Below, piece after piece: positions 1-64,000 of a stretch of DNA of 64,000 bases; the first letter of the stretch is position 1; every line of letters begins with the position of its first letter. Source of the stretch: Ischnura elegans (lineage: Eukaryota; Arthropoda; Insecta; Odonata; Coenagrionidae); contig NW_025791658.1 of the NCBI RefSeq assembly GCF_921293095.1, forward strand, positions 5,456,001 through 5,520,000. The letters run 5' to 3'. Below the pieces are notes generated by a model that saw nothing but the letters and a program-made list of their open reading frames with translations, was not told where the DNA came from and ran no database searches. The position numbers and the translations under genes were made by a program.

Positions 1-1432
1 ATCTTGATTGGTGATGCTAAGCATTCGATATATCACACAGATTCTGCCCATTGAAATTGTCAAATAATTCCTATTTAGGTGTAATATAGGTAAGGAATTT
101 ATACATTTTTAATTGCAGGTTCAGCTAATCCAGTAGCCGATGTAATTAAGGTTGTATGAACGTAAAAAAATTGGAAATGATCCCGGAGGTGTGGCGGCCT
201 TCATCATGTATTCATAATGCTCTTGCCAATCTGAATATATCTTAATAGAATGTTACATCATGTCTGCCTGAGATTTATTGTTAATTTGGTTACTTTGCAT
301 TAATTGTATAAATAATCAGTTTCAATAGCATTGTTTAATCATTCTGGAAATCTGAAAATGTAACATTTGATGGGTGTGTACATTATATAAGTTGGAAAAT
401 GGGAATTGTTTTCTTTTTTAATACCTCCTTCAACGATTCCATTTAACACAGCTGTTACCCATTGTGCATGTTCGCCTGATTTTGGGGTAGGAAAATAATA
501 TCTGAATTGTCAGCACTTGAAATTCATCAGACCCATTCTCAATTTCTTAAGACAGTATTGTTTTCATGGCAGTTTACTCGGAATTGTAAGCGAAATCTCT
601 TTCGAGCTTGTCTCATAGATGATATTTTACTTTCCTAATGCTCAAAATTTTCCTTTGATGAGGAAGCCCTTTTGATTAAATGGCCATGAGGTTATTAACA
701 GTAGTTTCGGAAATGATTTACACTGTGTAACACTTAGATATTGAAGTTACATATCCGAAAAAAAATGTCCGGCGATAAGAATCGAAGCTTGACTTCGCTG
801 TGTTTAAAATTTTCTCATCAATACTTTTTGTAGAGAATTCATAAGTAATGGTAGGTATGATTCCCGATTGTTTTAAGTCTTGCTAAACCATATTATTTTC
901 CTTGAATCACGATTTATGTATATTTTTGACGGATTATTAGCCAAATAAAATCTTGTAGTGCACGCAATAGCAATTAAACGTGATTATTATCGTAGCATTC
1001 AGTGTCCTCCCATTCTTCTCTCGTCCATTTATCCTTTTTTATTTACTTTCATAACTGAATTTGGTTTAAAAAGTTCTACTGTGATCATCTCAAGTTATAA
1101 CTTAGTGGTTTCACATGAATTCATCAGTTATTTTTCACCTTACAGCTGAAAATTAGTTGCTAATGTCGCAAATGACTTGTCGTGCGTCATATTTTTAATT
1201 TGCTACACCGTGGTTGAATCGTTTATTTCATCCAAAAGATGCATTTTTTCCGGTTTTACATTCAACAGATAACCTTCCCTCATCGGTGGGAACGGCTTTT
1301 TCCGGCTGTCAATAGGTAAAATATTGAGTTTCCTTTGACGAATTCCCCATAAGGAACCATGTATTTCTGCTCCACCCGCGGTAAAGGAATATGGCGGACC
1401 GGCTAAAGTGCCACGCCCCCCTGGCTTCACTT
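1..1432. other. AT-rich sequence, no recognised gene
   Basis: I see no conserved protein motif, splice-bounded exon or structured repeat in this stretch. Positions 1203-1430 hold an open minus-strand frame of 75 codons that starts at GTG and resembles no family I know. The stretch probably lies inside, or 3' of, the ZAD zinc-finger gene whose last visible exon ends at 2855, so further exons of that gene should lie here or left of the window. I could not pick one out. Confidence 0.4.
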
Positions 1433-1532
1433 TCCTACCGTAGGAGGGGTAGCTAACGCCCTCTCCAGATGCTCTATGCTACGAGGAAAGCGCTTCCAGA
1501 TTCAGGCATCATTGGACATTTAAGGGACCTCA

Positions 1533-1706
1533 GTTCAAAAGATCTTACATGAAGAGTTAGATGTTAAAAAATTGGTTTTCTGCTGGATACCACACCTCCT
1601 CACTGAAGAACGGAAAGCAGCTCGAGTCAAATGGTGTCGAAATATTCGACAACGATTCAACTCAGGATCATCGAAGCACGAACACAACATGGTAAGTGGT
1701 AATGAA
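1533..1706 (+). pseudogene. mariner transposase fragment
   Basis: The frame from 1533 reads as the middle of a mariner transposase: WIPHLLTEERKAARVKWCR, then RFNSGSSKHEHNMV, then SGNE. This matches the family pattern RWVPHxLTxxQKxxR followed by xTGDE. The first catalytic aspartate of TGDE is replaced by asparagine, and both the N-terminal DNA-binding half and the rest of the DDE/D domain are missing. Just after SGNE the sequence passes into what looks like the end of another repeat (GTCGAGGACTGCCTGTA, about 1719-1735). It is a dead fragment, not a host gene. Confidence 0.75.
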
Positions 1707-1758
1707 TCATGCATGAAAGTCGAGGACTGCCTGTATTAGATTTATGTTTTTCTACGTA

Positions 1759-1860
1759 CAGTAAACTTCCGATTACCCTGGCTAATGATGGGGGGATGCG
1801 GCACCAATAATCGGAAAACAAGGATAACCCAAACTTTACATTTATTTCCCGTAATATTCA
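1759..1860 (+). repeat. pogo/Tigger-like transposon end
   Basis: Starts TA-CAGTAAACTTCCGATTACCC and contains AATCGGAAAACAAGGATAACCC a little further on. The CAGT-AA-CTCCGATTA-CC start after TA is typical of pogo/Tigger elements and their MITEs. No transposase is present. Confidence 0.45.
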
Positions 1861-1867
1861 TAATTTA

Positions 1868-2794
1868 CAGGCGGTCCCCAACTTTCGCACACAATGCTTC
1901 CGGAAAACTTGTACGAAAGTCGAACCATTGACTTCCATACTAATTAGGGGTTACGTTCCAAAAGAGCGGAATATACATACTAGAAACTTTTTTTCATGGA
2001 TTTTATTTCAGTTCACTAAATTTTAATAATATGTTAATAAAACTCCTCAAATCATCTAATTTCTTTCGAAAATACGCAGAAAATGCAAATAAAAGTTAAA
2101 AAAAAAACAAGAACTCCATTGGCTATCGAGTGAAACTTCCTCTTGGCGTTTAAGTTTACATTCCACTGATTACGTCCACTATAAATAAAAGGACATATCA
2201 AGAAGCATAACAAAATGTAGTTGTTGAACCCGCACTCTGGATACCTTTTAATTTTTACACCAAAATTCGACATTCGGCAGGTGACATTCGTGATCGCGTA
2301 TATTTCGCATGTTATTCAAAAAAGACAAAAGACAAACGGAATTCGGGTGATATTTCATGCAATATCGTTGCTGAAGGTGTACATGGATTAAACAGCACTC
2401 AAATGAAAAAACACAATTAGAAAGAAGATCTTACTAGTTTTATTGAAAGTTATTTGATGATGTTTAGTGAACTTTTTTGAAAAATCTCTCCAATGAAGTC
2501 TTTCTTCTTCTCTTGATATAGCAGGCAGACTCTCTCCCAAATAAATCACCTAGATTAGAGTCAACTACCAACAATTCCCTTCATTGTACGTTCGTGTTGT
2601 TCGCATATACCTCCATTTGAAACAATTGAATGTTGGGATGCACAGTACGCAACACGGGAATTTTAAAAAAATTACAGACCAACGTCTGAAAGTCCGAATT
2701 TAGCGTACGGAAGTCAAGTAAAAGGTGTCAATTTTGAACGTACGAAAGTGCGAATTGTACGAAAGTCGAGTGTACGAAAGTCGAGGACCGCCTG
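1868..2794. mobile_element. MITE family M1, copy 1
   Basis: 927 bp bounded by TA on both sides. It begins CAGGCGGTCCCCAACTTTCG and ends GTCGAGGACCGCCTG, so the ends are inverted repeats. Near both ends the phrase TACGAAAGTCGA is repeated several times. No transposase is visible. A second copy sits at 4362-5325. TA targets and CAGG-type ends suggest a Tc1/mariner or pogo relative, which is inference. Confidence 0.8.
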
Positions 2795-2854
2795 TATAAT
2801 GTTTATACAGAAAGGAAAGGGAGAGCACAAATGCTACGATTTTCCGTAGATTAC

Positions 2855-3004
2855 CTCCTCTGCAAATGACGATCCTTCGCAAGAGTTGTCGGCAGTACTC
2901 CCGGGCTCTCCTCCCCCTTGTCGAATGAGCTCCTCCCCAGTCGGCACGGCCAAGTACTTCTCCTCACTCAGATCCATGTCGAAAGCATTGTCCTTCACGG
3001 TGAT
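2855..3004 (-). CDS. ZAD zinc-finger gene, exon 4 (linker)
   Basis: An open 50-codon exon on the minus strand. It follows a good acceptor (CTCTCCCTCTCTAG, read on the minus strand) and ends at GAG|GTAATC. It starts ITVKDNAFDMDLSEEKYLAV, then runs through an acidic, glycine- and serine-rich stretch to FAEE. Both ends are phase 0, which fits the phase-0 junctions of the ZAD exons at 17.2, 16.7 and 12.7 kb upstream. Acidic, low-complexity linkers between ZAD and C2H2 fingers are usual in this class. No domain is recognisable in the exon itself. Its place in the ZAD gene is inferred from strand, order and phase. The zinc fingers expected downstream would lie left of the window. Confidence 0.55.
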
Positions 3005-3338
3005 CTAGAGAGGGAGAGAATAGGAATAGAATAGAAAATGAAATTTAATATTCCAAGACAAGTGTGGAACATACATGATTATAAATATAATAGAGTCAGA
3101 AATATTACAAAAAAATACGTAGATTTACATCAAACATCGATGTCATAAAATGCGACTAAATATATGACAAGAAAGAACAAAAAACACAAATGCGTATATA
3201 CATATTTATCAGAAAGACAAAAGTATGAACTCATAAATACATCTGATTTTATTAACTTTAACGCAATATTCAATTCACATGCAGCAATATTTCATAGTAT
3301 TTCTTTGAGAATTGACTTGCATTTTTAGATTTTTTTCA

Positions 3339-3364
3339 AGAGAGAGGGAGAGAGAGAGAGAGAA
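3339..3364. repeat. GA microsatellite
   Basis: A run of AG dinucleotides with one GG interruption, in intron sequence. Confidence 0.9.
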
Positions 3365-3414
3365 AAGACTATGAGTAAGCAAGACCAACATTTGATATAC
3401 ACTAATTCTTACTA

Positions 3415-4153
3415 TTAACCCTTTTGGAATGGTGGAATTCTCTCCTTAGCATGACTGCTGTACTGAGCCCCAAGAGACTCTTCTGTCCTCTCCGTACGGA
3501 GCATTTTTGCAGGACATTCGTTAAGAAGGGTGTCACGCATAATCACACACACTCTCAGCACCAACCTTTTTCGACCCTTCCTAGTGGGGAATCCGCATTA
3601 TCTCTAACTCCTAAGGTAGTTGGGCTTCCTCCATACGGGGTTTATAACCCTACCAACAAAATTGGTTCACGGTCAACTCATGCTTCATTTATTTGAATTA
3701 ACTATATGGATAATTGTTGCTTGAACGTATATTGCAGACTTTGAATTGAATTCCTCGTTTCATTCTGAGAATAGTCAACTTTTGAACAAAGCTCGGCTGT
3801 CAATATTAACAAATTTAATGCAGCAACAATTCCCATTTTGATGTTTATACTGAAATCAAGATAAAAGTTAATACTTATCGTAGAATTTCATTTAAAATTG
3901 TAAATGCTGCTTGAAACACAAATAATTCCATTCTTAGTTTATATTTCTTGAGAAAAGAAGAAATATTTATATCGAAACCTGACTGGATAAGTAATTGCAT
4001 GACCGCGGTCCCTTACCGCTAAAAGGAGTAATATCAGACGAGGGGTCTTAAACCCCTCAGTGTTGGGTCCCGAAATAAAGACATCGCACACCCGCGACCG
4101 TCATAAAAGGGGGAGAGGTAGAAAACATATATATTCACGATAACGCATAAACG
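3415..4153 (-). mobile_element. TTAA element family P1, truncated copy
   Basis: Reverse-oriented relative of the elements at 44545-45387 and 51271-53567. It begins at TTAA (3415-3418) followed by CCCTTTTGGAATGG, and matches the other copies through CTGAGCCCCAAGAGACTCTT and CGGGACCCAAC. The far end, with the palindromes, is missing: the sequence meets the M2 element at 4156. TTAA ends with CCCTTT suggest a piggyBac-type non-autonomous element. Confidence 0.7.
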
Positions 4154-4155
4154 TA

Positions 4156-5888
4156 CAGTGAGTCCTCGTTTAACGTCACTTACCATTCCTGAAAAATGTG
4201 GCGATAAACGAAATGACGTTAATCGAAACATAATATCCCATAAGAAACAATGTTAAAAGTGAATATCGGCTCCTAGACCTCACAATTCCTACACGAAAAA
4301 ATTTTAGCGAATCATATCTGGGGCATTTTTACGATGGGAATGCCAAACTATGGCATAAATACAGGCGGTCCCCGACTTTCGTACACAATGCGTTCCCGAA
4401 AACTTGTACGAAAGTCGAATTGTACGAAAGTCGAACCATTGACTTCCATACTAATTAGGGGTTACGTTACAAAAGAGCGGAATTTACGTACTAAAACCTT
4501 TTTTTTCACGGAATTCATTTCAATTGACTTAATTTTAATAAAATATTAATAAAACTCCTCAAATCATATAATTTATTTCGAAAATACGCAGAAAATGCAA
4601 ATATAAGTTTAAAAAAACAAGAACTCCGTTGACTATCGAGTGAAACTTCCTCTTGGCGTTTAAGTTGACATTCCACTTATTACGTCCACTATAAATAAAA
4701 GGACATATCAAGCAGCATAAAAAATGTATTCGTTGAACCCGCACTCTGGATACCTTTTAATTTTTACACCAAAATTCGATGTTTGGCAGGTGACATTCGT
4801 GATCGCGTATATTCCGCATGTTATTCAAAAAAGACAAAAGACAAACGGAATTCGGGTGATATGTCGTGCAATATCGTTGCTGAAGGTTTACATGAATTAA
4901 ACAGCACTCAAACGAAAAAACACAATTAGAAAGAAGGTCTTACTAGTTTTATTGAAAGCTATTCGATGATGTCTAGTCAACTTCTTTTGAAAAATATCTT
5001 CAATGAAGGCTTTCCTCTTCTCTTGATAAAGGAGCCTATAGCAGGCAGTCTCTCTCCCAAATAAATCACCTAGATCAGAGTCAATTACCAACAATTCCCT
5101 TCATTATGTACGTTCATATTGTTCGCATATACTGCCGATACTGCAATTTGAAACAATTGAATGTTGGGATGCGCAATAAACATAGCGGGAATTTTAAAAA
5201 AATTACAGACCAGCGTCCGAAAGTCCGAATTTAGCGTACGAAAGTCGAGTAAAAGGTGTCAATTTTGAACGTACGAAAGTGCGAATTGTACGAAAGTCGA
5301 GTGTACGAAAGTCGAGGACCGCCTGTACGAGTTCCTGTCTTCATCGACGACAACAGCAGCAGTGACGTAAATCCTTCTCCATTTTTGTATCTTCCCACAT
5401 TTGCTTTCCGGCTTCGCTATGGTGGTCGCCCGGGCAAGCGTCGCCTGGGCATCATCATCGCTGAAACATCGTCGCAGTTACAGGAACCAAAATTATTGTG
5501 GACACGGCGAAAAAAGTGACAACAAAAGCTCCGAGTTCTACAAGGAAAAATTCCTTGAAATCACTTTTTAGGTTCCTGAAAACCATTATGTCAAGTAAAA
5601 CCTTGCGCACCTACCTAAAATTTCATTTTGCAGAAAATTTGCAAAAACCATAATCGCAATTAACAATAAACACACCGTTTTACACTTCGTTTATACTGAC
5701 TGTATATTACCGCTCGCAAAACGAACAACCTGCAACGCCCACCACTTCGCGTTTTTTCTCGAGCGAAATTTAAAAGGCATGACGCTATTGCGAAGCGAAG
5801 GTGCGATAAACGAATGACGGTCTCAAAATTTTCGTGACGTTATCGCGAAATGACATTAAACGGGGTGACGTAGAACGAAGACTCACTG
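4156..5888. mobile_element. MITE family M2, copy 1 (interrupted)
   Basis: TA-bounded element beginning CAGTGAGTCCTCGTTTAACG and ending GTAGAACGAAGACTCACTG. It is split by an M1 element at 4362-5325; removing that insert gives sequence collinear with the uninterrupted copy at 6742-7552. The inner ends are rich in GTTATCGC/GCGATAAACG-like motifs. No transposase is seen. Confidence 0.85.
4362..5325. mobile_element. MITE family M1, copy 2, nested in M2
   Basis: 964 bp, starting CAGGCGGTCCCCGACTTTCG and ending GTCGAGGACCGCCTG, flanked by TA (4360-4361 and 5326-5327). The host M2 element reads GGCATAAA-TA before it and TA-CGAGTTCCTGTC after it. The uninterrupted M2 copy has GGCAGAAATACGAGTCCCTG at 6940-6959, so the target was a single TA. 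Confidence 0.9.
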
Positions 5889-6738
5889 TATAACGATTTT
5901 TTTCGGCCCCGGCAATGTTTCAATGTAGATCAGTTCGTCGCAATCGTGAGCTAACGCAGTGTTGCATTCTGCAGGATAACGACACTCCTCGATGCCTTGC
6001 ATTGGTACGAACAAGGTCTCAGAACACATCATCTTAGTAAATCGAGGACTTGAGTGTGGGAGATTGAAGAGAAAAGAAACTTTGAGAAAGTATGTCTTTT
6101 TTTTTATGATTTCTAAAAGAAACGTTCATACAAACTTCGTTATTATGAACCTCCAGTTTTTTGGTCACGCGAACTTCGTAATAACGAGATTCTACTGTTT
6201 TAACTACTGGACGACCCGGTTAACTTTGTACCACCTTTATCAAGAGATTTCAAACTACAAACATAAACAATATCGACAGTCGTCAAGGGGATAGTAAGCC
6301 GAAAACGCTCAAATTTCAGCCTAATTATGAATTTTTATCAATATTCACTGTAAATCACGAGGAAAACAAAAATCAATTGCCAGCCTTAGAATGTGTATTT
6401 ATTTTTATTTCCAATTGTATGCGCTCCATCTACAGTAAACTCTCGTTTACACAGAAAACCCTATTACGAAGTTACGAAGCAAATCACTGAACCCGATGAA
6501 AAAGCTAATGCAATATTGTAAAACTAACGTTACTAGTAAATTTTTAACATTACAAAATTACGATCCTCAGTCCCAGTCCCGGTGGTTACAAAATTAACTT
6601 TATTACAAAGTTCCACAAATAAGTAACAGCAATTAGGTGGATATACACTACGCTACATTATAATCATTGTGCTACGTTTAAGTTCTCCTCGTGTACTGCT
6701 CCCAAGAACGTCACTTATGGTTCCTTCTTCAGTAGAAG
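5889..6738. other. intronic sequence with short transposon ends
   Basis: No gene seen. Two short inverted pieces look like ends of a CAGTA-AATCTCGTT MITE: one reads toward the left near 6150-6200 (CTTCGTAATAACGAGATTCTACTG) and one toward the right from 6434 (CAGTAAACTCTCGTTTACAC). The rest is AT-rich and unassigned. Confidence 0.35.
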
Positions 6739-6741
6739 GTA

Positions 6742-7552
6742 CAGTGAGTCCTCGTTTAACGTCACTTACCGTTCCTGAAAAATGTGACGATAAACGAAAT
6801 GACGTTAATCGAAGCACAATATCTCATAAGAAACAATGTAAAATTTGAATATCGGCTCCTAGACCTCACAATTCCTACGCGAAAAAATTTAAGCGTATCA
6901 CATTTGGGCCATTTTTTACGATAGGAATGCCAAACTATGGCAGAAATACGAGTCCCTGTCTTCATCGACGGCAATACCAGCAGCGACGTACATCCTTCTC
7001 CATTTTTGTATCTTCCCGCATTTGTTTTTTCGGCTTCGCTATGGTGGTCACCCGGTCGAGCGTCGCCTGGGTATCATCATCGCTGAAACATCGTCGCAGT
7101 TACAGGAACCAAGATTATTGAGAACACGGCGAAAAAGTGACGACAAATACTCCGAGTTCTACACGGAAAATTCCTAGAAATCACTTTTCAGGTTCCAGAA
7201 AACCGTTATGTCAAGTAAAATTTGCTAAAACTTTACTTGACATTTACGCACTTAACATTTGCACACCTACCTAAGAATTCATTTTGCAGAAAATTTGCTA
7301 TAAACGTAATCGAAATTGACAATAAACACACCGTTTTACACTTCGTTTAGACTGACTGTATAACCGCCCACAAAACGAATAACCTGCAACGCCCGCCGCT
7401 TCGCATTTTTTCTCGTACGAAATTTAAAAGACCTGACCAGACCTGACGTTATCGCTAAGCAAAGGTGCGATAAACGAATGACGGTCTCAAAATTTTCGTG
7501 ACGTTATCGCGAAATGACGTTAAACGGGGTGACGTAGAACGAGGACTCACTG
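6742..7552. mobile_element. MITE family M2, copy 2 (uninterrupted)
   Basis: 811 bp with inverted ends CAGTGAGTCCTCGTTTAACG and GAACGAGGACTCACTG. It is collinear with the copy at 4156-5888 minus the nested M1, including a central segment with TTCATCGACGGCAATACCAG. The left flank is TA; the right flank is TG, so the right TA has probably mutated. Confidence 0.85.
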
Positions 7553-7628
7553 TGCTTCGCTACGCACTCAACAGCATATAATAAGCTTCATTCCTGTGGA
7601 ATCATGGTGACCCACTCATTACCGCTCG

Positions 7629-7700
7629 TAAATAGGGTAGTTTCCTACATTAAAGAAAACGCAAGGCATTGATAGCGATTCGTTACGTTGAGAGAAGAAA
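7629..7700 (+). repeat. MITE family M3, end fragment
   Basis: AATAGGGTAGTTTCCTACAT, then AAAGAAAACGCAAGGCATTG, matches the end of the M3 element that follows at 7889. Similarity stops by about 7695. Confidence 0.6.
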
Positions 7701-7888
7701 TGTAGAAACATATTGTAGCATTCTATGAAACCTTCCAGAAGTACTTAAAGCGCTGGAGTGAAAATTTTCAAAACTTTAAAACGTTCAAATGGGTTGAGTT
7801 AAATTCTGAGCCAGTATGGTCAGATTTTGAAGAAGGCATATCAGTTTTGTGAACAGTATCGCCATGACAAAGAAAGTCATTGACAATA

Positions 7889-8555
7889 AATAGGGTAATT
7901 TCCTTCATGAAAGAAAATGAAAGGCATTGATTGCAATTCCTTACCCACCATTAATGTATTCATAACTTACCAATCATTTGGTTTTAGAAATCTCAGTTTA
8001 AATGAATATTAATGGTCAATTTAAACCTCATTTGAAAAAGGCCAGATTGGCGCCCATGCGATGCCTCTCCACATGACGTCACAGGGACCTAGTTTCTTTA
8101 CGAGTAGTCAGGAGTTTTACATCGTCTGAGATTACCAATGCATGCATGAGGCACAGAGCTCAGGGAAACATCTCATAATAATCACCTATTAAACTGCCTA
8201 TGGTCGGAAAGTTTCTTTCGTTTGATAAGCTATTAATAATCCTTATTTAAGCCAACCGCTACCTGCTAGCGGGGTACTCTGCTACCTGCTAGCAGCCTAT
8301 ATCGTAGCGGCGCTCATGGTGCCGCACCAAGGTGGCCTCACACGGTGGAAGCCGGAACCAGAATGACGTCACACGGGCTTTTTCCCAGCATTTATACTTA
8401 GCCGACGCGTTTTTGCGCGCTTGAAATTTTTCACTATTCATTTAAGTGCGAAAAATAAAAATCGTCAACGAAAAATCCAAAAGTGTGAAATACATACTCC
8501 AGGAGTTATAATATTTCGAGTTAGCCAATAAAAAATAATAGGAAACCACCCTATT
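7889..8555. mobile_element. MITE family M3, full copy
   Basis: About 667 bp with inverted ends AATAGGGTAATTTCC and GGAAACCACCCTATT. Landmarks shared by all copies are GGCATTGATTGC, CCATTAATGTATTCATAA, GACGTCACAGGGACCTAG, CAATGCATGCATGAGGCACA, TACCTGCTAGC and TTTAAGCCAA. No coding capacity is visible. Other copies lie at 9255, 18400, 29844, 35638, 38662, 55589 and 59338. The superfamily is not assigned. Confidence 0.8.
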
Positions 8556-8648
8556 GTTTGATGAGGTAACAAACCTCTGAGAGCTTGTTACTCCAGAGAT
8601 GCTAGACAAATGTGAAGAAGAGAAGCCAATTGTGCATCTGAAAAATGG

Positions 8649-8885
8649 ATGAATGGATGGATATTTGAACACTTTCACAAGAATCATGTACCATGCGACG
8701 ACTTGAACTTGATGGTGCAATTCATCCTGTGCCTTTCAGGGACCAATGCTGCTACTGAAAGAGTGTTTTCAATCGTTAATGACTTATGGATGGAAAAAAT
8801 CTCAATTAAATGTAGAAGCACTGAAAGATTTGTTCACCAGTAATATGTATCTTGCAAATGCCTCGCGAAATTTTATGAAATGATT
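8649..8885 (+). pseudogene. hAT transposase C-terminal (dimerisation) fragment
   Basis: The frame contains LCLSGTNAATERVFSIVNDL followed by WMEK, which is the hATC dimerisation motif (xxNAxxERxFSxxNxxWxxxxS). After a one-base slip near 8800 the neighbouring frame continues SQLNVEALKDLFTSNMYLAN, again hAT-like. The catalytic domain is not visible and the frame is broken, so this is a relic. It lies just outside the M3 copy ending at 8555; whether hAT transposase mobilises M3 is unknown. Confidence 0.7.
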
Positions 8886-9254
8886 ATGCAGAGACCACCT
8901 TTGTTAACAGCAATACACTTCTCACAAAAGTACAAATGGTTTATGAATAAAAAGTCAATCTTTGTAAAATGTTTTACTTAAGCGCATAAAGTAATATGTG
9001 GTGCATTATTAAGTATGGGAACTCTTGTAACAATGAAAATATCTAGTCAATTTACAACTGTTATTGTTAACTAGTAAAACTGTACAGTATTAAACTCATT
9101 AATACGTTAATGAGTAAAATATACAGAATATTTAAAAAATTAATAAATAATTATGTCACTAATGGTGATAGTGAGCGTCTTTCTGTCCCTATCCTGATAC
9201 TGAATCGAAAGAATTTGGAGAGGGAAAAAGTGGTATCCGACATTTACGACGTTA

Positions 9255-9891
9255 GTGTCAAATCATCAAAGAAAACGAAAGGCATTTATTGCGATTCCTT
9301 ACCCACCATTAGTGTATTCATAATAAATGAATCATTTGGTTTTAGAAATCCCAGTTTAGACTAATGTTAACGGTCAATTTTAATCTCATTTGAAAAAGGC
9401 CAGATTGGCACCAATGCCATGCCACTCCACGTGACGTCACAGGGACCTAGTTTCTATACGAGTAGATAGGAGTTTTACATCGTCTGAGATTACCAATGCA
9501 TGCATGAGGCACAGAGCTCAGGGAAACATCTCTCAATAATCACTTATTAAAACAGGCTAAGGTCGGAAAGTTTACTTCGTTTGATAAGGCATAAATAATC
9601 CTTATTTAAGCCAAGCACTACCTGCTAGCATCCTGCGTCGTATCAGCGCTCAAAGCCTCGCCCCAAGGCCACCTCACATGGCGACAGCGGGAACCAGAAT
9701 GACGTTACACGGAATTGACCCAGCATTCATACTTAGCCGTCGCGTTTTCGCGTGCTTGAAATTTTTCACTATTCGTTTAATCGCGAAAAATAGATATTGT
9801 CATTTAAAAATCTAAAAGCGTGAAATACGTACTCCAGGAGTAATAATCTTTCAATTTAGGCATTAAAAAAATGATAGTAAACCACCCTATT
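9255..9891. mobile_element. MITE family M3, copy
   Basis: Matches the 7889 copy through AAAGAAAACGAAAGGCATTT, GACGTCACAGGGACCTAG and the ending GTAAACCACCCTATT. The first bases of the left end are degraded. Confidence 0.75.
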
Positions 9892-9892
9892 C

Positions 9893-10130
9893 CCTTTTAT
9901 GAAGAGGATTTATGGGGCAATAATAAGGCTGGTGTAGTTTTGCATTAAAAGCAAATATACTTGTGCTTTTGGGTCCAATAAATTTTTCTTATTCACATAT
10001 TTAGGGGAAAACATTGAAGAAGTGTAAAACTCATGCACGGATAAGCTTCAACACGGATAAACTGCAGCCAAATGTAAAGATGATGTAAAGAGGCTCACTA
10101 CATGGAGGCTTTACTGTATTAAGACCTTCC
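9893..10130. repeat. degenerate repeat, also at 10570-10745 and 30244-30435
   Basis: Shares CATGCACGGATAAGCTTCAA and CACGGATAAACTGCAGCC with the two other stretches (CATGCACGGTCATTCCGC; CATGCACGGATAATCTGC), and ends GGCTTTACTGTA. Repeated GGATAA boxes near a CTACTGTA end are typical of pogo/Tigger-like MITEs. That assignment is tentative. Confidence 0.45.
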
Positions 10131-10234
10131 ACCATATCGTGCCCAACATCATACAAGGTGCATAAAGGGCCTAAATGCAGTTCTTTTGAATGTTGAGGCT
10201 ATCAACGGGCATTATTCTGGGTCACAGTTCTATT

Positions 10235-10320
10235 TTAACCCCTTACGAGTCTAGCTCGTCATGAACTTTCGATGCCAATCCGCGCAATGACGAGTGTATC
10301 TCGCCATAGGGTATTTATAA
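10235..10320 (+). mobile_element. TTAA element end with paired palindromes (family E)
   Basis: TTAA at 10235-10238 is followed by CCCCTT. Two imperfect palindromes share ACGAG at one side: ACGAGTCTAGCTCGT (10245-10259) and ACGAGTGTATCTCGC (10290-10304), centres 45 bp apart. The layout is that of the TTAA elements at 44545, 45638 and 51271. The other end of the element was not found. Confidence 0.5.
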
Positions 10321-10449
10321 TTTTAGCACTATTTGGAGGAACAATATACATAATTATTTTGGAAGCTTAAGAAATGTTAAAACACTCATAGTATTCATAA
10401 ATAATTAATATTTCTTGAAACACGATGCATTGGAAGGATTAAAATGATT

Positions 10450-10590
10450 TCATTCGAGACGTGTTTCTGTGAGCATGGAGCAAGGTCGCACACTGCGAGG
10501 CTTGGAAAACATGGACACGGTACTCCCACGAATGCAGCTAGCGCACGATCCCTCCGTTTTATAAAGAGGATTCTAACGGTTGTAATAAGC
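10450..10590 (+). repeat. dispersed repeat, second copy at 56500-56645 (reverse)
   Basis: Shares GCGAGGCTTGGAAAACA, GAATGCAGCTAGCG and GAGGATTCTAA-like phrases with the reverse complement of 56500-56645. It is not coding in any consistent frame. Confidence 0.6.
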
Positions 10591-10745
10591 CCGGTGCATC
10601 CTTGCATTAATGCAGTAATTTTGATGTTTTCGTCCGATTTTATTTTTCTTATAAAGACAGCGGAAAAAATTGAGCGAGAGTGAAAATCATGCACGGTCAT
10701 TCCGCAACACGGAGAAACCGCAGCCGGATAACCTGGAGTCTGCTG
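10570..10745. repeat. pogo-like repeat copy
   Basis: AATAAGCCCGGTGCATCC through ATGCAGTAATTTTGATG to ACCTGGAGTCTGCTGTAC. Collinear with 30258-30425. Confidence 0.55.
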
Positions 10746-10765
10746 TACTTCGTATTTTCTGAATT

Positions 10766-11456
10766 TGTGATATTCCGCTTCTCGGAATAATAGGGAATCT
10801 AAGGCAAAGGCAGCATCACGAATTCTCCGCTAGCTCCCAAAATTTTCCTCTCTCTTATCTCATCCCCTTCCCGTCGGCGAGGTTTCGTAAAGTCTTGGGT
10901 ATATGACACTGGGCTGAGCGATCAGCACGTGAGAAGGCGAAGTCCTCGGCCAGTCATACATTCTCCTTCTCCCTCACCCCCCCCTCCCCTCGGCCACTCC
11001 CTCCTTTCTCTCGGATGCCGAGCGTCGGCCGCGGATGACCAGGGCACGGGCGAGTGCAGGGCGCGTGATGGTCAAAGAGCGCCTAGAATGTTCGAGAGAA
11101 ACCTTCCCCTCCTTTCCCTTTTCTTCCTTCCCCTATACTGACGACCCCTCTTGGAGGGAGATAAAAGGGAAAGTCTTTTGGGAGAGAGGGGTTGATTTTG
11201 CGGCGACTGGGAGGTGGCCTGCAATACTAAGGGTTGGGCCATTGCGAGTGGGACTGTCGGAGGGATTCCACCCCTCTGCGGAAGACAAGTGAACGTCGAG
11301 AGCTGTCTAGCGCCCATCTTTCAAAACGTAAGAATAAAAACTTTGTGTTATTCTAGAGGGAATGAGGTCTCTCTTTCCGCTGATTTAACCCCCCTGTACC
11401 GAACCCGAGTTCGAGTCGGACACCCTCCTTCAACGGGGGGGGGGGATGGTACGACA
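10766..11456 (+). mobile_element. candidate solo LTR 1
   Basis: A GC-rich 691-bp block that starts TGTGATATTCC and ends GGTACGACA (TG...CA). It is flanked by the same 4 bases, AATT, at 10762-10765 and 11457-11460. A GATAAAAGG TATA-like box lies at 11161 and AATAAA at 11333. These are the parts expected of an LTR promoter and poly(A) site. Four-base target repeats fit Ty3/gypsy-type elements. No internal region or second LTR is near. The open frames inside it are not genes. The boundaries rest on TG...CA plus the 4-bp repeat, which could be chance. Confidence 0.5.
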
Positions 11457-11460
11457 AATT

Positions 11461-11889
11461 CTTACCAAAAGGCAGAGTGGTAAACTCGTCCAATTTTTTT
11501 TTTACATTGGAGGTACATGTTATGTGCTCAGATATATTGTGAAATAAAAATGGTGGTGTTTTCACTGCCACTATGAATATTTCAGGTTTTACTTTTGCTC
11601 CTGTCTCCGTGAGGGGGATTTTGGATGGCTCTGAACATAGTTAAAAGTTAAATGACTATGTCAGTCATCAGTCAGAAAAGTTAAAAAAATGCATTTGAAT
11701 ATTGTCCCTCCCTTTACTTTTACCATGGGTATTTTTGGAAAAAAGGGGGGACTATAATCAGACATATACGGTATGAGTACAATCACGTTATTGCTGCTAA
11801 AAAGATCGCGATCAGGATGAGGTAGCTGTGAATAATTCCGTAAATTAACCTAAAATAATGGACGATTTCATTATGGTATTCTACCGATT
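11461..11889. other. intronic sequence, no gene
   Basis: AT-rich. Near 11770-11815 is a short match (GAGTACAATCACGTTATTGC, then AAAAAGATCGC) to the dispersed repeat at 18990-19230 and 56661-56910. Nothing else is recognised. Confidence 0.4.
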
Positions 11890-11904
11890 AAGGTAGGTTT
11901 CCAT

Positions 11905-12585
11905 GGATTACAAAAGACGTGATCTGGGAGCCTCCCTTTCCTTCCATTACCGTCTTCTTCAATTCACTATAAGGCCTACTCTCTTTCAATCTATCTAAAA
12001 ATCCTATTCTTTTCCTTCCCCTCCCTGGTTTCCCTAACATTCTACCCTCTAACCCCATATTCAACATCCCCTCACCGCTAAGCACTATCTCCATCCATAC
12101 ATTGTTTCCTCCACACCTCATCTAAAAGCTGCCTCTCCTCACCCACCATGTCCAGCACTTCGTCGTTCCTCCTAACATTCTACCCTCTATAACACTGTTT
12201 TCAACATCCCCTCTCCGCTAAGTACTCGCTCCATCCATACATTGTCTCCTCCGTACCTCATCCAAAAGCTGCCTCTCCTCGCCAACCATATCCAGCACTT
12301 CGTCGTTCCTTTTCCTCTCCGTCCATTTCACCCTCTCCATCCTTCTCCATACCCACATCTCGAATGCCTCCAATCTTCTCTCATCTTTTTTCCTAAGTGT
12401 CCACGTTCCCGCACCGTAGAGTGCTACACTCCAGATCAAACTCTTCACAAACCTTTTCTTTAAACTCTTACATAATGATCCTCTCAGAAGCTCCTTCCTG
12501 CTCATGAACACCTTTGCTAACACAAATCGCTTCCCAATTACCTTACTACTTAATCCGTTTTCCTCCAATATGCTTCCTACCGAAC
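11905..12585 (-). mobile_element. 5'-truncated RTE copy with 15-bp target duplication
   Basis: Minus-strand copy of the C-terminal end of the RTE element at 19.4-22.6 kb: LLRGSLCKSLKKRFVKSL, then MWVWRRMERVKW, then RGRKRIGFLDRLKESR. It is exactly flanked by AAGGTAGGTTTCCAT (11890-11904 and 12586-12600), a perfect target-site duplication. Within the copy, a unit of about 134 bp is repeated in tandem (about 12037-12170 and 12171-12306), which breaks the frame. The 5' end falls in the reverse-transcriptase C-terminus, as expected for abortive target-primed reverse transcription. Confidence 0.85.
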
Positions 12586-12672
12586 AAGGTAGGTTTCCAT
12601 TGAGTACTAAAGGCCCACGCGGGGTGAACTGCATAACATGGAATGACCCACCCCCTAACAGCCGTGACTCAC

Positions 12673-12894
12673 CGACATCCTGTCTGAAATTCCCGCGTTG
12701 CAAGCATCAATGGTGTTGGTCTCTGGGCCTCCCAAAGCATTTCCGCCTTCCGTCATTCGTCCCGATGGCACGGCGTCTCCCTCTGGGTCCCTCCCACTGG
12801 CCGAGGGCGCGGTGTCACACCCCTGCGCCCTCTCCGTCTCCCTCAGTGCTTTCCTCACCATCTTCAAACCTTTGCCACTCTCTCCTTTAACTGT
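12673..12894 (-). CDS. ZAD zinc-finger gene, exon 3 (linker)
   Basis: A 74-codon open exon on the minus strand, opened by the acceptor CTTATGCGTGCAG and closed by ATGTCG|GTGAGT, a strong donor; both junctions are phase 0. The peptide begins TVKGESGKGLKMVRKAL and continues through a charged, glycine- and proline-rich linker to GISDRMS. It has no recognisable domain. Base composition is much richer in G+C than the surrounding intron, as expected of coding sequence. It lies between the ZAD exons (16.7-17.3 kb) and exon 4 (2.9 kb) and keeps the frame. The assignment to the ZAD gene is inference. Confidence 0.65.
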
Positions 12895-13020
12895 CTGCAC
12901 GCATAAGAATAACAATACAGTGAAACCTCTTTAAAACGTAGTAATGGAGGGGACCAAAATTTAGTTGAATTTAGTTTAGTTGAAAGTTAAGTCAAAAACT
13001 AATTGACCTCCAAGGTTAAT

Positions 13021-13567
13021 AAATAATAATAATAATAAAGTCTTTATTCATCCTGAGCACAGTTACATTCGATGGATGTAGTCATTTTTACACTGTACCA
13101 TCAGAAAATTAAAGTTGAAACATATATATAGTTTACATTCTGATATTAAAATCTAAGTGGCATTAATAATAATATTTTAAAAAAATGGATGAAGTCAAAA
13201 ACACAAGGTGGAAATATCAAGTTCAAAGTATTCCTTAATATCATACAATGGTCTGTCCAGTAGCCACTTTTCCATCACCCCATGAAACTTGTTAAAGGTT
13301 GTATAGTGAACAGATTTGGGCAGCATATTAAAAAATTTAATGTCAAGAGTTGCCCTTGGGGTTTTGGCCAGTCTGCATCTAGTTACCTCTATGTTATTTT
13401 TATTTCTACTATAATAATTGTGGACATCAGCCCTAGTTTCATACACTTTTAAATTCTTTTTTACATGCAGTAAGCAATAGAAAATATACAAATTGAAGAC
13501 AGTCATTATTTTCAGCTTCACGAATAAGGGTTTACAATGTACATAAGATAACTGATCTGCATGCAAT
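13021..13567 (-). pseudogene. antisense 3' end of a jockey/CR1-like LINE
   Basis: On the minus strand the reading frame ends a non-LTR reverse transcriptase: RADVHNYYSRNKNNIEVTRC, then FFNMLPKSVH, then DRPLYDIKEYFE. The 3' end finishes in AATAAAGACTTTATTATTATT, a microsatellite tail (13020-13039 on the plus strand). The element is heavily 5' truncated. It has inserted just after GACCTCCAAGGTTAATA, inside a copy of the repeat that continues uninterrupted at 13976-14050. Confidence 0.75.
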
Positions 13568-13659
13568 ACAGTAAAACCTCTTTACAAAGCTGGAAGTACT
13601 GCATTTTCATTTTGCCAAATAACACAAATTAAAAAGATCAACAAAATTGAAGAAATTCA

Positions 13660-13945
13660 ATTTTGAAAAACAACAATGCCCAAAATTTCTTTAACTAAAA
13701 CATGAGAAAATTCATTGAAAAAAATCCGCATAAACGTGCTTCGATCCACCCTATGTAGATTCAATAAAGAAAATGTCTTTCTGACAAGCAATTCTGATAC
13801 TCATTTACGTAGTTTTATTGAATTTGTATCCTCATTTTATTGTAATAAATTTAATGATTAAAAATGACACAGCCGCTCTTGATTTATAAACTAAACTGTA
13901 ATTTCATTGATTGTTAGGCGGTACGAAGTTTGCCGGGTCAGCTAG
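13660..13945 (+). mobile_element. Helitron 3' end fragment
   Basis: Matches, in opposite orientation, the terminal 290 bp of the Helitron at 48830-50956: GCATAAACGTGCTTCGATCC through GGCGGTACGAAGTTTGCC to GGGTCAGCTAG. The end carries the short GGCG...CGCC-type hairpin followed by CTAG expected of a Helitron 3' terminus. The base after CTAG is G, not T, so the downstream flank has changed or the junction is rearranged. Confidence 0.7.
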
Positions 13946-14030
13946 GACCCAGCTATGCAAAGAGGAAGCTCTAGTGGAGTGGACAAAAATTTAGTTTAAT
14001 TTAGTTTAGTTGAAAGTTAAGTCAAAAACT

Positions 14031-14190
14031 AATTGACCTCCAAGGTTAATACGGAGGTCAAAGGTCATAGAGGTAACAGTCGGGTATATCGCGCTTTAAA
14101 ATCAAGTCTACAATGGTCGAGTGGCAGCAGGCAGAAGTGCTCATCGAGTCATACAGAGGGCAACAGCTGCTGTGGGTTGCATTTTTGACC
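14031..14190 (+). pseudogene. MADF-domain exon fragment, copy 1
   Basis: ATG at 14113 opens MVEWQQAEVLIESYRGQQLLW, the first helix of a MADF (Myb/SANT-like) domain, which normally reads LIExYxxxxxLWDPxxxxY. After LLW the frame leaves the domain (VAFLTFQ) and stops at 14218-14220. Upstream, from 14031, it is nearly identical to copy 2 and includes AGGTCAAAGGTCA at 14055-14067. MADF proteins are DNA-binding adaptors and also occur in DNA transposons. Which source applies here is open. Confidence 0.6.
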
Positions 14191-14481
14191 TTTCAACCTC
14201 ACAATGAGGGTACAAACTAAAAATTTGAATTTGCCTTAAGGGGTTTCAATGTTAAAATAATCGAGACAGAGAAATGTCTGAATTTCATTGTCCAAGATGT
14301 CAATTCTTAGGTTTTCGGACACGAGGAAACAGAAAATAACACGTTTATTCACGAAAATTCAACCGTTGACCCTGTGAGGTCACAATCAAGGTCATAAGGG
14401 TGGCAAAAAGAATAGGTGTCGATCCGTGAGTTTAGAGGGTGTCCAAGTCAATGGTATTATCCTTACACCCGTATTATCCAC

Positions 14482-14650
14482 TAATTGACCTCCAAGGTTA
14501 ATACGGAGGTCAAAGGTCATAGAGGTAACAGTCGGGTATATCGCGTTTAAAATCAAGTCTACAATGGTCGAGTGGCAGCAGGCAGAAGAGCTCATCGAGT
14601 CATACAGAGGGCAACGGCTGCACTGGGATCCCTTAGCAGAAGATTATTAG
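14482..14650 (+). pseudogene. MADF-domain exon fragment, copy 2
   Basis: ATG at 14564 opens MVEWQQAEELIESYRGQRLH, then WDPLAEDY and a TAG stop at 14648-14650. After the stop the same frame goes on NRKKKDDTR, so the stop looks like a point mutation of a tyrosine codon inside a MADF domain (DPxxxxYYNRxKKDxA). About 155 bp, including the upstream AGGTCAAAGGTCA (14507-14519), is shared with copy 1, 450 bp to the left. It looks like a captured or transposon-borne exon, now dead. Confidence 0.65.
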
Positions 14651-14812
14651 AACAGAAAGAAAAAGGATGATACGAGGGTGAAAATGGGCCAAGCTTTTAG
14701 CTTAGCAACTGAATCTATCACACGTTATTTGTGCATTTTTGACTCTGCTGGACTCCAGTTATAAAACAAATGTTATACAAAACAAATGTTACTTGAGTAA
14801 CTTTTTCATATA

Positions 14813-14898
14813 CAGTAAAACCTCTTCACATTGTAGCGGAGGGGTCCAAAATTTAGGCAATTTGATGCATGGAGGTTCACAATAGAGAGGTTTTAGTG
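14813..14898. mobile_element. very short MITE, 86 bp
   Basis: Starts TA-CAGTAAAACCTCTTCACAT and ends ATAGAGAGGTTTTAGTG, a near-perfect hairpin with a loop of about 20 bp. Related CAGTGAAACCTCTTTAAAAC and CAGTAAAACCTCTTTACAAA ends occur at 12916 and 13570. Tc1/mariner/pogo type, inferred from TA and CAGT. Confidence 0.65.
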
Positions 14899-15082
14899 AT
14901 ATGCACCATTTTTTCATATCCTTTGGAAATGAAAGGCACTGCTGTCTTTTAAATCGTTAAATTTATGCATTTAAACAAACATGCATGCATTAGTGAACAT
15001 ACATTTATTTATTTAACAAACTTTCGCTCATGGAGATTCTGCGTTACATAGATAGTTTAATACAAGCATAGAAATATGGACA

Positions 15083-15530
15083 CGATTCATCAGATGATAC
15101 ATATGGTGCATGTTTCTCTATGGAAGCGAGGCTTGGACGTTGACAGCAGCAGAGAAGTCAAGAGTGGAAGCATTCGAAATGTGGTGCTACCGAAGAATGA
15201 TGAAGATAAAATGGATTGACCGTGTGAGTAACCAGGAAGTGCTAAGGAGAGTGGGAGAAAAGAGAAGCCTCCTAAAAACATTAAGCAGAAGAAGGGACAA
15301 CTTAGTTGGCCACATTTTGAGGCACGATGGCCCGATGAAGACAATCGTTGAAGGACAAGTGGAAGGGAAAAAGGGCAAGGGACGGCCCCGAATGAGTTAT
15401 ATCAGACAGGTTATAAAGGATGTAAAAGAGAATAAATATGTAGTTATGAAGAGATTAGCGGATAGGAGAGAGAAATGGAGAGCTGCGTCAAACCAATCTT
15501 AGGATTGTTGACTGATGATGATGAACCTCT
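15083..15530 (+). pseudogene. RTE-like LINE 3' end, family 2
   Basis: The open frame from 15110 codes for the C-terminus of an endonuclease/reverse-transcriptase LINE: FLYGSEAWTLTAAEKSRVEA, then RRMMKIKWIDRVSN, then HILRHDG, then KGKGRPRMSYIRQV. It ends in NQS and the simple tail TGATGATGATGA (15516-15527). This is a second family, distinct from the RTE at 19.4 kb. Two more 3' ends of the same family lie at 15660-15935 and, reversed, at 18018-18370. All are 5' truncated. Confidence 0.75.
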
Positions 15531-15659
15531 GCGAGAGCTTTCAAACAAAACGGTTCATGAGTAGGACAAGAATCGCATGCGACGGCACATTCGAAGAGAG
15601 AATCGGAATTCTTTCCACCCTCATGGAGCGTTGCATTCACTGAAACTATTATTTAAAAT

Positions 15660-15935
15660 TTCAATGTGGTGCTAGCAAAGAATGATGAAGATAAAATGGA
15701 TCGACCGTGTAAGTAACGAGGAAGTGCTGAGAAGAGTGGGAGAAAAGAGAAGCCTCCTAAAAACCTTCAGCAGAAGACGGAGCAACTTAGTTGGTAACAT
15801 ATTATGAGGCACGATGGCCTAATGAATTACAATCGTAGAAGGACAGGAGGAAGAGAAGAAGGGCAAGGGACTGCTCTCAATGAGTTACGTAGGACAGGTT
15901 ATTAGGTGAGTAAAAGAGAAGAAATAAGCCGCTAT
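15660..15935 (+). pseudogene. RTE-like LINE 3' end, family 2, decayed copy
   Basis: Nucleotide match to 15180-15425 (GTGGTGCTA-C-AAGAATGATG, GAAGTGCTGAGAAGAGTGGG, GGCACGATGGCC) but with several small indels and stops. It lies 500 bp after its sister, in the same orientation. Confidence 0.7.
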
Positions 15936-16019
15936 GGCTGTGACATAATTTTGTGATTTTGGGAAAAAATATAAAATTAAGATTTTTTCCACTGTATTAT
16001 TGTTTTCAATACATTTCAA

Positions 16020-16390
16020 AAGGTCTATTCCCACACGGAAAATAGATATCTATAGATATCTATATATTGTCTATTTTCATCTATGAATAGATGTATATCT
16101 AATAGATGTCTTTTAGACATCTATTAGATGTGCAGGTGAAAAGGGGCGATTTTGGATACATCTCCGAAAGTGTGTTTTAAAACGCGATTCATGAGCTATG
16201 GAAGCGATATAACATTTGATTTAGGGACAATTTTTTTGGTTCCTTACTGGAGTGATGGCGGACTTGAAAAATTTTGCGACGCGTAGAACGATGCCTGGCG
16301 ACTATGCCAACTGCATCTATATATTGACTATTTTCATCTATGAATAGATGTATGATTCCATTGAATGGGCCTTAGTTTGGCTGTAATTAA
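16020..16390. repeat. ATCTAT-rich element with repeated ends
   Basis: The phrase CTATTTTCATCTATGAATAG, followed by ATGTAT, occurs at 16071 and again at 16328, bracketing about 240 bp. At 16045-16140 there is also a run of palindromes (AGATATCTATAGATATCT; CTAATAGATGTC-TTTTAGACATCTATTAG). Probably a small foldback-type element, not classified. Confidence 0.5.
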
Positions 16391-16440
16391 TTTATTTCCG
16401 AGTGGTATTTTTAACAATCGTTATATAATTTCAAAAAAGC

Positions 16441-16530
16441 TCCATTTCTACAACAGGATCAGTTGGTGTAGTGGTGAGCGCGATTGGCTTTGAAATGGGG
16501 AACACAAGTTCAATGCCATGTCGCAGCATT
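16441..16530 (+). repeat. tRNA-like SINE head fragment
   Basis: GGATCAGTTGGTGTAGTGG resembles a tRNA A box and AAGTTCAATGCCATG a decayed B box, 40 bp apart, followed by a T-run (Pol III stop). It does not fold into a proper tRNA, so a SINE remnant is likelier than a tRNA gene. Confidence 0.4.
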
Positions 16531-16680
16531 TTTTTTTGTAGTTTTCATTTTGATCATACGGGGAAAATTTTTTCACTGATGTTTATTTTCTGTGTGGGTT
16601 AAAATTGTTCTCTAATGTTTTCAACTTGACACCCCATTCTGCCCCGTGTTCCTGTATATCCCTCATCTACGGATACTAAC

Positions 16681-16851
16681 CTTTTTCACCACCCCACTTG
16701 CCAGATTCGACCGGGAGAAGTCACTCTGCCGGACGCGATTATTGAAAACGAAGAGAGATTCCAAACATCGACGCTTAAAAAGCCGAAAGTCACTCAGTTT
16801 ATCCAAACAAGTACGGCAAACCAACCATGGGTAATTTTTCTCCTGGGAAAT
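16681..16851 (-). CDS. ZAD zinc-finger gene, exon 2 (second half of ZAD)
   Basis: 57 codons between acceptor ATTTCCTTCAG and donor AAAAAG|GTTAGT, both phase 0. The peptide opens ISQEKNYPWLVCRTCLDKLS, then DFRLFKRRCLESL. CxxC followed by xKLxxFxxFKxxCxES is the C-terminal half of the ZAD (zinc-finger-associated domain), which binds one zinc with the two cysteine pairs and mediates dimerisation of insect C2H2 proteins. It follows in frame on exon 1 at 17168-17302. After the ZAD comes a short basic stretch (FNNRVRQSDFSRSN) leading into the linker exons. Confidence 0.8.
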
Positions 16852-17167
16852 CTGAAGGAAATAAAAATAAACCTTGATTAAAGTCACAGAATTCGCGCAC
16901 GGAGCAATAATTACTAGCTACGAATAAATGCTTCAAATGACATGTACACAGAGTTGTCTAATTGTGAAATATAGATAAGCTATAATAAAATGCGAAGAAT
17001 TGTTAAAAGCATTACTGTATCAAAAAGATGCTTCGAAGATGTTTACTTTAGTCAGTTGACATGTTTGTGTTTACAGAAAAGAAGTTGTCATTAGCAGACG
17101 TGATTATTTCATAATGTCAAACGTGAATAGCGTCCAAGGTTTACAAATTTTGATACGAAGTACTCAC

Positions 17168-17302
17168 CTCAACCTGAAGAAGGTCTTCCAATGCATTGCC
17201 CACAGTAAATTCAAGATCAGTGGTCTCGCTAAAAATGTCCAACAACTCTCCACTGCTACAAAGGCATAATCGGCACAACTTATACAACGGCAAGCGCGGC
17301 AT
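17168..17302 (-). CDS. ZAD zinc-finger gene, exon 1 (first half of ZAD)
   Basis: 45 codons from an ATG at 17300-17302 to the donor GAG|GTGAGT, phase 0. The peptide reads MPRLPLYKLCRLCLCSSGEL, then LDIFSETTDLEF, then ALEDLLQVE. CRLC with LLDIFS is the start of a ZAD. With exon 2 it gives both cysteine pairs (CxxC ... CxxC) and the IxxxLxxxV helix between them. ZAD proteins are nuclear and mostly act as transcription or chromatin-architecture factors. The ATG is the simplest start, but an acceptor-like TTTTCAAATAG about 40 bp upstream means a further 5' exon is possible. The C2H2 fingers have not been reached by the left edge. Confidence 0.8.
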
Positions 17303-17445
17303 GTCAAAATGTTCGGACCTCCCACCGCGTAACACAAATCTATTTGAAAATAATCAGCAGCAAGCCAAAAATAAGAACACACACAATCACCTTCCCACGA
17401 AATACATTCCTCATTAATCCTTCCACATAAAAAAGGAAGATACAT

Positions 17446-18017
17446 CCCTTGTCTATAAAAATACTTGTTACTTACGCTTAATTGAGGAACGTCCCCATTG
17501 AAATGATCTGCCTGACTAACTATGTGAATACTTCTCTATCCTGCTTTTACCAAGAATAAATCCAATCCACAAAACTTATCAGAAAACTTACAAAAATCAC
17601 ACAGTATCAGAAAACGGCGCAATCTGGCTACCTGTTTTTAAACGCATAGCGACTGTGTTTTGTCAAAACGAGACCGCAGAGCGCCAAAGTTAAAAGCCTA
17701 TGTGCAACATTCACAAATAACATCCGTCGCTTTTTAACTTCAGTGACTTTACATATGATTGCGTTCCTGTGCAATAATTATAAATAATCACATCAAAAAT
17801 ATATAATTAGCTTCCAAGCAAAGTTTGAAGTGTAATTGGGCAAGAACGTGGAACTTACTGTTGATGTTAAAAAAAAGGTGTCATATGAGTTCCCCTTTAC
17901 GACAAAACAAATATATATATATATATGCTAAAATCTGACTCGGAAAATGGCCAGAATACCAGATACGAGTATTCCGCATTTTCGAAATGAACCCTCACCC
18001 ACTTTGAAATAAATTGA
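17446..18017. promoter_or_regulatory. upstream flank of the ZAD gene
   Basis: Non-coding. This is where a promoter for the minus-strand ZAD gene would sit. I see no convincing TATA or initiator. A TA microsatellite lies at 17911-17924. Confidence 0.3.
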
Positions 18018-18370
18018 ACGATGAGTTTCCATCATTATCATCAGTCAAAAATCCTGCGATTGGTTTGACGCAGCTCTCCATTCCTCTCTCCTACCCACCA
18101 GCCTTTTCATGGCCACGTATTTCTTTTCTTTTAAATCCTTAATAACCTGTCCCATGTAATTCATTCGGGGCCGTCCCTTGCCCTTTTTCCCTAAAAATGT
18201 GGCCAACCAAGTTGTCTTGTCTTCTGATCAAGGTTTTTAGGAGAGTTCTCTTTTCTCCCACTCTTCTTAGCACTTGCTCATTACTTACACCGTCAAACCA
18301 TTTTATCTTCATCATTCTTCAGTAGCACCACATTTTATTCAAGCCTAATTGCTTCCATTCAGGAACATAC
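18018..18370 (-). pseudogene. RTE-like LINE 3' end, family 2, reverse copy
   Basis: Reverse complement of the family at 15180-15527: ATCATTATCATCAGTCA tail first, then GATTGGTTTGACGCAGCTCT, then TTCGGGGCCGTCCCTTGCCC. It has small deletions and is not open. Confidence 0.75.
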
Positions 18371-18399
18371 TCCATATATGTAATTAGCATCTGGTGAAT

Positions 18400-18527
18400 A
18401 GGGTGGTTTACCTATTATTTTTTTATTGCCTAAATGGAAAGATTGTTTATTAATCGTAGAGTACGTATTTCACGCTCTTAGATATTTAAATGGCGATATC
18501 TATATTTAGCGATATTTATTTTTAATT
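18400..18527 (-). mobile_element. MITE family M3, end fragment
   Basis: AATAGGGTGGTTTACCTATT, then TTTTATTGCCTAAATGG, then GAGTACGTATTTCACGCTCT match the M3 right end. The copy is cut off at 18527, where a P1 TTAA element fragment begins. Confidence 0.7.
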
Positions 18528-18855
18528 TGAAGTCTGCAATTTACGTTCAAGCAACAATTATCCATATAGCAAATTCAAATAAACGAAGCATGAGTTGGCC
18601 GCGAACCAATGCCGCTGGTAGGGTTATAAACCCTGAAAGGAGGGAGCCAAATACCTTTGGAGTCCGAGATAATGCGGAGTCCCTGCTAGGAAGGGTTGAA
18701 AAAGGTTGGTGCTGAGAGTATGTGTGATTATCCACGAGACCCTTCTTAACAAATGTCCTGCAAAAATGCTCCATACGGAGAGGACGGAAGGGTCTCTTGG
18801 GGCTCAGTACAGCAGTCATACTAAGGCGAGAACTCCACCATCTCGAAAGGGTTAA
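18528..18855 (+). mobile_element. TTAA element family P1, right-end fragment
   Basis: Matches 45085-45387 and 53250-53567: GCAACAATTATCCATATAG, GGAGGGAGCCAAATACC, CGAGATAATGCGGAGTCC, then CTCGAAAGGG-TTAA. Only the end without palindromes is present. Confidence 0.7.
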
Positions 18856-18989
18856 TAGTAAGAATTAGTATGAGAAAGGATTAAACCTTATGTAGTTTAC
18901 AAAAAGATATATATAGTCTTTCACCATGAACACCGATTACCATTCATACTACACAAGAAACAAGAATTAACTTACATGAAACTCAAAAA

Positions 18990-19230
18990 GGAGTGGCTCC
19001 CGACTACGTGGCGTGGTGCCTGACAGTGTAGTTTCCGACGTCAAGCAGTGGTTTTGAAGCATTCGTGCAAACCACTTTTCTGTATCCGTGATCACACAGC
19101 AATGGATGTGTTGTTTTCGAAACCAGGCCTTACATGGAGCGTTAATAATACGAGTACAATCATGTTATCACCACTAATGAGATTGCAAACTGACTAATAA
19201 AGCACTCATTGAGTCCAGGAAGCACTCTAA
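18990..19230. repeat. dispersed repeat R1, copy at 56661-56910
   Basis: GTGGCGTGGTGCCTGACAGT, GAAACCAGGCCTTACATGG and GGAAGCACTCTAAAATAA are shared, same orientation, with 56661-56910. Unclassified and non-coding. Confidence 0.65.
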
Positions 19231-19459
19231 AATAAAGGAATAACTACATTAATAATAATATATTGTTTGTTTAACGTTAATTATGAACATTACATGTCGC
19301 GGTGGAAAGGCTTGCGCGTTCCTATGACCCCTAGAGCTGCACTGGCGGGACTAATTCTAAATTATTCCCGGTAGGGCCACCCATGCCAGATAGGTCGAAG
19401 GGTAGGAGCCAGACGAATGGTAGTCCACGTGATGGTGTCACGTAAAAAACACTGTTGGA

Positions 19460-20872
19460 ATGGAAGTGGGAAACCCTACCAACTATCTCTTCCCTGAACA
19501 CATGGAGTACAACCAAATGAGCCTCGGAATCTCATCGCCCGGGACCCGTCCGCAAAGGGCGGTTGTCGGGCACGGCAGCGAGGTCGGCAAGGTCCTCGGG
19601 GTCGCCAACATGCGAAATCCTTGCAGAGACTTATCATCATCACCATCAGCAGCAATGAAGAAAGAAGAAAAGAAGACCAAGAAGATGGAGAAGAAGAAGT
19701 CGGCTGTAAATGTAGGGACGTGGAATGTGAGGACTATGATGAGGGCGGGGAAATTAGAAAATATCAAAAGGGAAATGGATAAAGGGAGGATAGACATCTT
19801 AGGATTATGCGAGGTGAGGTGGAGGGATGGGGGGGACTATTGGAGTGATGGGTATAGGGTTATATATAGTGGAGGGGAAGAAAGCCAGCGGGGGGTAGCT
19901 TTAGTACTAAACAGGAAGATGGGTAAGCGTGTGGTAGGTATAGACCAGGTAAGCGATAGGATTCTGGTGGTAGAAATTGAGGCACGGCCCACCAACCTTG
20001 TGGTGGTCCAAGTTTACATGCCCACTAGCAATCATAGGGAGGAAGAAGTAGATGAGGTGTATGAACAGCTCGAGGAAATAATTAGAGACACACCGGGTAA
20101 GAAAAATCTGGTAGTGATGGGGGACTGGAACGCCTCAGTCGGGGAAGGCAGGGATGGAAACGAAATAGGAGATTTTGGTCTAGGAAAACGGAACGACAGG
20201 GGAGAGAAAGCAGCAGAATTTTGTAGGAGAAACAAATTATTCATCACAAACACGCGGTTCAATCATCATAAAGGGCGAAGGTACACGTGGAAAAGTCCAG
20301 GGGATGCGGGGAGATATCAAATAGACTACATTATGGTAAGACAGAGGTTTAGGAATAGTGTGAAAAACTCGCGCAGCTTCCCTGCAGCAGATGCGGATTC
20401 GGACCACAATCTAGTGCTCATGAAATGCAACGTAAGATTCAAAAGACTTATAAGAGTTAGGAAGACGAAGAAATGGAACGTAGAAGCCCTGAAGGGGAGT
20501 ATGAGGAGAGAATATCAGGAGCTAGTGGACATTAGTATACGGGAGATTGAAAGTACCAAGACGGTAGAGGAAAGATGGGATAATATAAAAACGGGAATAG
20601 TCAAAGCGGCGGAGAAGTCAATTGGTTACGTTGACATTAGAAGGATAAAGAAGCCGTGGATAACGGAGGCAATGGTAAATGAAATGGAGGAGAGGAGGAA
20701 GTGGAAGAACGTGGACACAGAACAGGGAAAAAGAATGTATAGGGAATTGAATAATCGATTACCACGTGAAACTAAGAGGGCAAGGGAGGCTTGGTGGAAA
20801 ACACAATGTGAGGAAATGGAAAAGTTCCAGAAGGATGGAGAAGTAGGCCAAATAGTTGTACGCCAAAGTTAA
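19460..20872 (+). pseudogene. RTE endonuclease region
   Basis: Apurinic/apyrimidinic-type endonuclease that nicks target DNA to prime reverse transcription. Visible in order: NVGTWNVRTMMRAGKLENI (about residue 84), LGLCEVRWRD (catalytic Glu), VQVYMPTSNH, VVMGDWNASVGEGRDGNEIG, TWKSPGDAGRYQIDYIMV and ADSDHNLVLM (catalytic Asp-His). These cover the usual exonuclease-endonuclease-phosphatase motifs. The first 75 or so residues of this frame are not recognisably part of the domain. The frame ends just after the linker to the RT, where a shift moves it into the frame that opens at 20856. Confidence 0.85.
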
Positions 20873-22028
20873 GTTGCTATCGGGCGGCAAAAGAGGACAA
20901 ACCATGTCTAAAATTAAGGCTAAGGATGGGAGGATGCTAACCGAGCGAGCAGAGGTACAGAGTAGGTGGAAGGAATACGTGGAGGACCTGTATGACGGAA
21001 TGAACAGACCAGAGAGATTGACTCTAGAGGAGGAAAGTGCAGTGGAGGAGGACAATCTTGGGCCGGGGATATTAGATTCGGAAATAGAGAGAGCACTTCG
21101 TGATATGAAGGCTAGGAAAGCAGTAGGCGTGGACAATATCCCGTGTGAGCTTCTGAAGAATCTAGGGAAGGAAGGTAAGAATAGGTTTTTCGAACTAGTG
21201 CGCAGGATCTACGAAGAGGGATGTTGGCCGGAAGATTTCGTGAAGACGGTTTTAATTCCGCTTCCGAAGAAGAAGAAAGCTGTGGAATGCGGAGATTATA
21301 GGACTATCAGCCTAATATCGCATGCGGCGAAAGTGGTACTGAGGATATTGAACAGACGAATGGAGGAGAGGGCAAACGAATATTTGGGCGAAGATCAGTT
21401 TGGTTTCAGAAAAGGGAAGTCAACTCGTGATGCAGTAGCAATAATGAGGTCCCTCGTGGAGAGGAGGCTAGAATATGACCAGGACGTATATGCGTGTTTC
21501 GTGGATTTTGAGAAAGCGTTTGATAGGGTGAACTGGGTGAAGCTAATGGATATTCTCAAGAGAATGGGTGTAGATTGGAGGGATAGACGACTGATTCGTA
21601 ATCTGTATATGGCCCAGACTGCGCAAGCGAGGATAGCGGACGGAGAATCTGGGTGTGCAAGCATTGGCCGAGGTGTGAGGCAAGGCTGTCCTCTATCGCC
21701 GCTGCTCTTTAACGTGTACGCTGAAGAGATGGTAAGGGAAGCGTGGGATGAGTTAGAAGCTGGGATAAAAGTGGGAGGAATGATGTTCAAATCAGTGAGA
21801 TTCGTGGATGACCAAGCGTTGATCAGCCAGTCAGCGAGGGGGCTTCAGGCTCTAGTGGATGCGTTATACGAACGTTGCGAGGAGTATGGGATGAGGATTA
21901 ATCACAAGAAAACTAAGGTTATGCGGTTTTGTAAAGCATCACGAGCGAGGAATGTGAGACTCAAGATAAAGGTGGGTGGTGAAAAACTTGAGCAGGTTGA
22001 GCAATTCAACTATTTAGGCAGTACGTAA
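20856..22028 (+). pseudogene. RTE reverse transcriptase region
   Basis: Copies the element RNA into DNA at the nicked target. Visible in order: KAVGVDNIPCELL, VLIPLPKKKKAVECGDYRTI, FGFRKGKSTRDA, ACFVDFEKAFDRVNW (motif A), GVRQGCPLSPLLFN (motif B), SVRFVDDQALIS (motif C, with FVDD where YADD is usual) and MRINHKKTKVMRF. It ends FNYLGST at an in-frame TAA. The FVDD variant keeps both catalytic aspartates. The domain is complete, so only the frameshift and the stop disable the element as read. Confidence 0.85.
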
Positions 22029-22562
22029 GAGGAAAACGGATACAGTAGTAAGGACATCAGGAAGAGAATAGCATTAGCGAAGGAGGCGTTCATGAACAGG
22101 AAGGAGCTTCTGAGAGGATCGTTGTGTAAGAGTTTAAAGAAAAGGCTGGTGAAGAGTTTGATTTGGAGTGTAGCTCTCTACGGTGCGGAAACGTGGACAC
22201 TGAGGAAAGAAGACGAGAGAAGATTGGAGGCATTCAAGATGTGGGTATGGAGAAGAATGGAGAGGGTGAAATGGACGGAGAGGAAAAGGAACGACGAAGT
22301 GCTGGATATGGTTGGCGAGGAGAGGCAGCTTTTAGATAAGATACGCAGGAGACAGAAGGTATGGATGGAGTTAGTGCTTAGTGGTGAGGGGATGCTGAAA
22401 TGGGTGTTGGAGGGTAGAATGTTAGGTAAACGAGGGAGGGGAAGGAAAAGAATAGGTTTTTTAGATAGATTGAAAGAGAGTAGGCCTTACAGTGAATTAA
22501 AGAAGGCAGTGGTGGAAGGAAAGGGAGTCATTGTCATTGTTAAAGTAGAGTTCTTTGTCTAG
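22029..22562 (+). pseudogene. RTE C-terminal region after the stop
   Basis: Same frame as the RT and continuous with it across the TAA: EENGYSSKDIRKRIALAKEA, then LYGAETWTLRKEDERRLEAF, then MWVWRRMERVKWTERKRND, then RGRGRKRIGFLDRLK. This is the conserved tail of RTE-like LINEs. The last residues (VIVIVKVEFFV) are probably read-through into the 3' simple repeat and flank. Confidence 0.8.
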
Positions 22563-23641
22563 TGGATTATTTTCTATCATTTGATGAGTTATTTACTAAA
22601 AAAAGGAAATTAAATCGAAATAAATATTATTTTATCCTAAATTTAACCCCTAATATATTGAATATTCGAAACGATGCTCTATGAAGGCAAATAAGCATTG
22701 TGTTGTGCGGGTAGTCTATACTATAATTTTGTTGTTTATTCATATGCATTGTTTGAGCCACAGATTTTGTCAAACAAACTTCAAATTCCATTTTTGTAGA
22801 CTATAAACATGTATCCATACTTTAATACTATTAATTATCCCACGTTTGCATGAAATTACTCTTAATAATCATTAGATTCTAAATTCAGCATGATTTTTTG
22901 CAAAATATTAAACTTTATATCTCGGGCGGCCGTGGTTAATATCATCCGGTTCGAAAAAAATTTTGTGTGCGAGATCCTGATATCATTTAGCAACTTTCCC
23001 GCACAGGGCAAGTTTGATCCGGAAAAAAAACCTTTTTTTCGGCCCACCCTATTATATATCCGGCCGCGATTGAAATGTAGAAATCCCATCTCTTACATTA
23101 GTTCCAAGTTTCACCACGAGATAACTCTGAGCAAGTAAATAATCATTTTGGATTTATCTTTCTGAAATCCATCAAATAATTTACTGTAGGGCTATTTTTT
23201 ACCATTTAAAAAGGTAGTTTAGCCGGTACGCTTACAATGATTTTGGATTTTAGGGTGTATGCCGTACCGGCCGAACTACAGCACTGATTATTATTATTAT
23301 CATCGCTTTTCTCTTTTCCAGTCAGTAAGTGGTACAAAATGGCCTTAGCTACTGATGCACCCTAAATATTTAATACTACATACTATTACAGGGCCAGAAA
23401 GTGAACTAAGAATACAATGCATCGGTACTAATATCATATCATGTTGGACATGCATAAAATTGCAATGTAATTCAAAATAATTCCCATTGAAGTTTTATTT
23501 TTTATCTTAAAAAAATATTGCTTTGAATTGTTGTGGTTATAATTCATGCGTCCTTAGTAAACATAACTCTATATAAATACAGTTTCATGATTTATTTCCA
23601 CAAGTCAAACTGGCACCCTTGAATAAAATGGACGAATAACT
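22563..23641. other. no gene seen
   Basis: AT-rich. Near 23208-23280 a short inverted pair (GTAGTTTAGCCGGTACG / CCGTACCGGCCGAACTAC) flanks about 30 bp, perhaps the remains of a small MITE. No coding signal. Confidence 0.4.
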
Positions 23642-23645
23642 AAGT

Positions 23646-24407
23646 TGTTGTGCTGCAATATGACATGGGCAAAATCCACTTTAAGACATGCACCCCCCGT
23701 GAAGAAAGCGTCACCACGCGACCTTCCCCACTCCACCGGAATGCTCTCCTCATGCCACGAACCTTCCCACCCCACCTCCTTCTCATCGAACGCGTCACCT
23801 TGTAACCAAGCGGAGCGCCCTCATTGGCCGGAGGGAGGCCAGGATTGGATATAAAAGATGCTGCCCGAGACCGTGGAAGGCAGTCGCGGTTGAGGCGGCC
23901 TAAGTGCGCACCCGAGCGAGTATATCCTCAGCGGTTCTACCACAAGGCGCTGACGTCTCATATCCTCACTCTGCCGAATGCCCCGTAAACTGCGGGTGGA
24001 CCGGCGCCGCACTCGCAACCTCCGCGAGGTGCGCGCACGCAGTCCCAGGGGGTCCTCTCCCTGGACACCGCCGCCGCCGGAGGTCATCACCCGCGGAAGT
24101 AGACGGAGTACAGGGCCCACGACCCTGCCATGCCGCCTGGACCAACAGCCGCAGCCAACGCCGGAACCTCCGCCAGAGCTGTCGCGGATCCACGGAGATT
24201 CCCAGAGAGGCAGTTCCGGACAGAGCCGGACCCAGCCACGGAAGCAGTAGCGTGCCGCAGACCTCGCCAGCCCTGTAACTTCCTGAAACCAATAAACGCA
24301 CCCCTCGGGTGTTTTAAAATTCCCATCCCGGCCTTTCTTTAGTCAACGCCATGATTACCCGATCGCAGGTCTCCCTCGCAACCAAGAATGTCGCTGGAGC
24401 CACGACA
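23646..24407 (+). mobile_element. solo LTR 2
   Basis: 762 bp, GC-rich, beginning TGTTGTGCTGC and ending GAGCCACGACA, so the first and last seven bases are near-inverted (TGTTGTG/CACGACA). It is flanked by AAGT at 23642-23645 and 24408-24411. TATAAAAG lies at 23850-23857 and AATAAA at 24291-24296, in the order of an LTR promoter and poly(A) signal. Four-base target repeats and TG...CA ends fit a Ty3/gypsy-type element. No second LTR or internal gene was seen, so it is a solo LTR. Overlapping open frames inside it are a by-product of its base composition. Confidence 0.7.
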
Positions 24408-24644
24408 AAGTATACCGTAGGTTGTTTTGTGACCCCCTTTAGGATTTGATTAAAGGACAAAATGAAGAGAACAAAGAATGAAAAAGACTAACTTATACAT
24501 ATTTTTTATTATTTTTATGATTATATCATGATAATATTGCAAAAAAATACTGGAACATAGGTATATTGCCAAAACTTTTGGCATTTTGCACAGCAATTTT
24601 TGTTTCGGAAATAAGGCACATCTGATTATTAAGGGAAAGATTAA

Positions 24645-25415
24645 AAGACTATGTTATCAAAACACAACAATCACAGCCAGATACATTAGTAAAATATCAT
24701 TAGTTATCACAGTTAGTGCAACGATTCACAATCATTCACATAGGTATTCCTGCCTTAAATTCCAACTCCCACTATAAGCATTGATTATTGCACATATTAC
24801 GATACCACAACCACCAAATATTCCATGTTGTTAACAATAAAAAAATAATGATAATTAATCTGCTTCAGATTAGTAAAATTTCAAAAAAAACTAACATACA
24901 TTACACACAATTACCAATTTCTTCAGCATTAAATATAATACTGAACGTAACATTCATTGTAAACACTGTCAAAAACGTAACACACAAGTCTTGAAATTAA
25001 TCATAAGATACTGTTTCATCATTATAGGAAATGCAGATGAAAAATTCTAAGCTAAGATACCAAAATCATTCATTTATAAAACCTTCTCACTTAGGAGACT
25101 AAAATTATTATCAAAACCACCCATGCTCATTGAGGAGGAGCAAATGCTCTTGCAAAATAAACCAGAGTTGTCACGGTTAGTAAATTATTGCCATCGCAAA
25201 AAGGAATGTTTGCAGAGGAACATACCATTCATAGAAAAAGGTAGAGATGTGTAGAAATAGCCAAATAAGTCCTGAAACATCAAATACATACCCCCCAATG
25301 TTAAGCGAGGGATAACCGAATTTCATCTCACACACAGCTTTGAATGGGTGACTCCTTTTCCTGTAAAATTCAGGGTTACTTTTATTAGGTATTGACTGCA
25401 CTAAATTGAGGTAAC
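24645..25415 (-). pseudogene. duplicated 3' end of the STAR gene (broken terminal exon and flank)
   Basis: Collinear with 28170-28920, about 3.5 kb away: AAACACAACAATCACAG, TACCACAACCACCAAA, TTCTTCAGCATTAAATATAA, TTGAGGAGGAGCAAATGCTC. At its right end the minus strand still codes NKSNPEFYRKRSHPFKA, against NKSDPEFSRKRSYPFESV in the real exon, but the stop is lost and the frame runs on into former 3' flank. The match ends at about 25415, so only the last 20 or so codons were copied. An alternative last exon is conceivable (an AATTTAG acceptor-like site lies at 25402-25408), but there is no conserved coding beyond the tail. Confidence 0.7.
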
Positions 25416-25530
25416 CTAGCTAGTTGAGAAAAAGATAGAGGCATGTAGTAATTGCCAAAAAGTCCTCTAACAGCAAAGACATATTCCCAATGTTAAAGAT
25501 AAATATCAACTGTTAGTCAAATTTCAGTGA
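25234..25530. repeat. repeat of the STAR-gene 3' flank, extra copy
   Basis: A unit of about 100 bp (AGAGATGTGTAGAAATAGCC ... AATGTTAAGCGAGGGATAACC) at 25240-25340 recurs at 25434-25530 and at 28775-28890. The second copy follows directly after the duplicated exon tail, so the region holds a partial third copy. Confidence 0.6.
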
Positions 25531-25654
25531 AATGACTCCACAAAAGCATTACAAAACTTATCTGCCCCACTACTAATGATTAAGTTAAAAACAGTGTTGT
25601 ATCCCACATGGAATTAAGGACTATACACCATATACCAGAGTAAACAATGTTACA

Positions 25655-25970
25655 TTAACACTTTTAGAGCTGTGGGCCAATACTTTTGCCTTTGCTTCTC
25701 AGGACGATAAGTGCGGTGGGCCAATATATAGTCTCAGTGAATTTTTTTCAACTTTATGGCTAAGTACATATAATATCAACTCTGTTTTGATAAACTTTTA
25801 AATAAAAACATATACTACATGCAGCAAAAGAAAAAAACATCATTAACCCATTTAATCTCATTGATTAAAAAAACTGCATTTAGACCAGTAAAACATAATT
25901 TCATATTGCTTATATTTTGTGCTGTTTATAGCTTCGAAAAATGACAGGCCGATACATCAGCTCTTAAAAA
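25655..25970 (+). mobile_element. TTAA element with paired repeat (family G)
   Basis: TTAA at 25655-25658. GTGGGCCAATA occurs at 25672-25682 and 25716-25726, exactly 44 bp apart, as in the other TTAA elements here. The palindromes are decayed. A possible far end is GGCCGATACATCAGCTCTTAA near 25949. The assignment rests on the geometry and is tentative. Confidence 0.4.
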
Positions 25971-26115
25971 AAAAAAAAATATATTCAACTTTGTGACTCT
26001 GAATATATCAACTCTGTTTTGATAAATTCATCATGACTTTGAAATAAAAACATTAATATTGCGGTAAGAGCAATAACAAAATCATTACTAAGCAATTTAA
26101 TCTCACTGTTTTTAA
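25730..26115. repeat. tandem duplication, about 230-bp unit
   Basis: ATATCAACTCTGTTTTGATAA, then AAATAAAAACAT and TTTAATCTCA, occur at 25780-25862 and again at 26007-26107, diverged by substitutions and small indels. Confidence 0.6.
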
Positions 26116-26195
26116 AAGAAACTACATACAGGTATCGGTACATCCGTACTAAAAGCTACTTTCCTTCAGGTAACCAATCAAAAGTCAAATAATCA

Positions 26196-26800
26196 ACTCA
26201 GAGAATTATGAATGATATATGAATATGTATATGCGCGAAACCCTTGCAAGTAATTCGTAAATTCCCCAGTGAATTGGAAGCTTTTTTAAAAACTTAAAAA
26301 ACTATAGATTCATTCAGTCATCACATATCAAATGAGTTTGGGACAGTCACACGTTTCTTAAAAATGGAGTTCAACATCAAAAGTTGTTTGCTTATAAACA
26401 AAAGACACTTCCTATTCTTCTGCCTCAACAACCACGCATAAATGCAATTTATTTCATGCCCAACTAAATACTTCCATCACAGGAATAAAATCAGAGAATT
26501 ATGAACGTTATATGCATATGTTCAGGCAAAAAAACCCTTGAAAGTAATTCATAAATTCCCTAGTGAATTGGAACCTCAAGACTTGAAAAACTATAGAGTC
26601 ATTCATGACATACCAATCGCGTTTGGGACAATTTTACATGTTTTAAGAAATGGAATTCAATATCAAAAATTGTTTGCTTATAAACACGAGACAATAATTC
26701 ACTGATATCTGTCGTTTTTACTTCCTACTCCTCCGTCTCAAAACCACAGATAAATGCAATTCATTTAGCACCCAACTAAACACTTTGTATCATAGGAATA
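26196..26800. repeat. tandem duplication, about 290-bp unit
   Basis: AGAGAATTATGAA, then CCAGTGAATTGGAA, GTTTGGGACA, TTGTTTGCTTATAAAC and CCAACTAAA, occur in the same order at 26200-26468 and 26491-26779. Confidence 0.7.
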
Positions 26801-27369
26801 AAATTGGTTATCACATGCCAGCTGCAAATACTATCAAAAATTGAGCATCTTTTTTTATGGTCATGAGTATAAAAGTTGTAAAACATTTTTTAGCTATGAC
26901 CACAAAATATAAAATCATTATATCTTATTTATACTCCAACATTACCATGAGTAAATGATTCTATTTTCAAACTGAAAACATATTAAGTTAATGTTAAACT
27001 GATCATCGCTGACTGCAACAAAGATAATAAGTTATGTACACCACAAGATGGCTTTAAAATGTTTCATAAGATAGTTTTACATCTCTCATTACATTGACTA
27101 GATTTTAATAACTCTTTACCTTATACTAGTACGAACAAGGTTAAATTAAGTTAACACTAGTTAACATTTAGTGAGTTAGAGTTGTGTTACCCAGTTAATA
27201 TCACAGGATTGAAGAGATAGGCTGCCACGGGTATTTCATTACATCTTACTGAGAAGACAATTAAGTCTTCTGTATTTATTTGCGTCTATATTTTGGATTG
27301 CAATTTGTTCATCTGTTATTTCTTCATATCGTAAGTCATGTGGGCTGATGTTGACAGTGTAATTACCTC

Positions 27370-27825
27370 ATTGGAAAAAAATCAGCCGATTCAACTGAAA
27401 ATTTCAATTGCACTCCATTGAATTTTCATACATTCAATCGAATTACCTCATATTCAATTGTAAATCTGAATGTTAGGAAACTGAATTGAATTTAAAGAAA
27501 ATGTTCAATCGAATTTCCAAAAATTGAATTGGAAATCTGAATATTCAATTGAATATCAAGACATTTAATTGAATTTTTAAGAAAATATTCAATTGAATTG
27601 AAGGAATTTCAATTTAATTCACCCGCTAAGTCTCCGCCGGAATAGATTATAACGATAATCAAAAACCAACAATGACAGCTAATGAAGTGATAACGCAAAT
27701 TAAAACTACTATCATGACTTTCCTTTTAATGTTTGTTCAATTAATTGTTGAAAATTCAATTGAATTTTTAAAAAAATTGAAATTTGTTGCTTTTCAATTG
27801 AATATTTTTCAATTGATTATATCCA
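27370..27825. repeat. field of TTCAATTGAA palindromes
   Basis: At least fifteen matches to (T)TCAATTGAA or ATTCAAT(T/C)GAAT, packed in two blocks (27390-27622 and 27735-27815) around a short region free of them (27623-27734). The palindromes occur at irregular 15-40 bp intervals. This is not a simple microsatellite. Confidence 0.7.
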
Positions 27826-28169
27826 ATAGGGTACTTCTGAATTTTGTTTCATTACACAACGTAATCGTGACTGACACAAAGAAAGGTACAATGTGCCATA
27901 TTTCATATCATAGCAGATAGTCTAACACAATGCGAATTTAACCAGACTATCATTACAAAGGTAGAAAATATCTTGCACTTCATAAAATTAACCACAGGCA
28001 GTGGGATCTTAACTAAAAATAGGATATTATATCTTCCATCTTAAGAGTTAAAAGGAAAGAAATAAATACTGATTCAATCACGAAGTGCTAGAGGAAAAAC
28101 ATTCATGTAAAAGATTAATTGAAACAGGAATACAGGGTCAAAATTATCACTGAAAAAAAGTGAATGTAA

Positions 28170-28865
28170 GAGATTGTGATCAAAACACAACAATCACAGG
28201 CTGATGCATTAGTAAAATATCCCAAGTTATCAAAGTTAGTACTTCACTTACGGATTCCTCTCTTAAATTCCACCTCCAACTGATTATTGCACATGTTACA
28301 ATACCACAACCACCAAAAATTCTTACGTGATTAGTTATAAAAAAATAATGATAATTAATCTGTTTCAGATTAGTAAAATTTCAAAAAAAAACTAACATAC
28401 ATTACACACGATTACCAATTTCTTCAGCATTAAATATAATACTGAACGTAACATTCATTTTTAACACTGTAAACAAACGTAACAAAATACTCTTGTAATT
28501 AATCACAAAATACTGTTTCATCATTAAAGGAAATGCAGATGAAAAATTCTAAGCTACGATACCAAAATCATTCATTTATAAAACCTTCTCACTTATAGAG
28601 ACTAAAATTATTATCAAAACTACCCATGCTCGTTGAGGAGGAGCAAATGCTCTTGCAAAATAAACCAGAGTTGTCACGGTTAGTAAATTATTGTCATCGC
28701 AAAAAGGAATGCTTGCAGAGGACCATACCATGCATTCACAAGCTGTAGAGCTTGAAGGGGATGGGCAATTCATAGAAGAAGCTAGAGAAATGTGGTGATT
28801 ACCAAAGAAGTCCCCTCACACCAAAAACATTCCCAATGTTAAGTGAGGGATAGCCCTATTTCATC
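28170..28865 (-). other. 3' UTR / downstream flank of the STAR gene
   Basis: Directly after the stop codon (28866-28868) on the minus strand. It is the source or sister of the duplicate at 24645-25300. AATAAA-like sites are frequent but I cannot choose the poly(A) site. The start of the UTR includes the third copy of the repeat described at 25234. Confidence 0.5.
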
Positions 28866-29239
28866 TCACACAGATTCGAATGGGTAACTCCTTTTCCTGG
28901 AAAACTCAGGGTCACTCTTGTTATTGACCCCATTGAATTGAGGCAACGTTAAATCTGGCACGTCTTGCAACATTTCCAGATATTCAAAAAATAATGCCTC
29001 ATAATAAGCATACGCATACGACGTGAACAGGTCATTCTCCAGGGCCGTGGGAGGTGGGTATGGTATGGGTGGTACCACTGGCAGGTGACCCAATGCTGGT
29101 GAAGTCGGCAGCACCAAAGGCACGTCCACCATTGCTGGAACTTGAGCGGCAGTGGGCTCCAGACTGCCCTCTGTTTCCTTTAAGGTCCCTTTCAAGATCG
29201 CCAGCTCAGTCATCTGACGTTTTCTCAGCTCATCGTAAT
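28866..29239 (-). CDS. STAR-family RNA-binding protein (how/quaking-like), exon 3: QUA2 and C-terminus
   Basis: Terminal coding exon: acceptor CTGCTTACTTGCAG, phase 1, stop TGA. It begins YDELRKRQMTELAILKGTLK, the QUA2 motif that follows the KH domain in How, QKI and GLD-1 (xDELKKRQLMELAIxNGTxRD) and extends the RNA-binding surface. Then come a proline-rich stretch with three PVVPPIPYPPP-like groups and an aromatic segment (LFTSYAYAYYEALFFEYLEM). The end is basic (SRKRSYPFESV), reminiscent of the R-x-HPYQR tail of nuclear How and QKI isoforms. In insects How controls splicing and stability of muscle and tendon mRNAs. This gene diverges from How C-terminally and may be a paralogue. Confidence 0.85.
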
Positions 29240-29529
29240 CTGCAAGTAAGCAGAGATAGTAATAATTTAATAATACAGTTATAAGAAAAACTCGCCAATA
29301 AGCAGAAGAACTTTGCCGATAGTAGCATTCAAGATGCCTTGTGCAAGTTCGGTGCAAAGGCTTCCGCGGTGCATTGGTAATGTAGGACACAACATCAACT
29401 GGGAAGAAACCAAATTCATCGCCAGAGAATTGCGATATTTTCCAAGAATCATCCGAGATGCGATCAAAATGTCTAAACATCCTCGTAATTTCAATCGAGA
29501 GGATAGCTACCAACTCCACAGTACGTAGA

Positions 29530-29725
29530 AGAGACTCTTCGCCCCATACCCCAATGCTATTGGCCGCAAGGCGACCAATCAGGGCGAACCGACACCACTG
29601 GGCTGCCTATATAACTGCGGCCAAAACACAGCATAAGCACTTCGACCTGAAGATGGCTGCCGGAATGCAGGAGTAACTGTTGTCCCAAATGCAATCACAA
29701 CGCGGTGAAACCCAGAAAATGCAGC
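29530..29725 (+). mobile_element. Penelope-like element terminal fragment
   Basis: A TATATAA box (29612) is followed by GACCTGAAGATGGCTGCC and a weak CGGTGAAACCCAGAA. Penelope-like elements typically carry CCTGAAGATGG followed by a GAAAC(G) motif, the core of their hammerhead-type ribozyme, downstream of such a box. A CCAAT-type site (GACCAATCAGGG) precedes it. Only this end is present. Confidence 0.45.
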
Positions 29726-29843
29726 CAATATTACTTAGGCAAGTTTTTCTGTTTTCAAACTATGCAAGTTTCTACATCAAATGCAGAAAGCTTGGGATTT
29801 CTGGTCTTTGGCATGCGGAAAAAGTGGTACACTTTTTTTTGAG

Positions 29844-30243
29844 AATAAGGTGGTTTCCTTCACCAAAGAAAACGAAGGGCATTGATTGCGATGCATTATG
29901 CACCATTAGTGTATTCATAATATACAAATTATTTGGTTTTAGAAATCCCAGTTTAGACGAATGTTAATGGTCAATTTTAACTTCATTTGAAAAAGGCCAG
30001 ATTGGCGCCCAAGCGATGCCTCTCCACGTGACGTCACAGGGACCTAGTTTCTACACGAGAGGATAGGAGTTATACATCGTCTGAGGTTACCAATGCATGC
30101 ATGAGGCACAGAGCTCAGGGAAACAAACCTTAATAATCACCCATTAAAATTGCCTAAGGTCGGAAAGTTTTCTTCGTTTGATAAGGCATAAATAATCCTT
30201 ATTTAAGCCAAGCGCTACCTGCTAGCATCCTGCCTCGTATCAG
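29844..30243 (+). mobile_element. MITE family M3, truncated copy
   Basis: AATAAGGTGGTTTCCTTCAC through GACGTCACAGGGACCTAG to GCTAGCATCCTGCCTCGTA, then cut off and joined to the pogo-like repeat at 30244. Confidence 0.75.
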
Positions 30244-30435
30244 AAATCCCATGAAACAATAAGCCCGGTGTATCCTAAATTAATGCAGTAATTCTGATGA
30301 TTTTTCGTCCAATTTTATTTGTTTATAAAGATCGCGGAAAAAATTGAGCTAGAGAGAAAAATCATGCACGGATAATCTGCAAACCCGGATAAACCACAGG
30401 GTGATAATCGAAAGTATGCTGTAATTGTAACCTAA
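30244..30435. repeat. pogo-like repeat copy
   Basis: Collinear with 10570-10745: AATAAGCCCGGTGTATCC, ATGCAGTAATTCTGATG, GCGGAAAAAATTGAGC, CATGCACGGATAATCTGC. Confidence 0.6.
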
Positions 30436-30756
30436 GCCTGAATTACGCGATCATTTTCTTTCGTCGTGAAAAGTGATCGCTAGATCGACCGCTTTTCGCG
30501 ATGGGAATTTAAGTGATCGCTCGAGTGATCATTTTTCTGAATCACATCGTACCTCCCGCCGTCGCCTTTTGCATCACTTTCGATATCACAGATCGTTGCC
30601 ATAGGACCTGCATAACAAAAATATTTTATGTATTTTACGTATTTTTTTTTATTTCCGGGATGCAGGAGGTCATTTTACGCAAAAATCAGCAGGAATGGTA
30701 TCAGGGCTCGAGAAAAATTTATTTTTTGCTGTCCGGTGTAACATTAATTTAATATA

Positions 30757-31230
30757 CAGGGTGTCCCATTTATCTTGACCACCCGAAATAACTTTATGTC
30801 CAGATGCAAATTCAAAAATGTGTCAAGCAAATGTTCATTAGCCGTCAGGGGGACATTAATCAGCATGATTGCCATCCTTTTAGCTTTGTTATTTTCAAAG
30901 ATATGAACAGCAGTACGTCTTCTTCAAATGGCACCCTATATTTTTTTATTCGGAAAGTCATTACCTCTCCTAAGGACTTATTCAAAAATGTAGCAAAGTG
31001 GATAAACACAGTGTTATGAAAAATGACTGACTCTATAGCGCTTAGCGCAGGTATGTGGGTATTGGAACTACTCCACTTGTTGATGTTGACAGTGAACAAA
31101 TGACAACATAGTAAAATGCACACCAGTCATTCATAAAAAGTATAGGGTGCCATTTAAAGAAGACATAGCGCTGTTCATCTTTTTGTAAATAACAAAGCTA
31201 CAAGGAAGGCAATCATGCTGATTAATGTCA
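30757..31230. mobile_element. foldback element with long inverted arms
   Basis: After TA at 30755, CAGGGTGTCCCATTTATC opens the element. Arms of about 89 bp (30852-30940 and 31141-31229) are near-perfect inverted repeats: ATTAATCAGCATGATTGCC at one end of an arm and GGCACCCTATA at the other. About 200 bp of single-copy sequence lies between them. No transposase is seen. Confidence 0.7.
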
Positions 31231-31324
31231 CAATTTAGGCACAACTAATACAGGGTTCCCACTCCAACTAAATTATAAAATTCACGGTTTTTTCCAAGTT
31301 CTCACGGTCTAAATATCGTCAAAT

Positions 31325-31519
31325 TATGCCAGCCTCAGTGGCGGCAGGGTAAAGTCCTCACCTGCCAAACCAAAGGTCCGGGTTCGAGTCCCGCCTGGGT
31401 AATTTACCCTTATGGCATGTAGGTTTGTGATTGTTAAATGTTATCAACCCCGATGTAAAGGCCGAACAGTGCTGTTTTCGGTGGTTTGTGAAATAGATAA
31501 ATAAATAAAATAAAAAATT
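31325..31519 (+). mobile_element. tRNA-derived SINE
   Basis: A tRNA-like head with A box region CTCAGTGGCGGCAGGGTAAA and a perfect B box GGTTCGAGTCC at 31381-31391, spaced as in a Pol III promoter. It is followed by a body of about 100 bp and an ATAAATAAATAAAATAAAA tail. It sits inside the left inverted-repeat region of the 31251-34161 element, so it arrived later. Confidence 0.8.
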
Positions 31520-33390
31520 CACGGTCTGTTGATAAGCCATTTTAGGCAGAAATATTGATGATGTAACAATCACCACCTGTACGTTAACTAAAAATTTATC
31601 AACCGCGACAGGCGCCTTGAATTCAAACGTAGCAATGAAAGGTCTATTTCTCATGACGTCACATATCGTTTCCAAAATTCAGCTCCTGTTAAAGGTTGTG
31701 AGTGGCAAAATGGAGGGAGCAGTGAGGTAGGGAAGTAAAGAAGAGTCTGATTTTTTGCCAGGGTTAATGAACACTTTGTACGCCGGTCTTCCAATCACAG
31801 GCTCAAGATCAAAGTGTCGTCATGGCACAAGGACCAACAATGGGGAACTTGCATGAATTTTTTTTATTTCATAGGCGGACAGAAAATTATTTTCTGATTA
31901 CAACAAAGAAAACCGCATGTAAATCTGAGTTTTCCTTCGCGAGATATTTAATGATAAATATAACGAATTTTAAAGCGCGGGAAAAACTCCCTCACCCCCC
32001 AAGCCACTGCCGACGAAGCCTCGATGACGTCAAAGGTGCCTAAACATCACGCGAAGCTATTGTTGTGATTGTTTTTAATAGTTGCCAGCAGTTGTGAGAG
32101 CTTCGTTTGTTAGACGTGTTGATTATTTTATATTTAAAGATAAATATCCGACGATAGAGGCTTGGAAGCCCTCGTTTTTTGCATTATTTATAATATTAAT
32201 ATCTGAGTAAGGGCATAAAATATAAAACTGGAGCAGTTAAACCAAAAATTTGATAATACCTAAATAACATCGTTGTAGGAGTCTGAGCCACGGCCATTGG
32301 AAGGGGGATACGTTAATTGTAAGTTGATGTTATCGACGGCATATCATTCATTTAAGTATGTAATTAGAACGATTTTGATGTTTACTAATGTCCGCTTAGC
32401 TTTTGTATACAATAAATTCATCCGTTTATTCGTAGGTACCGGAGAATTCGTCGTTTAGGACTGTCTGTGCTTGTATTATGGGGAGAATTCCAGTCAATGC
32501 AACTTTTGCTCGCTGATTGGAGACATCTAGGAACATTTTTGTGCCAAAATAGTGTTATTTTCAACGTGACATCTCCCGTTAAGCTACTGCTATTAATCAC
32601 AGTGCCAGTGGTTGTAATGCACTAAGTTTGACAAGGTTGAAAAATATCGGCCAAGAGTTATCAGTGTTCCATCGTGATTGAATTGTAAAAAGTGCTATTA
32701 CGCTATCGATAAATGTCTAACAGTAGTGTAAAAATTGTTAGTGGCATGCTAATCTCCGTTGTTCACCGTAGATATGACATTTCACGATCACGCTATTGAA
32801 ATAAAAACTGTGTGTGAAGTTTGTTATTCCATTATTTCAACGAATAGTAGTGAGAAATGTCACCTGTGTCACTTGTGTGGGCTAATTTAAGGGTTTAAAT
32901 CAGTGAATAAATAGTTGTATTCATCATAACGAGTTCTGTTATTGTAAGTTGTACGTGATGAATATAAGAATGTGATAGTGACATCCAGTTTTGATAAGAG
33001 TATTTGCCTATTTCCCACTATATTTTTATGGTATATGCTAGTATATTGTTTATGGATTTACCTATATTATTGAAATAGGTTGTAGCTTGTGTGTGTGTTG
33101 GCAGCGGAACCGATTCGCGATCTCACATGTGGATTGTGTGCAGACTGTTTTGCTGTGAATTCGTACCGTAGGATGGATAGGACTACCTTCTCCGTTAATC
33201 CGGCGTTGCCACATTCAACAGCACAGCTTACTCTAATGTCAACAGCACAGCTTACGATCGTTATCCTCCAGTATTACAAGTTTCTTTTACAACTCGATTT
33301 GCCGCCGACGTATAGCAATAATTTGTCTTAACAAATTCCATGAGGGTCGTGGCATCAATTTTTGGTGTCCTAAAAAAAGGCTGGTGTCCT

Positions 33391-33455
33391 AACACCCCAT
33401 GCCACACGCCTTTTAGGCGGCTTGCGGGGTATTATGTAGACGTAGATGAATTTCA
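33391..33455 (+). repeat. hairpin followed by GTAGA repeats, LINE-tail-like
   Basis: CACCCCATGCCACACGCC-TTTT-AGGCGGCTTGCGGGGT forms a stem of about 17 bp with mismatches, followed by ATGTAGACGTAGATGA. A stable 3' hairpin with a short tandem tail is the style of some LINE and SINE 3' ends. No coding region precedes it. Confidence 0.4.
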
Positions 33456-34161
33456 GGTGTACTATTCGAACGAGTGGCAACGTTATCATCCATTTTTCTG
33501 ATAACCAAAACACACGAAGTGAAACGCTTGTACTTCATCATCCCGATGCCGCATTATTAATATCCCAAGTAATAATCTAGGCACAATAGCAATAGGAAAA
33601 CTTGCCCAAGAATAACAGAACAAAATAAAGTGACGATGGGCGGCTAAATACTCCCTCAAAACAAATTTTACATCATGCGCTCAGCGTATTTCCCTACTCC
33701 CTACGGTTGTTTAGGCACCTATGACGTCACGCCTGGCCTCGGCAACGCTCGGGTGTCTTCGCGTAGTGGTCGGCTCAGAGAAATTTTTCTCGATTTTAAA
33801 TGCAATTTTTTTCTTTCTTTTGATGCTGAATGGAGAAACTGAAGGTATTTTTGCGAGCTAATGTATCCATTTGACTTATTCAAAATAGTTTTTAGAGCAA
33901 TCTACGACCCATGCAAGTTCCTCATTGCACTTTGAATATACGTGTGGAGATGAATGTGTCTGTACGTGGCTCGGCCTTGAAACATGATTGAAATATCTTA
34001 TTTTTCTCATGATCTGTCAACTGTAGTTCTTTTTCTATAAGTTTGAGAGGTTTTTAGGGTTTTACGACGAAATTCACGGCTATTTCCAGGTATTTTCACG
34101 GTAGACAAAATTCAAGGCTTATTCACGGTTTTAAAGTTTTCACAGTTGAGTGGGAACCCTG

Positions 34162-34973
34162 TAATACTTAGGGGTTTGGGGAGTCGCATACCCACCAGGG
34201 TATTCGGGAGTTGCGGATGCCCTCCGCCGGAAAAAATTAAGACAAAAAAGATCATAATGGTGATTTTTACGGCCTTCTGAGGGATATCATATTAATCCTC
34301 ACACTATTCTATAAGCCATATTAATCCAATTAAGTAAAATAGATTCAACTTAAAAATTTCTATGAGCTCTGGGGGGGGTTTAATCCCCCAAAATCCCCCC
34401 CTCACTGCGCCACTGTACTCCATGAGTAGAGATGCGTGAAAATCGCACTTTCAATAACAGTCTATCGCATTTTGTAGCGTCTATTTTTTTATTTTCGTAA
34501 TGAGGTAGATGACGATAAAATGAAGTTAAACACAGTTATATGACAAAATACAGAATATTTAAAATAATTATGTTTTGTAGAACAATAATAAATTAAGGAA
34601 TAAGACTAATAGTGGCGGTGAATTTTGCCCGCGCCCACTTGTAGTTCGTGGCCGCGTAGATTCAGCCAGCCAACTAACAGCTGGCCAGTCGCTCACATGC
34701 TTTAAGCGGTGATTGTTGGCGGAGCATTTAAACTGCGCTCTGCACAAAATGTACGAATTTTGCCGTCGAAAAGGCAAATTTGCGTAAAAATTTCATAAAA
34801 GTCCAGTAATTGCATTTATTTGCGCACATCGCATCTATATCGCATTTGCGATTTTCACGCATCTCTGTCCATGAGTAATAATCTTGCGATTTAGGCAATG
34901 AAAATAATAATAGGACACCACCTTATAGGCCAAAACGGCCCACGATGATAAATTAATTGTAATTTTAACTTAC
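34162..34973. other. intron 2 sequence of the STAR gene
   Basis: No exon seen. Positions 34875-34926 hold an M3 end (TTGCGATTTAGGCAATG, then AGGACACCACCTTAT), directly next to the KH exon donor sites. Confidence 0.4.
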
Positions 34974-35322
34974 TGTAATCCTCCTTACCGTTGGGAATGA
35001 GTATTTTGTTGAGGGCCTGAACAGCCATCTGCACTTTGATCTCGGCACGCTCCCTTGTGTCTGCGGCCAGCACGGTCACGTGGAGGTCCTCCTTCAAGTG
35101 CGCCCACGACGCCCTCTCCCTCAGCACCTCCTCGCGCCGCTTGTCCCTCATCGACCCCCTCCCCCTTATCATCAGCGAGCACCCCGTCTCCTCCGACAGC
35201 TGCCTGATGGTCATCCCCCCTGGACCCAGAATGCGGCCCACAAAGTTGTAGTCCGGATGATCCTTCACCGGGATGAAAACCTTCGCGGTCACAGTCACCA
35301 CGGGCCCCCTGGCGGCCGGTAA
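34974..35322 (-). CDS. STAR-family RNA-binding protein, exon 2: KH domain
   Basis: Acceptor CCTCCCACGTAG, phase 0. It opens LPAARGPVVTVTAKVFIPVK, then DHPDYNFVGRILGPGGMTIR, QLSEETGCSLMIRGRGSMRD, SWAHLKEDLHVTVLA, VQALNKILIPN. This is the maxi-KH domain of the How/QKI class, which binds ACUAAY-type RNA. The usual GPRG of the KH loop is GPGG here (about residues 98-101). Two donors fit equally: GATTACA|GTAAGT (ending 34974, used for these coordinates) and AACG|GTAAGG (ending 34989). Both are phase 1 and differ by 15 nt (five residues). Joined to exons 1 and 3 the protein is about 305 or 300 residues with no stop. Confidence 0.9.
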
Positions 35323-35637
35323 CTACGTGGGAGGAGATGAATGAATGCAGCAAAACTTGTTTAAATCGTCATTTAACTATAGTGCTGTGCGAGAGTCTCG
35401 TCTCGGCGGTCGAGAGGAGAATTTCATTTCTCGGCATTGTCGGGACGAGAGTCTCGACCCGGGAACACACACACACTACCAACACAGCGGCCTTTGACCA
35501 ATTTTGAACTTCAAATTATATAGTCTCCTCTTCTTTCACGATGGTTAAAAATGATTGAAATTTCGTGACTTTTAATGAATTTTCATCCTCTGACCACACA
35601 CAAAAAATGTTTATCATCGGCTTGCATATATTTATGT

Positions 35638-35955
35638 AATAGGGTAGTTTCCTTCATCAAAGAAAATGAAAAGCATTTACTGCAATTCGTAACCCGCCAT
35701 TGGTGTATTCATTATTGGATTTAATTCTTCTTCTGCTCCATAAATAACTATTAGACACAGTATAAATAATGATCTTATTAATCTCAAATTATACAAGCCG
35801 TTGTTGTCTCTTTGACTGATTCGTCTTACCCTGTAACTAATCAACAACTCTTGACAACCCTTCTGCTTATTTCTTTTAATTTAAATTAGCAATTGCTTAA
35901 TTCATCAACTTCAACATTCATAATATGCAAATTATTTGGTTTTAGAAATCCCAGA
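35638..35955 (+). mobile_element. MITE family M3, truncated and interrupted, in intron 1
   Basis: AATAGGGTAGTTTCCTTCAT through GCCATTGGTGTATTCAT, then a 203-bp insert (35713-35915) flanked by ATTCAT on both sides, then AATATGCAAATTATTTGG. The copy ends near 35955. The insert is AT-rich and unclassified. Confidence 0.65.
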
Positions 35956-36318
35956 AGAAATTTCAACAAGTCACGCCTCAAACCATCAATGGGGTGGATT
36001 GTTATTATTTTTTAATTGCCATGCAATGCAATGAGCATTATTCCAGCTTAATATTGAACAAAAGGCAGTTACACCACATAAATCAATCTATTAACATCTT
36101 CGTTTCGTTAAAGTGGTCATTACATTGAAATGCGTGATGACTGATGACGCATGCGTTTTGGAACCATGACAACTTATGGGGAGATCGTCATTGACGACAT
36201 CACAAAGAAAATACTTTTTTTTTAATACGCCAAGGAGCACATTTACTCGAATCAGTCTTATTCAAATGCTCTTTTAAAGGAGTAGAGTTCTTGGTCATGT
36301 TATGAGAGCTGAACATAC

Positions 36319-36513
36319 CTCGATGACATCCACAAGCTTGTAAAGACAACTATGCACCCTTAGAATTTCCTCGTCTAGAAGTCGTTCGACGTGCTTTAAC
36401 GAGAGTGGTAAGGAGGAAATTTGCTTTTTTTCGACCAATAGATCAGCTAAATAATTTGAATCCATCCTGTTACACAGATCTGATCTTTGAGAAACACCAC
36501 CACCCACTTCCAT
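36319..36513 (-). CDS. STAR-family RNA-binding protein, exon 1: start and QUA1
   Basis: From ATG at 36511-36513 (MEVGGGVSQRSDLCNRMDSN) to donor GAG|GTATGT, phase 0, 65 codons. It includes NYLADLLVEKKQISSLPLSL, then HVERLLDEEILRVHSCLYKL. This is the QUA1 homodimerisation helix pair of How and QKI (EYLxxLLxDKKxL...HVERLLDEEIxRVRxxLF). The frame joins directly to LPAARGPVV of exon 2, matching the LPEPEGSVV linker of How. A second ATG (MDSNYL) lies 15 codons in and could also serve. The in-frame region upstream of 36513 has no homology, so I chose this ATG. Confidence 0.85.
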
Positions 36514-37493
36514 TGTCAAAGAAAATAGCGCACAAATGCACGATTGCACACAATACAATGATACAATTGCACATAAGGCGCGAAAGAATTTCTTATTTCC
36601 CAAGTGATGAGCGATTTGGCCAGAAGAGGCGCTGTTCGCTTTCTTGCAAATCGTCAAGAGATGACGTTAGTGTCGTTGCCGCTAATTTTGAATGGTACTT
36701 AATGCTTATTACCCAAGGGGACTGCATAGAGGAGGCCTAATTCCATATTACAGATGGCTGATTTCTGTTGCCACTTCGGTCACATTTTAATTGCCTTTCA
36801 AAAATGTCCGTAGCGCGGCGGTAAGGGCAATGCGATCCATTTTTTTTCAATATTTTGCTTTAAAATGTTCGTAATTGCGAGGAATGGCACCGAAAATTTA
36901 CGCTTTTGATAGATCAATTCATCAGGAATATAAATTTCGGTTAAGAATCTGACTTTTACCTCATTCTCCCGTGAAACTCGGATCATTTCATTTATTTTCC
37001 AACGGCAGCAGCCAATTTACAATAGTAATACAATAATTTACGATAAGTAATTCAATAATTTACAATAATATACAGTAATAATACACAATGATAATATACA
37101 GTAATAATATAAAGTGGTATATGAAGCATAAGATGGTATAAAGTTTGTAAAATATCAGAGGGGAATGTGACAACGAAGAAGGTTAGACAAAGTAAAGTGA
37201 ACAAGAGAAACAAGAACAAGAGAACGACATGTCAAAGAACCAGGAGAATGGAGGCCCGTCTGCGGATTTTATGGAGGCTGTCAAAAAAGAGGTCGCATTC
37301 GGACGATACTTGATTTCCAAGGCGGGTAAATCTTGCAAGAGGACTGTTGAAGTCGAAATTGGTTGCATGGTATCTGCGGCTCAAAATGTCACGGGATCTT
37401 TTAGTAGTTTGGATTCTGAAACCGATTTCAGCTAGGAGATCTGAGCAGTTTACGTAGCCATTAATAACTTTGACTTACAGGCCCCGTTGGGAC
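36514..37493. other. upstream flank of the STAR gene, no further gene
   Basis: The promoter of the minus-strand STAR gene should be here. I see no clear TATA box. AATA/ATAA-rich repeats (TACAGTAATAATA) lie at 37020-37120. The plus-strand frame at 37229-37435 is open but unrecognised. Confidence 0.35.
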
Positions 37494-37910
37494 TTATGCG
37501 TTTTTTGAGACAATTGAAGGTGAACCATTTATGTATTTAATTGTTAAGTTGGATTCACCGGCATCTTGTCTAGACTTCAGGGTTGTGCGAAGGAGCTCCA
37601 GATGCTTTCTTTCTCGAAGAGTGCGATCATGAGATAGTGATATTCCGTGCATTCTATTAGGAACATCGCTCTCTTTAAAGTTCATAAAAATGTAAATAGC
37701 ATCCTTAGTAGATGGCATGCAAAGCACAAGAGGTCGGGCTAATCCTCGGGGTTTTTTCCCCAGTCTGTAGTGATGAACTGAGGATGATTGAACTTGCGAA
37801 TTCAAATGAGACAAAAAGTCATGTACAAAAGCGGCATCCTGGGCTTTTACTTCCTTAGCATTTGAGGTCGTGATTGATTCGGGATTGATCATATTGTCTG
37901 CCAGGGACAC
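37494..37910 (-). pseudogene. LINE ORF1-like fragment
   Basis: Minus-strand frame ending a gag-like ORF1 of a non-LTR element: RLGKKPRGLARPLVLCMPST, FKESDVPNRMHGISLSHDRT, LRERKHLELLRTTLKSRQDA, GESNLTIKYINGSPSIV. The order 'RPLxxxL...ISLSxDRT...ERxxLxxLRxxLxxRxxxGExNLxIxYxNGxPxIV' recurs in the first ORF of insect LINEs. The N-terminus and the RT partner are missing here. It is not a host gene. Confidence 0.6.
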
Positions 37911-37954
37911 AAGTGGTGAATTTTGTAAATCCTTTTGAATGCGTGGTCGGTGAC

Positions 37955-38190
37955 AACCCAGTCAACACAAAAATTATGGCCACAATGGGTGCTTTCCGTT
38001 CAGCGACACCAGTCGACTTGCGTCGCAGTTTTCATGTTCCATTCAGTGTGTTTCGCCGACTGTTGTGACACAAGTCAACAAACGATTACGTGCAGGAATT
38101 GGAGAGTTATAAACAGTTACCGCGAGTCAACACAAGTCGACGTGTGAGTCGCATGAATGGAAAGCACCCAAGTGGCCATACTGTGGCAAG
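37955..38190. mobile_element. short TIR element
   Basis: ATGGCCACAATGGGTGCTTT, then CCGTTCAGCGACAC, near 37976 is the inverse of GTGAGTCGCATGAATGGAAA, then GCACCCAAGTGGCCAT, ending near 38178: arms of about 45 bp around about 110 bp. No coding. After it, TGGCCATA/TATGGCC phrases recur to 38260. Confidence 0.6.
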
Positions 38191-38379
38191 CCATTATGGC
38201 CATAGTGGGCTGTCATTATGGCGCCACAATGGTTTCAATGCCCAGCCATACTGTGGCTGCACTGAAATCTAAAAAAAAAACCTATGAAATAAACTTTTCA
38301 AATAACCCTTTCAAAAAGCATCAGGTTCTCTTTTATCATGTGACTACTTTATTTCATTTGTTTTTTTATACAATATTTT

Positions 38380-38661
38380 TACACTGATTATGTTGTAATT
38401 AAAGGAAGTAATGAAAAAGTAGAATTTTATAATAGCAAAATAACTTTGGTCCTAGTAATCTGAGTCTTTTCATTACACTTTCACATACACTTCAAGACGT
38501 ATGTGAACTTTGTGGGGTTCCCCAAAGCTCCAGGGTCCTCAGCGATCGCCGACCAGCCAACCTAGCCCCACACCACACCTGATTATTTTAATGGACTGTC
38601 ATGGGAAGAGAAGATGCCTGTATAGGTATTTAGATTTCCAGGTAAATTAAATCAAAAATCC
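38380..38661. other. no gene seen
   Basis: Intergenic. A GC-rich patch (CTCAGCGATCGCCGACCAGC, 38537 on) is unassigned. Confidence 0.4.
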
Positions 38662-39203
38662 AATAGGGTGGTTTCCTATTATTTTTTTATTGCCTAAATC
38701 GAAAAGATTATTACTCCTGGAGTACATATTTCACGCTTTTAGATTTTTAAATGATGATATCTATTTTTCGTGATTAAATGAAAAGTGGAAAATTTCAAGC
38801 GCGCGAAAACGCAACGGGTAAGTAGGAATGATGGGAAAAAGTCTGTGTGACGTCGTTCTGGTTCCTGCTGCCGCAAGAGAGGTGACCTTGGGGCAAGGCT
38901 CTGAGTGCTGAGTGATATGACGCAGGATACTAGCTGGTAGCAGAGTACCCTACTTGCAGTTAGCCACTGGCTTAAATAAGGATTATTATTACCTTATCAA
39001 ACAAAGAAAACTTTCCAAACTTAGGTATTTTTAATGTGTGATTATTAAGACATGTTTCCCTGAGCTCTGTGCCTCGAGGAAAACTTTCCGACCTTGGCCA
39101 GTTTTAATAGGTGATTATGAAGAGATGTTTCCCTGAGATCTGTGCCTCATGCATGCATTGGTAATCTCAGACGATGTAAAACTCCTATCTACTCGTATAG
39201 AAA

Positions 39204-41789
39204 TGCTTTCATAAACTAAATTATATCATTATTTGTGGAGATTTCAATGTTAATTTTGATCAGGTAAACAATATGACTACTTGCTTGTGGGACCTTTTCT
39301 CAATTTATGATATTAAGCAAACAATATTTGTCCCCACTAGACAAACAGTTCAGTCTGCCTCTATTATAGATAATATATTCTGCAATCTACAATTCTGTAT
39401 AGGTCAAGCCATTGAGTCCCATCTTTCTGATCATAAGGCCATAGTTACAACCATAGAAGTACCAATATCCTCACTCTCGTCTTCCAAATCATTCTTCTCT
39501 AAAAAAAGAATTTTCACCTTGGAAAACATTGAAGATTTCTGCAATAATCTGCAACTTACTACTTGGGATCCTGTATATAGTGCAAAATCAGTGAATGACA
39601 AATTTAATAATTTCCTTGATATTTTCCTTACGCTCTTCAATGGTTGCTTTCCTCTTGTAAAAGCTAGTTCAAATAGACCTCAAAATAAAACCTGGGTTAC
39701 TCCTGAAGTAATACAAAATTCACAAATTCTAAAATCTCTGTGGTCAGCCTACAAAGCTACCAATGACAATGATATTAAGGAACAATATATTGCTTTCAAA
39801 AAGTACTACTCAAGTTTAATCACTACTACTAAAAGGACTTGTAATATCAAATCCATCTATTCTTCAGATAATAAATCAAAAACAGCTTGGAATATAATAA
39901 ATAACACCTCTGGAAAATTGAGAAAGAATAAATCACCCAAAGAAATCTTACACAATGATATTCTTGTTTCAGACACAGACATGATTGCAGTTAATTTCAA
40001 TACGCATTTTCTCAATCCCTTGAAAACATCATCTATGTTACAAGTCAATACAGATAATTGTCCTCAAAATAACTCTGTTCTAAATAACATGTACCTTTAC
40101 CCTACTAATGAGAAAGAAATAGAATCAATCATCAATAAAATTAATACAAAACACTCAGCTGGGTGGGATGGGGTTCCCTGCTCCCTCCTAAAGGGTAATT
40201 GCATAAGATATCTTCTTACTCCTATCACTCATTTGGTCAATGCCTCTCTCTCCTCGGGTATTTTCCCTGACAAACTAAAAATGGCAGTTGTAACCCCCTA
40301 CACAAAAAGGGTGATATTCAATCAATTGAAAACTATCGACCCATATCAAAACTTTCAGTTTTTTCTAAAATATTAGAAAGTGTCATTTCAAAAAGAATAA
40401 TGTCATTCCTGATAAAAAACAACATCTTATCCAAATCTCAGTTTGGTTTCATAGGTGGTCTTTTGGCAGAATTTGCCATTTATAAATTTATTGACTCTGT
40501 TCTTGAAGGTCTTGATCATCACCTCAATACCGTTGGTATTTTTTATGATTTGTCTAAGGCTTTTGATTCTGTTGACCATGAGACTCTCTTGAGGAAAATC
40601 CATATATATGGTATGAGAGGAATTGCAAACAATCTAATCAGGTCATTTCTTGAAAAAAGAACCCAGGCAGTAACCATTATAACCGATAACATGGTTAAAC
40701 ATACCTCACCTCACCAGGAGATATTGAGGGGTGTTCCTCAAGGCTCCATTCTTGGGCCCCTGCTTTTTTTGTTATATATCAATGATCTACCCTCACAATT
40801 AAAAGGAAATGTTTTTATGTATGCTGATGATACAAATCATCTACTGAAACATGATGGAAATATTGTTGTTCCCACTCAAAATGCTGTCATCAAAATGGAA
40901 ACATGGTGTTCAACTAACAAAGTGGCTATAAATAAATCCAAGTCTTCCTTTATATTTTTCCATCCTACTAAAAAAAAAATTGATTACAGCCCTTATATTA
41001 AATTTTCGGATTGTACTGTTAAGCGGGTTACTGATACCAAATTTCTAGGCATCTCCATAAATGAAAATCTAAACTGGGATACCCATATTAATTGTATTTC
41101 ATCCTCGGTGGCTTCAGGCTGCTACTTAATTAGACGGGTGATTCAGCTCACCAATATAGAAACAGCTAAATCAATTTACTATGCACATATTTATAGTAGA
41201 TTAAAATATGGTATTTTAGCCTGGGGTCACTCCCCTAAGTCAGTCCGTCTTTTTAAACTACAAAAATGGTCGGTAAGAATATTATGCAAAGCTAAAAAAC
41301 AAGCTAGCTGCCGTAATCTTTTCAAAAGGTTACAGATCCTTCCCCTTCCTTGTATATATATTTATTATGCTGTGATGTTAATAAGAGAATTTAAACAAAA
41401 GTTGTGCCTTTCCTTGAATAACGATATTCATGATTATCATACAAGAAGTAGAAATGAGCTCGCAGTGAGGCAACAAAATCTTTCTCTCTTTAGTAGAGGG
41501 CCTATCAATATGAGTATTAAAATTTATAATAAATTACCTAAATCAATCAAAGACGAAATCAGACCTGGCCTTTTCAAAGCAAAATTAAAAAAATATCTTT
41601 TAGATCATTGCTACTATTCAATTGATGAATTCTTTGAGGATGCCTCGCAACTAATGTAATATATATATATTGTAATATATTGTGAGTTTCTTTGTATTTT
41701 TGATTTGCTTTTTATGTTTTCCTGACGGGTGCTATATATGTATATTCATATCTTTTGTGTGACCAATAAAATATTATTATTATTATTAT
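39204..41789 (+). mobile_element. jockey/CR1-like LINE, 5' truncated
   Basis: Flanked by an 8-bp target duplication TATAGAAA (39196-39203, 41790-41797) and ending in an ATT microsatellite. The 5' end starts inside the endonuclease (GDFNVNFD near 39238). One frameshift near 40305 separates the frames 39273-40376 and 40400-41659. It is otherwise little decayed, so a fairly recent insertion. Confidence 0.9.
39273..41659 (+). pseudogene. LINE endonuclease end and reverse transcriptase (frameshifted)
   Basis: The first frame carries the end of the endonuclease (SHLSDHKAIVTTIEV, catalytic Asp-His) and the start of the RT (KHSAGWDGVPCSLLKGN). The second frame carries the rest: KSQFGFIGG, IFYDLSKAFDSVDHETL (motif A), GVPQGSILGPLLFLLYINDL (motif B), VFMYADDTN (motif C, YADD intact), then the C-terminal NRNELAVRQQN and KSIKDEIRPGLFKAKLKKYL. 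The frame breaks in the run ACACAAAAAGGGTGA, a one-base indel. All RT catalytic residues are present. Confidence 0.9.
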
Positions 41790-42319
41790 TATAGAAACTA
41801 GGTCCCTGTGACGTCATGTGGAGTGGCATCGCATGGGTGCCAATCTTGCCTTCTTCAAATGAGGTTAAAAATTGACCCTTGCCATTCGTCTAAACCGGTA
41901 TTTCTAAAACCAAATAATTTGTATATAATGAATACACTAATGGTGGGTAACGAATCGCAATCAATGCCTTTCGTTTTTTGTGATGGAGGAAACTATACCC
42001 TATTAAAAAATTTGATTTTCACTTTGCTTTGAAATCATTGCAATAATTCTACCCTTTGGGCAGTGGGGTAGCCAGGAATATTGCTCGGTAGGGGAGGTCC
42101 AAAACAAGGGGGAAAATCTTTGAAAAATATGGAACTAATAGTAGAGGATTTAAACTAATTTTAACACTTTTCATGATCAAAGAAAATTTCATCTGTCAAA
42201 GAAATCTTTTGTAAATAAATTTTTCAAATATTTTATTATCATTTATAAAGCAAAGAAAAGGTGGTTTTATATTCCGTAGGGGGGGGGGTCATAGAGATCC
42301 GGCTAACGGACAAAAACTT

Positions 42320-42605
42320 CTACAGGGATGGCTGTTATTCCCTCAGCAACATATGGAAACCCGTATGGAATAAAATCCGATTGGCTAATGCCAAAGACCA
42401 ATCAGAGGGAACCTGACATCCCGGCACGCTATATAAGGCTAACACCTTCCGAGAAATGACACTCAGCCCTGAAGATGGAGTACGACTCGTACCCCAAAAC
42501 GTCTGGCAGCCATGGAGGAGATTACCCGGTGGAGAACTCGAATAGTCTTCACTACAGGCATAAACCGGGAAAGCATCCGATCTTTTTTCAGTTACAGAAC
42601 TGATT
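42320..42605 (+). mobile_element. Penelope-like element terminal fragment
   Basis: GACCAATCAGAGG, a TATATAAGG box at 42431, then CAGCCCTGAAGATGGAGTA, CCCCAAAACGTCTGG and TTACCCGGTGGAGAACTCGA. CCTGAAGATGG...(A)AAACGTC followed by CCGGTGGAGAAC is the familiar terminal region of Penelope-like elements with a hammerhead-like core. No reverse transcriptase is attached. Confidence 0.55.
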
Positions 42606-42793
42606 ACTTTTCCAAATAGCATTTTTTAAAGATAATTGATTATAAATTTGACAGTGATATGGTGTTAGCCCAAGTCACATTGTTTCAATACTTATCCCAT
42701 CACTATCCCAACATATTTTTCACAACTCTAGCCATGTTACCCAAGTACTCAGGGTTTTCCCATTAGTGGACACTCTGCAATTACAACTGAGCA

Positions 42794-44308
42794 TCAAACA
42801 TGCACTTTCTTTGTATGAACATACACTCCGGCCTTGGTCTTAAAACATTTTTCACAATGTTTGCACTTGAAAGGCCGATCATCTGAATGAACAGCATAGT
42901 GTGTACGCAGAATGTGCCTCACAGCAAACCGCCTTTTACAAATGCCACACTCATGTGGTTTAATTTTCAAGTGGAAATTCCTAATGTGGGCTGACAAGTT
43001 GGTAGACTGTGCATAGGTCATGGGACACAAATGACATGCAAATCTCTTTTCAGGATCATGAGTTAGCAGGTGATTTCTCAAATCACTACTTGTGAGAAAT
43101 TCTTTTCCACATTTACCACATTTATGCAGGAGTTGTCCCAATTGGCAAATGCCGACATGGACTCGGTAGTACCTTTTGCTCAGAAACCTCTTTCCACACT
43201 TTGTGCAGCAGTATTTCTTTTCCAAAGAGTGGCAGTCTTGATGAAGTCCAAGTTCTGATTGGGATGGAAAACAAAGAAAGCAAGCACTACAGGTACGTGG
43301 TTTGTCCATATTATGCACATTTTTCAAGTGCACTACCACTTCGGCTCTAGACGAAAAGTTACCGTAGCATAAACTACAAATATATTTACTCTTGCTGAAA
43401 TGAATCGCCTCATGAACTTTCAATTCAGGCTCCGTAGGAAAAAATGTGTGACACATTGAACACTTGTGTGATTCTACAGATAGATGACAGAGAACTATAT
43501 GCTCACGAAGTTTTGACTTTAAGGAATGAGGCTTAGTGCAGTAATCGCAAATTACAACCCTTTCATATTGGTTTAGTTCCGTTGCCGATGTCTCATGGTT
43601 GACTACTTCAACACCCTCTTGTGTCCAGTTTTTAACAAAGGCTCCATCTTGTTTACTTAAAGTCCCCACAGAGGAATGAGAACCAACACAACTTGACAGT
43701 TTTTCAACAAATTTCCTTTGCTTGACTTTGAAGCTCACATCTGAGAGAAATGACTTCGCACCATTATCACTAATATAATTATTATTTATCGAAACACCAT
43801 CACTGTTGTCTAAAGACGCACTGGTTACTGGTGATGTGGTTTCGCACAATTTAGAGTTTACATGAAAAGTACTATCTTTGCCCTGGGTGTTCATCAAGGC
43901 ACTATCTTCAGCCCTTTTGGTTTTCAAACTCTTCAATTGATTGTTTAAATGCACAAAGCTCCTGTGCTCACACTGAAAGTCATATTTCTTCACGTGCCTC
44001 ACCAATTTCTTTTCACTTTTAAATTCTTTTTGGCACTTACCACAGCACAATCCATTCTTCAACAAACTCACTTCTCCAGACAACAACTTGTACTCCTCAC
44101 TTGAAAGTATTAAGTCCTTATTTTGTTCAAAGCTATCCCTAGTTTCCGTCTCCGCATGTTTCTTGGTGTGAAGTCTCAGCTCTTCCCGAGAGAGGAATTC
44201 TTTGTTGCACTTGTAACACCAACAAAACTCCACCTTCAGCAGTTCTTCTTCCTCCATATCACTTCCAGCTCTCTCTGTTTTAAAGGTCCCAGCTCCACTG
44301 CCTCTATC
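42794..44308 (-). CDS. C2H2 zinc-finger protein, terminal exon, paralogue 1
   Basis: One long exon, 504 codons plus stop, from acceptor TTTTTTTGTATAG, phase 0 (DRGSGAGTFKTERAGSD). Eleven finger-like units. The N-terminal pair is CYKCNKEFLSREELRLHTKK and CGKCQKEFKSEKKLVRHVKK, followed by an acidic/serine linker of about 150 residues. Then come a C-terminal array starting CDYCTKPHSLKSKLREHIVL and ending CKHCEKCFKTKAGVYVHTKK. Unit 7 ends HVGIC (C2HC). It is probably a nuclear DNA-binding factor. A Met (MEEEELLKVEF) could start translation, but paralogue 3 has Ile there, which argues for an upstream exon that I cannot find. Confidence 0.85.
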   Translation of the reverse strand, partial: DRGSGAGTFKTERAGSDMEEEELLKVEFCWCYKCNKEFLSREELRLHTKKHAETETRDSFEQNKDLILSSEEYKLLSGEVSLLKNGLCCGKCQKEFKSEKKLVRHVKKYDFQCEHRSFVHLNNQLKSLKTKRAEDSALMNTQGKDSTFHVNSKLCETTSPVTSASLDNSDGVSINNNYISDNGAKSFLSDVSFKVKQRKFVEKLSSCVGSHSSVGTLSKQDGAFVKNWTQEGVEVVNHETSATELNQYERVVICDYCTKPHSLKSKLREHIVLCHLSVESHKCSMCHTFFPTEPELKVHEAIHFSKSKYICSLCYGNFSSRAEVVVHLKNVHNMDKPRTCSACFLCFPSQSELGLHQDCHSLEKKYCCTKCGKRFLSKRYYRVHVGICQLGQLLHKCGKCGKEFLTSSDLRNHLLTHDPEKRFACHLCPMTYAQSTNLSAHIRNFHLKIKPHECGICKRRFAVRHILRTHYAVHSDDRPFKCKHCEKCFKTKAGVYVHTKKVHV

Positions 44309-44544
44309 CTATACAAAAAAATTCATGAAGAAATGAATTATTGCATCTCATTTTCTATGTTTAAAAACATCCACTTACTTCCATCCACAAAATAGTACAT
44401 ACATACTAAAGTATGAGAACCATTACGCTGTCATGGAAATTGTAATTTTCACTCCCAGCAAGCTCAAGCTGATACACGCTTTTAACTGTGAATTGCAATA
44501 CGTCAATTGAGAAATTTACTTAAACTATATTTCTAGGTTCATAT

Positions 44545-45387
44545 TTAACCTTTTCCCTACTGTACACGTATATATACGTGTGGACGTTTCCTGACCCGGG
44601 AGACGACGGGCGTATATATACGTGTGAGATTTTCCCGGCAAGGATATCGAAAGCCGTATGTATACGTTTTCTAGCTCCCCCCCCCTTTTAGGACGGTCGT
44701 GGGTTTACGACGTCTTTGTCTCGGGACCCAACGCTTCGGGGTTTAGGATTAACCCTCGGAATCCGGGAGCAGGTACCCGGACCCTTCGTCTTTTAGAACC
44801 CCTCTCAGCGGTACGGGACAGCAGTCATTCAATTGTTTATGCAGTCAATTTTCGAAATAAATATTTGTTTATTTCTCAAGAAATATACACTAAGAATTGA
44901 ATTATTTGTGTTTTGAGCAGCGTTTACAATTTTTAAACGAAATTCTACGACAAATATTAACTTATATCTCGAGTTATGCATAAACATCAACATGGAAATT
45001 GTTGCTGCGTTAAATGCGTTGATAATGGCCTTAGAACTTCGTTTAAAATTTGACAATGCTCAGAAAAAAATGAGGAATTCAATTCAAAGTCTGTAATTTA
45101 CATGCAAGCAACAATTATCCATTTGCTAAATACATATAAGCAATACATAAGTTGACCGCGAACCAATGCGGCACATATGGTCGTAAACCCGGAAAGGAGG
45201 GAGCACAACTACTCTCGTAGTCCGAGATAATGCAAAGTCCCAGCGTGGAGGGGCCGAAAAAGGTTCAGCGAGACCATTCTTAACGAATGCCCTCCAAAAA
45301 TGCTCCGTACCACGAGAAAGAAGAGTCTCTTGGGGCTCAGTGCTGCAGTCACGCTAAGACGAAAACTCCGCCGTCTCGAAAGGGTTA
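44545..45387 (+). mobile_element. TTAA element family P1, full copy A
   Basis: 843 bp with TTAA at both ends (44545-44548, 45384-45387). Inside are CCTTTTCCC on the left and GAAAGGG on the right. The left end carries CACGTATATATACGTG (44565-44580) and CGTATATATACG (44611-44622), centres 44 bp apart, plus a weaker CGTATGTATACG near 44655. The right end has no such palindromes. No coding. TTAA targets with CCCTTT ends are the mark of piggyBac-type elements. Confidence 0.8.
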
Positions 45388-45519
45388 ACCTTCCGTCGGG
45401 CACAATGGATCTGACAGGCATAGCACAAGCATTTTTTTTCATTTATCTGAGCCACTATGCGGCATAGACCCTTGATGTTTATAGCAGCTGTTTGTTTTGA
45501 CATACTCTACACAGCGTTT

Positions 45520-46165
45520 TGCTTTTACACTGACAGATCAGTGGCGGATTATTTAGAATAGTTAGCAAATTAACAAAACACTGATCTTATAGAATTCACA
45601 TACTAAAATACATAACATATAATAATACTTAGTAGCCTTAACCCTTTCACTGCATTCAGGCCGATATATCGGCCATCGCTGGCTGAGCAAAAACTGCCAG
45701 GGGCCGATCTATCGGCCGGAATTATTTCACTTTTTTCGTGATTGTGGCCTTTTCAACAGCTGTAATTCATGTAGACCCTCATAATCTATCTATGGTTATA
45801 AGATGTAAATATATCTTAAGAATTGGGAAAAATATCTAGACGTATTAAATAAAATTTAATAGTTGAAAAATTTTTAAACCTGAAATGTTGCAAATTCTGG
45901 AAAATAGCCTTGGCAGTCTTCGTACATCCCACATAAACTGGGCTGGCGGTATAAGGTTAAGAGCACATTAAATCGCACCTTTTGCTTTTTGCATTCATGC
46001 CAACTGATCAGTGGCGGATTATTTAGTGTAGTTTAACAAAATAGATGCACAATTGATTAAAATGAAGCATCATTCGATGAATAAGTTAACAAATTAACAA
46101 AACACTGATCTTATAGAATTCATATGATAAAATGCATTACATATAATAATACTTTATAGCCTAAA
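45520..46165. repeat. tandem duplication split by a TTAA element
   Basis: GATCAGTGGCGGATTATTTAG ... ACAAAACACTGATCTTATAG ... TATAATAATACTT-AGCCT occurs at 45537-45638 and at 46008-46162. The second copy has about 60 bp extra in the middle. The element at 45638-45960 lies exactly at the end of the first copy; the second copy reads AGCCTAAATAGCATG through that point. Confidence 0.7.
45638..45960 (+). mobile_element. TTAA element family D, 323 bp
   Basis: TTAA at 45638-45641 and 45957-45960, then CCCTTTCACTGC on the left and GCGGTATAAGG on the right. Two palindromes, GGCCGATATATCGGCC (45659-45674) and GGCCGATCTATCGGCC (45702-45717), have centres 43 bp apart. No coding. Confidence 0.75.
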
Positions 46166-46445
46166 TAGCATGTTAAATCTCGCCTTGCTGGATTGGTCCG
46201 CGGCCGTATGCAGATGTTGTAAGGGGTGTATGAATAGAAAATAAGGCATCACTTAAGTGCTCGTTGACACTAACAATGGTGCCTCAAACTTTAAAGGTAT
46301 ACCACTGAGACAAGAGTTACTAGTTAGTTAGAGTGGGTGGGGGATCTATCCCCTCATAGTTACGCCACTGCACTGCACGGAAGTCTGAGAGAGACTGCCC
46401 CCTCCTACACACTTCCAACTGCCACTCTCCTGTCATTGGCTAGAA

Positions 46446-46678
46446 AGGCTGTTTTACACGGTACACGGAATTGCGCAATCTGACGTACGTGCGAAGGTGC
46501 AATCAAAATTGCGTCGTGTAAGCAGTGAAATGCTAGAACACATGCGAGAATCGGTGGGTGTTAGATGGCAAAATAGCCCCTGTTCTAATTTCGTTCATGC
46601 ATTCCCGCAATTCCACGCCATTTTAGAAATTAATGCAGCTCTAACCTGCGCAATTCCGTGCCCCGTGTAAAACGGCCT
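46446..46678. mobile_element. short MITE, hAT-like ends
   Basis: AGGCTGTTTTACACGGTACA, then CGGAATTGCGCA on the left; TGCGCAATTCCGTGCCCCGT, then GTAAAACGGCCT on the right. Inverted arms of about 33 bp in 233 bp. The CACGG-rich end resembles non-autonomous hAT elements. No 8-bp target repeat is visible. Confidence 0.65.
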
Positions 46679-47093
46679 GGAGAGGTCTCGTGTAAGTTCA
46701 AAGTCACGTGCCATCAGTTGGTCATTCATAGTAGGACATTCTTTTAATGGATTGTTATTTGGAGATGATCTTATTAAACAGACATACATTTATGGTTTAT
46801 ATGTTTTGCACATCGGTACTCCGTGATTGAGAAAATTCTGTCATGAATTAAATCATGCGCAGGACCATAATTAAAAGTAATTGTAAATGTAATAGTTATA
46901 GAAAGGATTACTATTTCAAAGAGTATTTATTTAATGGCAATTAATTACAAATGTGAAAGTGACATGTTCTTAGCCCAAGTCACATTGTTTCAATACTTAT
47001 CCCATCACTATCAAAAACATATTTTTAACAACTCTATCAATGTTACCCACGTTTTCAGGGTTTTCCCCATTATTAGATTCTCTGCAATCGCAA

Positions 47094-48620
47094 TTAAACC
47101 TTAATATGCAAATTCTTTGTATGCACATACAAAACGGCCTTGGTCTTATAACACTTTCCACAATGTTTGCACTTGAAAGGCCGATCGTCTGAATGGACAG
47201 CATAGTGTATACGTAGATAGCGCCTCACAGCAAACCGTTTTTTGCAAATGCCACACTCGTGTGGTCTTAGTTTCATGTGGAAATTCCTTATGTGGAGAGA
47301 CAAGTCACCAGACATTAAGAACTTCTTGGGACACATAAGACATGCAAAAGTCCTGTCAGGATCATGGGATAGCAAGTGAATTTTCAAATTACCACGTGTC
47401 AGACATTCTTTTCCACATTGATCACATTTATGCAAGAGTTGTCCCAATTGGCAAGCACTGACATGGATTCTGTAGTAACTTTTGTTCAGAAATCTCTTTC
47501 CACACTTTGGGCAGCAGTATTTCTTACTATCCAAAGAGTGGCAGTGTTGATGAAGCGCAAGTTCTGGTTTGGATGGAAAACAAAGAAAACAAGCACTACA
47601 GGCATGTAATTTGTCCATATTATGCACATTCTTCAAATGCATTGACACTTTGGCTCTAGATGAGAAGTTACCATGGCATAAACTACATAAATATTTACTC
47701 TTGCTGAAATGAATCGCCTCATGAACTTTCAATTCAGACTCTGTCAGGAAAAATGTGTGACATATTGAACACTTGTGGGAAACTATAGAGAGATGACAAA
47801 GAACTATATGCTCACGAAGCTGTGACTTTAAGGAATGTGGCTTAGTGCAGTAATCGCAAATTACAACCCTTTCATATTGGTTTAGTTCCGTTGTCGATGT
47901 CTCATGGTTGACTACTTCAGCACCCTCTTGTGCCCAGTTTTTAACAAAGGCTTCATCTTGTCTACTTAAACTGCCCATGGAGGAATGAGAACCAACGCAA
48001 CTTGACGGTTTTTCACCAAATTTCCTTTGCTTGACTTTGAAGCTCACATTTGATACAAATGACTTCCCACCATTATCACTAATATAATTATTATTTATCA
48101 AAACACCATCATTGTTGTCTAAAGACTCACTGGTTAACGGTGATGTGGTTTCACATAATTTAGAGTTTACATGAAAAGTACTGTCTTTGCCCTGGGTGTT
48201 CATCAAGGCACTATCTTCAGCCCTATTTGATTTCAAACTCTTCAAGTGATTGTTTAAATTCACAAAGCTCCTATGCTCACACTGAAAATCATATTTCTTC
48301 ACGTGCCTCACCAATTTCCTCTCACTTGTAAATTCTTTTTGGCACTTACCACAGCACAATCGATTTTTCAACAAACTCACTTCTCCAGACAACAACTTGT
48401 ACTCCTCACTTGATAGTATTAAGTCATCGTTTTGCTCAAAGCTATCTGGAGTCCCAGTTTCAGCATGTTTCTTGGTGTGAAGTCTCAGCTCCTCCCGAGT
48501 GATGAATTCTTCGTTGCACTCGTTACACCAACAAAACTCCACCTTCGGCAGTTCTTCTTTTTCTTCCATTTCGCTTCCAGCTTTCTCTGTTTTAAAGGTC
48601 CCAGCTACCTTACCCTTGTC
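47094..48620 (-). CDS. C2H2 zinc-finger protein, terminal exon, paralogue 2
   Basis: 508 codons plus stop from acceptor TTCTCTTTGAACAG, phase 0 (DKGKVAGTFKTEKAGSE). Same plan as paralogue 1: CNECNEEFITREELRLHTKK, CGKCQKEFTSERKLVRHVKK, long linker, then nine further finger units from CDYCTKPHSLKSQLREHIVL to CKHCGKCYKTKAVLYVHTKN. Unit 7 ends HVSAC. Its linker is closest to paralogue 1, but from the CDYC finger on it is almost identical to paralogue 3. About 310 bp of 3' flank (46785-47093) is also shared with paralogue 3. The role is presumably sequence-specific DNA binding; the target is unknown. Confidence 0.85.
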   Translation of the reverse strand, partial: DKGKVAGTFKTEKAGSEMEEKEELPKVEFCWCNECNEEFITREELRLHTKKHAETGTPDSFEQNDDLILSSEEYKLLSGEVSLLKNRLCCGKCQKEFTSERKLVRHVKKYDFQCEHRSFVNLNNHLKSLKSNRAEDSALMNTQGKDSTFHVNSKLCETTSPLTSESLDNNDGVLINNNYISDNGGKSFVSNVSFKVKQRKFGEKPSSCVGSHSSMGSLSRQDEAFVKNWAQEGAEVVNHETSTTELNQYERVVICDYCTKPHSLKSQLREHIVLCHLSIVSHKCSICHTFFLTESELKVHEAIHFSKSKYLCSLCHGNFSSRAKVSMHLKNVHNMDKLHACSACFLCFPSKPELALHQHCHSLDSKKYCCPKCGKRFLNKSYYRIHVSACQLGQLLHKCDQCGKECLTRGNLKIHLLSHDPDRTFACLMCPKKFLMSGDLSLHIRNFHMKLRPHECGICKKRFAVRRYLRIHYAVHSDDRPFKCKHCGKCYKTKAVLYVHTKNLHIKV

Positions 48621-48720
48621 CTGTTCAAAGAGAAACAAAGTTTGCACAACATTCCCAGAGTTCAAAATTAGTCCAAACTACTTTTTTCACAAAACAATAT
48701 TAGAACTCTAGAAGGAAAAT

Positions 48721-48829
48721 TACCAGAGCATACACTAAAAATATATTTACTCTGACTGAAATGAATCGCCTCATGAACCTTAAATTCACACTCTGTCATG
48801 AGAAATGTGTGTCTTTTCTTAGAGAAAAA
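48721..48829 (-). pseudogene. zinc-finger exon relic upstream of paralogue 2
   Basis: ACTAAAAATATATTTACTCT, then GAAATGAATCGCCTCATGAA, then CTCTGTCATGAGAAATGTGT matches the finger coding at 47690-47765 (minus strand: HEAIHFSQ...). About 100 bp, not open, ending exactly where the Helitron starts. The same relic is at 58880-58988. Confidence 0.7.
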
Positions 48830-50956
48830 CTAGCTGACCCGGCGAACTTCGTACCGCCTATCAATCAATGAACTTACAGTTTACTTACACCATTTATAAA
48901 TCAAGAGCGGCTGTATCGTTTTTAATCATGTTTAATTTATTATAATAAAATAAGGATACAAATTCAATAGAACTACGTAAATGAGTACCAAAATTGCTTG
49001 TCAGAAAGACATTTTCTTAATTGAATCTACATACGGTGAATCGGAGCACGTTTACGCGGATTTTTTTCAACAAATTTTCTTACGTTTTAGCTTAAGAAAT
49101 TTTGGGCATTGTGGTTTAATAAAGCAGTTCATGAAATAAAAATGATACGCATTCAGTTGTTGGCTATTTGCGTTATTAGCTGTAAAAATTTTTTTAGGTC
49201 CAAGTCTGTTGCATACACTTGGCCCATTCAGGTGGCAGGTTGACACGACCCCAGACCGACGCTTGACTGATGCTCAAAATCGTGCAAGAAAAGCCCCTAT
49301 GAAGCAGCATTCGCATTAAATGACTTAAGGCGCGCCAGTTTTAGTATCTCTGTTTGGAAAAAATGCACTGCGTAAACGTACTGCATGCGTAAACGCACCA
49401 CGGTGAGCTCTACACATTCGGGTTTAATGTCTTGCGTCAAGCACCTTCTGAGAAACAACAGTTTTTGTTTTGTTATCAGGCGCAAGATGAGGCGGATGAA
49501 GCTAAATAAATATAGCGAAGCAAAGCAGTGACGCAGCGAGGGGAGGTTTTGGGGGATAAACCCCCCCCCCCAAGAGCTTAGAGAATTTTTTTTATGAAAG
49601 ATTTTGTTATTAATATTTGGGGGACGGATGACTAACAAACAAAACATATTTAACTATTCACACAGCCACAAAACCCACCATTTTGAACCAATTATTTAAA
49701 AAAATGTCTGGGGGAAGTGCCCCCACACTTCCCGCTTACCTTAGCGAGTTTTCTATACCCTACAGACCCGTGGTATTAGCTGCGCCCAAAACCCCCTATC
49801 CTAGCTACGCACTGGAAGCGAAGGAAGAAATACAGAGGATGGTTTAGCGACTCGTGAACATAGCACGCTAAATTGACCATGAGAAAATCATGGGTTTTCA
49901 TTAGCACATGAGCACAAACAACACAAAAACTGAAAGAATGACCATGCGATTTTTTAATCGTTATCACGAATGCAACACGAATTGTAAATTTAATACGTTT
50001 AAGCTCAAAAGGGCATATGAGTTGAGATCATCGAATCTACGGAATGAGGACTTCCTAACCTTTGAATTTTCCTTTGACTAAAGTTGCGTGAATCACATTC
50101 ATCACCAATTTTTTTAATGATCAAACACGTTCCGTTGGATAGTTATGGTTGGTTGAGGCTTCGAAAGATCATGAGCACAGAAACTACATTTTTCTGTAAA
50201 TCGTGCCTTGGTAAGCCAGGTACGTCCAAGGACTTAAAATATTCAGATAGATAGTTGGGGATTTCGTCTTCGTTTGTTACACATTTAAAAGATTCGAATC
50301 CATGCAGAGTACGAACTATTTGAATTTACCTCGTTTTAGTCATCCAAATCTTCGTTCTTGCTCGCTAAATCAACCATCTTTGATTCTTTTGGTGATCAAT
50401 CATATTCTGGAACTCTTTGTTGATGAGCTCACTGAAACTAATTTGCAATCATTCCAAGGAAATGAGTTAAAACTACTCGATTCCTCGACAGGAACACGGA
50501 CATTACCGTTTGTCAACAATTGCTTGGAGATTTGTTTACAAACACGGTAGTGAAGTGTCAACTCGAGCTGGGCCACGGCTGGGCTTCCAATCAGCTCGAA
50601 TTAAATTTTTTAAATGTAATTTCAATTTAATTAATATTTTGAATATATTTAGTAATTAAAATGTTATATTGTTACTAAATTCAGTTATTAAAGTGGTAAA
50701 AACAAAACAAATTATTTAATTTGTAGTTTTGACCGACTTATCAATTGTTGTGTTACTATAACTCCTAAAAGCATGCCCATAGGAAAGAGATGAATTTTTT
50801 TTGTGAAATTATCCTTTTTTTAATGGCCTATATGTTAACCCCGCCTGAGACGAATCCAAAGAACCAAATCTCATTGAAATCGGTGCAGCCGTTCTCGAGT
50901 TATAAGTGTTCTAACTAACACGATTTTCGACTTTCTTTTATATATATATATATAGA
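48830..50956 (-). mobile_element. Helitron, 2.1 kb, non-autonomous or decayed
   Basis: On the minus strand it starts TC-TATATATATATATA followed by AACTCGAGAACGGCTGCACC, and ends GGCGGTACGAAGTTCGCC-GGGTCAGCTAG. It has the 5' TC, the 3' hairpin (GGCG...CGCC) and terminal CTAG of Helitrons, and sits between A and T without target duplication. The related locus at 58980-59020 lacks it: GAGAAAA-CTTTGGACTC against GAGAAAAA-[Helitron]-TTTGACTC. I recognise no Rep/helicase coding. C/G runs and CCCCACACTTCCCGC phrases near 49560-49740 look like a further inserted repeat. Confidence 0.85.
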
Positions 50957-51270
50957 TTTTGACTCAATCAACAATTGGTAGAGGGTATTAAGTGGTGGTA
51001 CAGCGAACTTTCTCTCGAAAAACAATTTCGTGGGAGAAGCATGAGCAGAAGGAAAAAAATCATGAAAATCGCCCATGAATTGGAGAAAATACATGGTTTC
51101 CACAAAGAAAGACCCTCGAGGAAATAAGGCGACTTGTTTGTCCGGAGGATGTCTAAACCGCGTTCACTTAATGTATTCAAAGTAGCCAAAATGCCTTGGG
51201 AATCCGATGGTTGTCTTAATAAAATTACTGGAGGGTTCAAACTATCCAAATGCTCACATTCTATAAAGAG
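50957..51270. other. flank shared in part with the 59.0 kb locus
   Basis: CAATTGGTAGAGGGTATT-AGTGGTG continues the duplicated zinc-finger unit for about 40 bp past the Helitron, then diverges. No gene seen in the rest. Confidence 0.45.
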
Positions 51271-53567
51271 TTAACCCTTTCGCTGCCAAGGACGAAAATA
51301 TGCGGCAGGACGTTTCTCGACCTGGGAGACGAAAGGCTGAAATTTTCGTCTGAGATCTTCCCACGCACGTGAACGAATGCCGAAAATACACGTTTCCTTG
51401 CTCTCTTCCTTTTATGACATACGTGGGTTCGCAAAGTCTTAGTTTCGGCACCCAACACAGGCCATAAATGCCGAAATCCAGGAGCATGAACCTACCCCTC
51501 ATCTTATTGTTTTTTCCAAGGTCTTTGAAAAGCTATTTTACAACCGTATTTTTAGCTACCTAAACAGTTATAACCTTCTACACCCTTCCCAGCATGGCTT
51601 CATAAAAGGAAAGTCAACCACAACCGCTGCCTTTCACCTCATCAATAAGATAATCTGGGGACTTTCAAATAAGAAAGAGACTATAGGAATCTTTTTTGAC
51701 CTGTCAAAAGCTTTCGATTCTATTGACCACACCATACTTTATTCCAAACTCAGGAAAATTGGGATCAATGGCAATGCCTTATCTTGGTTAAAGTCTTATC
51801 TCTCAGACCGCAAACAATTAGTGCAGGTAAACCTCAACCTCAATTCAAACGCTCGTACTTTTAGATCTGATGTTGCCTCAACCAATTGTGGTGTACCACA
51901 AGGCTCTATATTAGGACCTCTTTTATTCATCATTTTCATAAATGATCTACATAATAACTTTCCAAACAATGAAGTTATATTATATGCGGATGATACATCC
52001 ACACTGAACATAGGTGACAATTTTCTAGATGCTAGCAGTGCAGCCCGTCAAACCTTAATAACTATGTCCAAATGGTCCCGGTCAAACAACCTACTTCTTA
52101 ATGAAAACAAAACATGCTTCATTCATTTTCATAATAAAACAAACCCACCAATTCAAAGCCCTCTTCTCAGAACAGACTCAAATATCACTATACTTCACTG
52201 TGACACCACTAAATTTCTCGGTTTATATCTCAATATGAACCTTGACTGGCAGCCTCACACAACCAAATTAATCAATAAAATGAATACTGGGATCTATATG
52301 ATCAGGAAACTTGCCCAAACTACCTCAACTCAGATTCTAAGTCTCATCTACTTCGCCAAAATCCATTCTTTTTTAGTTTATGGAATTGTATTCTGGGGTA
52401 ATAATAGTGCTGCAATAAAGGCATTTTCAATACAAAAGAGGGCTATCAAGAGTATGCTAAGGGTCTCAATTAGGACCCCAGGAAGACCCCTATTCAAAGA
52501 ACTTAAAATACTTAATCTCCCCTGTGTTTATATCTTGAATTGCTGTACTTTTGTGAGAAACAATAGGCACCCGTTATAGGCCCAACTCGTCAATCCATAA
52601 CCAGAGGACACGTGGTAAAGACAATGTCCATCTGAATAATCAGCCTTTAAATGTAAGCAGAAAAGGTCCTCACCACTCAGCCTCTATGGTTTATAATAAA
52701 GTTCCAAATCCAATAAAATGTGCAGTGAGTGATAATACTTTTAAAAATAAGCTAAAAGAACTGCTACTTAAGAAATGCTATTATAGCATTGATGAGTATC
52801 TTCATGACAAATTAATATAATTATGTATGTATTTAACTGCTAATCATTTATTGTAATTTCTATGTAACTTTTGTATATACTTTTCTTCCTTTTTTGACTA
52901 AATCCTATGTTATACTTGTATAGCCAACAGGAAATTAAATATTATTATTATTATTATATTACCCCTCTTTGTGGCAAGGGACCACAGTCATACAATTGTT
53001 CATTTAGTTAGTTTGCAAAATAAATATATGGTTCTTTCTCAAAAAATATAAACTAAGAAATGAATTCCTTGTCTTTTGAGCAGCGTTTACAATTTTTAAA
53101 TGAGATTCTACCATAAATATTAACTTATATCTCGATTTCAGTATCAAATCAACATGGAAATTGTTAATGCATTAAATTAATTAATGCTGGCTGTAGAGCT
53201 CATTCAAAATTTTAAAATTCTCAGAATAAATCGAGGAATTCAATTGGAAGACTGCATTTTACGTGCAAACAACAATCATCCATATAGCTAATTCATATAA
53301 ACAAAGCATGAGTTGACAGCAAACCAATGCCGCTGGTAGGGTTATAAACCACGAAAGGAGGGAGACCAACTACCCTCGAAGCCTAAGATAATGGGAAATC
53401 CCCACTAGGAAGGATCAAAAAAGGTTGGTGTTGAGAGTGTGTGATTATCCGCAAGACCCTTAACAAATGCCCAACATAAATGCTCCATACAGAGAAGACC
53501 GAAGAGTCTTGGGGCACAGTCCTGAATTCATGCTAAGGAGAGAACTCCACCGTTTTGAAAGGGTTAA
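51271..53567 (+). mobile_element. TTAA element family P1, copy B, split by a LINE
   Basis: TTAA at 51271-51274 and 53564-53567, inner ends CCCTTTCGCTGCC and TTTTGAAAGGG. Collinear with copy A, including GGGAGACGA and GAGCAGCGTTTACAATTTTT. The palindrome positions hold ACGAAAATATGCG and CTGAAATTTTCGTC, centres also 44 bp apart. A LINE is inserted at TACCCCTC. Confidence 0.8.
51502..52959 (+). mobile_element. jockey/CR1-like LINE 2, 5' truncated
   Basis: 8-bp target duplication TACCCCTC (51494-51501, 52960-52967) and an ATT tail. It starts inside the RT: SKVFEKLFYNRIF, HGFIKGKSTTTAAFHLI, FFDLSKAFDSIDHTIL, GVPQGSILGPLLFIIFINDL, ILYADDTS, then PGRPLFKELKILNLPCVYIL. A frame break after about 52555 precedes the last 240 bp of coding, which ends near LLKKCYYSIDEYLHDK. 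RT motifs A-C are present, but the N-terminal half and endonuclease are missing. Related to, but distinct from, the LINE at 39.2 kb. Confidence 0.85.
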
Positions 53568-55588
53568 GGAAGTTAAAAATGAGCCTTGAGAATATTCATA
53601 AGAGTACTTTTTTGATAAAATCAATTATTACATCTGCAAAACATGACAACCTCTAAAGCAGCTGCTGTAAAGTTAATACCTATGCAGATGGCTGAAAAGG
53701 CATCAACCAAACTTAGTTATCTAATGATAGAAGACCTAAGCAGATAAATGGGAATTTGAAAGGATCTATGTTTTTGATCCCCAAGAAGTTTCAACTATAG
53801 ACATGAACCCTGACAAAAAGACAAAAAAATCATGGCCTGGATTCAATGGTGACAGAGAAGTTGATGTTGGAGTAGGGAGAATTACGGAAATTACTACAAA
53901 AGCGAAATTCCCGGGGTTCAGTGGATGTAATTAGAGCAATGCAGGAGCTGAATTTGTCTGAGACATTGTTTGCGTCTAAGCGCAATTTAAGCAATTTGGA
54001 TCCCCTCTGCAAACATGAACTCAGACAGATTTCTTTCCTGCTATAGCAGTGTGTTGACAGATAAGAGAACAAATCTAAAAGATGACAACTTGAGCACAGT
54101 AGCAGTATTCCATTTGAAATTACTGACATTTAAAAGTAATTTCTCTATGTAAGCTGGATATATGGATACGCGAAAGATAAAATATGTAAAATAGGTGAAT
54201 TCAGTCAATGCTACATGTATATCATTGCTTATATTATATTATTCCTGGTCAACAATATCCTAATTTTAGGGCAATGGGTGGGCCACTGGAAGGATGGATA
54301 TCAATCAACATCAACTATTTTGCCGTTAAAATTACACCGATTTCAGGGCAAAATAACATCGCTTTCGTAAAAAAATAACACCACTTTTGGCTATAAAATA
54401 ACCCCACCTTTTGCATGTCCCTAGTCATGAGTAAAGGATATACTCATACATGTATACAACAGCAGATTCAGGATTTTTTTCCGGAGGGATCTGACGTGTA
54501 AATGACTTAGCATTTTCGAAATTAAAAACAACATATGTACAATAATTATTGAATGAAATATTTTCTTTATGTTAATATCGAAAAATAATTCATTAATATG
54601 AAATTAAATGAATGAGGCTGAGTGATACACAAAACTAAATGAATGCAATGACTGCCACATTAAAATTCTGGTGTATTTTTAAGCGTCCAAGGGGGGGGGG
54701 GGGACATGTGCCCCCCTGCCTCCCAACTACATCCACCTATGAATATATATCGACTAGGATTGAATACATATACTTTTTCCATTCCTAATCAAGCCATGAA
54801 AATATATCTATTGCCAATAGTGAAATAAATTTACATTACTATTATGTATTAAACTCAATTCCGACTTTCTTTCCAAAACTTGAGACCATTTATCCACATG
54901 ACTGCGCAGAAGAGGCTGGATTAGAACATATTTTATAATATTTAGAGGTTACGGTTTAATTCACACATGTATTGGCTGCTACATATGAGCATATTCTTCA
55001 GCATGTTTTATTGCCATTAGGTTCAAAGTTAAAAATCACTGAGAATGAAAAAATCCTCCATCAAAAAAACATTTACCTTCGCCGTAGATCTGAAACCAGA
55101 TCTTGTGATTTCCGGTCAGCCAGGAGAGAGACAGCAGTCACTCTAGCATACGTCACATGGGTACGTTGTATTATAAAAAGGATGCCCTTAACCTCGAGTT
55201 AGACTTTGTTCATTGTTTCTTTGCAGGTGAGCTGCTGTGGCCAAAGCAAGTGGAGATGAGGGGAGGGAAAGTTTCTCGGCACGTGACTTTCCCTTGGCCA
55301 ATCAGCAAACAGCAAGAGTGGCCTCAGTCAGTTGCTCTCAGACCTCCGTAGAGGGAACATCATGAATCTGCTCGTGGAGCAGAGTGGCCAAACCTCATGC
55401 GATCTCCTTGCAAGTGACTAAGTATGCCTTCCACCAACGGTGCCTCATTCAGTGCAGTAGCTGACAATGTCATGGGCTCCTGTGAAAGGATTATCCCTAT
55501 TGCCTTCCGAATGAGTAGGCATATTCTCTCGTCGCCGGGGCCAAAATACCTGTCCATGACTCAGTGACAAAGTAGGGTAGCTATGTAC
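53568..55588. other. no recognised gene
   Basis: Mostly AT-rich. A G-run (54690-54702) beside CCCCCCTGCCTCCC lies in what looks like a dispersed repeat (54460-54730). GGCCAATCAGC with CACGTG nearby (55280-55305) is promoter-like but has no supporting gene. An open minus-strand frame at 55360-55557 (MDRYFGPGDERICLLI...) is unrecognised. Confidence 0.35.
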
Positions 55589-56172
55589 AATAGGGTGGTT
55601 TCATATTTTTTAAATTACCTAACTCAAAGGATTATTACTCCTGAAGTACGAATTTCACGCTTTTAGATTTTTAAATGACAAAATCTATTTTTCACAATTA
55701 AATGAAAAGTGAACATTTTCAAGCGCGCGAAAACGCGACGCGTAAGTATGAATGCCGGGAAATCTCTCCGTGTGACGTATTTCTGGTTCCAGCTGTCGCC
55801 GTGTGAGGTGACCTTGGGGCGAGGCTTTGAGCGCTGATACGACGCAGGATGCTAGCAGGTAGCAAAGTACCCTGCTAGCTGGTAGCGCTTGGCTTAAATA
55901 AGGATTATTAATACCCTATCAAACGAAGGAAACTTTCCGACCATAGGCAGTTTAAATAGGTGATTATTAAGACATGTTTCCCTGAGCCCTGTGCCTCATG
56001 CATGCATTGGTAATCTCAGATGATTTAAAACTCCTATCTACTCATATAGAAACTAGGTCCCTGTGACGTCCTGAATTGATGTGATTGACGTGATGTTCTG
56101 AATACACTAATGGTGGGTAACAAATTGCAATCAATGCCTTTCGTTTTCTTTGATGAAGGAAACTACCCCATT
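55589..56172 (-). mobile_element. MITE family M3, reverse copy
   Basis: AATAGGGTGGTTTCATATTT ... GAAACTAGGTCCCTGTGACG, then a short deleted or replaced stretch, then GAAGGAAACTACCCCATT. Confidence 0.75.
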
Positions 56173-56499
56173 GACAATGTTTAATTCACTCCTGCATATA
56201 TCTCTTTCTGTACTAACACCTATCCCATTCACAAAGCCCTCCGAAAGTGTCTCCACTCTCACGAAATCTCACCCACAAACATAAAGTCTACAGATTATAA
56301 CCTGGAAAAATACTAAGGACAAAATATAGTTTAAAACATTTATCTATTTACCTTACACAAATAGGACTTCTTTCCTGACATGCCTCACAACAACAACAAA
56401 CAATACCTCAGGCCTTAATGCATTTTTGAGAGTTCATTCACTTAATTTTCACTTGAAAAACAGCAAAATTGATTCCGGTGAGAAATAAGCAGTTTGAAG

Positions 56500-56645
56500 C
56501 AATTAGAATCCCCTTCTTGAAAACGGAAGTGATAGCACGCTAGCTGCATTCACGGGAGCACTGTGTTCCTGTTTTCCAAGCCTCGCAGTGCGTGACCACG
56601 CTTCGTGAACACGGATACACGTTCCACAGCAGTTGCAACCCGGGT
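56500..56645 (-). repeat. dispersed repeat, sister of 10450-10590
   Basis: Reverse complement shares GCGAGGCTTGGAAAACA and GAATGCAGCTAGCG with 10450-10590. It runs directly into repeat R1 at 56661. Confidence 0.55.
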
Positions 56646-56660
56646 AACTTGTGCGAGACG

Positions 56661-56910
56661 CGACTATGTGGCATGGTGCCTGACAGTGTAGTTTCCGACA
56701 TCGAGCCGTGATTTTAAAGCATTCATGCAAACCACTTTTCTGTATATGCTATTACGCTGCCACTGATACGTGGTTTACGAAACCAGGCCTTACATGGAGC
56801 ATTAATAATACTAGTAAAACTATGTCATCGCTGCTAAAAAGATCGCCAACTGGCAAAAAAAGCTCTTATTGAGTCTGGGAAGCACTCAAAATAACAGAAT
56901 ATCTGCATAA
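56661..56910. repeat. dispersed repeat R1, second copy
   Basis: GTGGCATGGTGCCTGACAGT and GAAACCAGGCCTTACATGG as at 18990-19230. Confidence 0.65.
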
Positions 56911-57251
56911 ATAATATGATTTTGTTTGTTTTAGGTTATAACATATATTTATGGTTTATGTTTATGTTTTGCACATTCGTATTCCTTGATTGAGAAAATT
57001 CTGTCATGCATTGAATCATGCACAGGACCATAATTAAAAGTAACTGTAAATGTAATAGAAAGGATTACTTTTTCAAAGAGTATTTATTTAAAGGCAATTA
57101 ATTACAAATGTGAAAGTGACATGTTGTTAGCCCAAGTCACATTGTTTCAATACTTATCCCATCACTATCAAAAACATATTTTTAACAACTCTTATCAATG
57201 TTACCCACGTTTTCAGGGTTTTCCCCATTACTAGATGCTCTACAATTGCAA

Positions 57252-58775
57252 CTAAACCTTAATATGCAAATTCTTTGTATGTACATACAAAACGGCCTTG
57301 GTCTTATAACACTTTTCACAATGTTTGCACTTGAAAGGCCGATCGTCTGAATGGACAGCATACTGTATACGTAGATACCGCCTCACAGCAAACCGTTTTT
57401 TGCAAATGCCACACTCATGCGGTCTTAGTTTCAAGTGGAAACTCCTTATGTGGAGAGACAAGTCACCAGACATTAAGAACTTCCTGGGACACATAAGACA
57501 TGCCAAAGTCCTGTCAGGATCATGGGATAGCAAGTGAATTTTCATATTACCACGTGTCAGACATTCTTTTCCACATTGATCACATTTATGCAAGAGTTGT
57601 CCCAATTGGCAAGCACTGACATGGATTCTGTAGTAACTTTTGTTCAGAAATCTCTTTCCACACTTTGGGCAGCAGTATTTCTTACTATCCAAAGAGTGGC
57701 AGTGTTGATGAAGCGCAAGTTCTGGTTTGGATGGAAAACAAAGAAAACAAGCACTACAGGCATGTAATTTGTCCATATTATGCACATTCTTCAAATGCAT
57801 TGACACTTTGGCTCTAGATGAGAAGTTACCATGGCATAAACTACATAAATATTTACTCTTGCTGAAATGAATCGCCTCATGAACTTTCAATTCAGACTCT
57901 GTCAGGAAAAATGTGTGACATATTGAACACCTGTGGGAAACCACAGAGAGATGACAGAGAACTATATGCTCACGAAGTTGTGACTTTAAGGAATGTGGCT
58001 TAGTGCAATAATCGCAAATCACAACTCTTTCAGACACATTTAGCTCGGTTTTCAATGTCTCATGGTTGACTGTTTCAGCACCCTCATTTGAAGTGGTTTT
58101 TAATAGAGCTTCATCTTGTTTCCAAAACCTAGCACTTGAGGAATTAGAACCAGCATGACGTTGTTTTTTTTCACTAAATTTCCTTTGTTTTGCCTTTAAG
58201 TTTACATCTGAAACACTTAACTCTCCACAAGTATCACTAATACATTTATTTTTTATCAAAATAACATTACTATTGTCTAATGAATCTCTGGTTAGTGGTG
58301 GTGTGGCTTCACACAATTTAGAGTTAACATGAAAAGTACTATCTCTGCCCTGGGTGTCCATCAAGGCACTATCTTCAGCCCTTTTGGTTTTCAAAATCTT
58401 TAACTGATTGTTTAAATTCACAAAGCTCCTGTGCTCACACTGAAAGTCATATTTATTCACATGCCTCACCAATTTCCTCTCACTTGCAAATTCTTTTTGG
58501 CACTTACTACAACATAATTTATTCTTCATCAAACTCACTTGTCCTGACAACAACTTGTACTCCTCACTTGAAAGTATTAAGTCATCGTTTTGTTCAAACC
58601 TATCTGGAGTTCCAGTCTCGGCATGTTTCCTGGAGTGAAGTCGTAGTTCCTCCCGACAGAGGAATTCTTCGTTGCACTCAGTACACCAGCAAAACTCCAC
58701 CTTCGGCATTTCTTCTTCTTCAATATCAATTCCAGCTCTCTCTGCTGTAAAGCTCCCCACCAGTCTACCCTTGTC
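57252..58775 (-). CDS. C2H2 zinc-finger protein, terminal exon, paralogue 3
   Basis: 507 codons plus stop from acceptor TTCTTTGTTGTATAG, phase 0 (DKGRLVGSFTAERAGID). Same eleven-unit plan: CTECNEEFLCREELRLHSRK, CSKCQKEFASERKLVRHVNK, a linker clearly different from the other two, then CDYCTKPHSLKSQLREHIVL through CKHCEKCYKTKAVLYVHTKN. In the tenth unit the first zinc-binding histidine is glutamine (YLRIQYAVH against YLRIHYAVH in paralogue 2), which should weaken or abolish that finger. The position of the Met of paralogues 1 and 2 is Ile (DIEEEEMPKVEF), so this exon probably depends on upstream coding sequence. Confidence 0.85.
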   Translation of the reverse strand, partial: DKGRLVGSFTAERAGIDIEEEEMPKVEFCWCTECNEEFLCREELRLHSRKHAETGTPDRFEQNDDLILSSEEYKLLSGQVSLMKNKLCCSKCQKEFASERKLVRHVNKYDFQCEHRSFVNLNNQLKILKTKRAEDSALMDTQGRDSTFHVNSKLCEATPPLTRDSLDNSNVILIKNKCISDTCGELSVSDVNLKAKQRKFSEKKQRHAGSNSSSARFWKQDEALLKTTSNEGAETVNHETLKTELNVSERVVICDYCTKPHSLKSQLREHIVLCHLSVVSHRCSICHTFFLTESELKVHEAIHFSKSKYLCSLCHGNFSSRAKVSMHLKNVHNMDKLHACSACFLCFPSKPELALHQHCHSLDSKKYCCPKCGKRFLNKSYYRIHVSACQLGQLLHKCDQCGKECLTRGNMKIHLLSHDPDRTLACLMCPRKFLMSGDLSLHIRSFHLKLRPHECGICKKRFAVRRYLRIQYAVHSDDRPFKCKHCEKCYKTKAVLYVHTKNLHIKV

Positions 58776-58879
58776 CTATACAACAAAGAAACAAAGTCTG
58801 CACCACATTCCCTGAGTTCAAAATTAGACCTAACTACTTTTTTTTCTTAAAAAAATATTATAACTATTATTGAAGGAAA

Positions 58880-58988
58880 GCTAACTGAGTAAACACTAAA
58901 AATATATTTACTCTGACTGAAATGAATCGCCTCATGAACCTTCAATTCACAGTCTGTCATGAGAAATGTTTGTCTTTTCTAGGAGAAA
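58880..58988 (-). pseudogene. zinc-finger exon relic upstream of paralogue 3
   Basis: CACTAAAAATATATTTACTC, then GAAATGAATCGCCTCATGAA, CAGTCTGTCATGAGAAATG; sister of 48721-48829 with the same relation to the exon below it. Not open. Confidence 0.7.
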
Positions 58989-59337
58989 ACTTTGGACTCT
59001 GCCCACAATTTGTAGAGGGTATTTAGTGGTGATATAGTTATAATAGGTATATAGGTATATTTTATAAAAGTCAGTTGCTAATTAAAAAAATAGATTTGAG
59101 ATTACTTGGGGAAAGGTCTTAAATAGGAAGAAAGTCAAAGGTGGTTGTTCATTGCAACTGGAAATGAATAGGGGCCATCTGATTGAGTTGTAAGGATTGG
59201 TCAAAAATTATGCCACAAACTAAAACCTGAGATATTTCAATTGTGGCAAGTAAATTCAAAAAAGTACTTTGTAGAACATGTGAGTATATCCTTGCCTAAT
59301 ATCAAACTTTTGCATTTAACACATGTTAAACTAGCCG

Positions 59338-59720
59338 AATAGGGTAATTTCCTTCGTCAAAGAAAACGAAAGGCATTGATTGCGATTCGTTACCCACCTT
59401 TACTGTATTCATAATATACAAATTATTTGGTTTTTAGAAATCCCTGTTTAGACGAATGTTAATGGTAACTTTTAACCTCATTTGAAAAAGGCCATCTTGG
59501 CGTTGATGCGATGCCACTCCACGTGACGTCACAGGGGCCTAGATTCCATACGAGGAGATCATCTGAGATTACCAATGTATACATGAGGCACAGAGCTCCG
59601 GGAAACATCCCTTAACAATCCCTATTAAAATTGCCTTTGGTCAGAGAGTTTCCTTTGTTTCATAGGGTATTAATAATCCTTATTTAAACCAAGCACTACC
59701 TGCTAGAAGGGAACTCTACT
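59338..59720 (+). mobile_element. MITE family M3, truncated copy
   Basis: AATAGGGTAATTTCCTTCGT through GTGACGTCACAGGGGCCTAG to GCACTACCTGCTAGAAGG, then lost. Confidence 0.75.
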
Positions 59721-59770
59721 CTACGGTGAAAGGAGCACCTTACATGGCATAACAGTTTCATGTCTTGGTG

Positions 59771-62700
59771 TTAACACATTCCGTGCTGACCGTTTTTTGA
59801 AGAAAATGCCCTGTGGCTGACTTTTTGGCAAAAATTTGAATTTTTTTATTATTATTTTAACGACGTAATCTTATGATTTGTGATGCCTGCTACATGTTTT
59901 CGTACTTTTTTTTTTAAATAACCCTTCATTTGTTAAAAATTTGAAATTTAAATTTTCTAAGTATCCTGTCAAACTTTTGATACCTTCCCACAACACACCT
60001 ACATGTTTCCCACATTTCTTTGCTATTTGTCAGTACTGTAGCGAAAACCTGTTCAGACTTTATCACTTTCTGGAAAAAACTAATGGAAATAGTAATGCAG
60101 AAAACATTATTTTTATAATCTGGAAATGATACATTCAAATACGATTTTAAATGTTTTATTGCTCAAAAGAAAATATTGCAAGTATTACCAACATTTCCAG
60201 TAAAATTGTTGCTCCCTATGGTGGAAAAATTATTATGAACGATATGATATCCTCTGGATAAGATTTTATAATGATAAACATTGGTTTATAAATGAAAGGG
60301 AAAATTTGTATAAACGAAGAATTGTTGCAATGAAACATGTTGTTTTACAAATAAAAAATTGACCAGCATTTTTATAATAATTTTTCAGTTACTAAATACT
60401 TCGCATAAAATAATATATTTTAAAATAAATATTGAAATAGAAAATATAAAAGGTAAACATTAAAAAATAATTTTTTCCCGCTGGGTAAATAATTTTCTGC
60501 ATCACAAATTCTTGTGATACTTCTGGAAACAGTCATGACACAATCGAGGATCAGATAGGCAGGTGGGGCTATAATATGATGTATCCTGGTGGACATTCTT
60601 CTTGAAGCACTGCCTACATCTCTTCTGTTTTCGTCTTTTCTGTCTATCGTGTTTTTCATATAATCGGGGAAATGTCCTAATAAGCCCTTGGTTTTGGTTG
60701 AGGCAGGCTAGGATGACTATCTCCTCAAAGGTATCGAAGGTAGAGATATTGTCATAAGAGATTCTATAACTGGAATTAGAAATTAGATGAGAGGAATTTT
60801 TCAAAAATTTTCTTTGAATAAAAATTACGTTTCAGCAATAGTGATTTCAGTAGGTGGATTCCCAATTTTTAGTACCATTTGATGAATTTTCTTTCAATGG
60901 GAAAGTCAGTCATCATTTGATCCCAATGATCGATGCCACAATTGTAATTGCTGTATTCAACCACCGCCTGTGGCTTTCTTGGTGTGCACCCTCGCCTTTT
61001 CGTATATTCGTTCATTTTTTGTACTGAATTCAGCGATGATCATCCGCACTTCCCTCTTATCCGTCCACCTTAGGATACCGATTTTATACTCATGAAAGGC
61101 CTCCACCACCTCACCTTTCTTCAATTCGTAGCAGAGCACCAAAAGAGGAATAACTTTCTTGCCTCTCCTCAGTGTCCCCGTCAAGTTAGGTTTCCCATTT
61201 GGATGGAATCTAGAACTGGCTACATTGTTATAAAAGTTATCAATATGAAAGGATTAGCCTCAGTCAAAATGATCCTCCATCATTTGTTTACCATCTTCTC
61301 CGACTGCCCTTTTCCAGTCACTTCTGAGTTGGAGGACCTGCAGCGCCAAACCCTTTGCTTCCGTCAACATATACAACTTCATTGCGTACCTGTAGCGCTT
61401 TCCCCACATATATTCACTATATCCCAGCCGAGCTCTCCATGGAATCATAGACTCTTCCAAACTTAGGTCACGTGAGCGGGTCACTACTTTTTCCATTGTT
61501 TCCTTGGATGCGTCTATATGGGGCTAATTTTGAATAATCAGTGGGCCAGAGGAGTGTTAGAGTTAGAGAACGTAGATAGGTTCTTGTTGATTTGAAGGGC
61601 TTGGAGAATTGACATGAATTGATCAAGCGACTTCTCTCTCCTGAAGCAATGCAAGTCGTATAAAGATCAAGCTTTTCAATTATTGGAGATACGGGAGATT
61701 TGGATAATTCTAGCACGAAAAATAAGGCCAAAAAGTGGGGAAATTCTTCTATGGTTAAATATTTCCATCTATTAAATTTCCTTCAGGACACGTATTGCCC
61801 ATTTTATATCCTCGGGCCGGATCTGTTTCTCCGAGTTCGGCGGCATGTAACTGGGTTAGAGGAAATTGTTCTCTTAGGCATTTTTTTGTTGGGGAGGATG
61901 CCAAATAGAATGCTTGTAAGTATTTCGGATATCATGGAAAAAATCAAGTAATGAGTCTCTAATTCAAATGCTAGTGAACATAAGGATGGGGAAGTCTGGC
62001 TATTGTGCATGAAATGTAAATAGTAAAAATAAATCGCAATGTGGAACCAGGACTTTACTGAAGTTATTGTAAAATTTATGCAAATATATTATTTCATGCA
62101 TAGCAGCAAATAAACATAGGGATAACAACAAATTTTGCCATGATGAAATCATAGCAAATAAAATTCACTCTGAAACTTTAAAAGTATAGGAACGGAAGGA
62201 TTTATTGTTATCGTAAGGATAAAAATGCACATACCTGGAGTATGCCCGAAATTAGGCAACCAGCTAAGCAATTTACCACGATAGCGTTAATTGACGTTAA
62301 AAATGAAAATAACAACAAGGGAAAAATATCTGTATTCCTTCTTGTAAAAACCAATTAAATAAACACAATCTAATCATTGCGTTAAAAGTCATAAAGAAAG
62401 ATAAAATACCTTGTAATAAAGTAATAACCTATCCACGTCAAATGTAAAAGTATCTTTTTATTATTTCGTTTTGAATATTTGTAAAAGTTTTTTTTAAGGT
62501 ACACGAACAATTGTGAGAATACACAACTGTTTTCTGCATTATAAAATGAAACTAATACAAAAGTACATTGTAAAAGGCCACCCCCAAAGACGTCCTTGCA
62601 GAGCAAAACCGGGTAAAATAGAAAAACAGAAAAAATCGAAAAAAAAATTTTTTCGGAGCTTTCCGCACGGCAAACAGGAGAAGAGTGGTCACTGACCCTC

Positions 62701-62841
62701 TCCCATACCCTAACAGCGGTGGCTGGCGCTCGGGGTGGAATATAACGCATAAGAGAATCATGACGTAGCGTCTACGTCATCAGTCACTGGGTAGTGGCTG
62801 CCATGACGTAGACGCTACGTCATCAGCACGGAACGTGTTAA
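59771..62841 (-). mobile_element. piggyBac element, 3.07 kb, decayed
   Basis: TTAA at 59771-59774 and 62838-62841, with inverted ends TTAACACATTCCGTGCTGA / TCAGCACGGAACGTGTTAA. Transposase remains lie on the minus strand between about 61.8 and 60.5 kb. The right end carries two 19-bp palindromes, TGACGTAGCGTCTACGTCA (62761-62779) and TGACGTAGACGCTACGTCA (62804-62822), centres 43 bp apart. The left end does not. Length and layout fit a once-autonomous piggyBac. Confidence 0.85.
60500..61750 (-). pseudogene. piggyBac transposase, broken
   Basis: The recognisable order on the minus strand is LSLEESMIPWRARLGYSEYM with GKRYRYAMKLYMLTEAKG (catalytic-core start, around 61.45-61.33 kb), then TGTLRRGKKVIPL and ILRWTDKREVRM (61.18-61.05 kb), then EYSNYNCGIDHWDQMMTDFP (near 60.93 kb, in another frame), and at the C-terminus RCRQCFKKNVHQDTSYYSPT with CLSDPRLCHDCFQKYHK, the cysteine-rich DNA-binding domain (60.63-60.51 kb). 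Several frameshifts separate the blocks. The DDE core is scattered over frames, so the gene is dead. piggyBac cuts and pastes at TTAA without a footprint. Confidence 0.85.
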
Positions 62842-63945
62842 CAGATATGGGACAACTATAGCTCGCTCTGCAATCCACACAATCAAACAGGCTGTGACAC
62901 TAACAAATTCAGATATAAAGACTGTATGTCTAATACTGTATGTACTCAAAATCTCACCATGAATGACTTCATTGTGTGCTTCCGAAAAACCTGGTGCATT
63001 TCTAAAATCACTGCAGTGTGTTTAGAAGTGAATGACATTAGTGTCTCGTTTATGCATCTACATGGTCCATCTAAATGTTCCACATGGCCCAAAGCATGTA
63101 GAAGACTTATGTGAAGTGCCATTGAAAAATACACTGTGCAAATTGCAAGTCATTCACCGTTTCCAGCCAGTAGCAGTGGGTGTTTGCATACATTGGATGC
63201 CATGGAAGTGAACAAGATTGAACTTGCTTTCACTCAATAGATGTAACCAATCATTCAGATATGAACTTTTCTCTGTTATGAATGCAAAGTGGAATGAAAC
63301 TTCATTTTTTATCCCCTTGAAGGTATGCAATCTAGGTGTAAAAGAGTCGAAAACATGCCTAACTTTGACATGCCTTAAAACAAAAAGTATAAAAATACTA
63401 CCTTTTTTATTTTTTTATTTGAAAGCAGGACATTTAAAATACCCAGTGAGAAATTTTAAAGAAAATAAAAGGTGGCCTTTTTTAGTAATAAATTGTTAAA
63501 TAATGACTAATTTTTATTGTTAAAACAAGTCCTATTTGTTTATTATTGCTTCAAATCACTCGCAAGTTATGCCATAATGTGCATAAATGAATTCTCTTCA
63601 AAATGAAACAATAGCCACTGCTTTACAAGCCATGGTTCCTTAGTAATCGGTATTTATGTGATTTTTCATTTTTTACTCTGAGGCCTGACACTGCAATGTC
63701 AAATGATAATAACTTTATAACGGTTCGGTTCTGAGCTGAGATAAAGTCATCATTATTCATCATAAGGATACTGCTTTCACATACATAAATTTCAGAGAAA
63801 TCGGTGATGGTCACCTGACATGATTTTGCGCTATCTGCCTGATTTGAGATGAAATGGCCCTCATATTTCATTAATATTATTGTAATTATGGAATATTGGA
63901 TGCTTATAGATTCCTTTTCTTATGCATGTGTGCATAGGATTGAAT
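62842..63945. other. no recognised gene
   Basis: AT-rich. I see no domain, splice-bounded exon or known repeat. If the three zinc-finger exons share an upstream ZAD exon, it is not in this stretch and would lie right of the window. Confidence 0.4.
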
Positions 63946-64000
63946 ATATTTTACCCACGGAGATCGGGTTGGTGTGTTGACTTCCCACCTTAGTGGGCTC
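63946..64000 (+). repeat. possible SINE head at the window edge
   Basis: GATCGGGTTGGTGTGTTGAC, then TTCCCACCTTAGTGGGCTC resembles the A-box half of a tRNA-derived SINE. The B box would lie outside the window. Confidence 0.3.

Follow-up and report, generated by a model that had tools for sequence, protein, structure and literature searches.

The closest described system is piggyBat of Myotis lucifugus. On its left end the motif GCGGGA stands at bp 11-16, 55-60 and 99-104, each copy lying 3 bp ahead of an imperfect palindrome (the third at bp 107-120), and the transposase-dimer sites of this end recur every 44 bp; the right end is described without such a palindrome (PMC11707139). Gel shifts were read by their authors as one dimer on a 44-bp end and two on an 88-bp end, residues of the C-terminal cysteine-rich domain (CRD) contact C19 and the complements of bp 19 and 20, and motif positions are given as bp 44-48 on the right and bp 55-60 on the left, with inverted motifs at bp 22-27 and 63-68 (PMC11707139). 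A 2026 preprint reports a structure with two dimers on the piggyBat left end, the outer one catalytic and the inner one inactive, with a sharp bend in the left-end DNA and an almost straight right end; the assembly is presented there as a departure from the rotational symmetry seen in known transpososomes (PMC13405395). In the piggyBac of Trichoplusia ni, a left palindrome at bp 17-33 is bound by a CRD dimer and the groove is narrowed at about bp 25 (PMC7351741). Pokey likely falls within the piggyBat CRD group (PMC11707139), and its authors raise titration by MITEs as a driver of divergence (PMC3849761).

Here, I describe TTAA-bounded elements in a single 64 kb stretch of DNA (the window), with one or two informative copies per family. 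An earlier note on this DNA had proposed that six TTAA ends carry paired palindromes at a spacing of 43-45 bp. The reading favoured here, with a probability of roughly 0.85 and by analogy with piggyBat, is that the paired palindromes would be tandem sites for dimers of piggyBat-type transposases of the piggyBac superfamily, gripped by their CRDs.

Geometry of the left ends

Offsets are counted from the first base after TTAA, which is position 1. The sequences named in the earlier note are all present where it placed them, with one mismatch each in the second copies of the ends called D and E. Clear palindrome pairs stand in three of the six proposed ends, those of the elements P1A, D and pB (a piggyBac-like element):

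44545..45388, plus strand: P1A element, 844 bp, TTAA at both ends, from BLAST of the P1 copies and TTAA ends
44564..44581, plus strand: P1A site 1, bp 16-33, centre +24.5
44608..44625, plus strand: P1A site 2, centre +68.5
44652..44669, plus strand: P1A site 3, centre +112.5
45638..45960, plus strand: D element, 323 bp, TTAA at both ends, right end starting CCTTATACCGCC
45659..45674, plus strand: D site 1, GGCCGATATATCGGCC, centre +25.5
45702..45717, plus strand: D site 2, GGCCGATCTATCGGCC, centre +68.5
59771..62841, minus strand: pB element, 3071 bp, left end at 62841, 15-bp termini CACRTTCCGTGCTGA at both ends
62804..62822, minus strand: pB site 1, TGACGTAGCGTCTACGTCA, centre +25.0
62761..62779, minus strand: pB site 2, TGACGTAGACGCTACGTCA, centre +68.0

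The third P1A site is absent from the earlier note, and GGCCGATCTATCGGCC is the D copy that carries the mismatch. The right boundary of D comes from terminal similarity in one copy. The remaining three proposed ends are less clear:

51271..53567, plus strand: P1B element, a relative of P1A, with a reverse-transcriptase-like ORF inside at 51821-52579 (by eye)
51290-51307, 51334-51351, 51378-51395, plus strand: three half-site-like repeats of P1B in the P1A register, weak palindromes
25672..25726, plus strand: left end of G (TTAA at 25655), carrying an 11-bp direct repeat at +14 and +58 with a lag of 44
10245..10304, plus strand: E left end, TTAA at 10235, repeats centred at +14 and +59, lag 45

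In P1B and G the repeats are in register but the palindromes are weak. Pairing over the three P1B sites extends to 14 of 27 arm positions, a figure not above expectation (P 0.17 and 0.09, two permutations); the P1A sites pair at 21 of 27. What had been given as palindrome centres in G are really the starts of an 11-base direct repeat, GTGGGCCAATA, which is hardly palindromic, and no right end of G was found in the window. The second repeat of E terminates in CTCGC rather than CTCGT; its first centre lies 11 bp nearer the tip than those of the other ends, as had been observed. E is set aside as a clean member, being 11 bp off register and uncertain at its right end, for which 10442 is a guess only; its membership is uncertain. 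A first centre about 25 bp from the TTAA is thus clear for D, pB and P1A, in register but weak for P1B and G, and displaced in E. A helical-phase argument offered for the spacing does fit, 43-45 bp being 4.1-4.3 turns at 10.5 bp, yet it is unnecessary, because the piggyBat pitch is that of successive dimer sites.

Identity between the two P1 elements is about 70% over their left ends and 75% over their right parts, and 86 of 127 ungapped positions agree. P1A uses the half-site ACACGTATA, P1B forms such as GGACGAAAA, with CGAAAA in 3 of 6 half-sites; parallel changes among half-sites exceed expectation (P 0.021 over all columns, 0.013 within sites) in an exploratory comparison of two copies, which gives a hint only of a concerted P1A-to-P1B change. 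Two more P1 copies are incomplete: one, with its right end at 3415, lacks the left end before sites 1 and 2, and the other, at 18855, retains the right part only. P1A also contains an internal inverted repeat (44881-44961 and 45018-45098, about 72% identical).

The broken transposase gene and the right ends

Among these elements a transposase gene is found in pB only, and it is broken:

60505..61782, minus strand: broken pB transposase gene, with DDE_Tnp_1_7 pieces and a zf-Tnp_2 C-terminal finger
59813..59820, plus strand: pB right-end inner motif GTGGCTGA, right-end bp 39-46, with a left counterpart GTGACTGA at bp 51-58
45911..45917, minus strand: D right-end inner motif ACTGCCA, right-end bp 40-46, the identical 7-mer standing at left-end bp 52-58
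45372..45377, minus strand: P1A right-end GAGACG, right-end bp 8-13

One DDE_Tnp_1_7 piece lies above the Pfam cut-off (34 bits vs 22.4) and two lie below, and the zf-Tnp_2 finger is just over its own (25 vs 24 bits). When the joined pieces were compared with the PDB, the piggyBat chain 9c0f was the sole transposase among the matches up to E 1 (E 1.7e-17), with about 205 residues aligned at 28% identity and a stretch of 4.7 bits covering the piggyBat CRD; the chain of T. ni piggyBac is absent from these matches. A core piece alone found piggyBat again (E 0.0042), and the CRD piece alone matched none of the transposases in the PDB; one cysteine position of the gene seems lost by eye. Searches at the protein level in viral contigs and prokaryote genome contigs confirmed no relative. 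DNA-pattern scans of viral contigs returned 8 + 111 stretches, 0 of the 119 matching the pB transposase up to E 1 (tblastn), and the 8 from the first scan are not piggyBac-like by eye.

P1A, P1B, D and pB are flanked by TTAA at both ends, and empty insertion sites were not seen. Their terminal inverted repeats have CCYT-like or CAC tips, namely CCYTTT in P1, CCCTTTCACTGC/CCTTATACCGCC (imperfect) in D and CACRTTCCGTGCTGA in pB; the CAC tip is known from piggyBat. Neither P1A nor D holds an ORF of at least 150 aa, so both are placed by their ends alone.

The earlier statement that only one end carries the sites stands for the four elements with both ends assigned: the right ends of P1A, P1B, D and pB have no paired palindromes, and in P1A, for instance, palindromes occur at the left end (44545) and not at the right (45388). 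The exception is a single half-site-like GACGTA at bp 88-93 of the pB right end. Otherwise pB and D each show one 7-of-8 palindrome in AT-rich sequence (bp 63.5, 86.5) with no second high one, and P1A and P1B reach at most 5 of 8. The left-end palindrome is missing from the right ends, so that these elements do not show the identical sites at both ends that mark the T. ni type.

Right ends may share shorter motifs with left ends. When left-end motifs were sought in forward orientation over right-end bp 19-100, the top matches were GTGGCTGA (right 39) for the pB motif GTGACTGA (left 51) and CTGCCAAG (right 41) for the D motif CTGCCAGG (left 53). Against 400 shuffles each, the best match within bp 34-52, a range set after the sequences had been inspected, has P 0.015 for pB and P 0.0075 for D. 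P1A and P1B gave no such inner motif (P 0.70 and P 0.39), and the P1A left end against the 18855 right end gave a borderline match (P 0.05); the GAGACG 6-mer of P1A, at left bp 52-57 and right bp 8-13, is 44 apart in register. A second core motif about 32 bp inside the first may thus be present in pB and D, and was not found in P1A and P1B, again in a range set post hoc. Matches in inverted orientation score alike (P1B 10.7 at bp 25, P1A/18855 11.4 at bp 65, pB 10.0 at bp 89), and two of them may be meaningful, as piggyBat too has inverted motifs.

Elsewhere the window holds non-LTR retrotransposon-like ORFs (19460-22562, 39273-41659) with endonuclease and reverse transcriptase by eye, and three C2H2-like zinc-finger ORFs, similar to one another by eye, at 42794-44257, 47094-48665 and 57252-58760 (minus), with transposable elements between them. 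Short tandem arrays of the unit GTACGAAAGTCGA lie at 2740-2785, 4404-4435 and 5271-5316, and a 73-bp unit stands twice in tandem at 39006-39148 (84% matches).

Chance, common descent and a host protein

With about a thousand TTAA ends to choose from, palindromes spotted by eye could be a product of chance, and P1B, G and E are indeed weak. The main scan used a composition-weighted score, with an offset of 24-26 and a spacing of 43-45 set from the literature, and ranked ends by the weaker palindrome of each pair. The top three of 1064 TTAA ends were D (12.5 bits), pB (12.2) and P1A (9.2), the next reaching 6.5. Among 200 Markov shuffles a best score of 12 never occurred, one of at least 9 occurred in 5, and a third-best of at least 9 in none. 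D and pB thus exceed all shuffles and the trio, which exceeds every third-best, is beyond chance; since 5 of the 200 shuffles match it, P1A alone is not, by this score, which leaves its third in-register site unused as extra support. The same three lead a wider scan (offset 22-28, spacing 42-46), where a best score of 9.2 or higher turned up in 2 of 15 shuffles. Exact 10-mer repeats at a lag of 43-45, starting at +8 to +28, occur in four TTAA ends (G, P1A, pB and an AT-rich array at 27617; D is absent), any being found in 4 of 60 shuffles.

Other anchors temper this result: among 14 further 4-mers, TATA and ATAA reach 12.2 in the main scan, TTAT 10.8 and TTTA 9.2, and an unweighted palindrome count does not separate TTAA from other anchors. 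With offset and lag left free, D ranked first, a repeat at 8247 second and pB third among the matches listed, P1A not being among the best 22; a second free scan had D, pB and P1A among 27 matches at several lags. Repeated palindromes turn up in these scans at further lags too, 23, 38 and 56 among them. On balance, an origin of the whole pattern by chance is highly improbable.

Two further candidates were set aside. The pair at 27617 sits in an AT-rich repeat region. In the dispersed repeat around 8247 and 55897 (minus), a pair of nearly identical palindromes, CCGCTACCTGCTAGCGG and GCTGCTACCTGCTAGCAGC in its first copy, lies at a distance of 23 bp. This repeat might look like a counterexample; it is not TTAA-bounded, because both copies share sequence upstream of the TTAA.

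Sequence comparison points to about three lineages rather than six independent families: P1, D (probably with G) and pB, E being uncertain. P1A and P1B are one family. G is probably a remote relative of D: over bp 1-90 each is the best match of the other among 1065 TTAA ends, with 43 of 90 positions identical in ungapped alignment, and they share the half-site GGCC(G/A)ATA; with G as query and bp 8-90 only, D tied first. That the bases differ completely between families, as had been claimed, proved too strong. ACG at bp 18-20 is common to P1A, P1B and pB, so the palindromes have diverged rather than being wholly unrelated; D and G are without CG at bp 19-20, and the CG of E at this place lies within an off-register right arm. 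Diversification under a fixed geometry accordingly holds for about three lineages.

The same resemblances raise the question of whether the spacing is merely inherited, all left ends descending from one ancestral piggyBat-like left end under no continuing constraint. The kinship of P1A with P1B and of D with G would fit, and so would the ungapped identity of the six left ends, which exceeds shuffles in 13 of 15 pairs (P < 0.05), partly through their common first 7 bp. When those 7 bp are dropped, however, comparison of pB with P1A, P1B, D and G places it only between 29th and 61st among 1065 ends. Moreover, the left ends of P1, D and pB have no mutual BLAST similarity at the thresholds used, yet their sites stay palindromic and 43-45 bp apart, and the two sites of D, like those of pB, agree more inside the palindrome than outside. 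Inheritance without constraint is rather unlikely. A host zinc-finger protein that binds the sites and silences the elements, for example a product of the window's C2H2-like ORFs, is very unlikely indeed: apart from the presence of those three ORFs nothing was found in its favour, the TTAA register, the one-endedness and the third site match piggyBat transposase sites, and C2H2 arrays usually read non-palindromic sequence.

A putative asymmetric assembly and its known relatives

The preferred reading, tandem sites for transposase dimers, keeps the part of the earlier proposal that saw paired dimer sites for a transposase; it does so by analogy, in that offset, pitch, third site and one-endedness match piggyBat and the broken gene of pB matches piggyBat as well. 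Under this reading the outer unit, with its palindrome at about +25, would hold the catalytic dimer that cuts at the TTAA, and the inner unit, at about +69 (with a third at about +113 in P1), would hold a non-catalytic dimer helping to bring the ends together. The right end, without paired palindromes, might be held mainly via core motifs, which may be repeated near +40 in two families. The spacing of the units would be fixed by the protein assembly, and the palindrome would follow the CRD of each transposase lineage and hence differ between families. P1, D and G may well be mobilised by transposases of this kind.

A bolder extension, possible rather than probable, is that left ends form a fixed 44-bp scaffold in which all tandem half-sites are rewritten together as the CRD evolves, perhaps escaping MITE titration, while pitch and right-end spacing stay fixed; the passage from P1A to P1B would then be one such switch caught in the act.

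The recurrence of left-end offset, pitch and third site, with a candidate right-end motif in two families, in about three other lineages suggests that an asymmetric four-subunit assembly may be general to the piggyBat-type part of the superfamily. As it is chiefly the palindrome that differs, these families could serve as natural CRD/target pairs for reading a recognition code.

As to tandem left-end sites of this kind, the literature searched gave piggyBat only, as far as the texts consulted extend, and a metagenomic survey of the superfamily to which the 2026 preprint refers may already cover part of the ground. With the piggyBac of T. ni the present elements share the TTAA target and a left-end palindrome; unlike that transposon, in which the same palindrome is described at both ends in an asymmetric arrangement (PMC11707139), they have two or three at one end and none paired at the other. 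The human MER75, MER75B, MER85 and Looper likewise have TTAA and subterminal inner inverted repeats, in MER75B at one end only; MER75, MER85 and Looper, unlike the elements here, are described with them at both ends (PMC12324416). The coral CMITEs are TTAA-flanked, piggyBac-related MITEs with CCYT termini (a hallmark) and several families per genome, but they measure about 100 bp, keep a conserved interior with varying termini, and are presented in the cited account with no mention of paired palindromes (PMC2872659). Pokey of Daphnia offers a parallel, as two of its lineages occupy one genome, differ in their terminal repeats and have MITEs that match; it differs in that its description names no subterminal palindromes, "palindrom" and "subterminal" being absent from the text cited (PMC3849761).

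The nearest likeness, as far as the cited descriptions of it go, is with piggyBat itself: a palindrome near bp 25, steps of about 44 bp, up to three sites, none at the right end, and a candidate inner right-end motif at bp 39-46 in pB and D, against bp 44-48 in piggyBat. All three piggyBat positions are found in P1A and two in D and pB, which differ from it in having two sites at a pitch of 43; the palindrome sequences differ as well. The explanation is thus known in outline from piggyBat, and what is new here, about three lineages sharing this geometry with differing palindromes, suggests that the layout is common to other families despite the changed letters.
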